Below, one piece after another: positions 1-64,000 of a stretch of DNA of 64,000 bases; position 1 is the stretch's first letter, and every line of letters starts with the position of its first letter. Made by a program: the position numbers and the translations under genes. The stretch lies in the NCBI GenBank assembly GCA_012934845.2, contig WNNJ02002480.1, positions 62,001-126,000 on the forward strand. Direction: 5' to 3'. Below the pieces are notes generated by a model. It saw only the letters and a program-made list of their open reading frames with translations, did not search any database and was not told the origin of the DNA. This DNA is from Pomphorhynchus laevis (lineage: Eukaryota; Acanthocephala; Palaeacanthocephala; Echinorhynchida; Pomphorhynchidae).

Positions 1-40
1 TATTACCACTTAGTTGTGAAGGTGAAGATAACTATGGAGG
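1..40 (+). CDS. EDEM2-like exon (3' end of the first visible exon)
   Basis: The window starts inside this exon. The frame reads [13 protein letters not shown], matching the family block R-P-L-T-C-D-G-x-D-T-W-G. The exon ends two bases into a codon and joins exon 9097, giving DNYGGYSLTLID, which aligns without gaps to the family DTWGSFSLTLID. The donor is GG|GCAAGT, a GC rather than a GT donor; using the GT four bases downstream breaks the frame. Confidence 0.75.
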
Positions 41-3000
41 GCAAGTACACGTTAACAAAAGTGACAAAAATTCACTCTTAATCTTTTAATTAAATTTATT
101 GAAATGTTTAGCGGAAGAAGTAAAAATTACTACAAAAGTAAAAATTTTGCTAAAATATAAAAAATTCTTTTATATTTAAATATAATACTTATTCTTTAAT
201 ATATTCTTTATTCTTTAAATATGTGTACTTATCTTAAATTTTATTTTATGTCCGTTCTATATGGATAGTATGGGATCTAATATTTTCGGTGCTAGCATGA
301 CAATAAGAAGTCATAAAATTTTTTATTTTTATGGAGAATAAAATAATTTATACTTTAACTTATCTTTCATATAATACCGGTGTAACCATGACAATGACAT
401 GTAATAATTTATATTGTTTATTGAAAGTAATAATTGATATAAAACTATAAATAATTAATTATTGGAGCTGGATCAAAGGAAATACGTAATTATTTTGTAT
501 ATTTCGCTAACTACTGTTAGCATCGTCCTTTGTCTAACTAACTACTTAGGAAGATGTTACTTCCTAACTACTTAGGAAGATGCTAACAGTAGTTAGCATC
601 CTGACTGTAATTACTTCCCAACTGTAGTTACTTCTAACTGTAGTAACTTCCTAACTACCGAGGAAGATGCTATAGTAATTAATAGATTAATATTATGAAT
701 CTATTAATAGATTATAAGATTCTATAGATTAGGAGATTCTATAGATATTACATAGTAATTTTCTGAAGATGCTAACAGTAGTTAGCGAAATATCAAAAAT
801 AATTTCTTCTTTACTTTGATCCAGCTCCAATAATTATATCAATAATGGATCAGTATCAACTATTTAAAATCCTTATTATTATATTTATAAACATTAGAAA
901 TCATATCATCATCTGAACAAAACAAAGTTTAAAGGAGTCATCCGAACTTTCCTCTAATAGTTTTGCAGATAGCTCAATAGCTTTATCTGTGGGCACATTA
1001 GTGAACATCGAAACAATGCCAAAACTAATCATCGTTCGCATGGTTTTGTATACATATCTTTATTAATTTTATCTTTCATTTTATAATTGTTTGTTATTTT
1101 CATTTTCTCTCTAATTTTATCTAATATATAAGTTTTCCAAATGTTTATCTTTGATGTATAATAGTAGAACATATCTATTGAAGTCTATGTGCATAATTAG
1201 CCATAATTATGTACATAATCATCGCTGCATATATTATATAATATATAATATTTAAGCTTTTACTATTAATCAATTTACCAGAGTAAGCATTTAAGTCATT
1301 ATATAACGAATTGTAAATTTTATTTTTATTGTTATTATTTTATGTTATTATTTAAATATTGTTATTTAAATATATGTTATTAAATATTGGGCCCATTTGA
1401 GGGTAACCTAACTTGTAAATTTTACTTTTTGATAATAATATTATTTTTAAAAAAAATTTTATGTTATTATTATATAAAATATTATTATTATTTTCATTGT
1501 TTTCAATTAATTGGAGATATTAATACTACGAATAATTGATATAATGAAGAAACAACTTAGCGAGAGTAATTTCAAAGTCTGAACAAAAAAACAATTTAAC
1601 GGGATCCGTTTAGGATAACCCTCAATATGTAAATTTTAGTATGATTAATATTAAAAAAATATTTATACGCTTTTAATGGCATTTTCCTTAATTCATTGTT
1701 TTTAATTAATTCTAGATTATGAGTGCATATATGTTCATTTATTTTATCAAAATTAAGACTTTTGCAATCGCATTCAGTTTCTATGATGTTTCTAATATTA
1801 TCGTTACATATTGATTTTAATTCTTTATTATAATTACAAATTTTTCGTCCTAATGGTGGTAACAACTTATACCTTATTTTAGGAATATATTTACTTAAAT
1901 CTGACCCTATTATTTCTTTACTTTTAGAATTATTGAAGTCTACATATATTTATGTTATCTATATATTTATTAATGAATTTTATGGTCAGTGTATATTTTC
2001 TATTGTTATTATTAACATATATTATTTATATATATTATCTATATATATCAAAAGGGTATAAAATGATAATAATAACAATAGAAAATATACTATTAAAAAC
2101 TATAAAAAAACTTTACTAATAAAACTAATAGAAAAAGAAGATTTTTTGATTAAAACGCTTAATTCCATGTAATCATTAGGAGTGAATGACGTGGTACAAG
2201 AAATCGACAGAAGTAGTATAGTACATAATAAACAACTATATTACAATAATCCGGTTAAACGCAAACCAAGAAGTCATGGTGATAAAAGGAATAAGAAAAT
2301 TAGAGTTAAAAATATTAAAAAAGATAAATATATTTATGAACAATTAGAAATATTAAAACAACTTTTAAGAGATAATAAACCAAAAGATCTTTATGTAAAT
2401 ATAAGAAGTTTTTCTAAAATACCATTTGTTCAATAAATCAAAGATTAGTTAACGAATATGATAGGCTAAGTTGTATAAGAAAGAATATAAGAATATATTA
2501 TATATTATATTCTTATATAGTAATAAGAATATTGAAGAAAATAAGACAATAAAAAATCAAAAACTATTAGAAAAAGGAGATTTTTGGATTAAAACGCTTA
2601 ATTCCATGTACCCATTAGGATTAAATGACGTGGTACAAGGAATTGGCAGAAGTAGTATAATACATAATAAACAACTATATTATAATAATCCGGTTAAACG
2701 CAAGCCAATAAGTCATCGCGATAAAAGCAATATGAAAAATAGACAAATATCAAAAAATAAGTATTTATATGAACAATTAGAAATATAAAAACAACTTTTA
2801 AGAGATAATATACTAAAAGATCTTTATGTAAATACAAGAAGTTTTTCTAAAATACCATTTGTTCAATAAATCAAAGATTAATTAATGAATATGATAGGTT
2901 GAGTTGTATTATAGACAGTTATTGTAATACAAAATACTATAATCGTACAATAAATGTTAATGTTTTAAAATAATCAAATTTACTTCGTATAAATAACCAT

Positions 3001-6000
3001 TCGGGGTTATCTGCAAATGAGTCCAAATATTATTAAAATGTCAGTATGCTGTTTATTCGCGGCGATATATGCCGTTCTGCACCGGATTTCGACGCGTAGA
3101 TCTCGGGGCTCGTAAACAGACAGAGACGGCCCGGACAAGCTCGAAGCTTATTTTCCTTTTATGTAGGACGAGGGCGTCTCCATAGGTGACATTGCGTAGG
3201 CTAGCATTGCCTACATATTTCGCTGCTACTGTCTTTAGAACTTTAATTGCCTCCTTTCCATTTATTGTTATTATTAACAATAATTTTTTTTAATATTTTT
3301 TTTATTATTTTACAATCTTTGGGTTACCCGCAAATGGGCCTGTAAATGAGAATTCAGTTCAGTTTGGGTTCAAAATTCTGGACGTCCGATTGCAGATCGC
3401 GTTCCTCTGATGCATCGCGATGTCATTTTTGCAAGTAATAGGCCTAGACGCGTTCTAAGCTTTGTAAGCTCGTCGGGGTATCTGCTTGCTCGCTTATTTG
3501 CCAATTTAGATGCGATCCGTCTTAAAAGTTGTGTGGCATTGTCACCGCTTCCACCTGAGAATGAGAAGACGGCGGGTACAAGAGACCCCCGCTCGAACTC
3601 TGTTATTCTTTCGAGATATTTACTGCGCTTTCGCTGTTGGTGGTACTTATAGCAGGACTCTGGTGTCTTGGATGGAGTTGGATTGAGCGAAAACGTTAAA
3701 CACGCAAATGTCGAAGAAAGTTCGCTCACTCCTATCACCAAACAACCCTGAGCATGCAATGTCGAGCCTAGCATCACGGTCTTTTGTCGTTGAGCCGTTT
3801 CTAAAGTCAAAGTTTGGCGGGACTGGTGTAAGCAGCGGCTCGACTTGTACGTTATACGATGTTTCTGTTAGCTGATAGGCAATAAAATCACGCACGGCAT
3901 CGTGTCGCATCGACGGAAGACCACCGAATGGGCATGAGAGAGCATGGGTAGCTGTATTAATCTGCTTACATTTACATTGAGTTGGTGCGGATTTAGGCGT
4001 AATTCCGTATCTAGAAGAAATAGAATCACAAAACTTGATGTTACTTAATCGAGTTGCTCGATCGAATGTAGGATATCCGGATAGCCATGACGAAGCCCCT
4101 GTTGTTGAAGCATGCTCAATTGCGGTACACAGAATTCCACTCGCATTGCTCAAAATATCTTCTTGGTCAAGCTTTTCACTAGAGGCTTTTGCTGCCCGTA
4201 GATTTTAATAATTGTCTCATGCATAGAATTAAGTACCGAGCCAATATATCCTTGTATGCTTGGCTCACACACTGAGGTCGATGATCGATATTCGTTGCTT
4301 GGTAACGTGGACGGATCTCTAATGCATAAACCGCCGTTGCGAAAACTCAACTGGCATGTGCGCCATAAGATATCGTCTTGAGAAATATCAATGTCAAAAA
4401 GATGTGATATTGTAGACTTTAGGTTTCAGTGTCAGAGGTGCGAACCACGCAGAGGGGTATTCATAGCATCGTTGAGTATGTGTCCATTTATGCTGAATAG
4501 ACTTAATTAAGCACACGTTTGCAACCTGAATGTCTAACTCTCCTACTTTCTTCAACTGTGACACTAATGTGCAAAGGGAGAAAACTGATGATCGTATAAA
4601 CGTCTCTATGTATTCGGCTGATCCGATTGGTACTCCAAGAACGGGTAGGCCATCCTCAACGATGGAGACTCCAGCGTTATCAAGTAACGATTGGAAAGTC
4701 GAGATGTCGTTCCCGTTGGAATATACCTTGCATTTTCCCGGATTCAAGTGTACGCCATATGAGGGGCCGAAGGATTGAAGCAACTTAAATGCTTCAATGA
4801 CATCTTGTGGGGAACCTATGAGGTTGCCGTCGTCTGCGTACCATAACTGTTTTATGTTTGGGCAAGTTCTTTTGATACGGAGTAGTAACGGAAGTGTTGC
4901 AGAGGCAAATGCTGCCATCGAAAAGACGTCGCCCTGTGTAAATCCTTCAGCAGATAGTAAGAATTCACTGTCAATTGTTAGCAGTGTCGGCTTTCTGTAT
5001 AGGTTAGAAAGGACTGTGTTCAATGCTGGACAGATATTTGGCATGTTTGAGAGAGCGGTCATTCTATTCACTCTGTTGAACGTGTTGTCAGCATCAATTG
5101 TGAGTAGCACGAATGTAGGATTTCTCTTCAACAAGTCACGAATACTGTGAATAACACATTCGGTGCCAGCACGCTGCGAGGCGCAGAATTGAACGTTCCC
5201 GCATATTGTTTGCAGTTGGGGTGATATTATTTTCAATATTGATTTAGATATAATGTGTCTGGAAACATCTCCTATTCCTATAAGACGTACCTCAGGATTT
5301 TTGCTAAGAGGAATAAGGTGACTAGCGGTGAAGGCTGTCATCGACTCCTATGAGATTGGATTTAATGCTAATTGTCGAGCGAAAGATGCAAGTGATTCAG
5401 CTAGACGTTTCGATTCTGCCCCAAAGTCAACCAACATTCGATGTCATGCTCTTGCATCTAATCCAGACGGGCCCGCTCCTCCCTTTACTTTCTTAGAGTT
5501 GGCAACGATCAGTTCAAAGTCAATAGAATCAAATGCGATTGGGTGAAACTCAGGAATGTCATCGATAGGCCTGCGCAGAATGGCGTCATCAGATTTTGCT
5601 GAAGCCATCGGATGCTTATCAATAAGAATTTGTCTCACTGTTTGGCCGTCTATTATTTCGTCTATTCGAAGAGGATGCCCTCTACCATCATTTGATTCAA
5701 GTAATTTGACAGCAGCTGTCATCTTCCCACCAAGAACAAGCTTCTGGACAATTTTCAGAATATCATTATTTAGAGGATCATATAGCTTGTGAGAAGACTG
5801 AGACTGGAGAAAACGAGCTTCGTTGAGCAGCGTTCGCATATCTCCGCTTGTCCAACAATCAAGTCTGCGATCGAGAATTTGTTTTAGTTGCTTAGGGTTC
5901 GCTTTAGCAGGGAGCTGGAGGATTAACTGACTGATGACAACCGCGAGTGAAAGCGAGCAATCGTTTGTGAATGCTAATTCATATATCCTTGCAAGCTCTG

Positions 6001-9000
6001 AGATAAATCGCTTAGATCCGATGCATCTTGGTAGTCTAAACAGGTTTGGTTTCCATAGAATAACTTCATGCAATATCGATTCCACCGAGAGAGTATCTGA
6101 TGAAGATTGGATTTGCGAGATGGTTGCACTTATAGGTTCAAATTCTGTCTGAAGAATGTTCTGCGAACTTTTTATTCCAACGTTTTGAGTTTCAGATGTA
6201 GCACGTAAGTGCGATGTAAGTTGGACATTGGTAGACGCGTGTGTGGACAGCACCGGGTTTTTCCTGGAGCAGTTAGGAGCAGAGCACGTTGTGCAAGGTT
6301 TCGAATTGCGCGCACATTTACAGCGAATACATTTGGCTGCACTCGTGTTGCAGTTGCATCATTTTGATAGCGAAGAAGGTATTCCTCTAGGCATGTAGCG
6401 TCGATTTCAGAGCGTTGATACTGATCAAAGTGATTCTTTGTTATTGATGGATTAAAAAATTCGAAGGATTGTAAGATGTTTGTTATGTTTGTTAGTTACT
6501 CATCGAGAATATTTCTCGTTAAAATGTTTTGTAATATTTATCTGATCTGAAAGCTGGACGATCTGAAAGCTGGACGATCTGAAAGTGTATGTTTATTAGA
6601 AACCAAAAATTTTTTTGGTTGAAATTATTATTAATAATAAATGTTAATAATAACAATAGAAAATATACACTGACCATAAAATTCATTAATAAATATATAG
6701 ATAACATAAATATATGTAGACTTCAATAATTCTAAAAGTAAAGAAATAATAGGGTCAGATTTAAGTAAATATATTCCTAAAATAAGGTATAAGTTGTTAC
6801 CACCATTAGGACGAAAAATTTGTAATTATAATAAAGAATTAAAACCAATATGTAACGATAATATTAGAAACATCATAGAATCTGAATGCGATTGCAAAAG
6901 TCTTAATTTTGATAAAATAAATGAACATATATGCACTCATAATCTAGAATTAATTAAAAACAATGAATTAAGGAAAATGCCATTAAAAGCGTATAAATAT
7001 TTTTTTAATATTAATCATACTAAAATTTACATATTGAGGGTTATCCTAAACGGATCCCGTTAAATTGTTTTTTTGTTCAGACTTTGAAATTACTCTCGCT
7101 AAGTTGTTTCTTCATTATATCAATTATTCGTAGTATTAATATCTCCAATTAATTGAAAACAATGAAAATAATAATAATATTTTATATAATAATAACATAA
7201 AATTTTTTTTAAAAATAATATTATTATCAAAAAGTAAAATTTACAAGTTAGGTTACCCTCAAATGGGCCCAATATTTAATAACATATATTTAAATAACAA
7301 TATTTAAATAATAACATAAAATAATAACAATAAAAATAAAATTTACAATTCGTTATATAATGACTTAAATGCTTACTCTGGTAAATTGATTAATAGTAAA
7401 AGCTTAAATATTATATATTATATAATATATGCAGCGATGATTATGTACATAATTATGGCTAATTATGCACATAGACTTCAATAGATATGTTCTACTATTA
7501 TACATCAAAGATAAACATTTGGAAAACTTATATATTAGATAAAATTAGAGAGAAAATGAAAATAACAAACAATTATAAAATGAAAGATAAAATTAATAAA
7601 GATATGTATACAAAACCATGCGAACGATGATTAGTTTTGGCATTGTTTCGATGTTCACTAATGTGCCCACAGATAAAGCTATTGAGCTATCTGCAAAACT
7701 ATTAGAGGAAAGTTCGGATGACTCCTTTAAACTTTGTTTTGTTCAGATGATGATATGATTTCTAATGTTTATAAATATAATAATAAGGATTTTAAATAGT
7801 TGATACTGATCCATTATTGATATAATTATTGGAGCTGGATCAAAGTAAAGAAGAAATTATTTTTGATATTTCGCTAACTACTGTTAGCATCTTCAGAAAA
7901 TTACTATGTAATATCTATAGAATCTCCTAATCTATAGAATCTTATAATCTATTAATAGATTCATAATATTAATCTATTAATTACTATAGCATCTTCCTCG
8001 GTAGTTAGGAAGTTACTACAGTTAGAAGTAACTACAGTTGGGAAGTAATTACAGTCAGGATGCTAACTACTGTTAGCATCTTCCTAAGTAGTTAGGAAGT
8101 AACATCTTCCTAAGTAGTTAGTTAGACAAAGGACGATGCTAACAGTAGTTAGCGAAATATACAAAATAATTACGTATTTCCTTTGATCCAGCTCCAATAA
8201 TTAATTATTTATAGTTTTATATCAATTATTACTTTCAATAAACAATATAAATTATTACATGTCATTGTCATGGTTACACCGGTATTATATGAAAGATAAG
8301 TTAAAGATTCATAATATTAACCGATTAATAAAGAACCGATTTAAATATAAACACAACATATAAACGTTAAATAATAAATAACAATAAAAATAAAATTTAC
8401 AATTCGTTATATAATGACCTAAACGCTTACTTTGGTAAGCTGATTAATAGTGAAAGCTCGAATATATCTAAGATAAAAATTTGGAAAGATTATATATTTG
8501 ATAAAATTAAAAATAAAATGAAAATAAAAAACAATTATAAAAGGAAAGATAAAATTAATAAAGATATGTATAAAGAACTTACTAAATTAAAGGATAACTA
8601 TATAATAAGAACTATTGATAAAGCTAGTAATAACTTTGTCTTTATATGCAAAAAACTTTATTCTGATATACTAATGAAAGAGGTTAATTCTAATGATTTA
8701 AGTATAAACACGACATATGACTGTAGTGATTTAAGTTTAGAAACAATTATTACAAGTCACTGTTCTATAATGGATTAAAAGGAAAATGCAATCAAAGGAT
8801 ATAAATATAGATTGAATAAATTTGTATTGAAAAATATAATTTTTCAAATTATCATAAATATTTCATTTTGATCAAATTTTATTCTTTGAACTATTTATTT
8901 TGTAGCTCTTACATTTAAGGAAATAAAAGACCGAATTAAATTTTCGCTACTCACTAGCACATTCATAGCACAATTGTGTAGGTAAACAACTTTTATTTTG

Positions 9001-12000
9001 ATGATGCTGGTAGTGACATGTGAAATAAGATTTAAAAAGTCGTAAATTTGTTATTTTTTATAAATTTGTTTCTATATTTTATTTTCACAATTTTAGATAT
9101 TCTTTAACATTAATTGATTCCCTTGATACTTTGGCATTATTAAATCAGCATAAATTGTTTGCCGATGCATATTGGAAGGCGGCTGACGTTAATTTTAATA
9201 TCGACAGTAATGTCAGTGTTTTTGAAACGAACATACGGGGTTTGTAATACATTCGTTTCTTTTTAATAATAATTTTATTTGACAAATATAGTAACATATT
9301 TTTGTGCAATATGTTTGATAAATATCGAATTGGATGGGTTTAATAACGTTGAGAATTATTGAGAACATAGGAACCATTGAGAACCTAGTACTATTTTGCA
9401 ATTTCTTTTATTATAATGTCCTCTTTCTTTAACATATAAATTTGACAAGAGACATAATATTTGCACTGTGCGGACGACCGGAATATGTTCACTCGGATAG
9501 CAACTCGAGTCTCATATCACGAGACATTAAATCTTGGCTACTGGAGAGAGTTGTACTATCAAGACAAACTACTCCTTTTAGACCGCAGGGGAATTCAAAG
9601 TATGAAAGTATGAATGAAACAATTTGGCGAACGGTACAATTACGTATGGAATGCTAAGGAATATTTTTATCGAAATATTTCGGAATTTATCCTTAGTTTA
9701 CAGACCAAAGTAATTACAACTTTGTCGAATAAATTGTTGTGTATAACGAACTATAAAAAGGAACTTTATTCAACAAAGTCTGAAGCTGTTAAACAAAATG
9801 TAATATTAACTATAACAATTATGTAATGCTAGAAAAATAATGGATGTTCTCTTTCTTTAACATATAAATTGGACGGTAGATTGGAACTCACCACGGTATC
9901 AATGACAGGCAAGCATCTTAATGGTTGATAACAGATAGGGCAAGCAAGGTGTGCTCGTATAACTTCAAAAATTCTTAGTTTTCCAATAGTCCTGTTTATA
10001 TAGCAAACTTCACTATAAAACATTATTCCTGGATGACAAAAGAGAGTAAAGATGTTAAGAAATTTCTGCTTCGGTTGTTCAACACGGGACAATATATACT
10101 TTGGTGATCTCAATGATTTTGGGGAGTTCGAGTTGTATCCTACATTATCAAATTGGGGAGACTTAATACCACTAGCAAAATCTACACCGACATCATGCAG
10201 GTTGCGAATCAATTTTAGACATTGCACAACAATTTTAAAATGTCAAATTTTAATCAAAATAGGTAAACTGATACCGAATTGAATAGTTTAATTACGTGTA
10301 TAAGCTTGTGTACCTATCTTGGAATGAGGTCAAAAACCAGATTTTAATCGACCAAGTCGGTTTACAACCATAATACTAACTTAAAATGGTTGTATTCAAT
10401 AATAAGTATAGATAATGAAAGTGGAAAGATTTGGGAATAGACAAAACATATTGAATCAAATGTGAAAGGTAGAACGCTTTGTTTACATGATTTATATGAT
10501 TTTGGTATTAAATATATTTATTCTCTTAAATGTAAAGATGCTATACGGCTTTGTACTTTTATCCTAAACATGCGCCTGCAAAATAGTGTACGAATATCGT
10601 CACAAACCAGTTGCAACACGATATACACACTAATATCATCCTGCGCCGACGTTAGTAATCAGTGGATTTTCAGAGGGCAGGCACTTAGCCCTGAAGATTA
10701 CTGTACAGTTATATTAAGTGTAAATTTGGATACAAACAATAGAATTACGAATAATTACGTTATCAAATTGAAGGTAGAACCTTTCCTTACTATCGCTGAT
10801 TTAATTTAAAATCAGAAATTATTTCATATGATAAATAATTAATTTTATACATTAATAAATAAGGAGATAATGATACTCCGACGATATTTTGCCGTTCGCA
10901 CAATTGTTCTTTGCAATCTTTTTATTTAAAAGTTTAACGCGCCTCTTGCTACCCACCAAACTTCAGTCGGTTTTTAAAGCAAGGATCGCAAATATCAAGA
11001 CCTATAAGCTTGATTAAATAAGATACGATTGTAATCTACTTGTTGTCAAGATAAAGATATATATAATATCTAATAGAAGTTTATTTAAAATAGTTTTGTT
11101 CATATTCTATTAACTATCCTTTTCCATCAATTATCCTAAAGTATTGGGTCCACTCGAATTGCAGAATATTAAGCAAACTAGTGAATTCTACCAATGGGTA
11201 GATTATATACCTCATTTAAACAGCAAACGATCGAGACCCATGATTTACATATTCTGTTAGTGTGTTCGGTCACAAAAGTATCTTTACCGATGGTTATTCC
11301 GACTTATAATGAGATACTCGAATCCTCGACGGTTCATCATAAGAATGGTATGATAAAGTATATAGGTTTAAGATACGCTAAAATATTATTCATAAAATGA
11401 ACTTTACCGTTTTAGATTTTGCATAGTACATTCTTAAAACTACCGAGCAAATATGAGTGATTGACAAACCACATTTGTACATTCTGCGGGATATTTCGCC
11501 CGAGTGAGAGAGGCTGCATTGTATTGTTGGGGTTTGGATCTGATGCACCGGCTGCGTGCATCAGATCCACTTTTAAGATTATCAATTATGCTATGCAAAT
11601 TATACGTCTTAAACTTTACAGACGTTTATTAGTAAGATGATCTCACCAGCTTTCTTTCGAATTATGATGATTCTACATGCCATGAGACTAGTTACCGATC
11701 TAAACTGCAATATTTTGTCTAAACTGCAATATTTTATTCTAAAGCAGGTAAGAAATCCTCACTTAGATGTTGTGTTAATTTGAGATGGTCAGCACTTCCT
11801 CGAGTGCTTTGACAGGCCGTAATGATGTTATTTTCGTCGGTCGTTGATAATTTAATGCGTGATGGGGATTATGAGAATCCCCATCACGATGGGGATTCAT
11901 CATGATCAAGCGTCTCAAATTGCTTCGCCCAAAAATATTCAAAAGAATAAGTTCTGTCGATATGTGAACTCGATAGTTCGATTTGATTTGATTTGTGATC

Positions 12001-15000
12001 CGTCAATAGCTGTACTTTGCTTAGCAAACCTTTTCGGATTCTTTGCATTTTTGCTCGTTATGATGTTGCTAGTAACGGTTACTGAGAAGCAAATATGAAC
12101 TAGTGCTGTGCAAGCTAGGTTTACCATGACATGCTTAGGTAATTAGTAATTAGTTTCGTCCGTATTATATTCTATATATGCAGGTATAACAAATACAATT
12201 GGTCGATTTCTATTCGGTTGGCTACCGGGGCCCAAAACTTGCACAATTGCAACAATCAACTATACCAGCTTAGCGATTTATGGATTGATATGCTTTCTAC
12301 TTCCACTTTTTCTAATGGGAAAAAGAAAAGTAGACAAGGTCTCTCCTTCATTCATAGCTACCTTTGGGGGTACGTCTTGTAGTAACTGCTATATTGATTT
12401 GCCCTCGACAATGTCACTATGAGAGATCACACCTACCATCAATTTATTTGACAGTGTTTAAGATCCTGCAAAACGTTTACCAGCAGTCATCAGTTTTAAG
12501 TCGGACATGTGCTTTTTTCAAATAGTGAGCTGTCATAACTGGATTTTTCAAGTTAAAATTGTGCTGTAAATGTAGATCCTCGTCGAATAATTTAACCATT
12601 CAAGACTCATATCATAGTTGCACTAGGCTATTTTCGTTTGCGGAACATCTTCTATTTTTTATTGTATTCTTTGATGAATTAACTGCGAAAATACACTGGC
12701 ATTATTAATCACCTCTGAAGACGCCTGTTTTGCATCTTTCGAAATCAACAATGATGATATAGAAATGACATTTACTTAACAAATTAATTTTAAATTTTAC
12801 CAAGTTTTTCGACACGCCAATATAATTAAAACTTTGCAATTCATTAATACTTCTGTTTTATTTAACAGAATACATTTTTAATTAACGTTTGACGTTGCAA
12901 TTTAATCTAAATTGATTAAAATTAATATATTAATTTTAATTATTAAAATTAATGTATTAATCTAAATTAATACATTAGGTGCTGAAAAAGCGTCCACCAG
13001 AAATAAAGTGTTTAGATGAAAATTAAATTTTTAAAATATTTTGGAGTGAGTTAAATTATACATTTATATTTTAATGTGATTGATTTTATTATTTTAATAA
13101 TTTTAAAGTGTTAGTAGATAACTTGATTTAACAATTTGATTTTACAAACGTTATGGCTTTTAGTTGTTGGTGGCCTTTTGTCTGGTCATTTACTTGCTGA
13201 TTATTGTGGGGTCAATATACCAACTGGTTGGCCATGTACTGGGCCATTATTAGATAAAGCCATTGAGGTAGCTGAAAAACTATTGCCGGGTAACGATTTT
13301 AAATTATTTTTTATTTTAATACGAATAAACATAATGACGTGATAATTAATAATTAATAATTAAATATAAATTAATAATTAATATTTAATATAATATTTAA
13401 TAACAAACGATATTTATGCAAACGATAATGTCGACGGAAGTAGCAGACTTGAATAACTATCAATGTTGCAGAATTCTAAATTTTCGTTTCCAAATTTTAG
13501 CTTGTCACAGCGACGGAGTGGACCACCTAAGCGAAATTTTACAACTTTGGATTTATTAATGTTTACCATAGTTTCATCGCAATAAACAGAAAGTGCATTT
13601 AATGATTATTTGGAAGAAGACGGATTTTTGGATAATATCACGAGATCATCAGCGTATAGAACGCATTTTATGCCAGATCCTGATTGAATAATAGCTCTAG
13701 CAAGATCAAGTACAATAAAAAACGAAAATAACAGTAGGCTCAGAGGATTGCCCTACAACACCACGATCAGCTATTAAGGGCGCCGAGATGCCTAAACTGT
13801 CGATACTCTTAGATAGTTAGGTTGAAAAACCGTTTGTAGACGATGCAGATATCGGCCATTAGCAAGAACTCTGTTATGAAGCTTGCTGGGTAGAAGATCA
13901 CGATTCACTGATCAAAAGCTCGCTCAAAATCTAAGAATATAAAGTAAAGCAACATATGCATCTGAAAACAGCCATCAACTTCATTGCGCACAATCTTTAT
14001 AGCGTCTGAAGAAGACCAGTGTGGCCGGAAAGCATATTGCTCCTCAGGCAGAAGATATCCTCGATAGCTAATTAACCGCATATACATTGCATGCGTGAGT
14101 AACTTATAGGAATGATTAATAATATCTATTCGGCGATGTGAATTTAAAAATTAGTAATCTCCTATACCCTCGTGAAGAATTTGTGTTACACCGTCACGCC
14201 AAGATGGAATCGGATGACTATTAAGCAAAAAATTAAATAAGTGCGCCCAGTAATAAACCAACCACCCTATAGTTGATTTTAGATGCTTAACTCAAAGTTG
14301 ATCTAACTCAATGGCTTTATTCTTCTTCACGATGTGCAATTCAAATACTGTGTTGAGAATAGGGTGAAACCTGAAAACACCAATTTCTACTGTTGACATA
14401 TAATCTGTACTATAATACATTCTATAATGTATTATATAATGTATTAATGCATTCTATATTAATCGTTTCTTAAAACATTTCTTTCTAATTCTTTTTCACT
14501 AAGAAAATTTTGCGACCTTTGTATCTTAATGCAGTTTGTTTGCTTGTAAAACTAAATCTTGAAGTTCAATTTTTGTCTTTGTTATGCAGTAAAGATTCTC
14601 GTTAGATCACTTTAGGCTTGGTCTTGTAATCGTTGAGCTTCTTAAAACAAGACTGATTAACATTTGAACATATTGTCACTTAAACTTTATGCAAATATCA
14701 GTATCTACCCAACTATATAAGTATGTACATGAAATTTAAGTTAACAAAGTAAGCATCCTATGTTCATACTTAAGAGCGAACAAAGCTTTGTTGTTTTTAC
14801 TATTACATTTTGGAAAGTGCTAAAATATTTCTTACCTTATCGCGTCTTACAACACATTCCTTAATAATTCGATATATTACCTATACGAGACTTACACATA
14901 GTCGTATCATAAGTCGTAGCATATTAAGTCATTATACTTGTGTTGTGGCCGTAAATGAATTAAAATAACATATTCTTAAGTTTTAAATTGTTTTTGTCAA

Positions 15001-18000
15001 AGTAAAAGAGATTTCCAAATCTTACAAGTCTGTGCCAATAATGTTATTTTGTTGCAGATATGACCGTAATCTTATTTCGCATCTACTCAATCTGATTTTA
15101 GAGAACTTATATTTTAGACATAAAATAATGAATCTCTTAATTCTCAAAATTCTATATCTTTTAATCCTCAAATTCCATAATGAGAGTCACTATAATAAGA
15201 TTCAATGTAATGAGAGTTAATATACAATTCCATAATGAAAGTCACTTTCTTAAGAATTTATTTTTCGTTATACCAAAACTTATTTATACATAAATTGTTT
15301 TATAATTAAAGCATATTCTTCTTCTTTTTCTTCAGCGTTTGTTCCGCTTCGTTACGGAATCCGCTTTTTCTACTGTCACGCCGATGGGCTTTATTGATGG
15401 TTGATGTTCGTTTGCGCGAATAACGCGGCCGTAGCATTGTAGTCGCCTATTCGCGAAGTTCATTGAGGCACCATTTCATACTGTTGATGCGGCGGTTTTG
15501 TTTACAACTGGCTTGTCACGAAGTCTATCGCCAACCGTCCTCCTTTCTCAGCACGGGCTTGGGACCGGCCATAGCGGAGTTATAATTAAATCATATTGTA
15601 ATCATAAAATATTTTAATTCCGAATTATATAGATTTATTGGAATTTTTGTGTTTTTAGCATTTAAAACAAAAACAGGTATTCCATACGGCACAGTTAACC
15701 TTCTTACTGGGGTACCTGAAAATGAAACTACGATAACGAGTGTGGCTGGTGCTGGTACATTTATAATCGAATTTGCATCAATTAGCTTACTCACTGGTGA
15801 TTCCCGTTTTATCGATGCCGCGATTGTGGCGCTTGATGCTTTGTGGGAAGCAAGGACCTCGATTAATCTGGTAACACATGTGATCATGTATATTATCCTT
15901 TTCTTAAAAAAGGGGATATAAAATTAATTTAAAAATATAATTATAAAGTAAATTTTCTTATTAAATCATAAGTTGTAATAAAATAATTTCTTATATTGAT
16001 AAAAATAATAAAATTTATTAAATTATAAATGATAATTATCTAAATAAAGTTTTGCCATATAATACCATATAAAGTATTTTATTTTATTAAGTTTAATCAG
16101 AATAATACATTCTCTTGGGAAAAATGACATTTTATATTTAATTGATATTCCCAGAAAAGAAAAATTTAAAATTTCTTTAACTTAATCAAATTTTACTTAA
16201 TTTCTTTCTTTAATCGGGGAGATTTTTAGGAATTATCTGAAAAAAAAAACAAAATTAAAATGTATGAAAATAAATCATTTTAAACTTTCAAATCTGTGTT
16301 CAAAATGTTTGTGTCCATAAACATAAGATCTATCTACGATTTGAATTGGATTCCGGTTCAAAATTGATGCGTCCTCGAAATCTATTTCATGCTCTATTTC
16401 AAATGTCGATTTCGATAATTTTATCATCATATCATCATATTTTTACATTCCATTAATCGTGTTTAGAGGGCGCATTCATATTTTTTAATGTAGTTATTGA
16501 TGCACTCCTGACTTTATAAACTATACCTATTTTGTGACTGTTAACATTTACAAAATATTAAACTTTAAAGTTTTAAATCTTAGATTAAAAACATTTATTG
16601 ATTTTGTATTTATTCATATTTCTAATATTAATATGAATAATAATATTTTTTATTTATGGGAAGCAAGGAAAATTAAATACGAAAAAGATTATTCAATATT
16701 TCAATGGTAAATGCTATTATCAGGAGAAAATGTTACAGTTTTTTAAAGATTTTTACAGCCTTCTAAAAAGCTGTGAAAAAGTTCTGATGATCAACACAGT
16801 TGCCATTGAAATATTGAATAATATTTTTCGTATTTAATTTTCCTTGGTTCCTATAAATTAAAATATATTTATTCTTTAAAATCGCAATTTAAACGATTGA
16901 AATATAGTAGACTTCTATCAATCTATATTGGCCAGACTGGACAATATTTATTTAAAAGAAATCAAGTAACACGTCTATAATCTACAAAAAGGAACTGTTT
17001 CCAGTGCAATTTTAATTAATTCTCAAAGACATTTAATTTATCCATTTCGTAGAGTTTAGCAAATTTTAATTTATAGGAACCAAAAATAGTCAAACACGAA
17101 ATATATTATTCAATATTTCAATGGTAAATGCTATTATCAGGAGAAAATGTTACAGTTTTTTAAAGATTTTTACAGCCTTCTAAAAAGCTGTGAAAAAGTT
17201 CTGATGATCAACACAGTTGCCATTGAAATATTGAATAATATTTTTTGTGTTTGATTTTCCTTGGTTCCAATAAATTAAAATATATTTATTCTTTAAAATC
17301 GCAGTTTAAAAGATTGAAATATAGTAGACTTCTATCAATCTATATTGGCCAGACTGGACAATATTTATCTGAAAAAATCAAGCAACACGGAAAACAAATG
17401 GGTTTGATTTTCCTTGGTTTAATTTTCCTTTCGTGTTTAATTTTTATTGTTTCCTATTAATTAAAATTTGCTAAATTCAAGGAACCTGATAACTTAAATA
17501 TCTTCAATAATATTTTTAATGAATAAGCAGTAAGTATGCCGTTAAGATGCGAAACTTTGCTATTGCGGCCTATCGATAAAAAAATCATTTAACTAAATGC
17601 ATGTATAAAATTTGACAAATAAGTGAAAAGTTTCATTTATTCAATAGAAAATCAATCAAGTTGAATGTAGTTTATAAAAACTACTTTTTAGATAACGCAC
17701 TATTTCAAAAAACGTTTTGTGTTTGTTTTTGTTAAATATTGTCGAATATGCAATAACTTTCATATAAAAATATATTTTTGACAAATTTCGATGTCGTTTA
17801 GTGTTACTTTTATATAATAGGAGCTTGATAATATAAGCTTTACAGCTTGTATTGAGTATCTATTATAAGACTGAATTTGTCTAAATTATTCCAACTTATT
17901 TAATTAAGCGTTATTTAAAAGATTTTGTGAAATTTAAAAATCGCTAGGACCTATAGAGGTTATACATTATCCGGTTATTTTACATAAATCAACCGAAATT

Positions 18001-21000
18001 GAAATTATTACAAATTATTTATATTATATTATACAATATTATATTATATTGTTTAGGAGTAATAAAATTGATGACAGAACAAATTATCAAAAATAGTATG
18101 AAAAAGCAAAATTCCAAATATTTACTGATTTATAAATTAACTAAACATTATTTTTTCAAAATTTTAACAAACCGTTTATCCAAAAAAAATGAAATTAAAA
18201 AAATTGAAAATTATTGAAATTTTTAAAATTTTATTAAAATTGTATTTGATGACTCAAATTTTAATGTGTTAATCGAAAAGTACGTGTTTTCAACATCAAC
18301 GTTATATTAAATCTCAGCGATTTGATGAGATTACTTGTGCTACAGCATTTTATATATTGGTGTTTAAATTTAATAATTATTATATTGTCTTTATTTATTA
18401 ATTAAATAAAATTTAATTAATAGATTATAAGTAATTATTGCTTAATTAATAATCATTTAATTAATTTTATTAATAACAATGTAAATAGTGAAAATGTTTA
18501 ATAGAATGGAAATTTAATTAATTAAAATTAATAATTATTTAATAATTAAATGAAAGTTATAAAATGAATGAATGTATAATTATATTATATTATTCATTAT
18601 AATTAATGAATGTTATAAAAGCTTTCAAATTATTTATAAGGTTGGTGATCATATCGACATTGAAACAGGATCATGGCGGGGAAATATGTTTACTATCGGC
18701 TCTTCAATCGATTCTTACATTGAATATTTAATGAAAGGCGCCATTATTCTTGGAAATGAAACGTTAGCTCAAAGATTTACTAGTAAGGTGAGAATTGTGT
18801 GTTAAACACTCTAGAGCTATTTTATTTCTATCTAGTTTTTCACACCGCAATTCTAAATTATTCAAGAAATGGACTTTGGCACGTTTACGTTGATGCCTTT
18901 AGTGGGAAGCAGATTCTCAGAATGTTCCAGTCTTTAGATGCGTTTTATCCTGGAGTAATGGTACATCTAAATTTAAACAATTACGAACTTCTTATCGATA
19001 AAAAATGATATCCATTAAATTAAATTAAAAATAATAATTTTAGGTTCATGCATTAACATTTTTGCGTTGATACATGTAAAATGCATCTAAGCATACACAA
19101 ACGATAAAATATGGAATACAAAATGGATATAAAAATACATTTTGTTTGAAATTTAAGTTTTACTGCAATATTTTTATTTATCTCGTATTTAGTAATAAAA
19201 TGTAAAAATGCTCGAGAACTAATTGGACACGAGAATCCTCCAACTATATATGTACTCATGTACTTATGTTGTCATACAAAATTCGCTATTTATTTGGTTT
19301 CATCCGACTTAAATGTAATAATTTCGTACAATTTGTAAATTATTTCCGATTTTAGCAGATTTAAAAACATTAAAACGATAATAAAATTATTTATTATTTA
19401 TTATTTAGCTTTATTTTTAATTTATAAATAATATAAAATACGTAAACTCAGATATCTGATCAAATTATTTGATAAAAATTAAAAATATCGGTTTTTATTG
19501 TTGATGGAGAATTAATAAAATATATTAATTGAATAAATAATTTAATATTTATAGTTTTAATAAGTCCATGTATCCATTTATTGCTTTGAATCAAATTAAA
19601 TGATAGATTTCAAGAAATTAACACTTAGTGCTAAATCAATACTTCAATTACTTCGAAGATATTACTTCTCACAATCGTTTGTGGATGACGATTTTATTCA
19701 TTGGAATGATAACACCGTGATTTAAAATACTGTATTAGAGAAGCTGAACTCAAAAGTTTCAGTAAATCATTAAAATATTAAATAAGAAACTATTTAGCGA
19801 ACACCTTTCCGTTATGTATTAGTGTGTCTGGATTGAAAGTTATTATTTAAGTTATATAAGTTATTAAGTTACAATTACATTCTAGTATAAGAACAGAAAA
19901 TCTTAAAATTAAAAAATTCTCAATTCTAATTTACGACAGCTTTTATTCTTAATGTTGTTATTAAATTACAATTAAATTCTAAATTTTTCAAGTTATTGTT
20001 CTTTTACAGTTGTTAATCAGTACGATGAGTGTAAGTTAAGGGTTTAGCGGTTTTCGTCCTATTGAGGCAGCGCCGGGGCCCTTCTGTGGCCGCAAATCGC
20101 GAAGATTGACTGATGCTGGTTCGTCGCAGTCGCTGTCCATCCTCTGCAGGCTATTGTAGTGCTCGTTGCGGTGATATGAAATGTGAAGCTCTGTCGCCTC
20201 AACTTTGATTTGCCGATTCGCTTCAAACCTGCTTTCGCTAGTGCTCTTGTCGTCCAACTAAGAAGGAGCCCGGCTCTCTGTTATGTGGAATGCATGTAAA
20301 TGATCCTGGCTACAATCTTCGCCGATCGTGCTGCTGTTAATAATCCATGGCATAATTCCTTCCTGGTGAATGACAATTGAATTCTAGTTTAAGAGCAGAA
20401 AATCTTAAAATTAAAACAATCTTAATTCTAGTTTAGAGCAGCTTTCATTCTCAATGCTGTTAATAGATCATCCAGTGGTGGGTTTTGTTGTTACAAGATC
20501 GTTCTTTACGAGTATAGAATCTGTAATAAGATTGTGTTCTCTTGATAATAAAGAATTACTTAAAGTAATTTCTATTATTTTACTTACTATTATTACTTTC
20601 TATTATTTTACTTACTTTAAATTACTAATCTTATAATTAAATTACAAATTTTATAGTAATCGGATTTTAATGTTACAGGCATTAGCTGGATATCCATTAG
20701 AGGCTATGCATATTGTTTTACAAAACCATCAACTATGGAAAATGTATAATTGTTTACCTGAGCATTTTGATCCAGTAAAATTGCAGCCAATACATACAGG
20801 CCTTCAGTATCCACTACGACCAGGTAATCTTTACCGTTTTTGAAAGTTAATTATTCATTTGAAATTAATTGCATGTTATACTTGTAGTAACTTACAATCT
20901 GCTTATTATTTCATTATCAATAATACCTTATTTCGATAAGGTATTAATTACGAAAAATTTAACAAAATTATGAATTATCTGTCTATATTTTTAATAAAAT

Positions 21001-23907
21001 AATGATACCTGGAATCAAATTAAAAGTATATTATTTAATACTTACGATATACATTTATCGAATTTATCGAATATATATGTCGAATATAATATATAGTCTA
21101 TTATATGTATCGTTTGTCTGCTAGTTTAGGAACGGCTTGTGCTTTGTTTGTATTATATGAATATCTAACTATTTAAAAAATAGCTAAATTTAAAAATAAA
21201 TAAAAATCAAATCAAAAAGATAGTATTTTTATAAGTATCGCATAACTAAATCTATTTGATATATATAGATTATTTAAAAATATAATCTATATTAATCTAT
21301 TAATCTAATCTATATTAATATATTTAACTGTATTTTATATTTTATATTCAATGTTTAATGTTTTTATCAACGATTTCAGTTTCCATCAATTTAAAACACC
21401 CTCAATATCATTGGCCATACCGAAAGATAATTGTTATTTTTTGTCATGTGAAAACATGCCTACTGCTTTATAACTGCTTTTAACTCAATTCTCTATAGTA
21501 TTACCAAAGCAGTACCAATATAGATCGTACGTGCTAAGCCATTTACTCAATAAAATCTAATTATTTTAAAATAATGTATTATTTTAGAACGCCGAAATTA
21601 AATAATACGCATTCATTAATAAAGTTATAATATTCAGTCAATCACTGAATGAATTATCGACACGCGCAGAATCCTTGCTTGCAAAAATCGCTTAGACAAG
21701 ATATAATAATCAAATAGCTGTCATTATTAACAATTTATTTTTAGAACACATTGAAAGTATAGCCACGTTATCCTTAATATTTTGCCGTCACAACGAGTAC
21801 GGTGATGTATGCATGACCTTAAGAGCAATGGCTGTTGATATACTTAGTGCAATTGAGAGTGAAACCAGATGTAAATGTGGATTTTGCTCCGTAAGTAAAA
21901 ATTATCTGCTTTCAAACTAATCTTAATTTTACCACTAAACAAGTGGTTCACACAATTGCTGACATGATGATATGGTTAAAATTTAAAACAATTTATACGG
22001 AAAGGATATTGCTAGGCTCAATTAATTAATTTATATAAATATAATTAATTAATTTAATAATGACTAATTAAATAATTAATTATTAATAAAATGTTAAGAA
22101 AAGGAACAGGAATTTGTATTTTGATTATTAACAACATAATATATAATTTCAATGTTATTTATTAAGCCGATTTTTTAGAAATTATTTTAAAGTTAGATTG
22201 GTGCATGCACGTTAGATACTGCCGTTTATTAATATATTTGTCCGGTGCATGCACGTTATACGGCGGTTTTGAAAATAAACGGCGGTTTTAAAAATTTAAA
22301 AAATGTCTAAAAAAGCGTTAAAAACGTATTAAAACGTTTTGACCTTTCAATTTTATGTTGCCATATGAATTGAATCAAATATTCTGAATGTTGTTCTTTT
22401 GAAATTCCTGGTTTTTCGCGTAGCAATCTTTTTGATAAAGACCACAGGATTAACAAAGTTTATAGAATGATTTACTGATCTGTGTTCATATTCAACCATA
22501 TTTTCTAAAGCTTTATGATAAGCTCGCCATTGATCTGTAATAACAATTGTATTTGGAAGGACGTTTTCAAATATAACTTCTCCTAATGTTTCTGCATTTC
22601 TATTTTCGACCGGAACTATAAAGGTTTTCTTAGAACCCCGCTCAACTCCTCCTACAAACCATTGTCCATAATTTATACGTCCTCTATTGTATTTTCTTTT
22701 GAAAAAAAAGACTCATCAATTTCAACAACTTTTTTCGTTCCGTCACTGTTTAAACCTCCTAATTTTTCGCTTGAGGAAGCAATATGCTCACAAATAATTT
22801 CCCTTCTATTAACAACATAATATGTAATTTCAATGTTATTTATTAAGCCGATTTTTTAGAAATTATTTTAAAGTTAGATTTATAAGCGATATCTTCTAAA
22901 CGCCATAAAAACACTTAAAAGCACATAGTTTTATTCTTGTTATTCCGTATTGTAATATTCAACTAATATGTGAACTATCCATTTCGATAATACGACATTT
23001 GTCAAGAGCACTGGAGATGTACAGTATAATTATACCTTTACAAATTTTCTATACTTTGCATTTTCTTAAACCGAAAGTAAAATTGCCTTTAGAAAAAGAG
23101 CATTTCCGAAAAATTGCTTAAGCTCCAATAGCAAAAAGCTTGTATACTGAAAACTTGCTTATCAGACCATGATGTAATGATATGCAATTCCCTATTGCAT
23201 ATCATTATATCAAATCTAAATATATCTTCAGATTTATTAAATATATATTTTGTATTTTTATATTATATATTAATATATGAAAATTTTATTTATATACAAT
23301 TTCTATATTATAAAATTTTATTTATATTTTATTATTTTTGAATTTTATACTTAATATTTATTATACAAATATAATTTATTTGACGAAAAATATAATGTAC
23401 ATTATATTTTGTATAAATGTTATTTATAAAAATGTACATTTATATTTATTCATTTATTTTCTAGTACAATGCAAGGCGGTATTTTACAAAGATGAAATTA
23501 TCAAATTAAATGATTAAACCAATTTCGTATTTGAATTTCAAACCTTTTTGAAGTTATACTTGTTTGTATCTATTGATTGCCTCTAATAAATTATATTTGT
23601 TAAGATAATGGATGTACGTGACGGACGTCTTTATGATAACATGGAATCATTTTTTATTGCCGAAACATTAAAATACATGTATATAGCTTTAAATGGATCC
23701 ACAGAATTACTGTACAGAGATGATCACCATTTTTACATATCAAACATAGGTATTTTGCATATGAAATAAAAATTAAAGTGATATTATCTTTGTTTAGATC
23801 ATTATTGTAATTTTGGAAAATTACCGAATCAGCGTTACGTTTTCAATACTGAAGCTCATCTCATCGATATTTTTGCATTACACTGTTGTGCGAATATTCA
23901 CATATAA
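1..23907 (+). CDS. EDEM2-like: EDEM2-like ER degradation-enhancing alpha-mannosidase (GH47), 10 visible exons, 5' partial
   Basis: GH47 family protein of the EDEM type. EDEM proteins act in the ER lumen, trimming mannose from N-glycans of misfolded glycoproteins so they are sent to ER-associated degradation. The exon join is 1-40, 9097-9239, 13164-13289, 15659-15870, 18641-18782, 18836-18960, 20679-20823, 21745-21890, 23605-23749, 23798-23907. Every phase fits and the product is about 443 residues. Conserved GH47 blocks appear in order: [81 protein letters not shown] and VFNTEAH (the Thr that binds calcium in the family). It resembles EDEM2 more than EDEM1/3, from the NYSR...W..V..FQSL segment and the short C-terminus, which ends just after the catalytic domain with LHCC. 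The signal peptide and first ~50 residues lie left of the window. Divergence is high, but no frame break was found, so the gene looks functional. Confidence 0.9.
353..2018. repeat. left arm of a 1,666-bp inverted repeat
   Basis: This is the reverse complement of 6641-8306. Position x pairs with 8659-x along the whole length and I found no indel where I compared. A 267-base open frame is present in both arms with only a few residues different. The arm carries decayed PLE sequence reading on the minus strand and a MITE-like insertion at 457-835. It lies inside intron 1 of the EDEM2-like gene. Confidence 0.92.
457..835. mobile_element. MITE-like element with 22-bp terminal inverted repeats, copy 1
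   Basis: The ends are inverted copies starting AATTATTGGAGCTGGATCAA. Inside them is a second inverted motif, CTAACTACTGTTAGCATC, repeated several times. The interior is made of short related blocks (cttcctaactac, aacagtagttagc). It has no coding capacity. The structure is that of a foldback or MITE-type non-autonomous DNA element inserted in PLE sequence. Confidence 0.7.
2105..2890 (+). mobile_element. PLE C-terminal (GIY-YIG end) fragments in tandem
   Basis: Two consecutive related segments. Each carries the characteristic PLE end block [19 protein letters not shown] (2578-2640 clean; 2130-2200 with a stop), followed by [20 protein letters not shown] and a lysine-rich tail ending [10 protein letters not shown]-x-x-L-x-T-x-x-P-x-G-L-N is the last conserved block of PLE GIY-YIG endonucleases. 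They form the left part of the spacer between the large inverted-repeat arms. Confidence 0.75.
3040..3300 (-). other. GC-richer block of unknown identity
   Basis: This roughly 230-base stretch is clearly richer in G and C than its surroundings and keeps a 75-residue minus-strand frame (3053-3280) that I do not recognise. It directly follows the 3' end of the RLE-type retrotransposon and may be its 3' UTR or an older insertion. Confidence 0.3.
3370..4350 (-). pseudogene. C-terminal zinc finger and restriction-like endonuclease of the same element
   Basis: Three overlapping frames. 4150-4350 holds [11 protein letters not shown] (RT/linker side). 3647-4153 holds [19 protein letters not shown] (a C-C-H-C zinc site), [11 protein letters not shown], then [14 protein letters not shown] and [14 protein letters not shown], the endonuclease acidic core. 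3370-3810 continues with [16 protein letters not shown] and a [16 protein letters not shown] tail. Frameshifts separate the three. Confidence 0.82.
4394..5341 (-). pseudogene. reverse transcriptase domain of the RLE-type element
   Basis: A 315-residue open frame. RT motifs in order: [17 protein letters not shown] (fingers), [15 protein letters not shown] (motif A), [15 protein letters not shown] (motif B), LWYADDGN (motif C, catalytic Asp pair) and LNPGKCKVY (motif D region). The catalytic aspartates are intact, so this domain decayed late or little. Confidence 0.88.
5444..6358 (-). pseudogene. N-terminal part of the RLE-type retroelement protein
   Basis: Bases 6262-6358 encode a cysteine cluster, [18 protein letters not shown], followed by C-x2-C-x4-C. 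It is probably a zinc-binding, nucleic-acid-contacting module. A 269-residue region follows with [13 protein letters not shown], then [22 protein letters not shown] and [10 protein letters not shown]. Linkers of this family show the same order before the RT. The next codon, usually Trp, is TGA. Confidence 0.8.
6641..8306. repeat. right arm of the 1,666-bp inverted repeat, with PLE reverse-transcriptase remnants
   Basis: Mirror of 353-2018. On the + strand, 7620-7758 encodes [19 protein letters not shown], the palm motif A region of Penelope-like RTs (family form: D-V-V-S-L-F-T-N-V-P). It stops at a TGA. An 89-residue frame at 6794-7063 (N-terminal [13 protein letters not shown]) resembles nothing I can name and is probably a PLE N-terminal piece. 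Both arms retain it, so the duplication is recent. Confidence 0.88.
7824..8202. mobile_element. MITE-like element, copy 2 (mirror of copy 1)
   Basis: Same element as 457-835, carried along when the large inverted repeat formed. It has identical termini and the same internal TTAGCATC motifs. Confidence 0.7.
8480..8780 (+). mobile_element. PLE reverse-transcriptase N-terminal fragment
   Basis: An 86-residue frame encodes [19 protein letters not shown], matching the first PLE RT block (x-K-A-D-K-G-N-A-x-V-I-x-x-x-x-x-Y). It breaks at TAA. It is a separate copy from those in the inverted repeat. Confidence 0.65.
9097..9239 (+). CDS. EDEM2-like exon
   Basis: Acceptor ttttag|atat, donor g|gtttgt. 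It encodes [18 protein letters not shown] through VSVFETNIR, including the conserved Asp of LIDSLDTL. It ends in phase 1; the split Val codon is completed by the next exon. Confidence 0.87.
9442..9657 (+). mobile_element. Ty3/gypsy-type integrase core fragment
   Basis: The frame encodes [16 protein letters not shown], then [12 protein letters not shown] and [20 protein letters not shown]. This is the central and C-terminal part of a retroviral-type integrase core: the second catalytic Asp lies in the H-S-D block and the third acidic residue in the Q-G-N-S-K-Y-E block. It is only about 70 residues, with no flanking LTR. A 22-bp direct repeat, starting CTCTTTCTTTAACATATAAA, lies at 9421-9442 and 9849-9870. 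Confidence 0.75.
9829..11858. other. intronic stretch without recognised genes
   Basis: Part of EDEM2 intron 2. Open frames at 9829-10227 (minus, 132 residues), 10462-10809 (plus, 115 residues, includes [12 protein letters not shown]) and 11194-11400 (plus, 68 residues) have no features I can place. They may be chance or decayed transposon frames. Confidence 0.3.
11940..12138 (+). pseudogene. monocarboxylate-transporter-like (SLC16) fragment, first exon piece
   Basis: The frame reads [20 protein letters not shown] and a hydrophobic run ending VTVTEKQI. It meets an in-frame TGA, then continues [13 protein letters not shown] up to a donor G|GTAATT at 12139. It matches the SLC16/MFS segment around transmembrane helices 7-8, which usually begins F-D-F-S-L-x-x-D-P. 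The exon start is uncertain. The TGA and the absence of other exons argue for a relic inside EDEM2 intron 2. Confidence 0.6.
12184..12369 (+). pseudogene. SLC16-like fragment, second exon piece
   Basis: Acceptor atgcag. It joins the previous piece in frame to give [17 protein letters not shown], the diagnostic SLC16 block (G-I-T-N-T-I-G-R-x-x-x-G-W). A hydrophobic helix and FIATFGG follow, before a GTACGT donor. No convincing continuation was found downstream. SLC16 proteins carry monocarboxylates or related solutes across membranes; this copy lacks both ends. Confidence 0.7.
13164..13289 (+). CDS. EDEM2-like exon
   Basis: Acceptor ttttag, donor g|gtaacg. It encodes [14 protein letters not shown], then [13 protein letters not shown] and AEKLLP, which correspond to the family VVGGLLSAHLL and GWPCSGPLL blocks. 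It is phase 1 at both ends. Confidence 0.9.
13440..14330 (-). mobile_element. CR1/jockey-like reverse-transcriptase relic
   Basis: In minus-strand order: [19 protein letters not shown] and [11 protein letters not shown] (motif A, 13905-14087), a broken motif B region with [30 protein letters not shown] (motif C, about 13625-13665), then [17 protein letters not shown]. The last block matches [17 protein letters not shown] of the copy near 58.9 kb, so both belong to one family. It is frameshifted, 5' truncated and lies in EDEM2 intron 3. Confidence 0.75.
15325..15590. repeat. GC-rich dispersed-repeat-like island
   Basis: About 260 bases of much higher GC inside AT-rich intron 3, running from a pyrimidine-rich cttcttctttttcttcagcg to GGGCTTGGGACCGGCC. 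It resembles a class of dispersed invertebrate repeats that begin with such a CT tract and end near a GGGACCGGC motif, but I cannot name it. No coding frame was seen. It ends only 70 bases upstream of an EDEM2 exon. Confidence 0.35.
15659..15870 (+). CDS. EDEM2-like exon
   Basis: Acceptor tttttag, donor ctg|gtaaca. It encodes [17 protein letters not shown], then [19 protein letters not shown] and [11 protein letters not shown]. This is the clearest GH47/EDEM segment in the window and contains the conserved Glu of the F-I-x-E-F motif. Confidence 0.93.
16659..16851. mobile_element. 193-bp MITE-like palindromic element, copy 1
   Basis: Inverted ends of about 47 bp: GGAAGCAAGGAAAATTAAAT at the left and its near-complement ending TTTCCTTGGTTCC at the right. 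The inner arms carry ATTCAATATTTCAATGG. It has no coding capacity. It lies just upstream of a PLE GIY-YIG fragment in EDEM2 intron 4. Confidence 0.72.
16852..17460 (+). mobile_element. duplicated PLE GIY-YIG endonuclease fragment
   Basis: Both 16852-17000 and 17269-17405 encode [19 protein letters not shown] and [10 protein letters not shown], the GIY-YIG nuclease signature of PLEs (Y-I-G-x-T). The second copy continues SEKIKQH. The copies are out of frame with any long protein and separated by MITE copy 2. Confidence 0.68.
17076..17268. mobile_element. 193-bp MITE-like palindromic element, copy 2
   Basis: Same length and nearly the same sequence as 16659-16851, with the outer ends drifting (GGAACCAAAAATAGTCAAAC). 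The following PLE sequence is also repeated, so the two copies were probably produced by a tandem duplication of a block of about 410 bp. Confidence 0.72.
18641..18782 (+). CDS. EDEM2-like exon
   Basis: It encodes [14 protein letters not shown], then [18 protein letters not shown] and ETLAQRFT. The donor is A|GTAAGG at 18783. A second GT five bases later would break the frame with the next exon. The following intron is only 53 bp. Confidence 0.9.
18836..18960 (+). CDS. EDEM2-like exon
   Basis: Acceptor tctag, donor atg|gtacat. It encodes [12 protein letters not shown], then [12 protein letters not shown] and [13 protein letters not shown]. These match the EDEM2 blocks around A-I-R-N-Y-T-R and V-F-Q-S-L-E-A-Y-W-P-G with identical spacing. 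Confidence 0.9.
20036..20257 (-). pseudogene. OTU-domain (OTUD3-like deubiquitinase) fragment
   Basis: The minus-strand frame encodes [20 protein letters not shown], then [14 protein letters not shown]. This matches the end of an OTU cysteine-protease domain (I-H-x-S-Y-H-x-G-x-H-Y-N-S-V-R, then E-P-A), including the catalytic His region. The nucleophile Cys and the rest of the domain are absent. It is GC-richer than its surroundings and flanked by near-identical direct repeats of about 85 bp (about 19,870-19,950 and 20,377-20,455). It lies antisense in EDEM2 intron 6. Confidence 0.6.
20679..20823 (+). CDS. EDEM2-like exon
   Basis: Acceptor gttacag, donor g|gtaatc. It encodes [11 protein letters not shown], then [16 protein letters not shown] and LQYPLRP. 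The final G begins the conserved Glu codon of Y-P-L-R-P-E. Confidence 0.9.
21745..21890 (+). CDS. EDEM2-like exon
   Basis: Acceptor tttttag, donor gtaagt. It completes RPEHIES and continues with [17 protein letters not shown], then DILSAIES and CKCGFCS. The R-P-E Glu of the GH47 active site is present. Confidence 0.88.
22126..22199 (+). repeat. 74-bp direct repeat, left of the Merlin-like relic
   Basis: Repeated at 22807-22880 with one visible mismatch. It begins TATTAACAACATAATAT and ends AAAGTTAGATT. The pair brackets the transposase fragment exactly. Confidence 0.85.
22200..22806 (-). mobile_element. Merlin/IS1595-type DNA transposon relic
   Basis: The minus strand of 22307-22806 encodes KVVEIDES (first catalytic Asp), [20 protein letters not shown], then [26 protein letters not shown] (second Asp) and [13 protein letters not shown]. 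It ends [19 protein letters not shown] and a TAG. That is the DDE_Tnp_IS1595 pattern of Merlin elements. A run of eight T after VEIDES shifts the frame, and a deletion with a second shift removes the third catalytic region. The motif GGTGCATGCACGTTA occurs twice near 22,200-22,260 and may be a terminal inverted-repeat remnant. The N-terminus is missing. It lies in EDEM2 intron 8. Confidence 0.82.
22807..22880 (+). repeat. 74-bp direct repeat, right of the Merlin-like relic
   Basis: Second member of the pair described at 22126-22199. It is far longer than the short target duplications typical of Merlin elements. Confidence 0.85.
23605..23749 (+). CDS. EDEM2-like exon
   Basis: Acceptor gttaag, donor g|gtattt. 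It encodes [20 protein letters not shown] followed by LKYMYIAL, matching the family D-N-R-M-E-S-F-F-L-A-E-T-V-K-Y-L block with its conserved Glu. The next intron is 48 bp. Confidence 0.9.
23798..23907 (+). CDS. EDEM2-like terminal exon
   Basis: Acceptor tgtttag. It encodes [21 protein letters not shown] followed by [15 protein letters not shown] and a TAA stop at 23905-23907. The NTEAH calcium-binding block is intact. The Pro that usually follows is Leu. There is no long C-terminal tail and no KDEL-type ER retention signal. Confidence 0.9.
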
Positions 23908-24679
23908 TATGTTTCCATTCTGAAATTTATTTATTCTATTGATATTGTTGATCCCGGATTTAATGAAAATCAAATTTATTCAATATCAAATGATGTTTTT
24001 TTATTTATTTTGAAATCAAATTTATTCAATACTAATCAAATGGTGTTTTTTATTTGAAATCAAATTTATTCAAATACCAATGATACGGCATTCAATTTAA
24101 TAATAATCATAATTATCTTAATTAATTGACAGTAAGCTTGAATGTCATCAATGACAATAATTAAATTAGATTAAATTATTTAAACTGATGATGGCATTGT
24201 CATCTATATGACAATGTCATATAGATAACAATGAATTAAATAATAAAATTAATTAACAAAAACTGAATGTAATTTTGTTAATTAATTGATTTAATAAAAT
24301 TAATTAATTATTTTTTAAAGGGTAATTCTAGATGTGGACGCATTGAGCAAATACTTTGTTTCATTGGCAATATATAAACTCAAACGTTTCTCGCATTTAA
24401 ACTTTTGACGTTATATAATCATTCATCAACACCACCTTTATTGCTCGTAATGTAATTACTAAATGTGATTCGAACACGCATTTTGATAACATATAATAAC
24501 ATTTTCTAAATGTTATTAACTTCATTCTATGTTTTATTCTTATTACTTCATCCTATTTACTTCCAAAATATGTTTATTAGCCTCAATCATAGCTGAAATG
24601 CTTCTTATTTATTTAATTTTTATTTATCATTATTTTTAATTTATTTTATTTCTTATAATGGAAAAGTATAAATAAACAA

Positions 24680-24935
24680 AATATTATGAAAATATTAAAT
24701 TTACAATATATAAATCAACACAATAATATTAAAAATAAATTTAAAATAATCAACGAAATTTTTTTATAGAGAGATGATAAATAATATACTTTGTATTAGA
24801 ATAAGATACTATATAATCAAATTTAATCAGAGGAAATACGTCATTAGCATATATTTAGCCTCGCTACTATGATAAATGGAGGAATAGGGGCCGAAACCCT
24901 ACAGCGTAGCAGTTCCTCTTGATTACATTTAATCC
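24680..24935 (+). mobile_element. PLE 3' end fragment
   Basis: Shares a block with 37,500-37,720 and 39,490-39,640: ATATAAATCAACACAATAAT, then AATAATATACTTTGTATTAG and CAGAGGAAATACGTCATTAG. In 39,490-39,640 this encodes the end of a PLE protein (N-Q-R-K-Y-V-I-I). Here it is followed by a structured stretch (24,866-24,930) that also occurs near 29,840 and 37,640. Confidence 0.65.
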
Positions 24936-25364
24936 TTATTATAATACATCGTCTGTTATTTATAAGTCAAATCTTAAAATTTGACTTTTATTTTAAATTA
25001 CAATTTTAAATAATACCCTGATAAATATAATTTGTATAAAATTTTATATAATTATTTATTATTTATCTTTATATTTATTCGAATACATCGTCTGATATTT
25101 ATTAGTCAATTCATAAAAATTGATTTTTATTTGAAATTTCAATTATAAATTTTAACTTGATATAAATCTTTAAAAATCTTATATAATTATTTATTATTTA
25201 TCTTTATTTTTTATTTAAAAATAATAATTCGACTCAGTTATACGATCTGATTTCTTCGGGAAGCTTAACCGGGGATGCGTCTACAAAATATGCATAGCTC
25301 GGGGCGTTTCAACCCTTTTATTTATCATTATTTTTATTTATAAAAATAGTAGTTGGTCTATTTA

Positions 25365-28300
25365 TAAAATACGTAGACCCAATTATCTAATCTGATCTTT
25401 TTTGAAATTCGACAACTCTGACATTATAGATGTTTATTGTAGATATTTATTTATCTTTATTTTTAATTTATATAAAGTATAAAATACGTAGACCCAATTA
25501 TCTAATCTGATATGTTTTGAAATTCGACAACTCTGACATTATAGATGTTTATTGTAGATATTTATTTATCTTTATTTTTAATTTATATAAAGTATAAAAT
25601 ACGTAGACCCAATTATCTAATCTGATTTGTTTTGAAATTCGACAACTCTGACATTATAGATGTTTATTGTAGATATTTATTTATCTTTATTTTTAATTTA
25701 TATAAAGTATTAAATACGTAGAATCTGTTATCTGATCTGATTTGTTTTGAAATTCGACAACACAACTCTGACATTATAGATGTTTATTGTAGATATTTAT
25801 TTATCTTTATTTTTAATTTATATAAAGTATAAAATACGTAGAATCTGTTATCTGATCTGATTTGTTTTGAAATTCGACAACTCTGACATTATAGATGTTT
25901 ATTGTAGATATTTATTTATCTTTATTTTTAATTTATATAAAGTATTAAATACGTAGAATCTGTTATCTGATCTGATTTGTTTTGAAATTCGACAACACAA
26001 CTCTGACATTATAGATGTTTATTGTAGATATTTATTTATCTTTATTTTTAATTTATATAAAGTATAAAATACGTAGAATCTGTTATCTGATCTGATTTGT
26101 TTTGAAATTCGACAACTCTGACATTATAGATGTTTATTGTAGATATTTATTTATCTTTATTTTTAATTTATATAAAGTATTAAATACGTAGAATCTGTTA
26201 TCTGATCTGATTTGTTTTGAAATTCGACAACACAACTCTGACATTATAGATGTTTATTGTAGATATTTATTTATCTTAATTTTTAATTTATATAAAGTAT
26301 AAAATACGTAGAATCTGTTATCTGGTCTGATTTGTTTTAAAATTCGACAACACAACTCTGACATTATAGATGTTTATTGTAGATATTTATTTATCTTTAT
26401 TTTTTATTTTTATAAAGTATAAAATAAGTAGACCCAATTATCTAATCTGATTTGTTTTGAAATTCGACAACTCTGACATTATAGATGTTTATTGTAGATA
26501 TTTATTTATCTTTATTTTTAATTTATATAAAGTATAAAATACGTAGAATCTGTTATCTGATCTGATTTGTTTTGAAATTCGACAACACAACTCTGACATT
26601 ATAGATGTTTATTGTAGATATTTATTTATCTTTATTTTTAATTTATATAAAGTATAAAATACGTAGAATCTGTTATCTGATCTGATTTGTTTTGAAATTC
26701 GACAACTCTGACATTATAGATGTTTATTGTAGATATTTATTTATCTTTATTTTTAATTTATATAAAGTATTAAATACGTAGAATCTGTTATCTGATCTGA
26801 TTTGTTTTGAAATTCGACAACCCAACTCTGACATTATAGATGTTTATTGTAGATATTTATTTATCTTAATTTTTAATTTATATAAAGTATAAAATACGTA
26901 GAATCTGTTATCTGGTCTGATTTGTTTTAAAATTCGACAACACAACTCTGACATTATAGATGTTTATTGTAGATATTTATTTATCTTTATTTTTAATTTA
27001 TATAAAGTATAAAATACGTAGACCCAATTATCTAATCTGATATGTTTTGAAATTCGACAACTCTGACATTATAGATGTTTATTGTAGATATTTATTTATC
27101 TTTATTTTTAATTTATATAAAGTATAAAATACGTAGACTCAGTTATCTGGTCTGATTTGTTTTGAAATTCGACAACTCTGACATTATAGATGTTTATTGT
27201 AGATATTTATTTATCTTTATTTTTAATTTATATAAAGTATAAAATACGTAGACTCAGTTATCTGGTCTGATTTGTTTTGAAATTCGACAACACAACTCTG
27301 ACATTATAGATGTTTATTGTAGATATTTATTTATCTTTATTTTTAATTTATATAAAGTATAAAATACGTAGACTCAGTTATCTGGTCTGATTTGTTTTGA
27401 AATTCGACAACACAACTCTGACATTATAGATGTTTATTGTAGATATTTATTTATCTTTATTTTTAATTTATATAAAGTATAAAATACGTAGACCCAATTA
27501 TCTAATCTGATTTGTTTTGAAATTCGACAACTCTGACATTATAGATGTTTATTGTAGATATTTATTTATCTTTATTTTTAATTTATATAAAGTATAAAAT
27601 ACGTAGACTCAGTTATCTGGTCTGATTTGTTTTGAAATTCGACAACACAACTCTGACATTATAGATGTTTATTGTAGATATTTATTTATCTTTATTTTTA
27701 ATTTATATAAAGTATAAAATACGTAGACTCAGTTATCTGGTCTGATTTGTTTTGAAATTCGACAACACAACTCTGACATTATAGATGTTTATTGTAGATA
27801 TTTATTTATCTTTATTTTTAATTTATATAAAGTATAAAATACGTAGACTCAGTTATCTGGTCTGATTTGTTTTGAAATTCGACAACTCTGACATTATAGA
27901 TGTTTATTGTAGATATTTATTTATCTTTATTTTTAATTTATATAAAGTATAAAATACGTAGACTCAGTTATCTGGTCTGATTTGTTTTGAAATTCGACAA
28001 CACAACTCTGACATTATAGATGTTATTGTAGATATTTATTTATCTTTATTTTTAATTGATATAAAGTATAAAATACGTAGAATCTGTTATCTGATCTGAT
28101 TTGTTTTGAAATTCGACAACACAACTCTGACATTATAGATGTTATTGTAGATATTTATTTATCTTTATTTTTAATTGATATAAAGTATAAAATACGTAGA
28201 ATCTGTTATCTGATCTGATTTGTTTTGAAATTCGACAACACAACTCTGACATTATAGATGTTTATTGTAGATATTCATTTATCTTTATTTTTAATTTATA

Positions 28301-29515
28301 TAAAGTATAAAATACGTAGACTCAGTTATCTAATCTGATTTGTTTTGAAATTCGACAACTCTGACATTATAGATGTTTATTGTAGATATTTATTTATCTT
28401 TATTTTTAATTTATATAAAGTATTAAATACGTAGAATCTGTTATCTGATCTGATTTGTTTTGAAATTCGACAACACAACTCTGACATTATAGATGTTTAT
28501 TGTAGATATTTATTTATCTTTATTTTTAATTTATATAAAGTATAAAATACGTAGACTCAGTTATCTGGTCTGATTTGTTTTGAAATTCGACAACTCTGAC
28601 ATTATAGATGTTTATTGTAGATATTTATTTATCTTTATTTTTAATTTATATAAAGTATAAAATACGTAGACTCAGTTATCTGGTCTGATTTGTTTTGAAA
28701 TTCGACAACACAACTCTGACATTATAGATGTTTATTGTAGATATTTATTTATCTTTATTTTTTATTTTTATAAAGTATAAAATACGTAGACCCAATTATC
28801 TAATCTGATATGTTTTGAAATTCGACAACTCTGACATTATAGATGTTTATTGTAGATATTTATTTATCTTTATTTTTAATTTATATAAAGTATAAAATAC
28901 GTAGACTCAGTTATCTAATCTGATTTGTTTTGAAATTCGACAACTCTGACATTATAGATGTTTATTGTAGATATTTATTTATCTTTATTTTTAATTTATA
29001 TAAAGTATAAAATACGTAGACTCAGTTATCTGGTCTGATTTGTTTTGAAATTCGACAACACAACTCTGACATTATAGATGTTTATTGTAGATATTTATTT
29101 ATCTTTATTTTTAATTTATATAAAGTATAAAATACGTAGACTCAGTTATCTAATCTGATTTGTTTTGAAATTCGACAACTCTGACATTATAGATGTTTAT
29201 TGTAGATATTTATTTATCTTTATTTTTAATTTATATAAAGTATAAAATACGTAGACTCAGTTATCTAATCTGATTTGTTTTGAAATTCGACAACTCTGAC
29301 ATTATAGATGTTTATTGTAGATATTTATTTATCTTTATTTTTAATTTATATAAAGTATAAAATACGTAGACTCAGTTATCTGGTCTGATTTGTTTTGAAA
29401 TTCGACAACACAACTATGACATTATAGATGTTTATTGTAGATATTTATTTATCTTTATTTTTAATTTATATAAAGTATAAAATACGTCGACCCAATTATC
29501 TAATCTGATTTGTTC
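25365..29515 (+). repeat. 115/120-bp satellite array, about 35 copies
   Basis: Tandem monomers beginning at AAAATACGTAGACTCAGTTA and containing GAAATTCGACAACTCTGACA and GATGTTTATTGTAGATATTT. Two monomer types are interleaved: 115 bp, and 120 bp with an extra CACAA after GACAA. Variant blocks (TAGACCCAATTATCTAAT, TAGAATCTGTTATCTGAT, TAGACTCAGTTATCTGGT) occur in runs, so mixed dimers have been amplified as larger units. Identity is very high, implying recent homogenisation. Degenerate monomers extend left to about 25,230. It has no coding capacity. Confidence 0.96.
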
Positions 29516-29734
29516 TATTGACTAGTTATTATTGACATGTGGACTTTGTTTTCCCGGTAAGATATACTTCTGTCAGAAATACTGAAAATATGTGTCAGAA
29601 ATACTGAAAAAATATGTATTACTGACACGACATTATGGTAGTGCTAATTTTCAAGTAAGTTTAATGGATTTTTATTTTTGTAATTTTACAATATACGAAA
29701 CAAAAATAATAATATTAAAATGTTAAGTGACCAT

Positions 29735-29915
29735 TGTTTATGGATGGATAATAAATAATATACTTTGTATTAGAATAAGATATTATATAATCAAATTTCT
29801 TCAGAGGAAATATGTCATTAGCATTTATTCGGTCCCGCTGCTATGTTGGGTCGATGAATAGGTTCGAAATCTGATAACAAAGTGGTACCTCGTGATGACC
29901 TCTATCATTTATTCA
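29735..29915 (+). mobile_element. PLE 3' end fragment right of the satellite
   Basis: Same block as at 24,760 (AATAATATACTTTGTATTAG, then CAGAGGAAATATGTCATTAG), in the same orientation. With the left copy it brackets the satellite. Confidence 0.65.
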
Positions 29916-31585
29916 AATACATCGTATATTATTTATTAGTCGATTTAAAACTGTGTATTTTAAAGTAAAAGCTTGCAAAATAATGCAATTTTATAAAGCT
30001 TCAGTATTAAGTTGCGTAGATACAGCACACTATATTGTATTTTACCTTCAGCTGTTATCTCGAAAACTAAAAATGTTGTTTTCTGAACGTATTGTTTTTA
30101 AATCTTTATTCGTCCATTGCGTTTATTGAATTAAATGTTCACAAATGAAAATTGTTATTTTATTAAATTACAACAATTATTATGGAAATTTCCCTTTTTT
30201 AATTTGATTTGCTAATTTATTATTTCTATTGAAAATAATATTCACGATTATTTTCTTTCACGATTAAATACGCATTCTCAGTTAGCTGACCTGATTTATC
30301 CAGGTTTAAGTATTTGTTGGCTGTGCAACTTGATGTTTTGTTTAAAAGAGTCATGTTGTCTGCTATTTTTGGCAATTTATTGACCGATCGTTTACAATTA
30401 AATTCCCTTGGAGACGGTGCAAGGGAAAGTCCAAGATATAAAGCATGGAGTTAACTATCAACGCCACAATTATTGCATGTGTAACTACTGAATTCGATAA
30501 CTCGTTAAAGTTTGTGAGCACTCAGTTCGAATTTGCCGATCACTTTAAAGTGTACGATCAGTTAGAAGTTTGTTAATTTCTTGAAAGTAATGATGAACGT
30601 CTTCAAGGTAAATCCATGAAAATTAGAAAGTGAAGTATATTGTAATTATAATTTAATTTTCTACATTAAAACTTTTCATTAAATTAATAGATAAATAAAT
30701 TTATGAAATAAATTATTTATCTAAATTAATTATTAAATTATTCATAAATGTATGGATTAACCTAGAGCAGTACTGAGATTAGTATTAAGCTTTAGATTGA
30801 AGAATAAACATTAGATAGCATTAAAAGATAAAAATAAATCACGCATTCGTAAAAGTTTATATAGCAATTATAAAAAAGGGAGTCATAAGAGATAAAAATA
30901 AATCAAATATTCGTAAAAATTTATATAGAATTATAAAAACAGCAAAGTAATTAATACATTTATATTATTAATTTAACAAAATTATTAATTATTCATTATT
31001 ATAATGATATGATATAATATCATTGTAATAATATATAATATTAATATAATAATAAATATTTATATTATATTTATATTAAGAATTAATATTAATATTATAT
31101 ATAATATTAATAACAATAATAATTAATATATAATATCATTATTATAATTATTCATTAGTCATCTTTCATTTCATGAAAGATGTCAAAATCCTCATGATAA
31201 AGGATAAATAACATTGAAAGTTCATTATGTATTAATACATTAATAAACACATTTATGTGAGATCAGCCAAAATTTATCGAATAAAAGTGCATAAACAACA
31301 AAATAATTTGGTATTCATAATTTTATAACATTTTATGAAATGTTATAATTTGGTATTCATAATTTCATAATATTTTATGAAATGCTATAATTTCATTTTA
31401 TGAAATTTTAACATTTTTTACTTCATTTTATGAAATAACCTTAAATATTTCTTAATCACTATTATATAAAAACAAAAGCGGTAAACAAAATTTATTATAT
31501 TTTTATATAATAAACAGTAAAAGATAATATGATAATAAATAAATTAAAATAATAAATTTAATACAATTTAATACAATTTAATACA
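29916..31585. other. AT-rich intergenic DNA, no gene recognised
   Basis: Contains a single decayed satellite monomer near 30,262 (TACGCATTCTCAGTTAGCTG), a short frame at 30,446-30,577 that I cannot place (43 residues), an imperfect 70-bp tandem duplication near 30,820-30,950, and long AT palindromes at 30,990-31,160. Confidence 0.5.
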
Positions 31586-33757
31586 GTCGTTTCGGCTGCC
31601 TTTTGATATGTTTAAAAGGCATCTCCGAGTATTTGCTAACGTAGTAGCATGGGCATAGCCTCTTTAAACTAACAACGTGCTTTCCGAATCATCCTAATTT
31701 AATTCATCAGGAATTTTATTTGCTGTCGCTGCTTGCTTTCTCACAGGATCCCTTTGTCGGATACGTTTTTATAATTTAATCGTAGAATGTGTAAAACTGT
31801 GCACCGAAGGCTAAAAAGCTTCAGTTTCATAATTGTAGATGTTGCCAAAAAAACCGGAGTTCGATTACAAGTAGAGCAGACTTCCTTATCACTCCTAGAC
31901 GAGCTGATGATAGGCGTCAGCACTCATCAGTAGAGTGAAGTACCATCAGTCGCTTCAGCTGCCTTGTGATATATTTAAAAGGCATCTCCGAGAATTTGCT
32001 ATCGTAGTAGAATGGACATAGCCTCTTTAAACTAACAACGTGCTTTCCGGATGATCCTAATTTTATTCGACAGGAATTTTATTTGCTGTCGCTGCTTGCT
32101 TTCTCACAGGATCCCTTTGTCGGATACGTTTTTATAATTTAATCGTAGAATGTGTAAAACTGTGCTCCGGGAGCTAAAACGCTTCAGTTTCATAATTGTA
32201 GATTTTGCCAAAAACCGGAGTTCGATTACAAGTACAGCAGACTTCCTTATCACTCCTAGACGAGCTGATGATAGGCGTCAGCACTCATCAGTAGAGTGAA
32301 CTACCATCAGTCGTTTCGGCTGCCTTGTGATATATTTAAAAGACATCTCCGAGAATTTGCTAACGTAGTAGCATGGGCATAGCCTCTTTAAACTAACAAC
32401 GTGCTTTCCGCATCATCCTAATTGAATTTGGCAAGAATTTTATTTGCTGTCGCTGCTTGCTTTCTCACAGGATCCCTTTGTCGGATACGTTTTTATAATT
32501 TAATCGTAGAATGTGTAAAACTGTGCTCCGGGAGCTAAAAAGCTTCAGTTTCATAATTGCAGATGTTGTCAAAAAAATCGGAGTTCGATTACAAGTAGAG
32601 CAGACTTCCTTATCACTCCTAGACGAGCTGATGATAGGCGGCAGCACTCATCAGTAGAGTGAAGTACCATCAGTCGTTTCGGCTGCCTTGTGATATATTT
32701 AAAAGGCATCTCCGAGAATTTGCTAACGTAGTAGCATGGGCATAGCCTCTTTAAACTAACAACGTGCTTTCCGGATCATCCTAATTTTATTCGGCAGGAA
32801 TTTTATTTGCTGTCGCTGCTTGCTTTCTCACAGGATCCCTTTGTCGGATACGTTTTTATAATTTAATCGTAGAATGTGTAAAACTGTGCTCCGGGAGCTA
32901 AAAAGCTTCAGTTTCATAATTGTAGATGTTGCCAAAAAACCGGAGTTCGATTACAAGTACAGCAGACTTCCTTATCACTCCTAGACGAGCTGATGATAGG
33001 CGTCAGCACTCATCAGTAGAGTGAACTACCATCAGTCGTTTCGGCTGCCTTGTGATATATTTAAAAGGCATCTCCGAGAATTTGCTAACGTAGTAGCATG
33101 GGCATAGCCTCTTTAAACTAACAACGTGCTTTCCGGATCATCCTAATTTTATTCGGCAGGAATTTTATTTGCTGTCGCTGCTTGCTTTCTCACAGGATCC
33201 CTTTGTCGGATACGTTTTTATAATTTAATCGTAGAATGTGTAAAACTGTGCTCCGGGAGCTAAAAAGCTTCAGTTTCATAATCGTAAATTTCGCCAAAAA
33301 CCGGAGTTCGATTACATGCAGAGCAGACTTCCTTATCACTCCTAGACGAGCTGATGGTAGCCGGCAGCACTCATCAGTAGGGTGAACTACCATCAGTCGT
33401 TTCGGCTGCCTTGTGATATATTTAAAAGGCATCTCCGAGAATTTGCTAACGTAGTAGCATGGGCATAGCCTCTTTAAACTAACAACGTGCTTTCCGGATC
33501 ATCCTAATTTTATTCGGCAAGAATTTTATTTGCTGTTGCTGCTTGCTTTCTCACAGGATCCTTTTGTCGGATACGTTTTTATAATTTAATCGTAGAATGT
33601 GTAAAACCGTACTCCGGGAGCTAAAAAGCTTCAGTTTCATAATCGTAGATTTTGCCAAATAACCGGAGTTCGTTTAAAAGTAGAGCAGACTTCCTTGTGA
33701 CTGCTAGACGAGCTGAAGGTAGCCAACAGCACTCATCAGTAGTGTGAACTACTGATG
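31586..33757 (-). repeat. 362-bp satellite, six copies
   Basis: Unit starts (GTCGTTTCGGCTGCC and close variants) lie at 31586, 31949, 32310, 32673, 33035 and 33396, giving periods of 361-363 bp. Copies differ by scattered substitutions. Short minus-strand frames of 60-80 residues recur only because the unit recurs. On the minus strand each unit junction carries CCGAAACGAC and CTACTGATGAG, resembling hammerhead core boxes. The array ends by running into the hammerhead relics at 33,772. Confidence 0.95.
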
Positions 33758-33771
33758 AGACGGTGTTTGCT

Positions 33772-33845
33772 ACCGTTTCATCATCACAATGACTCATCAG
33801 TGCCAGATCCCTCCCACTGCTGGATACAGAGGAGGACTACATCAA
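33772..33845 (-). ncRNA. hammerhead ribozyme relic, copy 1
   Basis: Minus strand: CTGATGA, then stem II GTCAT-TGTG-ATGAT, then GAAAC. The three core boxes are present and stem II pairs with one G-U. The stem I strand before the core (GATCTGGCA) is there, but its partner TGCCAG and the cleavage-site arm have been lost, so it should not cleave. Confidence 0.6.
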
Positions 33846-33930
33846 TTGTGATTATGTAATGGAATAAAAATGAAAATTGATGCAATCATTTCTAGCCAGA
33901 CGCGGAAGATCGACGATAACAGTAGCAAGT

Positions 33931-33999
33931 TCCGTTTCGTCATCACAATGACTCATCAGCGCCAGATCCCTCCCACCGTTGGATACAGAGGAATACCGG
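33931..33999 (-). ncRNA. hammerhead ribozyme relic, copy 2
   Basis: Minus strand: CTGATGA-GTCAT-TGTG-ATGAC-GAAAC core intact, stem I GCCGG/CTGGC. The 5' stem III strand does not match ACGGA after GAA. It shares a palindrome with copy 3, which directly abuts it. Confidence 0.6.
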
Positions 34000-34063
34000 C
34001 AATTCTCTGTATCCAGCAGTGAGAGGGATCTGGCACTTAAGAGTCATTGTGATGACGAAACGG
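33997..34063 (+). ncRNA. hammerhead ribozyme relic, copy 3 (opposite strand)
   Basis: Plus strand with the same layout, but CTGATGA has changed to CTTAAGA. Stem II GTCAT-TGTG-ATGAC and GAAACGG are kept. With copy 2 it forms an inverted pair extending into the flanks (CGCGGAAGA... / ...CTTCCGCG). Confidence 0.55.
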
Positions 34064-34435
34064 TACTTGCTACTTTTATCGACGTTCTTCCGCGTCTGGC
34101 TAGAAATGATTGCGTACATAATTCAAGCGCAATGGTCTCACACTCCCTCTTGAAAATTGGTATTCATTACAAATTTTTATTCGTTTACAGCAGAATGTTG
34201 CATATTAAAGTTCGATAAGTTACTAATAAATAAATCACTTTTATACTAAGAATTATTAGCGCATTACATAATTAGTGATTAATAAATTTGAAATCCAAAA
34301 TGGTAAAAGCATTAATAATCAATAAAAATTTGATATTTATAGTTAAGCATAACTTTTTTGCTTGTTAAATGCAGGCAAAGAAGTCAGCGATAAAAAAATA
34401 TGAAAAATAGAGTTTAAAATGGAATAGAATATGTT

Positions 34436-34580
34436 TGCTTCGTGGCCGAGTGATGAAAGCGTGTGCATTGCAAACTCTATGTAAGAGGTTCAAACCTCGA
34501 GGATAACTCACTACTGACTTCTCTGTTAGCACACATCAAATCCACAAGGTCGCGTTGTCGAAATACTCAAGAGCACCCAA
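34436..34580 (+). mobile_element. tRNA-derived SINE or tRNA-like pseudogene
   Basis: A perfect A-box match TGGCCGAGT (34443-34451) and a B-box match GTTCAAACC (34488-34496), 37 bases apart as in RNA polymerase III tRNA promoters. The T stem pairs (GAGG/CCTC). The D-arm start GTGGCCGAGTG is like tRNA-Ser or tRNA-Leu, but the anticodon arm does not fold convincingly. The unrelated tail (about 34,510-34,580) suggests a SINE. Confidence 0.55.
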
Positions 34581-34599
34581 TGATGAAGCATGTTCACTC

Positions 34600-34905
34600 T
34601 TCATTATTGTAATTTGTTGATATTATTATTTGTTAAATTTACGCAGAAAAAAATTAAATAGCTTAAACACACAATAAAATACACTAAAATAGAATCTGAA
34701 AAATAAAATTTGTTTGTCTCGTTATAGACAAAATATAAGTAGAACCGCTCTTAAATTAAAACAATAATAATGGTTTTCTTAAATACTAAATTAAAACGAT
34801 TTGCAAACTATATATATATTATAGATACAAACTATATATGTATCAATAGCTAAATAACGATTGCTGCCTTAACTCAATCAAATATTCGCGTTTGTAAATG
34901 TTAAT
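34600..34905. other. AT-rich intergenic DNA
   Basis: No gene or repeat recognised. A short TATA-rich palindrome lies near 34,808-34,850. Confidence 0.4.
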
Positions 34906-34909
34906 TACA

Positions 34910-35110
34910 AAGACTAGGGTTTCTCAAGCTCCTCGTCTCGCGTTTACCCGGCGTAGTCTGTACCCACTGGACTATTCAGGGTGAGGCGGGGGGGTTGGTG
35001 AAATACCTCAAGTGGTTCAGTCGAAAGACGGCGTGTTGGAGTAGTTGGAGTAGTTGGGGGCTCAGATCCCTATGGATTTGAGGCCGTAAATGGAACGGAA
35101 GACCGTAGCT
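34910..35110 (+). mobile_element. 3' tail of the APE-type non-LTR family
   Basis: Shares GGTTTCTCAAGCTCCTC, TCTCGCG, GGGGGCTCAGATCCC and TTTGAGGCCGTAA with the 3' end of the copy at 41.7-42.5 kb. A short 5'-truncated copy of the kind left by incomplete reverse transcription. Confidence 0.65.
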
Positions 35111-35614
35111 GTCCAAAGACAAGCAGTTCAGTTGAAGATTAATGAAGAAGGTAAACTTATTTATGCTTGACTGATTTATATTTGTATTAACAAAATCTTA
35201 TTAGTATTGCTGCCGTAACTCAATCAAATATTCGCGTTTGTAAATGTTCGTTTTATATATTTCCTGAAGATGGTATCAAATACTTGGCGAGATGTTGAAG
35301 AGAATTTTAATTTATTTGTGCTGACTTTGTTTCTAGTTATCAAAAACAAATATTTGATAACTTTTGCGGATATTTTGAAATATGATGATATTTCTTTTGT
35401 AGCGGCTATGCGATAAGTCTTTAAAATTAAAACAAACTAATTAAATAAAACGGTTTTTATTTTATCAGTATTAAAAATATACCAAGAAAGAAAAAAATAA
35501 TTTAATAAGAAATTCATTTTAAATCCTATTAATAATGTGTAAAAATAAACTAACTTTAGAATGCTTAATAATTATGAAAATATAACTTTATGAAACTGAA
35601 AAAACGGAAATAGC
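35111..35614 (+). promoter_or_regulatory. U1 upstream region
   Basis: AT-rich, no protein-coding gene recognised. The U1 promoter (proximal sequence element, usually 50-70 bases upstream of the RNA) should lie around 35,540-35,565, but I cannot identify it without related snRNA genes. Confidence 0.3.
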
Positions 35615-35774
35615 ATACTTACCTGGCGCAGGGGTAAACGATGATCAAGAAGGTCGTTCCCCCGGACCGAGGCTGAGTCATTGCACGTCGATTCGGTTGA
35701 AGTCTGCGATTTCCCCAAACTGGGGAACCTCGGGCGCAGAATTTGTGATAGTTGGGGTTGCGTTCGCGCGCCCC
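35615..35774 (+). ncRNA. U1: U1 spliceosomal snRNA
   Basis: U1 pairs with 5' splice sites at the start of spliceosome assembly. The gene begins ATACTTACCTGG, the splice-site-recognition sequence (35615-35626). Stem-loop I carries GATCAAGAAGG (35643-35653), the U1-70K-binding loop. Stem-loop II carries ATTGCAC (35680-35686), the U1A-binding loop. Then GCGATTTCCCC and stem-loop III (CCCC/GGGG), the Sm site AATTTGTG (35740-35747), and terminal stem-loop IV GGGG-TTGCG-TTCG-CGCG-CCCC (to 35774). The length of 160 nt is close to the usual 164. All functional elements are intact, so this is probably a working gene rather than a pseudogene. It lies among PLE and non-LTR debris. Confidence 0.95.
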
Positions 35775-35955
35775 TTTATAAATAAAGAAAAATTCTAAAG
35801 TTGTCATTGAATACTGATAAAATTGACTAATACTTAAGCATGTCAACGTGATGGTGTGACATCACATGATAAAGATTAAGCTTTTATTTTATCATTTCTT
35901 TTAGCATATGATATCCAAGAGTGCATTTTTTTCTGTTATCTCAATTTTTGCACGG

Positions 35956-36005
35956 ATTATTCATTTTGATGACAAAACGGTATTTGCTACTCTTCTTCCG
36001 TGTCC
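35956..36005 (+). ncRNA. degraded hammerhead-family relic
   Basis: TTATTCATTTTGATGACAAA followed by ACGGTATTTGCTAC matches GAGTCATTGTGATGACGAAACGGTACTTGC (34,040-34,069) with several changes. The CTGATGA box and the G of GAAAC are lost. Confidence 0.4.
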
Positions 36006-36099
36006 TACTTCAATGATAACGTATTTCACGCGGATTGAACTTACTTTGAATATTTTTTCTGCATTATTTTTTCGATTTGTTGAAGCGAAATAAAAAAAG

Positions 36100-36630
36100 A
36101 AAAACTAAAAAAATCTATACGTCAACTTGCGGTTGACGTTTAATACTTACACATAGCAACGTTGTAGATTTTTGAAGATTTACAACTAAAGATCATGGTT
36201 TTATTGTATCTATTGTTGTTGTGTTGTAAATGGACGCTGAAGATCTGATTCACAATGTTGATTTAAATCAACATTGTAGGTCTGCTTCACGATGAAGATT
36301 ATGCTTATGTTGGATTATATATTTGTGTCAGATATCGAAAATTTATTTTGAAAAGTTCCAATTATTGTGTTATTAAAATATATCGTTTGATGTAAAATTC
36401 AGTTTATAATTTATCTAGATGTAAATATAACAATTATTTATTATTAATTAATTTTTTATTATTTAACTATTTAACTTTTATTTTGCATTATTTTTAATTT
36501 GCAATATAAAATACTTAGTAAAAATTTAAATAATTTTAAATTTTAGTAAAAATTTAAAATTAAAATTTGAAATAAAAATCGATTTATGAATTTGTTCATA
36601 ACTGTGTAAAAACTAAATCTAAACAATATA
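36100..36630. other. AT-rich spacer
   Basis: No gene recognised. An imperfect palindrome around 36,240-36,300 (AATGTTGATTTAAATCAACATT) is visible. Satellite-like words such as TTGCAATATAAAATACTTAG (36,499) suggest PLE-tail debris. Confidence 0.4.
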
Positions 36631-37010
36631 AATATATGAAATATATGTTTCGATACATTGATGATATATGTGTATTTAATTCTAATAATTTTTATTCAAT
36701 TAGTGAGCACATTTATCCAGAAAGCCTTATTCTTAACAAAACCAATATTAATGATAAAGAAGGTGTATATCTAGATATGAACATTAAATTAACATTAACT
36801 AAAACTACTATTAATTTATATCGTAAAGATGACATATTTAAATTTACAAGAAACATATTTTTGCATGAGCATTCATGCATACCATATAATATAAAATATA
36901 ATACATTAAATAATGAAATTTTAAGAATTGCAACAATATGTAATGATATTGGCTTTCTTCAAAATCATTTAAATAATTTAATAGATATATATTTTAATGT
37001 ATGTATTTAG
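36630..37010 (+). mobile_element. PLE reverse-transcriptase palm fragment
   Basis: A 124-residue frame with FRYIDDICVFN (motif C, catalytic Asp pair in Y-x-D-D), then EHIYPESLILNKT, then EGVYLDMNIKL, NLYRKDD and an F-L-H-E-H-S-C-I-P stretch. This is the typical PLE order after the YxDD box. It breaks near LIDIYF. Confidence 0.8.
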
Positions 37011-37389
37011 TGTATTTAGCTATATTAATTTTCATTTTTATCTTTTTTTTCATTATATAAATTAGAGTTGCATGCTTCAATACTGTATGCTCTAATTTCT
37101 ATGTTTGAAAAAAAAATATGAAATATATGCATTAAAAAGTTAATTGAAAAAAGTGAAGAAAAGAAAATTGAAAGAAAATTAAATACGACAAAACAATATG
37201 ATAGCGATTACAAATGAAACTCGTAATATTTAATTATGAAAGCGATTTATTTTTATGAGTTATCGGAAATAACTCATAGGGCAGTTAGATATAGTGAGAA
37301 TATTTTCTTATTATTAATTATTAATACAGCATTAATTATACTGCATTATATTTAAATATAATACATTACATTATTAAATTTTAATATTT

Positions 37390-37760
37390 GATATAATATT
37401 AAATGATATTTTGTTCAAAATCATTTAAATAATTTAATAGATACATATTTTAAACTAGGTTACTATAAAAATATCATTAAGCAGAAAATAGTAAAATATA
37501 TAAATCAACACAATAATATAAAGAATAAATTTAAACTCTTAAGTGGCAAATTTTTATGGATGGATAATAAATAATATACTTTGTATTAGAATAAGATACT
37601 AGATAGTTTTATCAGAGGAAATACATCATTAGCATGTATTTGGCCCCGCTGCTATGTTGGGTAGAGGAGTTAGGGGTCGAAACCTGATAGCATAACAGTT
37701 CCTCCTGATGACCTCTAATTCTTATTTTGATACAACGTCTGTTATTTATTAGCCAATTCA
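37390..37760 (+). mobile_element. PLE RT C-terminal and 3' end fragment
   Basis: Continues the same protein region from another copy (N-H-L-N-N-L-I-D-T-Y-F-K-L), followed by the shared 3' block AATAATATACTTTGTATTAG and the structured segment at 37,640-37,715. Confidence 0.65.
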
Positions 37761-38224
37761 TAAAAATGACGTTTATTTTAAATTTTAGTTTATAATTCAT
37801 CTTGATTTAAATTATATAAAATCTTATAACAATTATTATTAATTAATTTTTTATTATTTAACTATTTAACTTTTATTTTGCATTATTTTTAATTTGCAAT
37901 ATGAAATACTTAGACTCAGATAGCTTATTTAATCAAATATATCGTTTGATGTAAAAAATTTTCACATTAAAAGTATATGAAGTTGCTAATAAATTAGATC
38001 AAACAAATGAGTACATAAATTTGAATACAAATTTTTTTAATAAATTTGAAATTCAAAAATATTAAAAATATCGAAGTCAACATTAATAAAAATTTGATAT
38101 TTATAATTAAGCTAAGCATAATTTTGCTTGCTTTACGCAGGCCAAGAAGTCAGCGATAAAAAATAAGAAAAATTGAGTTTAAAATATTAAAAATATGTAT
38201 AAAAGCTATACGAATAATTAAAAT

Positions 38225-38475
38225 AACTTACACTTAAACAACAATCATAAACTATTAGAAAGAAAAGATTTGTGGATTAAAAAGCTTAATTCCATTAAAT
38301 TCAAATGTGTACGCCAGCTTGATCCGCGTAAAGTTGCCATGCTACATTCGGTCGAATTATCAGATATTATCGAATTATCAGATAGTGGCGACAGAAAAAG
38401 CAACGTTAAAAAGCAACAAAAGTTACATGTACTCAACCAGATTGGAAAAGTACGTAAGTACTAAAGATTTTAATT
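38225..38475 (+). mobile_element. PLE end fragment joined to unidentified sequence
   Basis: LWIKKLNSI is a PLE GIY-YIG terminal block that passes without a stop into an unrelated sequence (LDPRKVAMLHSVELSDIIEL) up to 38,462. The junction lies near 38,300. Confidence 0.45.
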
Positions 38476-38579
38476 TTAGATCTTTAAAATGTAACGGAAA
38501 ATTTTTATAGTTTGTGATGTTATAAATAATAATTGTATTATACAACAAACAAATGTTTTTCATTAATTAATTGTAACTA

Positions 38580-38930
38580 CAATACCACAGGTGTAGTGTA
38601 TCTAATACATTGTACATATGTATTGCAATATATAGGAAAAACATTTCAAATGTTAAAAACTAGGTTTAGGCAACACATGTATACAACATAATAGTCAAAC
38701 TATATTTCATAAGCAAATGAAATTAATAGAAAATTATATTAAAAACTGTAAGTTATTTATTTTAGAACATATTGTTGAAGAAAATAAGTCAATATTAAAT
38801 CACAAACTATTAGAAAGATAATATTTTTAGATTAAAACCCTTAATTTCATGTACCCATTAGGAGTGAATGACGTGGTGCAACGAATTGGCAGAAGTAGTA
38901 TAGTATCAGTAGTATAGTATCAGCAGCTGA
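38580..38930 (+). mobile_element. PLE GIY-YIG endonuclease domain
   Basis: 38590-38691 encodes GVVYLIHCTYVLQYIGKTF then QMLKTRFRQHMY. This is a GIY-YIG nuclease core with the VVY and YIG motifs and the conserved Arg. The end block W/F[18 protein letters not shown] follows at 38,830-38,880 after a stop. Confidence 0.78.
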
Positions 38931-39239
38931 TGAGACCAACCCATGCTGATTAGTAGCGTCTTGCTGTATCATAATAATATAAATAATAATATCAAATAAT
39001 ATATCATTAAATCAATATATTATATTGATTTAATTATATTATATATTACATTATATCATTATATTAATAATAATTCAGTTAAACGCCAGCCAATAAGTAA
39101 TGGCGATGAAGGAATAATAAAAATTAAGTTAAAAATATTTTTATAGAAGATCTTCATATAGTTTATATCTATATTGATTATATTTTTAATCAATATATCT
39201 TATTTTGAAAAAGAAGATATATGTCAAAATATAAGCATT

Positions 39240-39660
39240 AAATTAACATCAATTAAGACTACATTTAATTTATATCGTAAAGATGACATATTTTAATTTA
39301 CAAAAAAAAACATATTTTTGCATGAGCATTCATGCATACCATATAATATAAAATATAATACATTAAATAATGAAATTTTAAGAATTGCAAAATTTTTTGA
39401 CGATATTGGTTTTATTCAAAATCATTTAAATAATTTAATAGATGCATATTTTAAACTAGGTTACTATAAAAATACAATCAAACAGAAAATAGTAAAATAT
39501 ATAAATCAACACAATAATATTAAAAATAAATTTAAAATCATTAGCGGGAAATTTTTATGGATAATAAATAATATACTTTGTATTAGAATAAGATACTATA
39601 CAATCAAATTTAATCAGAGGAAATACGTCATTATTCTAGTATCCTAATTCTGATACAACG
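39240..39660 (+). mobile_element. PLE RT C-terminal fragment with 3' end
   Basis: A 109-residue frame (39318-39647) starting HEHSCIPYNIKYNTLNNEIL, the same region as at 36,860. It runs on to WIINNILCIRIRYYTIKFNQ and the 3' block. It is interrupted upstream by a stop and a poly-A run. Confidence 0.7.
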
Positions 39661-40020
39661 ACTGTTTTTTATTAATTATTAATTAACGACTGTTATTTAT
39701 TATAATTCTTATAATATACTATTATGAAATATTGCGCTAAATGCAAACAAAATTATATGACATTAATAATTAATTATAAAATATGTTATACTATCTATTT
39801 GTTAATACTTAAATATACAGTATTAAATATATAAATATTTTATGCCACAATAATGTTACTTAGAGAATTGTGTAGGATTCTTCCTGATTTATGTAAACTG
39901 TACACGAACGCAAAGGGCGATATATAACGCTATTTTTCTTGTAACTTTTAGTTTTCTGGTAGATAAAACATTATTGTTTCTATCTCTGCTGGGTCTATTA
40001 CACAAGCTATTTCGGCTATG

Positions 40021-41709
40021 ATCTTCAAGCTTAATGAGGTACTGGAGAAATACGATGGAAGCACGGGAGTCGACGAGTGAATTCGTAAGTTTGAATTTGC
40101 GGTTAAGATTAACGAGATCAAGGAGCCGCATAAAATGCTTCCACTATTTCTGCATGGAGGAGCTTTCGATGTTTACGACTCATTTCCTGAGGACGTTCAT
40201 AGTGATATCGTGAAATAAGTCTAACAACTACACTCCGCTTTTGGCAAAACCAAGTTCGAAGCATACAAGGCGATGGTTTCAATGAGATGGGACGGGCGGA
40301 TGGAAATGGCCGAATTTATGGCAAACGTGGCGAAATCCAGCAATTTAATCGTGAATGGTGACAGGGCATTGCAGCACTGTGCTTTCGTGAATGGTCTGCC
40401 TGAGAGCGTGCAGGCTTCGATCAGAGCTAATTCGGATTTATATACCCTCACGACCGAACAGTTAATCGTCACTGCACATACTTTCGTGCAAGCAATAAGC
40501 TCATGTTGCGTGTGCCGATCGGGCGCGGATCAGAATGAGAACAAGTCGGAATCAGATGAAACTTGATCTGCAACAGTGAAGGGGAAACCGCATGGAGACG
40601 AAGTTACGCCAATCGCAACAAAGACATTGTCCGCTACCGGTGCGGAAAGTTGGGCCATATCAGCCGATTTTGTCGAGGCAAGCCAAAAAGCTAGCAAAGG
40701 GGGTCTGATTTGTACAGTGTCGGACCCCTGTCAGGCAATGACAGGCACGTTAGAATGCCAGTGATGGTAAATGGAAAAAGATATATGGCATTGGTGGATA
40801 CATGTTGCTCGATTACTGTATTACGCAATAACCTATGGCGATCCGGTAAGTTCTGCGGCAAAAGTGTAGATGTTACAATGATGTACGGCACGCGTATTCA
40901 ATGCGATCAAGCCTGGGTTGACTTAGATATTAATGGTCGGAAACTGCGAACACAATGCCTCTTGTCGAACATAATGCTTCATGGAGTCGACGTCTTGTTG
41001 CGCCTGGATGTTATAAAGCAATTGGGCGGCATTACAGTTACCAAAGATTTGAGAATAGCGCATGATGTCAGCAGAGCATACGCTTGTTCAGTGTCAAGTA
41101 ATGAAATGGAGATAAAAGACTCAGATTTCGAGGCTAAGTTCAAAAACGGTCATTGGACAGTTGGTTGGAGGTGGAAGGACAAGCCACCAACGCTACAAAA
41201 CAAAATTCCTCTCTAAAGAGTCACGGTGGCTGCCCAAGAAAAATTTCATGCTGAAATAAAGAAATGGATCAATAACGATTGGATGACGGGATCAGAATCG
41301 AACGCGTCTTATTGCATCCCAATGATGGCTGTGTTACAACAAAAAAGGATAAAGTGCGACCTGTCCTAGACTATCGGGAGCTGAATGAATATGTTGTAAG
41401 TAATACAGGAGACAGCCAAGTATGTTCGTTTGCTATACGTAAATGGCGGACTTTCGGATCGCACGCGAGCGTGATCGACATCAAAGACGCATATTTGTGC
41501 ATCCGTGTTTCCTAGGAATTACAAAGTTACCAGCTGATTAAATTTGAAGGTAAAGTCTACAAGCTCACACGTTTGGGATTTGGGTTAAACGTCACTCCTA
41601 AAATAATAAATTCTATCATTGATCGGATCCTATCTTTGAAGCCATAATGGAAAGGGGTTGTCAATCACTATTTCGACGACATCATAGTAGATGGTAGCAA
41701 GGTGGACCC
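40021..41709 (+). mobile_element. Ty3/gypsy-type retroelement relic (gag, protease, RT start)
   Basis: The gag-like part (40,021-40,760) has LNEVLEKYDGSTG, then HKMLPLFLHGGAFDVY, and a zinc knuckle RCGKLGHISRFCRGKP. A retropepsin follows with YMALVDTCCSITVL and MLHGVDVLLRLDVI. The RT start holds KVRPVLDYRELNEYV, SVIDIKDAYLCIRV, LTRLGFGLNVTPKI and HYFDDIIVDGS. Several stops and frame changes, a Cys replacing the Gly of the protease D-T-G triad, and no recognisable LTR show it is dead. The RT breaks off at a perfect palindrome at 41,690. Confidence 0.85.
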
Positions 41710-41733
41710 TCAAGGGTCCACCTTGCTACCATC
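41690..41733. repeat. perfect 20-bp inverted repeat at a chimeric junction
   Basis: GATGGTAGCAAGGTGGACCC, a TCAA loop, then the exact reverse complement. The left arm is gypsy RT sequence (V-D-G-S-K-V-D-P). The right arm is its foldback, and non-LTR retroelement sequence begins immediately after it. Confidence 0.9.
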
Positions 41734-42520
41734 TCTCAGGTCCAATGGGTTGCCTGCGAGAATTGTTAACAGGGTGGAAATATTGTTGTATACTAAGCGA
41801 TTCTCCTATGAAGATGACCATGATGCACGTCAGTTCTACCCTATAAAAGGTGTGCATCACGGTTCCCCATTTCTCCAATATTGTATTTTGCTGCCTCTAT
41901 TGAACTTTACAAAAACTTTAAACACAACTAAATCTAGTGTTATACGCTGATGATACCACAGCCCTGCTTTCTGAAATCAGGTACAACGTTGTAGTCTCGG
42001 ACATCAGCCGTTTATTTTTAAGATTAAAAGATCATTTACCCTAATTTAATCTTATTTTAAACTCCAACAAATCGCAGGTGGTAATATTTCATGGCGCCCC
42101 CGCCGCCAAAAAGAAACTTAGGAAACTAGCACTCTCTAAACTCTCCTCTATTTTAAATCATCAACCACTCCTTATCTTTACGAGTCGAGTAAAACATTGG
42201 GGGTTCACCGTTATGGTGAATTGGTCAGCGAAAGCTGATCTGGATATACTCAAATGTATTCTGAATAGCTCTAGGTGAGCCCTGAAACGGTCTCAGCATT
42301 TGTCATTGAATGGGAAAACTCAAGTGCGCATCTGGGGTACTAGAGCTATCTCGAGATTAGTCTTCTTCTCAAGAGGACGTCCCACAGAGCAAATACTAAG
42401 GTTTCTCAAGCTCCTCATCTCGCGATTACCGAATATAATCGTCTCGACTGGATTCTTTGGAGGGCGGCGTGTTGGTGTAACCGGAGGGCTCAGATCCATG
42501 TTTATCTGAGGCCGTAACAC
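41734..42520 (+). mobile_element. APE-type non-LTR RT fragment, plus-strand copy
   Basis: Encodes INRVEILLYTKRF-like blocks (V-N-R-V-E-I-L-L-Y-T-K-R-F), DARQFYPI, a broken motif B, YADDTTALL in another frame (about 41,943-41,970), and HWGFTVMVNWSAKADLD. Same family as 43.3-46.6 kb and 55.0-57.2 kb. The 3' end carries GGGCTCAGATCC and TGAGGCCGTAA. Confidence 0.8.
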
Positions 42521-43289
42521 CTTAGAAAACTGGACTAAAATGATAACGACTTGATGAAATTTGACCTTGTATGTGTTATGCATGTTTTTATTTTTAGTTA
42601 GTTATGTGTTGTATAATTCTTAATAAAACCCTTACTATTATTGTTATCCGGTGGAACAGCAAACAATGCAATTACATTCTTTATACATGCCGGAGCTTTT
42701 AAAGTATTCATCATTTCAAGAAATAAGTGCTAAAGAAACAGAAAATAAAATAAATAATATTTGTTTTTAACAATATATCAAGTTCAGTGGAGCTTTATCA
42801 TATTTCAAAGTCTAAGAATTAGGTAATCATAACTCCAAAAATTACTCTGGCCAACAACAAGCATTTCAGTAGCTTTCTAAGATGATTTATAAAGATCTAT
42901 TCATCTAACAGATTCATTTTAAACTCAGCGAGATCGTTCGGAAATGCCTACCGCATCTCTTTTGTAAACTATGATATGACCAAAGAATACACTAAGTACT
43001 CAACGAAGCACTTGGAAGACATCCTTTATAATTTATAAGCATATCCAGGCAACTGTCAAGATTTCAAACATTTAATCCCCTTGAGATTAATTAAGAACTG
43101 GTAACAGTTCTAATTAAGAACTGGAGACACTGTTCAACTTAACAAACGTCAGATTTCTTAAGAGTAAGGGTACACCCTATCAAATGCGTTCGTCCAGGCC
43201 ACAGACAAAATAGCGATGAATATAACGAAGACTGCCTGCAACCCATTTGTGGGGTGTCAAATTAGATTAAACCATATAAGCAGCGACAA
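42521..43289. other. unassigned spacer between two non-LTR copies
   Basis: No gene recognised. Mixed composition, probably the 3' UTRs of the flanking retroelements plus decayed sequence. Confidence 0.4.
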
Positions 43290-43291
43290 CC

Positions 43292-44230
43292 TCAGGGCCC
43301 ATCTAGCTCTCTTCGGGATACGTTCAAGTCTATCCAGTCTGATTTCGCCGACCAGTTCACCGTAACGGTGAACCCTAAGTATTTTACTCGACTCGTGAAG
43401 ACAGGGAGTGGTTGATTAGTTAAAATGAGGGAGAGCGCAAAGCGTGCTAATCTCTTAAGTTTTTGCTTTGTTGCAGGGGCGGCATGAAAGACAACCATCT
43501 GCGATTTAGCAGAGTTTAGAATAAGATTGGACTTTGGTAACTGGTCTTTTAATCTTAAAAAGTAACGGCTGATGTCCGAGACTACGTCTTTACACCTGTG
43601 TCCAGTGAACAGGGCTGTGGTGTCATCAGCGTACACCACAAGATGTTGTTCGCGTTTAAATATTTTGAATAGGTTAATGGAGGCAGCAAGATATAAGATA
43701 GGAGAAAGTGGGGATCCTTGAGGTACACCCGTAATAGGGTAGAACTGACGCGCATCAGGGTCGTCTTCATAGTAAAATCTCTTGGTATACAGCAGGATCT
43801 CCACTCTGTTCACAATTCTCGCAGGCAACCCAAGGGACCGGAGAGAAGAGATCACAAAATGAGTGGAGATGCAGTCAAATGCAGCAGAGAAGTCAAGGAA
43901 AACAGCCACAACTAGACGATGGCTATTATCCCGTCAAAACTGCTCCAACTCACCAACTGCTGAATGGAATGAGCGACCTTTGACGAACCCATGAAAACCT
44001 GGAGGTATAAAATTACGTCTACTTAAATGGTCGCAGATTTTACGCGCAAGCGCTTTTTCGTAAATCGACACGAGGGCATTTTGAATCGAAACAGGTCGCA
44101 GATCTTTAGGGCATGAGCATGATTTTTTCTTAGGAATAAAAACACGCTTACTAATATTTATGCCTTCTACATCGAATGGGGAGGCTAAAAGCATTGTGAC
44201 AGTCACCTCTCTTCTCTGATCAGCTGTCAA
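43292..44230 (-). pseudogene. reverse transcriptase of the APE-type element
   Basis: The N-terminal frame (43934-44230) has CPKDLRPVSIQNALVSIYEK and HGFVKGRSFHSAV. After a stop, the 205-residue frame 43292-43909 gives VFLDFSAAFDCIS (motif A), GVPQGSPLSPILY (motif B), HLVVYADDTTALF (motif C), LNSAKSQMVVFH (motif D) and VKYLGFTVTVNWSAK. Catalytic residues are all present. Confidence 0.88.
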
Positions 44231-44545
44231 AAGCTGACAGACCCGAGAATAAAGTGGAACGACGGAATTGGAGGTGTCCGGAAGTGGACCCCAAGAGTTT
44301 GGGTATCAGTGGCAGATAAATCCCTACTCCTGAAGTAACCCTCAAGACGGGATTGGTTGAGGTGATTGAGTGGCTTAATAGATGTGTAGGGCTAGTGACT
44401 CCACTAAAACTTTTTCAAGGGCCTATACTACCGATCCAACCCAATGACCTATCCTTCTAACAAACAAACTTATCCTTCTTGAAAATCTTCCAAAAAGAAG
44501 AATGAGAAAGGTTAAGACAAGCAATACTTGCCTATCCCTAATCAG

Positions 44546-45462
44546 CTAGAACCTATATCTAGTGCTCGAGTATTCATTTGAGAGGGTCTGTCTGGCGGAA
44601 GCAGAGAGATTAGGGAGGTTCAGCAATTTAGCTAGAACCTTGAGTTTCGTAAGAGTGGGATTGTATATGCGACCTTTATAGGTAGTCGATAAAATCGCGG
44701 AAGCTTGCGAAGAAAAGTAGGTATTAAATTCAGAAACACTCTTATTTCCTATTCGGGGGAAAAGTTGGATAGCGGCCTGAAAGAGGACCGCTTTGATTGG
44801 ATCAAAGTGAAACCTCCTTCGAAGCAACGTATCCTCCTCAATTCTCCAACGATGTAGGTCATGATAGGCGAAATGTTTTTTGGCGCGAATGCTCCGTACG
44901 GTGGGTTTAAGCAACCATCTCGAGTGAAGCAGTAAAATGTCGATGATTGAATTTGTAGATGTGCAATGAAAGGAGGTAGAAGGTGGTTTGTGAATAAGAT
45001 AACCGTTCCTAGCTATGCGAAGTGCCGCGTTGATCCAACGACCAGTTCTTATGTTGAAGTCCCCAAGTATCATGTCATAGCCGCTGCCAATAATACTATC
45101 CAGGAAGTCACGGTTCTTGTGAATCTCCCCTGGACGTATGTAGACATTGGCTAGACTGAGGCGTTTACCGTTCTTACATAGTGAAACTACTTAACAAGAC
45201 ATGGCTGGACACGAGTAATTTAATTGGAGGTAGGACCTTAATGATCACGTAACTAATGACAAGAGTCCTTGAGATGAAGAGGAGTGAGGTGGGGTTATAT
45301 ACGGAGTATAGTGGGAACATATGTGCTTTGGTATAAATAAAGTAATGTCCTGGGGGAGACGGATAGACCGCGTCTCCTGAAAGACTATAGCATCTGCATC
45401 TCTATTGGATAGAAGTATAAGGGCAGAAGCACCTCCCGAATTCCACTGAAGGATATTCAGTA
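44546..45462 (-). pseudogene. APE-type endonuclease of the same element
   Basis: The start (about 45,450-45,360) reads ILQWNSGGASALILLSNRDA, then DAIVFQETRSIR. After frame breaks, MILGDFNIRTGRWINAAL and STNSIIDILLLHSRW follow (44546-45073). N, E and D-F-N are catalytic-region residues of the apurinic-like endonuclease family that nicks target DNA for retrotransposition. The frame continues into the linker before the RT. Confidence 0.82.
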
Positions 45463-45516
45463 AAAAGGCTCACGAGTACTCTGCATTATGATGGATTAGT
45501 TGGATAGAAGGATTGC

Positions 45517-46555
45517 CTACCTAGACAGAGCCAGTGCAGGAAGGTTCCCCTCTCCGCCACAAACTCCATCCAGGGTAGGTACTTGCCCCTGGGCAATATC
45601 TTCATTTCCACTTTTGCTCTTCAGAAGCTGTTCGATCTTGATTAGGAGGACACTATGATCAAAGTCTCCCCTACTTTTATTTGATGCGAGAATAACTGCT
45701 GAAGTTGGTATTATTGGATTTCGATTGACGGCCCCAACGGCCATTAATATGAAGTTCTCGAGTCTTTTATGAGAGGACTCTATCTTCTGATCTACCATCA
45801 GAGAGATCTTGGAGTCACTTATTCTTTGAGATCTGCAATGCTTGAGAAAGAAGCGGCCGTTTTGATCATTGAAGGCCGTATATATTCTCATTTTTAGGCG
45901 TTAAACTTAGGGCATGCTCTGGGCCAAGCCGGATGACTCCCCTCGCAGTTGGTGCAAGAAGGGGGCCTTGCAGGAGTCACGTGAGGTTAGTGCCGTGCAA
46001 GAAGAGCCACAAACTCCACATGTGGCCGTACCACTGCAGCTAGAGGCCCAGTGCCCTCATTTGTGACACCGGCTGCATTGGAGGTATGTGCACTAATCAA
46101 CATCAACTATTGTGAATTTTAAATTTAATCCCATAAAAGGGTTAGTAGCAGATTTTGATAACACTTTCGCTTGATCGATGGAGGCGGAACAGAATCATAC
46201 CTGGATAGTGTTGCTATCCCTACCCAGGATTTGGCGAAGATTGAAGACACGAAAATGGTCCATCAGGACTTTTCTGTATTCCTCCAACGAACAGAGTATG
46301 TTGTGTATTTTTAATGAGGCTAATAGGCTCGCAGATTAACTCTGCTTGATAAATGTGATTTTTATTGAAGTAATCAGTATATGAAGCCATAATGTCGGGT
46401 GAGACAAATGAGATCTTAATTTCCTCAGCAAAGATTTTTACTTTGTGAAATAATATACGACTTTTATAATTATTTACAAATTCACGGAGAAAAACGTAGT
46501 ATAGCTTCTCCTTTTCCAGAGGTTTTAATAGTTTTATTATTACTAGGTTTTTCAT
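45517..46555 (-). pseudogene. gag-like ORF1 of the same element
   Basis: The start (46220-46555) reads LVIIKLLKPLEKEKLYYVF. Around 45,905-46,090 are zinc-knuckle remnants: CSRCHK-stop-GHWASSC, then CGVCGSSC, then PSCTNCEGSHPAWPRACP, in shifting frames. 45517-45891 carries the C-terminal tail. RNA-binding gag proteins of this kind coat the retroelement transcript. Confidence 0.68.
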
Positions 46556-46560
46556 TTTCG

Positions 46561-48045
46561 GAATGGGGGGAGGTACCTCCCCATCACACGATAAACATAA
46601 ATCGTTACTGACCTTAGATGTCGTTGATATATTCGAAGAACAGGCATAACTTACGCTTTTTTTCTGTTAGAGAAATCGTACAGGAACTGGAAGTCTTTGA
46701 TGGCTCCGACAGCAAATTTACTTTTCCGTTGTTGCACATTTTTGGAAAAATATATGGCGTGTGGAATTAATGTTTATAATGAAACAACGGCGGTACAACT
46801 GCACGGCGGAACGATGAAATATTTTCAATATGTCAAGTTAAAAGCTAACATGTTGTGAAGGTTTATGAAGTTGGAATAATACTCAAAATAATTATGTTTT
46901 ATTTTTAATTAATCCAATTCAAACAAAATTTATTTTATACCCTAAAATAATATTACTCTAAATGATAATAATTTAATGATGAGAAGTAAATTAAATAATT
47001 TAATAACTTATTTATTAGTTATATTTATTAGTTTTTAGTCCTTTACTTTCAACTAATCGTCTACAGAAAGCAGTCGTTTTCATTTTCAAAACATAACTTT
47101 TAAATTTATCAGTATTTTTCAGTCGTTTGCATTTTCAAAACATATTATTAAATTTATACGTATTTTTAATATTCTATTTATTTAAAAATATTTAATCCCT
47201 TTTTTAAAATTTGCAATTTAGATAACCGATTGCAATTTAGATAAAATGCTCAAAATATGAAAAAATTTTAATTATGAATTAATTAAAATTTATCTGAAAT
47301 TTATTTAAGTTTTTATTTAACAGCTATTTTCAATACTACATTCAATGGAATTAACGAAACATGTCCTTGTCTGTTGCGTATTAATCGTAATTTTATTTCA
47401 GTAGATGACATAACAAAAGCTGATTTTGCAGAACGCTCATATTTTTAATTAATGTGATAAATTTAACGGTAAGTTTTTATTAATAAAATTTAAATTTTGA
47501 AGCACATAAAGATATAATTCAACTATTTTTTTATATCTTCGAAATTGGGTCATCATTTTACTTATCATTCACAAATATTTGTAAATTTCAAATGCTTCCA
47601 CTTTAAATTCCAACTAAGTTAAAGTGTTAAAATGGAAAAGTTACTGATCCTACCGATAAGTAATAACTTTCCGTTTAAAATTACATAAGTAATTATATTA
47701 GTTGCTAATGCATGAATATTGCCTATCTCCTTTTAAACCGTAACATTCACAGCAACTTAAAAGCAAATTGTAAATTTAATTATTTTAAAGAAGATCAATG
47801 TGTTTTTGCTGTTCTAAAAATTAATGGATTCAAATTTATGTTGATTTCTAAATGGAAGAATGTAACTGTAGCAATTTGAATGAAATCGTACTATAGAGAT
47901 ATGCAGATTATATTTCTAAAGTTCTAGTTATTTATATTCCATACCAAAAACATATATAGTTATCTGTGAACATTTTATCTATTACCTTTTAAAGACAAAG
48001 AATATATACTCTTCTATATTCTTCAATTAAATTGCAAATTTTGCT
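46561..48045. other. GPCR upstream region
   Basis: About 1.5 kb of AT-rich DNA without a recognised coding region. The first 250 bases are probably the 5' end of the minus-strand retroelement. No clear promoter motif was identified for the receptor gene. Confidence 0.4.
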
Positions 48046-48993
48046 ATGAATGTACGATGTACAGATCACATAAGTATTGCAATATTAAAGGTTGCAATTT
48101 TTTTTGAAAGAATTGCAATCCCTGTTATTTTATGTATTGGATGGCCGGGAAATTTTATGCTGTATCGAACAATGCAAAACACACTGTATAAATCAACACA
48201 TATTTCCGTATACTTTAAAGCCTTAGCCATGATTCATAGTGTTTTACTTTTGGTCAATCTTGGAAGATGGATTGACGCAATGCATTTAATTAATATTCAT
48301 AAATTAACTAACTGTGGATGGCTTTTTTTTATAGGTTTGTCAACGTATATGATTTCAAATTATATAGTTTTACTACAAAATTGTGATAGAGCGATATTTG
48401 TCATGTTCCCTAATATTAGTTTGAAATACTTTGGAAGAAAACACTGTAAGATTTACTGCGTATTGGTTTCATGCGTTATTGTGTTGTCCACGTGTCACTT
48501 TATATATACATCAAACTACAATGATGACAACTCTTTAATTTCAGGTACACCCTGTAAATTTCATTGGTCAGAACAGTGGATTTTGATCGGATGGCCTATC
48601 TTCTTCAATGTATTTGGAATAGCCATTCCACTGTTTGGTATTTTAGTATCGGCAATTTCGCTAATCCGGTACGTAACGAAAATTCGCATGAGAGTGGGTC
48701 GCGGACAAACAAGTGGACAACGAAAAAATCTAAGAAATACAATTGTATTGTCTTTATTTTACCTTTCCTGTGTTACTCCATTATCATCAATACAATGTTT
48801 AAGAAGAGTTATAAACTTCAGTAAATCATGCCATGTACACAACTTGTGGATTCTTATTAATTGCGTATTTTTACAGCTTGCCTTTTTTAGCTACTCCGTG
48901 ACGTTTTATTTGCTGGCATTTCAATCATCTATTATTCGTAAACATTTGTCGATGATACTTAAAAACAAAAGTCTTCAGAAAACCATTAAATGA
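48046..48993 (+). CDS. rhodopsin-like seven-transmembrane receptor (orphan GPCR), intronless
   Basis: An intact 315-residue protein with seven hydrophobic helices: about 18-40, 53-72, 90-112, 136-153, 177-206, 232-252 and 266-290. Helix 1 has GWPGNFMLY (the conserved G-N). Cys90 and Cys170 are placed for the usual disulfide. D-R-A follows helix 3 in the D-R-Y position. The third loop is basic (IRMRVGRGQTSGQRKN), helix 6 has Pro245, and helix 7 ends YSVTFYLLAF where N-P-x-x-Y is expected. The topology suggests a peptide-type invertebrate receptor at the plasma membrane. Ligand and family cannot be told. The weak DRY and NPxxY motifs mean it is divergent. The start at 48046 is the first Met and gives a short extracellular N-terminus. 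No intron, no frame break. Confidence 0.87.
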   Translation: MNVRCTDHISIAILKVAIFFERIAIPVILCIGWPGNFMLYRTMQNTLYKSTHISVYFKALAMIHSVLLLVNLGRWIDAMHLINIHKLTNCGWLFFIGLSTYMISNYIVLLQNCDRAIFVMFPNISLKYFGRKHCKIYCVLVSCVIVLSTCHFIYTSNYNDDNSLISGTPCKFHWSEQWILIGWPIFFNVFGIAIPLFGILVSAISLIRYVTKIRMRVGRGQTSGQRKNLRNTIVLSLFYLSCVTPLSSIQCLRRVINFSKSCHVHNLWILINCVFLQLAFFSYSVTFYLLAFQSSIIRKHLSMILKNKSLQKTIK

Positions 48994-49955
48994 ACTCAAG
49001 TTTTTTATTCTACGATTGCGATCATTTTGTCTACTATAAATTTGAATTTTATTTTCGGAAAATTATAAATTGAATTTTTGTCTTAATAATGTTTAAGTTA
49101 TCTTTATAAAATTAAAAAGCTTTTGATATTATCATGCATAACTCATAATGACTCACTTATGACACTTTCTAAGTGTGAAAATGAAAAAATGTAGGATAAT
49201 TTGAATTATCGCTAATTGAATTACTTTTCATTTAAACTTGAGTACTTGATGTCAAAGTAAAAACTAAATTTGTTAAATGATCTTATTGCATAACATATGT
49301 TTTTTTATGAATGTAGTTTGTCCAGATTAAATACTTTTTAAACAAATAATGTATACGTGAAAGAATTTAATATTTATTAAGTTAATTATTTGTTAAAATA
49401 CTAAATTACAAAGTTATTAGCTTTTGCTTTTTGTTTTAAAGTCTGCATTAGTTTTCAAAAACAAAAGTGATGGATTTTAATATGACAGTATGCAAAGCAA
49501 TAATTTACAACCAAAATTATTGTCTTATCCTTGTTTGAAGACATTATAATTCATTGGATAAGAGTACATATATAGCAAGCATTCTTTCAGATCAAGTATC
49601 CTTGAAAATCGAATCATGTGATTTTATCTTAAATATGATATTATTTATCATGTACCTTGTGAATTTACATCATAAGGTTAATATAATGCTAGATTAATTA
49701 CCACTTTGTTAGCTTTCTCTATGTTATTCCAGAATTTGCAATACTTCGATAGCTCCTGCCATCAAAATAATTAAAATCATTTTAAAATCATTTTATTAAT
49801 TTTCTAAGTTTTAGATTTATTTATAGTTTAATAAATAGTTGGATACTTACTATTCATTTCTTGTTTTAACGTGTTTTTTTTGAATAGTTAAAATTTGAAT
49901 AGTTAAATTTTCCACGGCGGACATAGCATAGGAAATAGAAGTGTCGACGGTGAAA
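48994..49955. other. AT-rich intergenic DNA downstream of the GPCR
   Basis: No gene or repeat recognised. Several AATAAA-like words near 49,040-49,100 could serve polyadenylation. Confidence 0.4.
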
Positions 49956-51935
49956 AGCTTTTAGACTATTCAGTGGCTAATGAGCTGCGTTTAGTCAATC
50001 CAATTTTCCAGAAAACACCGAAGCATCTCATCACGTATTCGAGTGGTGGATATTTAAGCCAGATTGACTTAATATTATACTCTATTGCAAAGTGGAGTGA
50101 AATGTTAAACGCCAAGATGATTTTAGGAGAAGAATGTGCTCCACAACACGTAGTTATAGTTGTGGACTCGAGGATCATGACAAAAGGAAAACAGCAAAAG
50201 ACAGCTGTAACTCCGAAAATTAAATGCTGAAAGTTGAAAGAATGTATCCTGAAGTACAGATTTTAAAAAGCACTTGTCCATAAACTAAATATTGAGATGG
50301 GGGATCCTGAAGTCTGGTGGAATGAAACGGCCGCAGTCATTAACCGCAGACAATTTTTGAACTGTCATCAGGGAAACCATTACCAAATAAGGAGGCTTGT
50401 TGGTGGAATCAGACAGTTAAAGATGCCGTCACTCGAAAAAAGGCAGCCAAAAAGAAACAGGGTTTCGACCCAATGGTTGAAAACAAAGAGGAGTACAAGC
50501 AGGCTAAGAAAGATGCGACACGCAAGTGTACCATGACAAAGATGGAAGTTGATCAGGACATATATGATAAACTCAAAAAGGATAATGGAAAAAATCATAT
50601 TCAAGTTAGCCAGAATAAGAGATAAAAAAATCGAAGGATATTGGACTAACTAGAATCACCAGGGACAGTTCAGGGAGAATCCTTTATAGAAATGACGATA
50701 TTCTAATCAGCGAATTCTTCTTAACCTCATGAAGAAACGTTTTCCAATAACTATGTCGTTCGACCTTACTCTTGCGATGATATATCGTCGCGAATAAAGA
50801 AGATGAGAATTGGTAAAAGCGTGAATCCTGATAATATTCCGATTGAAGTGTGAAAAGCTTTAGGATTGCTTGGGATCCAACTACTTACAAAGCTTTTTAA
50901 AAAAATTGACGAAATAAAAAGAAATCCGACAGCATGGCAAAAGAGTACACTAGTGCCTATCTACAAGCAAAAAGGAGACGTCCAACAATGTAGCAACTAT
51001 CAGGGGATAAAGCTAATGAGGCACACAATGAAACTGTGGGAGAGAGTTGTGGACAACATAATCAGAGAATAAATCACGATCAGCGAAGAACAGCGTGGAT
51101 TTATGCCATGTAGAAGCAATATTGATGAGATTTTTGTATTGAGGCAGCTTTACGAGAAATTCAGAGAGAAACGACGGCCACTGCATAGTGCGTTTGTATA
51201 TTTGGAGAAAGCTTAATATCATCAAGTAACGACATGCTTAATCAAGGTTTGACTCTCAGTCCTGTTTTATTTGTGACAGTGATGGATGTTTTGGGAACTG
51301 TCCAGATTAATTCAAGAGCGTCATGGACAATGACGCTGATGACCTGGTCCGCCGAGGACCAGTTCGCAGATTACCTGGTCCTTACGGCTGAGAACTTAGA
51401 TACACTGGAAAACAGCTAGAAAGTTGGTGCTAGAGACTGGAGAGCAACGTATTGAAAATAAACAGGATCAAAACCTTGTACATGGTTCCAGAAAGATTGA
51501 CATTCCAAGGAGTCGAAATAGAAAAAAGAGACAATATCGTATACCTGGGCAGCATGACGAATATGTCGAATTCATTAGCGCCGGAGATTGGAATGAGGAT
51601 ATAAAGTGCTTGGAGAAATTGGCCGAAAACCTCGGGTATCCTATGCGACAAGCGAGTAGCAATAAAGTTGAAAGGACGCATATACGATGATGTTGTTCGA
51701 CCAGCTATGATTTATGCAGCTGGGACCTGGGCAATAAAAACAGAAGATATTCACAGGTTAGCAGTGAATGAGATGATAATGCTCAGATGGTCGGCTGGTA
51801 TCACAAAGAAGGACAAAGTCAGCAACATTGATATCCGGAAGATGTTCAAAGTAGACTTAACACAAGACGTTATCGTCCGAAAAATGCTACGATTGTTCGG
51901 ACATGTAGCAAGATTTGATAATGATAACTAGATAA
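49955..51935 (+). mobile_element. RTE-like non-LTR retrotransposon, decayed
   Basis: In order: end of an APE endonuclease (49973-50230: THLITYSSGG-like LITYSSGGYLSQIDLILY, CAPQHVVIVVDSR); linker DPEVWWNETAAVI; RT start WQKSTLVPIYKQKGDVQQ, CSNYQGIKLMRHTMKLWERV and SEEQRGFMPCRS; then REKRRPLHSAFVYLEKA (motif A region, with stops following). The C-terminal part (51668-51931) holds YAAGTWAIKTEDIHRL, MLRWSAGITKKDK and RKMLRLFGHVARFD. The S-N-Y-x-G-I-K-L and M-x-R-x-x-G-H blocks mark the RTE group. Many stops; the YADD box is not intact. Confidence 0.83.
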
Positions 51936-52620
51936 GGAGCGCTGAAAAAGTCAGCAACCTCTCTGTGAGAGATAAGCTGGGTAAGAAGACTTGGCTTATT
52001 TTAAGTGAATAATTAAACGAAAACTAATATGATATTTTCAAATTTAAATAAGCTTTATTATTGGGTATCATATTTAAAAATTTTGAAATATATTAATATC
52101 ATGTTAGAACAATATAAAACTAAATAAAGGAAGTCATGGAATTGAAATTGAAAAGCAAAACAAATTAAATTTAAAAACATTAAGAAAAATCAAATTTAAA
52201 ATATACGAATATCATGTTTAAACAAGAAACAAATTATCAAGTATACAAATCAATAAAATCTAAGATTAAAATCAAATTAGTTGGCTTATTATAAATAGAT
52301 AATTGGACTGAAACTAATATGATATTTTTAAATTTAAACCAGGTTTAAACTAAGATTAAAACTAATATAAAAACTTATAAAATAAATAAATAAATAAAAT
52401 AAAACTATAAAATAAACTAATAAACGAATATTAAAACTAATATTTAAAACTAAGATTTAAAAAATTAAACTTTAATTTGATAAATTTCATCAAAATCTTT
52501 GATTAAATTATTGTGCTATTGCTAATAACGTTATTGAAATTATTACGTTATTTAAAAAATTACATTATTGCCTCCAGATTAATTCAGACCCATGGGAGCA
52601 GTATGGTTTTTGACCTAATA
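51936..52620. other. AT-rich spacer
   Basis: No gene recognised. Two related stretches starting near 52,010 and 52,290 (GAAACTAATATGATATTTTT) form an imperfect direct repeat about 280 bp apart. Confidence 0.45.
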
Positions 52621-52629
52621 GATCAACGA

Positions 52630-53575
52630 CAGACGCAATAAACACTGTTAGATGATCTGTAATATACGCATTTCAACAACATCGATCTATTTATGGTATT
52701 TTTATTGATTTTCAAAGAGCTTTCGATTCAGTTTATAGAAAACTTCTCTTAGAATAATTGGCCCATAAGGTAGGTTTAGGATGTCCTATTCTTGATTTAT
52801 TGATTTATATTTTGCAAACTTACGTTCTTCGCATTTTTGACGACATTAATTATTAGAAAGGATTTCTCGCCAAATATTGTGTTCTCTAGAGTGACCCTCT
52901 AAGTCCTTTATTGTTCAATTTATTTATTACTGATCTTCCTAACAGTCTAAGTCGCAATATTTAATGTGTATCATATGCAAATCTCCTAATCTCTATTATC
53001 TCCAAATCTATTTTCAATGCCCAAGTTGCTTTAAATCGCTCTCATCATTCTCTTTTACCAATCATATTCGAGTGAACCGTGAAAAATTTAAGGTAATTAA
53101 GTTTAATAGAAGAGATCAACAAAGTTGATCGGACACTATATTCTATCAAGACGTTCCCCTTGATTTTGAATGAAAATATCTGTAACTCCGAATGTTATTC
53201 ACGTCTAGATGTTCTTTCCCTCAACATTTAGAGCTTAAATGTGATCAAATTGTGAAGGCAACCTCTGGAATGACCGAACTGGGTAAATTATCTTTTAAGA
53301 GTGACTTACGATATTTTTATATAATGCTGCTTCCAAGACTACAATACGGAATTAGCTTGTATCGGGGTAGACTTGACTTCAGAAAAATTTTACCACTTAG
53401 ATAACTGCCTGCCAAGATTTATAAAACAGTTGGTAGGGGTATTTCCAAAAATTTCATTTACGGCTGTTCAAGTTATATCCAGGCTGCCCACTTTATCAGT
53501 TTCATTGCAGAAAGAGATGAATCTTCCTTTGACTGTTGGTAATCTTAAAAAATCGAAATTTCTTCAACGGTAAAG
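52630..53575 (+). mobile_element. CR1/jockey-like RT relic, copy A
   Basis: Encodes IYGIFIDFQRAFDSVYRKLL (motif A) and SDPLSPLLFNLFITDLPNSL (motif B), with YANL where YADD is expected. Then a C-terminal stretch with SFKSDLRYFYIMLLPRLQYG (53192-53404). Stops interrupt every part. Confidence 0.72.
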
Positions 53576-54079
53576 TGCATAGACACTTGATCAGGATATC
53601 TATCAGACTCCTGTTTTTCTTCAAACAGCTTGGCGTAGCCCTCTTGTAAGTGAGCGCACTTTAATCTGGAGATCTCTTGACGGATATCACTCCAAGTTCT
53701 GTAAAAGCAGAATCATACATGAACGATCATCAACTTGTGTATGTTGTTTTTGTAGCATAACATGTTAATCACTCTTACATGTATTTTCGTGTGCTCATTT
53801 ATCATGCTTATCTTTAAAAACAATAGATACGCTGAGCGAGGGTTAGTCTTATTCCGGCTGACTATGCGTACCTTTTCACGTACAATCAGTTGAGTCATTT
53901 AATGAAATTTATCCAGATTAAGTAGACAAAAAATAATGCTCGTTTTATGGGCTTACGTATGATTTTCACTGTGCTGTTTTCATATTATTTTATAATATTT
54001 TTATATGCCCAGGTCGAAGGCGGAGTGGCTTCAATAAATCACTACACTACACTACTAGTATGTTATCACGAAATGATGT

Positions 54080-54720
54080 TTTTACCCATGACGGTATAAA
54101 TTTGCAAATGTGTACGCAATTCTGCTATCTTGGTTTAATCTGTCCTCTACGTGGAGTTTTACTAATCATTTTGATATAATTGCTTGTAAAATTGCTTCTT
54201 GTATGAGTACGGTCAATCTTTTACGTTCAGCGAACTATCCTACAGACATTAAATATTTTCAAATGATGTTTCTTCCAAGGGTTACATTCGGGTTATCGGC
54301 TATTTAGCAAGATTTGTCTATTCAAAATTTTGAGCAAATTGGTAGAATAAAATGGAATTTCCTTAAATTCTTCTTTTGCTTGTCCCGCAAGGTTTCGTCT
54401 TCGAAAATAGCTTATCTTATAGATAGAGAGAGCAACCCTTGTCGTTTATCCTGCAAAGACGTTTATCCTTAATAGAGACGACGGTGTTTCGTTCGTCTTT
54501 AATGAATTGGAATTCGAAGCAACTCTTATTGGATAGTGATATCCAATTTACGTCTGCCGTTGAATTCCCGAACATTTGGAAGTTTGGTAGTCGAAGAAAG
54601 CGAGCATGTATAATAAGATTTTCTCTTGACGGTTTTTATGGAAAGTTTTGCTCAAATAGAATTATCCGCCATACATAAGAATCCGTCTGTATTTGTAAAT
54701 ACTGTTTATGTGTATACCAA
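54080..54720 (+). mobile_element. CR1/jockey-like RT C-terminal relic, copy B
   Basis: 54110-54307 encodes NHFDIIACKIASCMSTVNLL then DIKYFQMMFLPRVTFGLSA, parallel to the end of copy A. A 79-residue frame with RRLSLIETTVFRSSLMNWNS follows. Same strand and probably same family as copy A. Confidence 0.62.
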
Positions 54721-54981
54721 CAGCTCTTACATGCTCGAACTAGCATTTATTTGAAAACACTATCTCTATTGCAGCTAAACGACATGAGAATTAGCATTAT
54801 TAATTTAATAATAATAAAGATTTTCTTAAATAATAAACAAGCAGTCAATAAGTCAGAGTAAATAAATGAAAAGTACACACGGAGAATCTTCAGACAGTAA
54901 TTAATCTTAGCTTCTTCCACTTCCCAGACATTACCGACTTTCATGGCCTCAAATCCATGGGGATCTGAGCCTATAACCAAT

Positions 54982-57178
54982 CTAGCACCCCGCTTTCCGA
55001 TTGAACAACCCGGGGTCTTTCACCCCTCGATGAATCCAAGCGGCGCCGACGATGTTGGGTAAGCGAGAGACGAGGAGCTTCAGAAACCTTAGTCTTTGCT
55101 CTCGGGGACGTCCTCTAGAGAAGAAGACTAATCCCGAGATAGCCCCGGTGCCCCAAAGACGCACCTGGTTTTTCCCATTCAACGACAGATGCTGGGCCCG
55201 TTTCAGAGCCCAACTAGCTCTCTTCAGGAAACGTTTTAGTCTATCCAGGTCAGCTTTCGCTGACCAGTTCACCGAAACGGTGAACTTCAGGTATTTTACT
55301 CGAATTGTGAAGGTAGGGATGGGTTCAGAGGCAAATATGGAGGAGAGTGCAGAGAGTGCTAATCTCTTAAGCTTTTGCTTTGTCGCAGGGGAGCCATGGA
55401 AGACAACCACCTGCGATTTGGCGGAATTCAAAACAAGATTGGACCTGAGTAACTGGTCTTTTAATCTTAAAAAGAATCGGCTGATGGCAGAGACTACGCC
55501 CTTACACCTGCATCCGGAGAACAGGGCTGTTGTGTCATCAGCGTACACTACTAGACGTTGATCGCGTTTAAATATTTTGAATAGATTTATGAAGGCAGCA
55601 AGATACAAGATAGGAGAGAGAGGGGGACCTTGAGGCACACACGTTATAGGGTAGAACTGACGCACATCAGGGTTGTCTTCATAATAAAATCGCTTGGTGT
55701 ACAGCAGTATCTTCACCCTGTCAACAATTATTGCAGGCAACCCGAGGGACCTGAGAAAATAGATAACAAATGGTATGGAGATGCGGTCAAATGCAGCCGA
55801 AACGCCAAGGAAATGGACCGAGCGACCTTTGACGAACCCATGGAAACTAGGTGGGATTAATTTTCGCCTACTTAAATGATCGCGGATTCTACGCGCAAGC
55901 GCTTTTTCGTAGATCGAGACGAGGGAATTTTGAATCGAGATGGGCCGCAGGTCTTTCGGACAAGAGACCGGATGCTTTTTAGGTAAAAATATACGCCTAC
56001 TAATGTTGATGCCGGTAACATCGGATGGGGTGGCTAAAAGCATTGTGACGGCCACCTCCTTTCTTTGATCGGCTGTCAAAAGCTGACAGACCAGAGAAGA
56101 AAGAGGAGCGACGGTTTTGGAGGTGCCCGGAAGAGGCCCTTAGGCATTGAGAATATCTGGTACAGATAAGTCTCTACTCCTGAAGTCTCCCCAAGGCAGG
56201 ATTGGTTGCGGTGATTGTGTGGCTCCATAATTGTGTAGGGTTAGTGACTCCTTCAGAACTTTGTCAAGGCCTATACTGCCGATCCAACCCGCAGCCCTAT
56301 CCCTCCAACAAACTTCTCCTTGTTGAATATCTTCCAGAAGGAAGACAGAGAAGTGTTAAGACGAGCGATACTCGACCTATCCCTACTCAGCTGGAAGTAG
56401 AATCTGGTACGCAAGTATTCAGTTGAGAGCGTCTGTTTGGTGGAAGAAGAGATACCAGGGAGGTGCAATAGTTTAGCTAGGACCTTGAGTTTTGTCGGAG
56501 TGGGACTGAAAATACGACCTTTATAGGTTGTCGAAAGAAACGCGGAGGCTTGCGAAGAGAGATAGGAATTAAATTAGGTTAAACTCTCATTACTAATTCG
56601 GGGGAAGCGTTGGATCACCGCCCTGAAGAAAGCCACTCTGATCGAGTCAAAGTGGAATCTTCTACAAAGCAGTGAATCCTCCTCTATCCGCCAACGAATT
56701 AGATCATGAGAGGTGGACAGATTTTGCCGCGATTTCTTTGTGCAGAAGGGTTTACGCAACCACTTCTCGTGAAGCAATAGTAAGTCGAGGAGTGAGTTCG
56801 TTGATGTGCAATGAAAGGTGGTGACGGTGGTTTATGAATAAGATAACCGTTCCTGGCTCTGCGGAGTGCTGCATTAATCCAACGACCAGTTCTGTCGTTG
56901 AAGTCACCTAGTACCATGTCATAGCCGCCATCAATAATCCCATCCAGGAGGTCACGGTTCTTGTGAATCTATCCTGGACGAATGTAGACGTTGGTTAGAC
57001 TGAGGCGTTTACTCTTCTTAATGAGTGAAACTACTAAGCAAGAAAAAGGCTCGGACTTACTCACTATTATGGCAGATTAGTTGGACGGGAGCAGCTGACC
57101 TAGACAGAGTTAGGTGTGGAAAGGTTCCCCTTCCCACCTCTAGCCCCATCAGAGATCGGAGCCCCTGGGCTTTAAGGA
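54982..57178 (-). mobile_element. APE-type non-LTR retrotransposon, second copy (5' truncated)
   Basis: Close relative of 43,290-46,560. The RT frame 54982-56079 is open for 365 residues but has lost the bases between GFVKGRSVHF and SAAFDRIS, removing the first Asp of motif A. YADDTTALF, NSAKSQVVVFH and VNWSAKADLD remain. Endonuclease pieces at 56574-57000 include LGDFNDRTGRWINAALRRA. About 260 bp matching 45,205-45,460 are missing. It ends at about 57,178 in CCCCTGGG, where the hammerhead element begins. Confidence 0.85.
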
Positions 57179-57243
57179 GAGTGAGACCATTCCGCGTGAA
57201 TTTCTTGTTAAACATGTAAGCCAGACGCGAAAGAATGACGAAC

Positions 57244-57320
57244 GCCGTTTCGTCATCACAATGACTCATCAGTGCCAGATCTCTCCCACTACTGGATGCA
57301 GAGGAGGACTGGCAGACGGC
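57244..57320 (-). ncRNA. type III hammerhead ribozyme, foldable and complete
   Basis: A self-cleaving RNA read on the minus strand, 5' to 3': stem III GCCGT, cleavage-site C, stem I TGCCAG with a 30-nt loop closing on CTGGCA, core box CTGATGA, stem II GTCAT-TGTG-ATGAC, core box GAA, stem III ACGGC. All three stems pair perfectly and every invariant core base is present. Predicted cleavage follows the C of GTC, between + strand positions 57315 and 57314. Stem III is the open stem, hence type III, as in satellite tobacco ringspot virus RNA and plant retrozymes; most described animal hammerheads are type I. Confidence 0.87.
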
Positions 57321-57547
57321 TATCAATGAATGAATCAATGTGAATGATGTACTAGAAAACTCTCTAGTAACATCATAGAGTACTAAATCAGTACTACACC
57401 TTCACCAAAAAGGATCATTAGCAAAAGCACTGGCAAATGCTAGCGCAGGTCTCTTTAATATCGGCTAACTTTTATTTAATGAGAGTGACACCATTCCGCG
57501 TGAATTTTTTGTTAAACATGTAAGCTAGACGCGAAAGAATGACGAAT

Positions 57548-57622
57548 GCCGTTTCGTCATCACAATGACTCATCAGTGCCAGATCCTTCCCACTACTGGA
57601 TGCAGAGGAGAACTTGCCAGTG
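57548..57622 (-). ncRNA. hammerhead relic broken at the inversion boundary
   Basis: CTGATGA, stem II and GAAACGGC are intact. The stem I/stem III 5' strand is replaced from about 57,613 by the start of the inverted arm (minus strand reads CACTGGCAAGTTC instead of GTCTGCCAGTCC), so it should not fold or cleave. Confidence 0.6.
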
Positions 57623-57729
57623 CTTTTGTCAATGATCCTTTTTGGTGGAGCTGTAATACTGATTTGGTACTCTATGATGTTACTAGAAAGTTTTCTAGTA
57701 CATCATTCACATTGATTCATTCATTGATT

Positions 57730-57806
57730 GCCGTCTGCCAGTCCTCCTCTGCATCCAGTAGTAGGAGGGATCTGGCTTTGATGAGTCATTGTGATGACCA
57801 AACTAC
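57730..57806 (+). ncRNA. hammerhead relic, mirror of the intact copy
   Basis: Plus-strand mirror of 57244-57320. CTGATGA has become TTGATGA, GAAAC has become CAAAC, and one stem III strand reads ACTAC. Stem I and stem II still pair. Core substitutions at invariant positions should abolish cleavage. Confidence 0.65.
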
Positions 57807-57845
57807 ATTCGTCATTCTTTCGCGTCTGGCTTACATGTTTTACAA

Positions 57846-58500
57846 AAAAATATTATAATATATTATATTATATATTATTATAGTAATATATTATATTAAT
57901 GAGGAGAATTTTATTAAAGCACTTAACTTGTTGCTTTTGGCCAAAATTAAAAATTACAAATTTTACAGAGAAACAGAAAATGAGTAGAACAAGGAATTGT
58001 ACATAAAATAAAATTCAAGAATAAAGAAAGAGAAGAAAGGAATTAATGACTATTGTAAATAACTTGTTTTACTTTAATAAATACTTACTAATAATATAAG
58101 AATAAATCGAATATATGTAAACCATTATATTCCATAACGTTTTGATCCTTGTTTGTATTGCGGCTATTTGTTGACAGTGTAAAGATTAAGGCGTTGATGA
58201 GCATATAAAATTAGGATTACCTGTTTATTGGTATCAATTTGATGAAGGTTCAACGTGCATAGGTGGGGACATGAAAATATGTGTACCAGCGAAGCGTAGT
58301 GTTTAAGGCAGTAGCTGCATATTCAATTGGTAGATCTTTCATGGCAAAGATGCAAATTTTACAGAATTTGTCATGATAACCGTAGACTGACACCCTCAAA
58401 ACTAGCTAGCAATTGGAAGATAAAGAATTTCTTCAATTAAATTGGGTATATGCTGGGGGTATTGTCGAATTCAGACGGTATCGAAGCTATTTTACTTTCT
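57846..58500. other. AT-rich spacer
   Basis: No gene recognised. It probably includes the 3' end of the minus-strand CR1-like element that follows. Confidence 0.35.
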
Positions 58501-58589
58501 ATCAATGGCTCAACATAATTGAGAATTGAGTCAGTCTAGAAGATACCGCAACAATCATCGATGAACACTAGGAAGATTAGCTTACCACT

Positions 58590-61500
58590 CTATTTAACGC
58601 CATAAAATGCATCTATGTGGTTTAAGTTCCGAATAGATAAATCATTGCACAATGTATCCGGCCCATAACTCACAATTGGCGCTAACATAATTTTGAAGGA
58701 ACGACACGCTCCGTCAAAAAAAAGGAGCCGAGTACTTAAGCTTGAGACGTCATGGAAACGACTTCTACGCATTTCAGTTCGAAATGAGCAGTAAACGACC
58801 AGCGAGATGACAATATAATGCCAAAGTATTTGTAATTTGCCACAAATTCGAGTTTCTTTTTGTCAAGGTGAGTATGTCAGTACTACAGAGAGGACCTCCT
58901 CGACGGAACTTCATGACTTTTGATTTATTTATGTTTACACATAACTCATTACACAAACACTGTGGAAGTATAGATAATTTAAAGCCAATTGAGCAGACCC
59001 TAGATTGTCTTCTATGATCACAATGTCATCCGCATAAAGAGCAACTATAATATTATATGCTTTACCGCAAAGGTTTTCAGGTAGATCCATTAAGAAGAAT
59101 GAAAACAGCAAATGACCTAGGGGATCCACCTGCATTACTTCTCTGTCGAACGAAAACGATTGAGATGTAGTCAGTTTATCGTATATGCGTAATTTGCTTG
59201 GCTGCTATATATGCCGAATGAGATCAAATTACCGTCCACTTACAATGACCTTATTAAGAAGTTTGGTTATCGGTAAACTAAGATTTACCGAATCGAAGGT
59301 CCGACTAAAATCGATAAATATAGCATAGATAGAAGACTTCCTTTTGAAACAGCTGACAATGCAACCTCGAACTATTTATATTGCATATGTTGTCAATCTG
59401 TACGGGTGAAAGCTAAATTGTCCTGGCGTAAGATATGAAAAATGTAAATACATTAGCCTATGGGATAGTATAAATGTCAAAAATTTGAATGCATCATTCA
59501 ATAGGGTTATACCAAAATACAAATCCATAGAATCTACATCACCTATATACTTATACAAAACTGTAATATAACCTTGTTTCTAAGAGTTAGGTAAAAGGTA
59601 CCCGTGTAAGAGACAGTTAAAGAAGTATACCCATTAGTTGTTTATGAGAGGAAAATACAATTTAATTTGCTCAGTGTATGAAAGGTCAGGGCCAGACGCC
59701 TTATTCAACTTTATTTTGGCCAGTCATACACTTATTTCATCACTAAAAAATGGAGAATTTTAAGGATATGTTGTCGAAATTGATGTCTCAAGTGTATTTG
59801 TAAACCCATCTATTGCATTGATATTTAATCGAGAGTTTAGAATATTTTTGAAATGATCATACCATTTTCTTAATGGAATTCTGAAGCTTGTGTGTGAAGA
59901 TTTGCTTTTGAGTTTTCCAGGGCGCCTTCTCAGCTTTATAAAAAGGTCGCTTTTAGAAGTTAACAACTCAGCAGTGTGATTCCCTGATACAAATTTACGA
60001 TACTGTCAAAGTAATATCACATACTCGTTCCTAATGGTTCTGTCGAAACAAGAACTTTTATATATCATAACTGTCTACAGGTTTAGCGAGTCTGGGGCCC
60101 GAGCTACCCATATACTATGTTTTATGCTTTATTTTAATTTTTCTAGGTGCGTGATAATGACATTAGTTCTATTTCGAAAATTTGAATACATACGATCTTT
60201 TATATATCATAATTAAATTTTTCTATGGAGAGAAGACGAATTTAAGAAATTAGTAGCGAATCTTTGAGTATATCTTGAGTTCTTAGAGCAAGCGTTGAGA
60301 TACACATTATCAGAAATGAGTATCTTTAGCTAATATTACCCAAGAATAGTTCATAGTAAGAACGATTTAAAAGGGATTGATCTAAACTAATCAGGCAAAA
60401 TAATCTGATGTCACAAGTGAATGATACGAAGGAAGTCGATATATTGATTTTTTGCAGTCAGCTATACAGGATACGGGCTTGTGCTTGCGGACATGGTATC
60501 ACACTGAGTCTAGTTCTAGGTGCATTCGCATTATTTTGAACTTAGAAAAGATAATGATTTACTAAATCTTATTTATATAAGATTTACTTCGTCAATTGTG
60601 AGCCTCATAAAACCTGTTTTTCTAAAGGTAAGTGAAGTTCGAGCATTACTGATATAAAATATTTTACCAGTAAAGATAGCTTTAATGAAATGGGTAGTAA
60701 GCATTTGGCATTGAAATATCTAGCTACCACTATCTGTTTTGTCATATCTAGTTTTTCAATAAAAGTATATATTTCACTTATTATGCAGAGGCAGAATAAG
60801 ACGGATTGAAATAACACGCAACTATAGTCAGAGATGATCAGAGATGATCATTTTAGATGTAGATAAAAGCAAATAAAAGCTCTCTAAAAGCAGATATTTC
60901 ACTTATTATGCAGAGGCAGAATAAGACGGATTGAAATAACACGCAACTATCGTCAGAGATGGATACAAAGAACATTATAAGGGGTATCAACTATCCTGTC
61001 TGAGAAAAACGGTTTCATTCCAACTTCATTACCACTAAAAGATCGACTTCGGGTCCAAACGAAGTAAAGATGCTAAATGTATTCAAACCCGACAATGTCA
61101 ACTTTGTAAAGATCTGAACAAGCAAGATATGTCATTGCTTAGCAGAGTTTGAAGACTTTCAATGTGAAAAAGAAGCAAACGATGTAAATCAGTAAGCGCT
61201 TCAACATTGACGGATTTTGGGAAACCTTATTCAGTGATATAGAAGTAGTTGGTGTATATAATACTTGGATGGCAGTGGTTGTTTTGAAGACGGAATGTTT
61301 CTGACAGAAATTGGAGCATTTTGTGGATTAACTTCCTTATTATTAGAAAATGAACTGAGAAATTTTGCCACACGTTGAGCTGCTGAGAGAGAGGGAGACT
61401 GATAATTTTGTTGTTTTGGATAGTGAAATAATGCGTAAGGTCAGATTTACGCCTATCGTACAAGTGTTCACGCAAAAGCCGCTGAGCCTCGCGTTCAGGA

Positions 61501-62345
61501 GTAGATAAATCTGGTGTGATGAAAAGGTTCTGAAAGCGAGGAGACTTTCTAAGCCGGTAAGAAATAGACAAAATTGCCTAAACGTCTTGTTCATCTACAG
61601 ATGCGGGGAGCCACGAGGGATCCCCATTCTTTTGGCGGGTAATCTGTGAAGTCTTACATGAATACTGGCATAATATTTGATACCAATGGATGATAACATC
61701 TCAGTCACTAATGTGAGATCATCCCCTGACTCTGAAAGCCCGCGTATTATAATGTTGGAAGCACGCTGTTTTGTACGATCACATTCCTGAACTTAATCTA
61801 GAGGAGATGAAGCTTGATTGAGATGAGACATCGCAATAACTGAACGTGTCACTTCTCGACAAATAATGCTGGCGAAGCTTTTCTTTGAAGGCAACTTGGA
61901 CAAGTTCGGATTAACACTTTAATTAGTAGAGGTGACGAGACTTGCTATTTAGCCCTTAAGACTAACAATTTCTGCATTCAACTTGGAAATAGTGAAATAC
62001 AGAGTTTCTATAGTGTTATTTGCTTGTGAGTATAACCTAGCGACACACCCATATAGAAAGTCTATGCAAAAGAATTCTATCAACGCGAAATGGAATTTTA
62101 ATGGGAGTACAGACTGAGCACCTAGATGTTGTACACTTAAGTTCTATTGAAACTGTCACTGCGACTTACGATAGTAAGAGAATAATCAGCAACGGTGTTC
62201 CTATTCATTCCTAAGGTTGATGCATGATTATCATTACCTACTATGTGTTGATGTGTTCTGTTGGAACACTTAGAAACAAGACAATCCACGCATTCAAACC
62301 CAGCTTTTGCACAAGTACAGCTTCGACGTACCCCCTAGATCCATT
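58590..62345 (-). mobile_element. CR1/jockey-like non-LTR element, decayed, minus strand
   Basis: In minus-strand order: a cysteine-rich start (about 62,265-62,345: CCTCNGS, then after a frameshift RSCTCAKAGFECVDCLVSKC); ORF1 end SPRFQNLFITPDLSTPEREA (about 61,500-61,570); RT pieces with DVDSMDLYFGITLLNDAFKF (59376-59558), DPLGHLLFSFFLMDLPENL and VALYADDIVIIEDN (58935-59135), and [17 protein letters not shown] (near 58,900). All are separated by stops. A local 125-bp tandem duplication lies at about 60,770-60,955. The RT matches the relic at 13.4-14.3 kb. Confidence 0.77.
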
Positions 62346-62617
62346 ACATGTACAACATTTTAAAGTACCAATAATTCTTTTCTCTTGGGCCGTTTGATAA
62401 GAATAGCACTCAGCTTGATTTAAACTATCTTGTTGTACCTATTGACTACTTACAGTATGGTCGACTGTTTTTCAAGTTTTGGATACGAATTGTTGTGAAG
62501 GCGTGAACATCAACAATTTGAATAACTCGCTGCTGTTATAAAGTTTGAAAATAAAGTTTGAAACAAATAACATACATAAATACAACGAATAACATACAGT
62601 GCAATCATCAAATCACC

Positions 62618-62995
62618 ATGACAGAACAGTCTGCGAATAAGCGATGCTGCCCTTGTAATGGTCAAACAGCTGTTTGTAAGGGCTGTGTGTGCATTCGAAA
62701 TAATAAGCAATGCATTAATTGTTGTGCACAACGATGCTCAAATCGAGAACGATTGATTCCATCCAATCAATATAACGACAAACATACAGCAAAATTCTCA
62801 ACACAATATTTGAACAACGATGAACTGGGAATGACAGTAAACGCCGTGGAGACTATCTCCATCGAAATGAAGTGTACTACGGATAATTGCAACGTGTATT
62901 CAACAGTAATCCTTCCGAGAAGGCTTTCTAGAGATTTACTGGCCCAAGATTACCTCTGTGGATTTTGTGCAGCCAAAGCAATCAACAAAACCTGA
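62618..62995 (+). CDS. cysteine-rich retroelement ORF1-like protein
   Basis: An intact 125-residue frame from the ATG at 62618 (context cacc-ATG-a). An upstream in-frame Met at 62558 would add 20 residues, but its context is poorer. The N-terminal cluster is CCPCNGQTAVCKGCVCIRNN, then C-x2-C-C-x3-C-S-N. A second pair of CxxC-like motifs lies at MKCTTDNC and LCGFCAAK. It is probably a zinc-binding nucleic-acid-binding protein. It begins the CR1-like element that runs off the right edge, so it is a transposon ORF rather than a host gene. Confidence 0.65.
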   Translation: MTEQSANKRCCPCNGQTAVCKGCVCIRNNKQCINCCAQRCSNRERLIPSNQYNDKHTAKFSTQYLNNDELGMTVNAVETISIEMKCTTDNCNVYSTVILPRRLSRDLLAQDYLCGFCAAKAINKT

Positions 62996-64000
62996 ATTGA
63001 AATAACTAAACTTAAAAGACAGTTAATATCAAATAATTCAAATAGTTGCTGGACAAACAAAGAGCGTATACATAGAATAGTAAATGAGTCTATCAACTCC
63101 TCCCTCAACCGTTGCATCAATAAGCAGGTATCTCAAGCTGTTTGTTATTTTCAACGCACACCAGAGGTAGATAGATCTTATTCTAAATTAGCAAACTCTC
63201 TTGATAGGGAAAGCGCTAGGGCCTCACATCTGATAGTTCGTAATTTACCCGTTTCTGAAAGTGAGCAACAAGTTAAATTAAATCTCTTTGAGGAAATCGG
63301 TTGTGCTTTGGTCGGACAAAAACTAGACTTTCATCGACTCCCTGCACTTCATACTAACTCCCTCCGTGGGTTAAGGTAAATACTAGCGTCAGTCATGTGG
63401 AATCATCTTTAAAATCTCCGTTTAAGCTTAAGAATTTATCTATCTTTCATACGATGTACTTGTGCCCTGATTTGTCGAAACTTGAACAAGAGGAACTTAA
63501 GAGACTACGGAAAGAATTATCCGAACGAAAAAAGTAATAAAAGCGATATTTTATTAGAGGACAAAGATAGTGGTTTCATCAAGTAGGGAAGCCCACGCAG
63601 TAAATGTGAGCTTACCAGTACTCGGCGAAGTTTCGTCTACAGGCAACAACAATCTTTCTAACCCAGCCAATATATGACCAACGATTGAAAATGATTTAAA
63701 TGTAAATCCTCCAGCAAAACTTCAAGTAAATCATCCGGGGCATCCTCTAATTGATTCTACTCCACTGCTCCCCAAATCTTCCTGGAAATTAGCCGTTTTA
63801 AATATCCGCTCTCTTAGTAACAAGGTTGATTCGGTATATGATCTTTTCCTTCATAAATCTTTGGATGTTTTGTTTTAACCGAATCTTGGCACGTTGATCA
63901 GAATGATTACTCTCTTTAACGTCTCCGCTCTTTAAATCTCTCTGTGGCCGATAAGGCTCGTCAACGACCTATTAGTTCAAATCGATCAATTAACCACGGT
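62996..64000 (+). mobile_element. CR1-like non-LTR element, ORF1 remainder and endonuclease start
   Basis: 63,060-63,378 is open and encodes NESINSSLNRCINKQVSQA then SHLIVRNLPVSESEQQVKL. A shift near 63,380 continues with SPFKLKNLSIFHTMYL and CPDLSKLEQEELKRLRKEL to a double stop at 63,535. The endonuclease then starts: WKLAVLNIRSLSNKVDSVY (63,784-63,840), DVLF, and after a one-base shift LTESWHVDQNDYSL. N-x-R-S-L and T-E-x-W are the first two motifs of CR1-type APE domains. The element continues beyond the window. Confidence 0.78.

Follow-up and report, generated by a model that had tools for sequence, protein, structure and literature searches.

The minus strand of the window, a term which here denotes the whole 64-kb stretch of Pomphorhynchus laevis DNA that was analysed, carries at positions 57244-57320 a hammerhead ribozyme whose elements can be read directly in the order GCCGU C UGCCAG (30 nt) CUGGCA CUGAUGA GUCAU UGUG AUGAC GAA ACGGC. 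The invariant core (CUGANGA, GAA, H17 and A15.1-U16.1) and three helices are present, with helix III open and helices I and II closed by loops, as in a type III ribozyme, and cleavage is predicted between positions 57315 and 57314. When a strict type III pattern was applied, composed of the core bases and of stems I, II and III of at least 5, 4 and 4 bp, respectively (G-U pairs being allowed), this motif represented the single match in the window, and none was obtained in 300 dinucleotide shuffles. The motif is real and complete, which bears out the earlier note in its reading of a full type III hammerhead with an invariant core and three stems and in its placing of the 5'-OH end at 57314, the right position by direct reading. 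The same note had described stem I as closed by a 30-nt loop; this had to be revised, the loop region being predicted to pair and to extend helix I by 7 bp, a bulge and 4 bp, capped by an AUCCA loop. The predicted fold of the motif with its near flanks (57239-57325) is the hammerhead; in a slice two bases shorter (fold z = -3.1) stem III is replaced by other pairs.

The covariance model of Rfam for type III hammerheads, which the earlier note had put forward as a check, did not recover the motif. A scan of the window yielded no hammerhead at E <= 1, and 106 bases scanned alone with RF00008 produced a partial match of 19 bits (E 0.049), below the cut-off of 48.5, while none of 22 genome-wide matches to RF00008 exceeded the cut-off (68 of 56174 candidates scored). 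Rejection of the motif by this model is plausibly due to the length of helix I. A model of our own, R1, assigns it 102.8 bits, a score to be read in view of the presence of the motif sequence in the R1 training set.

The ribozyme is part of a repeat unit of 304 nt, the positions of which are numbered from u1, the base directly following the predicted cut. The window contains five further copies of the core, either mutated or devoid of the 5' strands of stems I and III, and three decayed copies at 33.7-34.2 kb belong to a second subfamily with a unit of approximately 321 nt (Table 1; sites A and B are the two preferred 3' ends described below).

Table 1 Hammerhead elements and retrozyme copies identified in the window.
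Feature	Position	Strand	Remarks
Complete type III hammerhead ribozyme, extended helix I	57244..57320	-	Direct reading and strict pattern
Stem III, GCCGU paired with ACGGC	57320-57316 and 57248-57244	-	Direct reading
C17	57315	-	Direct reading
Stem I, UGCCAG paired with CUGGCA	57314-57309 and 57278-57273	-	Direct reading
Core CUGAUGA and GAA	57272-57266 and 57251-57249	-	Direct reading
Stem II, GUCAU/AUGAC, with UGUG loop	57265-57252	-	Direct reading
Retrozyme copy 1	57171..57614	-	444 nt, ~1.5 units, cores at 57248 and 57552; outer 3' end 57171 = u144 (site B)
Retrozyme copy 2	57614..57849	+	Head-to-head with copy 1, ribozyme decayed; outer 3' end 57849 = u114 (site A) plus short A run
Second hammerhead core	57552..57576	-	5' strands of stems I and III lost at inversion junction
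Third hammerhead core	57778..57802	+	Two mismatches relative to intact core
Decayed hammerhead, related subfamily (~321-nt unit)	33769..33847	-	
Subfamily-2 head-to-head pair	33882..34158	.	Cores 33935- and 34036+; outer 3' ends = subfamily positions 120 and 165

An assignment of the ribozyme to the 5' end of the adjoining LINE was considered and rejected: homology between two LINE copies stops at 57043 and the retrozyme begins at 57171, for which reason the two are treated as neighbours. Open frames of 114 and 109 aa, from stop to stop, cross the retrozyme copies at 57057-57401 (-) and 57529-57858 (+), respectively. A 361-bp tandem satellite (6 copies, 31584-33752) lies directly beside the subfamily-2 copies and a 115-bp tandem satellite (35 copies) occupies 25363-29514. 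At 41691-41732, beside LINE-related sequence, there is a near-perfect palindrome with a weak MIR7486 precursor score on both strands, and a U1 spliceosomal RNA gene or copy (133.7 bits) is located at 35615-35777 (+).

The type III hammerhead is carried by a young family of small mobile repeats. The HSP70 of this genome (L068) is 100% identical to GJ496_006540 of P. laevis and 92% identical to a second protein of that species, which marks the host as P. laevis or an extremely close relative. In the genome as searched (249 Mb, 3242 contigs), an 84-nt query corresponding to the motif retrieved at least 41 matches, 40 of which, including that of the window itself, were 98-100% identical over 83-84 nt (40 of 1583 candidates scored), while segment u144-304 retrieved at least 86 matches (40 of 1821 candidates scored) and subfamily 2 at least 54 (40 of 1721 candidates scored). 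The unit occurs as single, tandem and head-to-head copies, matches being spaced by approximately 304 nt in arrays on contigs C196 and C764, and one locus (L009) comprises about 11 head-to-tail units with intact internal cut sites. The monomeric type III copy of the earlier note is upheld as a complete motif, yet not as an isolated monomer, since it is one unit of a multicopy 304-nt family. For subfamily 1, 20 and 15 loci were fetched and analysed together with the window; these were the best BLAST matches to u298-u78 or u144-304, so that old or short copies are under-sampled.

Between the subfamily consensuses, that of subfamily 2 being derived from 4 monomers of which one is chimeric, the ribozyme (u1-71) is 95.8% identical as compared to 78.8% elsewhere (Fisher p 5e-4), and segment u176-225 is about as conserved as the ribozyme. 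Within subfamily 1 the difference is small (98.3% for the ribozyme vs 97.4% for the rest, 35 monomers). Among 150 core matches, 120 possess an alignable 5' part and 30 do not; in 68 of these 120 copies, a set which may contain duplicates through overlapping loci, the core and every pair of the three stems are intact, the remaining 52 having a broken core or stem pair. A chimeric unit at positions 1490-1799 of locus L060, the first half of which is of subfamily 2 and the second half of subfamily 1, has the pattern that template switching or recombination would give.

The same genome harbours hammerheads of type I. A search with RF00163 produced at least 72 matches at E <= 10, 62 of them above the cut-off (73 of 40608 candidates scored), and a family of 295-nt type I units in tandem, and also inverted, arrangement was recovered on contigs C2913, C1798, C2871, C1351 and others (L029-L036, L055). 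No BLAST match was detected between the type I and type III units in 8 loci, and model R1 returned nothing below E 0.6 on 15 loci. Separately, CTGAAGA-hairpin-GAAA motifs at 763-790 (+) and 7869-7896 (-) of the window, situated inside a 1.68-kb inverted repeat (353-2034 and 6626-8306, 99.7% identical), look like minimal Penelope-type type I hammerheads. A match to Type-P1 twister at 15531-15586 (-) reached 39 bits (E 5e-5), below the Rfam cut-off of 67.2, and COX1-like fragments with in-frame stops were encountered on several contigs (L037, L038, L039).

Considering the termini of the type III insertions (35 loci and the window), 16 of 66 5' termini fall in u1-7 (binomial p 1.8e-12) and 7 of 66 exactly at u1, counts in which some termini are inner junctions or come from the same locus, two of the seven u1 cases being from L016. 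At L022 and L023 the u1 start abuts plain flanking DNA, the latter copy extending exactly from u1 to u144 between copies of AACTTCAAATA. A second group of 5' termini (13 of 66) is located in u240-261, at a palindromic hairpin that might act as a reverse transcriptase stall or snap-back point. The 3' termini cluster at two places, 20 of 66 in u100-116 (site A) and 31 of 66 in u140-153 (site B), approximately 36 nt apart (u~110 and u~146). In subfamily 2, three of 20 termini (L057, L059 and L062; p 3e-5; L067, which overlaps L066, being dropped from this count) start exactly at position 1, again directly adjoining plain flanking DNA, whereas none of 12 type I 5' termini lies at the cut site of that family, a count that leaves out L033 and one end at a locus edge.

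At least 7 nt are common to both flanks at 22 of 33 loci as compared to 17.6% of mismatched pairs, a proportion as high being reached in none of 2000 permutations; this comparison employed 27-nt ends, comprising 22 nt of flank and 5 nt of element. Such repeats are exemplified by L019 (ATGTGATA plus microhomology), L043 and L046, in the last of which two copies are fused head-to-head at u1/u3. The flanks share fewer than 7 nt at the other 11 loci, including the window copy, where 3 nt only are shared.

The two 3' sites are paired across inversions. Of the 22 inverted loci of subfamily 1, 14 end at A on one side and at B on the other (A/B), with 2 B/B, 4 B/other and 2 other/other; all six inverted loci of subfamily 2 and all three of the type I family are A/B, as is the window insertion. 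Taking all three families together, both ends could be classed at 25 inverted loci, of which 23 are A/B (p 5e-5), both copies of L011 being kept in this count, L067 and L033 being dropped owing to overlap with L066 and L032, and L017 and L051 being excluded for having complex ends or ends truncated at the locus edge. The ranges defining A and B were set post hoc, family by family, and the recurrence of the pattern in all three families serves as a check on them. The insertion ends suggest that the RNA self-cuts before it is copied back into the genome, and the end pattern fits the expectation for a cut at u1 followed by target-primed reverse transcription from A and B, the resulting cDNAs having been fused head-to-head.

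Structure prediction bears on both the ribozyme and the 3' sites. The consensus fold of the whole unit (9 sequences) contains four compensatory pairs, of which stem I accounts for one and hairpins near u226-275 for the other three, the changes being common to three subfamily-2 rows and thus possibly representing few events. Inside the ribozyme, where variation is small, 4 pairs are changed on both sides, a number equalled in 124 of 500 shuffles. Sites A and B are placed in large loops of the consensus fold, A being unpaired; when a single subfamily-1 sequence is folded, B again falls in a loop and A is mostly paired. An alternative, inactive fold that retains stem I is predicted for both subfamilies; in it, core and stem II are engaged by the strand preceding the cut (CACAUUGAUUCAU in subfamily 1). 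In the precursor this fold is predicted to be 4.7-5.7 kcal/mol more stable than the cutting fold, so that cleavage could be slow, and in the cleaved monomer it would juxtapose both ends.

These observations are best accommodated, with a good deal of confidence on our part, by a non-autonomous, non-LTR acanthocephalan retrozyme whose hammerhead is of type III rather than type I and which moves through a self-cut RNA. We infer a cycle in which a copy or a tandem array would be transcribed and the hammerhead would then cut the units at GCCGUC/UGCCAG, generating RNAs of approximately 304 nt with a 5'-OH at u1. Next, the RNA is predicted to refold: with the strand immediately preceding the cut now paired to core and stem II, the ribozyme would be inactivated and the two ends would lie close enough for ligation. 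Then, copying of the linear or circular RNA would fall to a trans-acting reverse transcriptase, most likely of the Penelope type, and would start at the two AU-rich sites (u~110 and u~146) from both ends of a staggered target break, several rounds giving rise to tandem copies. Finally, the two cDNAs would be joined, so that the resulting head-to-head copies would differ in their outer 3' ends and be bordered by target duplications of approximately 8-12 nt. Priming from both target ends is favoured over self-priming on the grounds that the two ends are unlike each other and that repeats often flank them; the authors of the Adineta vaga Penelope study (PMC3846280) prefer self-priming for inverted copies.

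It is quite conceivable that the template is a linear, partly uncut multimeric RNA and that the cycle proceeds without a circle. The pile-up of 5' ends at u1 is the run-off expected on a cleaved linear RNA, and the copies of L046 are fused head-to-head at precisely this end; on the other hand, a circle would more readily yield an array such as that of L009, whose roughly 11 units retain their internal cut sites, and type I retrozymes of animals have been described to accumulate circular RNA (PMC7229834).

With regard to the machinery, Penelope-type elements are the likely movers of the type III family, given that Penelope elements of a rotifer show similar end features. In Adineta vaga, these elements have been reported to contain head-to-head inverted pLTRs, partial tandems and, on one inverted pLTR, an optional 3' tail of 31 bp; duplications of 8-10 bp accompany several of their copies and are lacking from others (PMC3846280). 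The acanthocephalan insertions likewise exhibit head-to-head copies, 8-10-bp duplications and a one-sided optional 3' tail, of approximately 36-42 nt, and the A/B footprint reads as structural support for Penelope as the mover. They differ in that the rotifer element encodes a reverse transcriptase and an endonuclease (PMC3846280), for which a 304-nt unit is far too short. Penelope has also been regarded as a strong candidate mover of animal retrozymes (PMC7229834).

The reverse-transcriptase frame located at 36576-37010 (+) of the window recurs across the genome in at least 150 copies at >=99% identity (150 of 18803 candidates scored), among the listed matches of which frames of up to 908 aa occur, and its family is, to judge from this identity, very young. 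We take this reverse transcriptase to be Penelope-like on account of a YIDD-type motif, and the fragment is probably such; searches of the candidate against Pfam, NCBIfam and PDB gave no convincing match, and a protein search gave one weak unnamed relative (E 3e-4). The Penelope endonuclease is of the GIY-YIG type (PMC3846280); a search for this domain yielded 75 genome matches, the domain also matching 12 of 14 control genomes of bacteria and archaea and hence being non-specific.

Mobilisation by LINE machinery, with the inverted copies arising by twin priming in the manner of LINEs, is rather unlikely, albeit of some substance. LINE twin priming yields inversions, two LINE copies reside within the window, and at six 3' ends (L022, L041, L054, the window, L025 and L048) short A runs are found that are absent from the unit. 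Furthermore, LINEs constitute 36% of the P. laevis repeats (PMC7310846), and LINEs and PLEs are both listed as possible movers of retrozymes (PMC7229834). What argues against this explanation is the existence of two preferred internal 3' ends, one per side at most inverted loci, which resemble the optional tail of Penelope.

A further explanation would be an ordinary satellite spread by unequal crossing-over, in which the ribozyme would be a relic or a coincidence without any role in the spread. This would account for the tandem arrays and their 304-nt spacing, for the broken core or stem pair in 52 of 120 ribozyme copies and for the 30 core matches devoid of an alignable 5' part. It is very improbable in view of the dispersed short insertions with flank repeats, the 5' ends at the cleavage site, the paired 3' ends and the on average better conservation of the ribozyme between subfamilies than of the remainder. 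Least credible of all is an origin as DNA copies of an RNA agent, viroid-like or HDV-like, that infects the worm, for although about two thirds of the circular unit are predicted to be paired, matches to the strict pattern are confined to a single strand of the window, a unit of 304 nt could not accommodate a delta antigen gene, the pairing of 3' ends follows that of the type I retrozyme in the same genome, and the exact hammerhead core had 0 matches in viral contigs, a search set which may omit the records of this genome itself.

Among known systems, the family shares with the non-LTR retrozymes described from animals by Cervera & de la Pena 2020 (PMC7229834) dispersed tandem repeats of 150-450 nt, here of approximately 300 nt and low GC content, with one hammerhead per unit, target duplications of more than 4 bp when present (at least 7 nt at 22 of 33 loci in the current work), and Penelope as the proposed mover. 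They differ in that the ribozyme described here is of type III, with a stem III of 5-7 bp, and in that insertion ends could here be mapped, 5' ones to the cut site and 3' ones to a pair of sites. The family is filed as a variant of the animal non-LTR retrozymes because its hammerhead is type III and not type I. With the LTR retrozymes of plants (PMC4918200, as presented in PMC7761336 and PMC7229834) it shares a type III hammerhead with an open stem III; the plant elements have ribozymes about 700 nt apart, two LTRs, a PBS, a PPT and 4-bp duplications (PMC7761336, PMC7229834), as opposed to head-to-tail units of 304-321 nt.

The claim of the earlier note that a type III hammerhead, a motif usually met with in plants and viroids, is unusual in an animal requires qualification. 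It agrees with the description of animal retrozymes as type I (PMC7229834, PMC7761336, PMC11722881), one of these studies having searched metazoan genomes for both hammerhead types (PMC7229834). It does not extend to the motif as such, since extended type III motifs have been reported in termite and dipteran genomes, those of termites being isolated and not, as here, a mobile tandem family, and also in HDV-like RNAs of toad and termite (PMC7936874). These share with the present ribozyme the type III topology and a helix I that is interrupted and bears an extra hairpin; here stem I is of 6 bp and not 5, stem II of 5 bp and not 6, and the loop is UGUG in place of YGGC (PMC7936874). In the literature searched, which left aside preprints and most subscription papers, no type III animal retrozyme was encountered and no paper joins hammerhead ribozymes and acanthocephalans. 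The paper on the P. laevis genome, of approximately 260 Mb with 63% repeats, does not contain the words "ribozyme" and "satellite" in its main text (PMC7310846).

A broader proposition, which we put forward tentatively and which may well not hold in all its parts, is that ribozyme topology is exchangeable in animal retrozymes. Two families of one worm genome, unrelated in sequence and equipped with a type I and a type III hammerhead, respectively, would use the same Penelope-type machinery, two-site twin priming would leave a diagnostic A/B footprint, self-cleaved type III RNA would serve as template, and this RNA would be bistable, cutting in one fold and, once cleaved, adopting another that is closed and ready for ligation. 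Independently of this proposition, a type III family in an animal breaks the split of type I and type III between animal and plant retrozymes, both kinds being present in a single genome. The family also provides a case in which the standard Rfam type III model misses a hammerhead with an extended helix I. Moreover, the insertion ends seem to record biochemistry, the 5' ends lying at the ribozyme cut and the paired 3' ends matching the Penelope tail, and two questions thereby become testable, namely whether transposition in animals passes through cleaved RNA and what enzyme is responsible for moving retrozymes.
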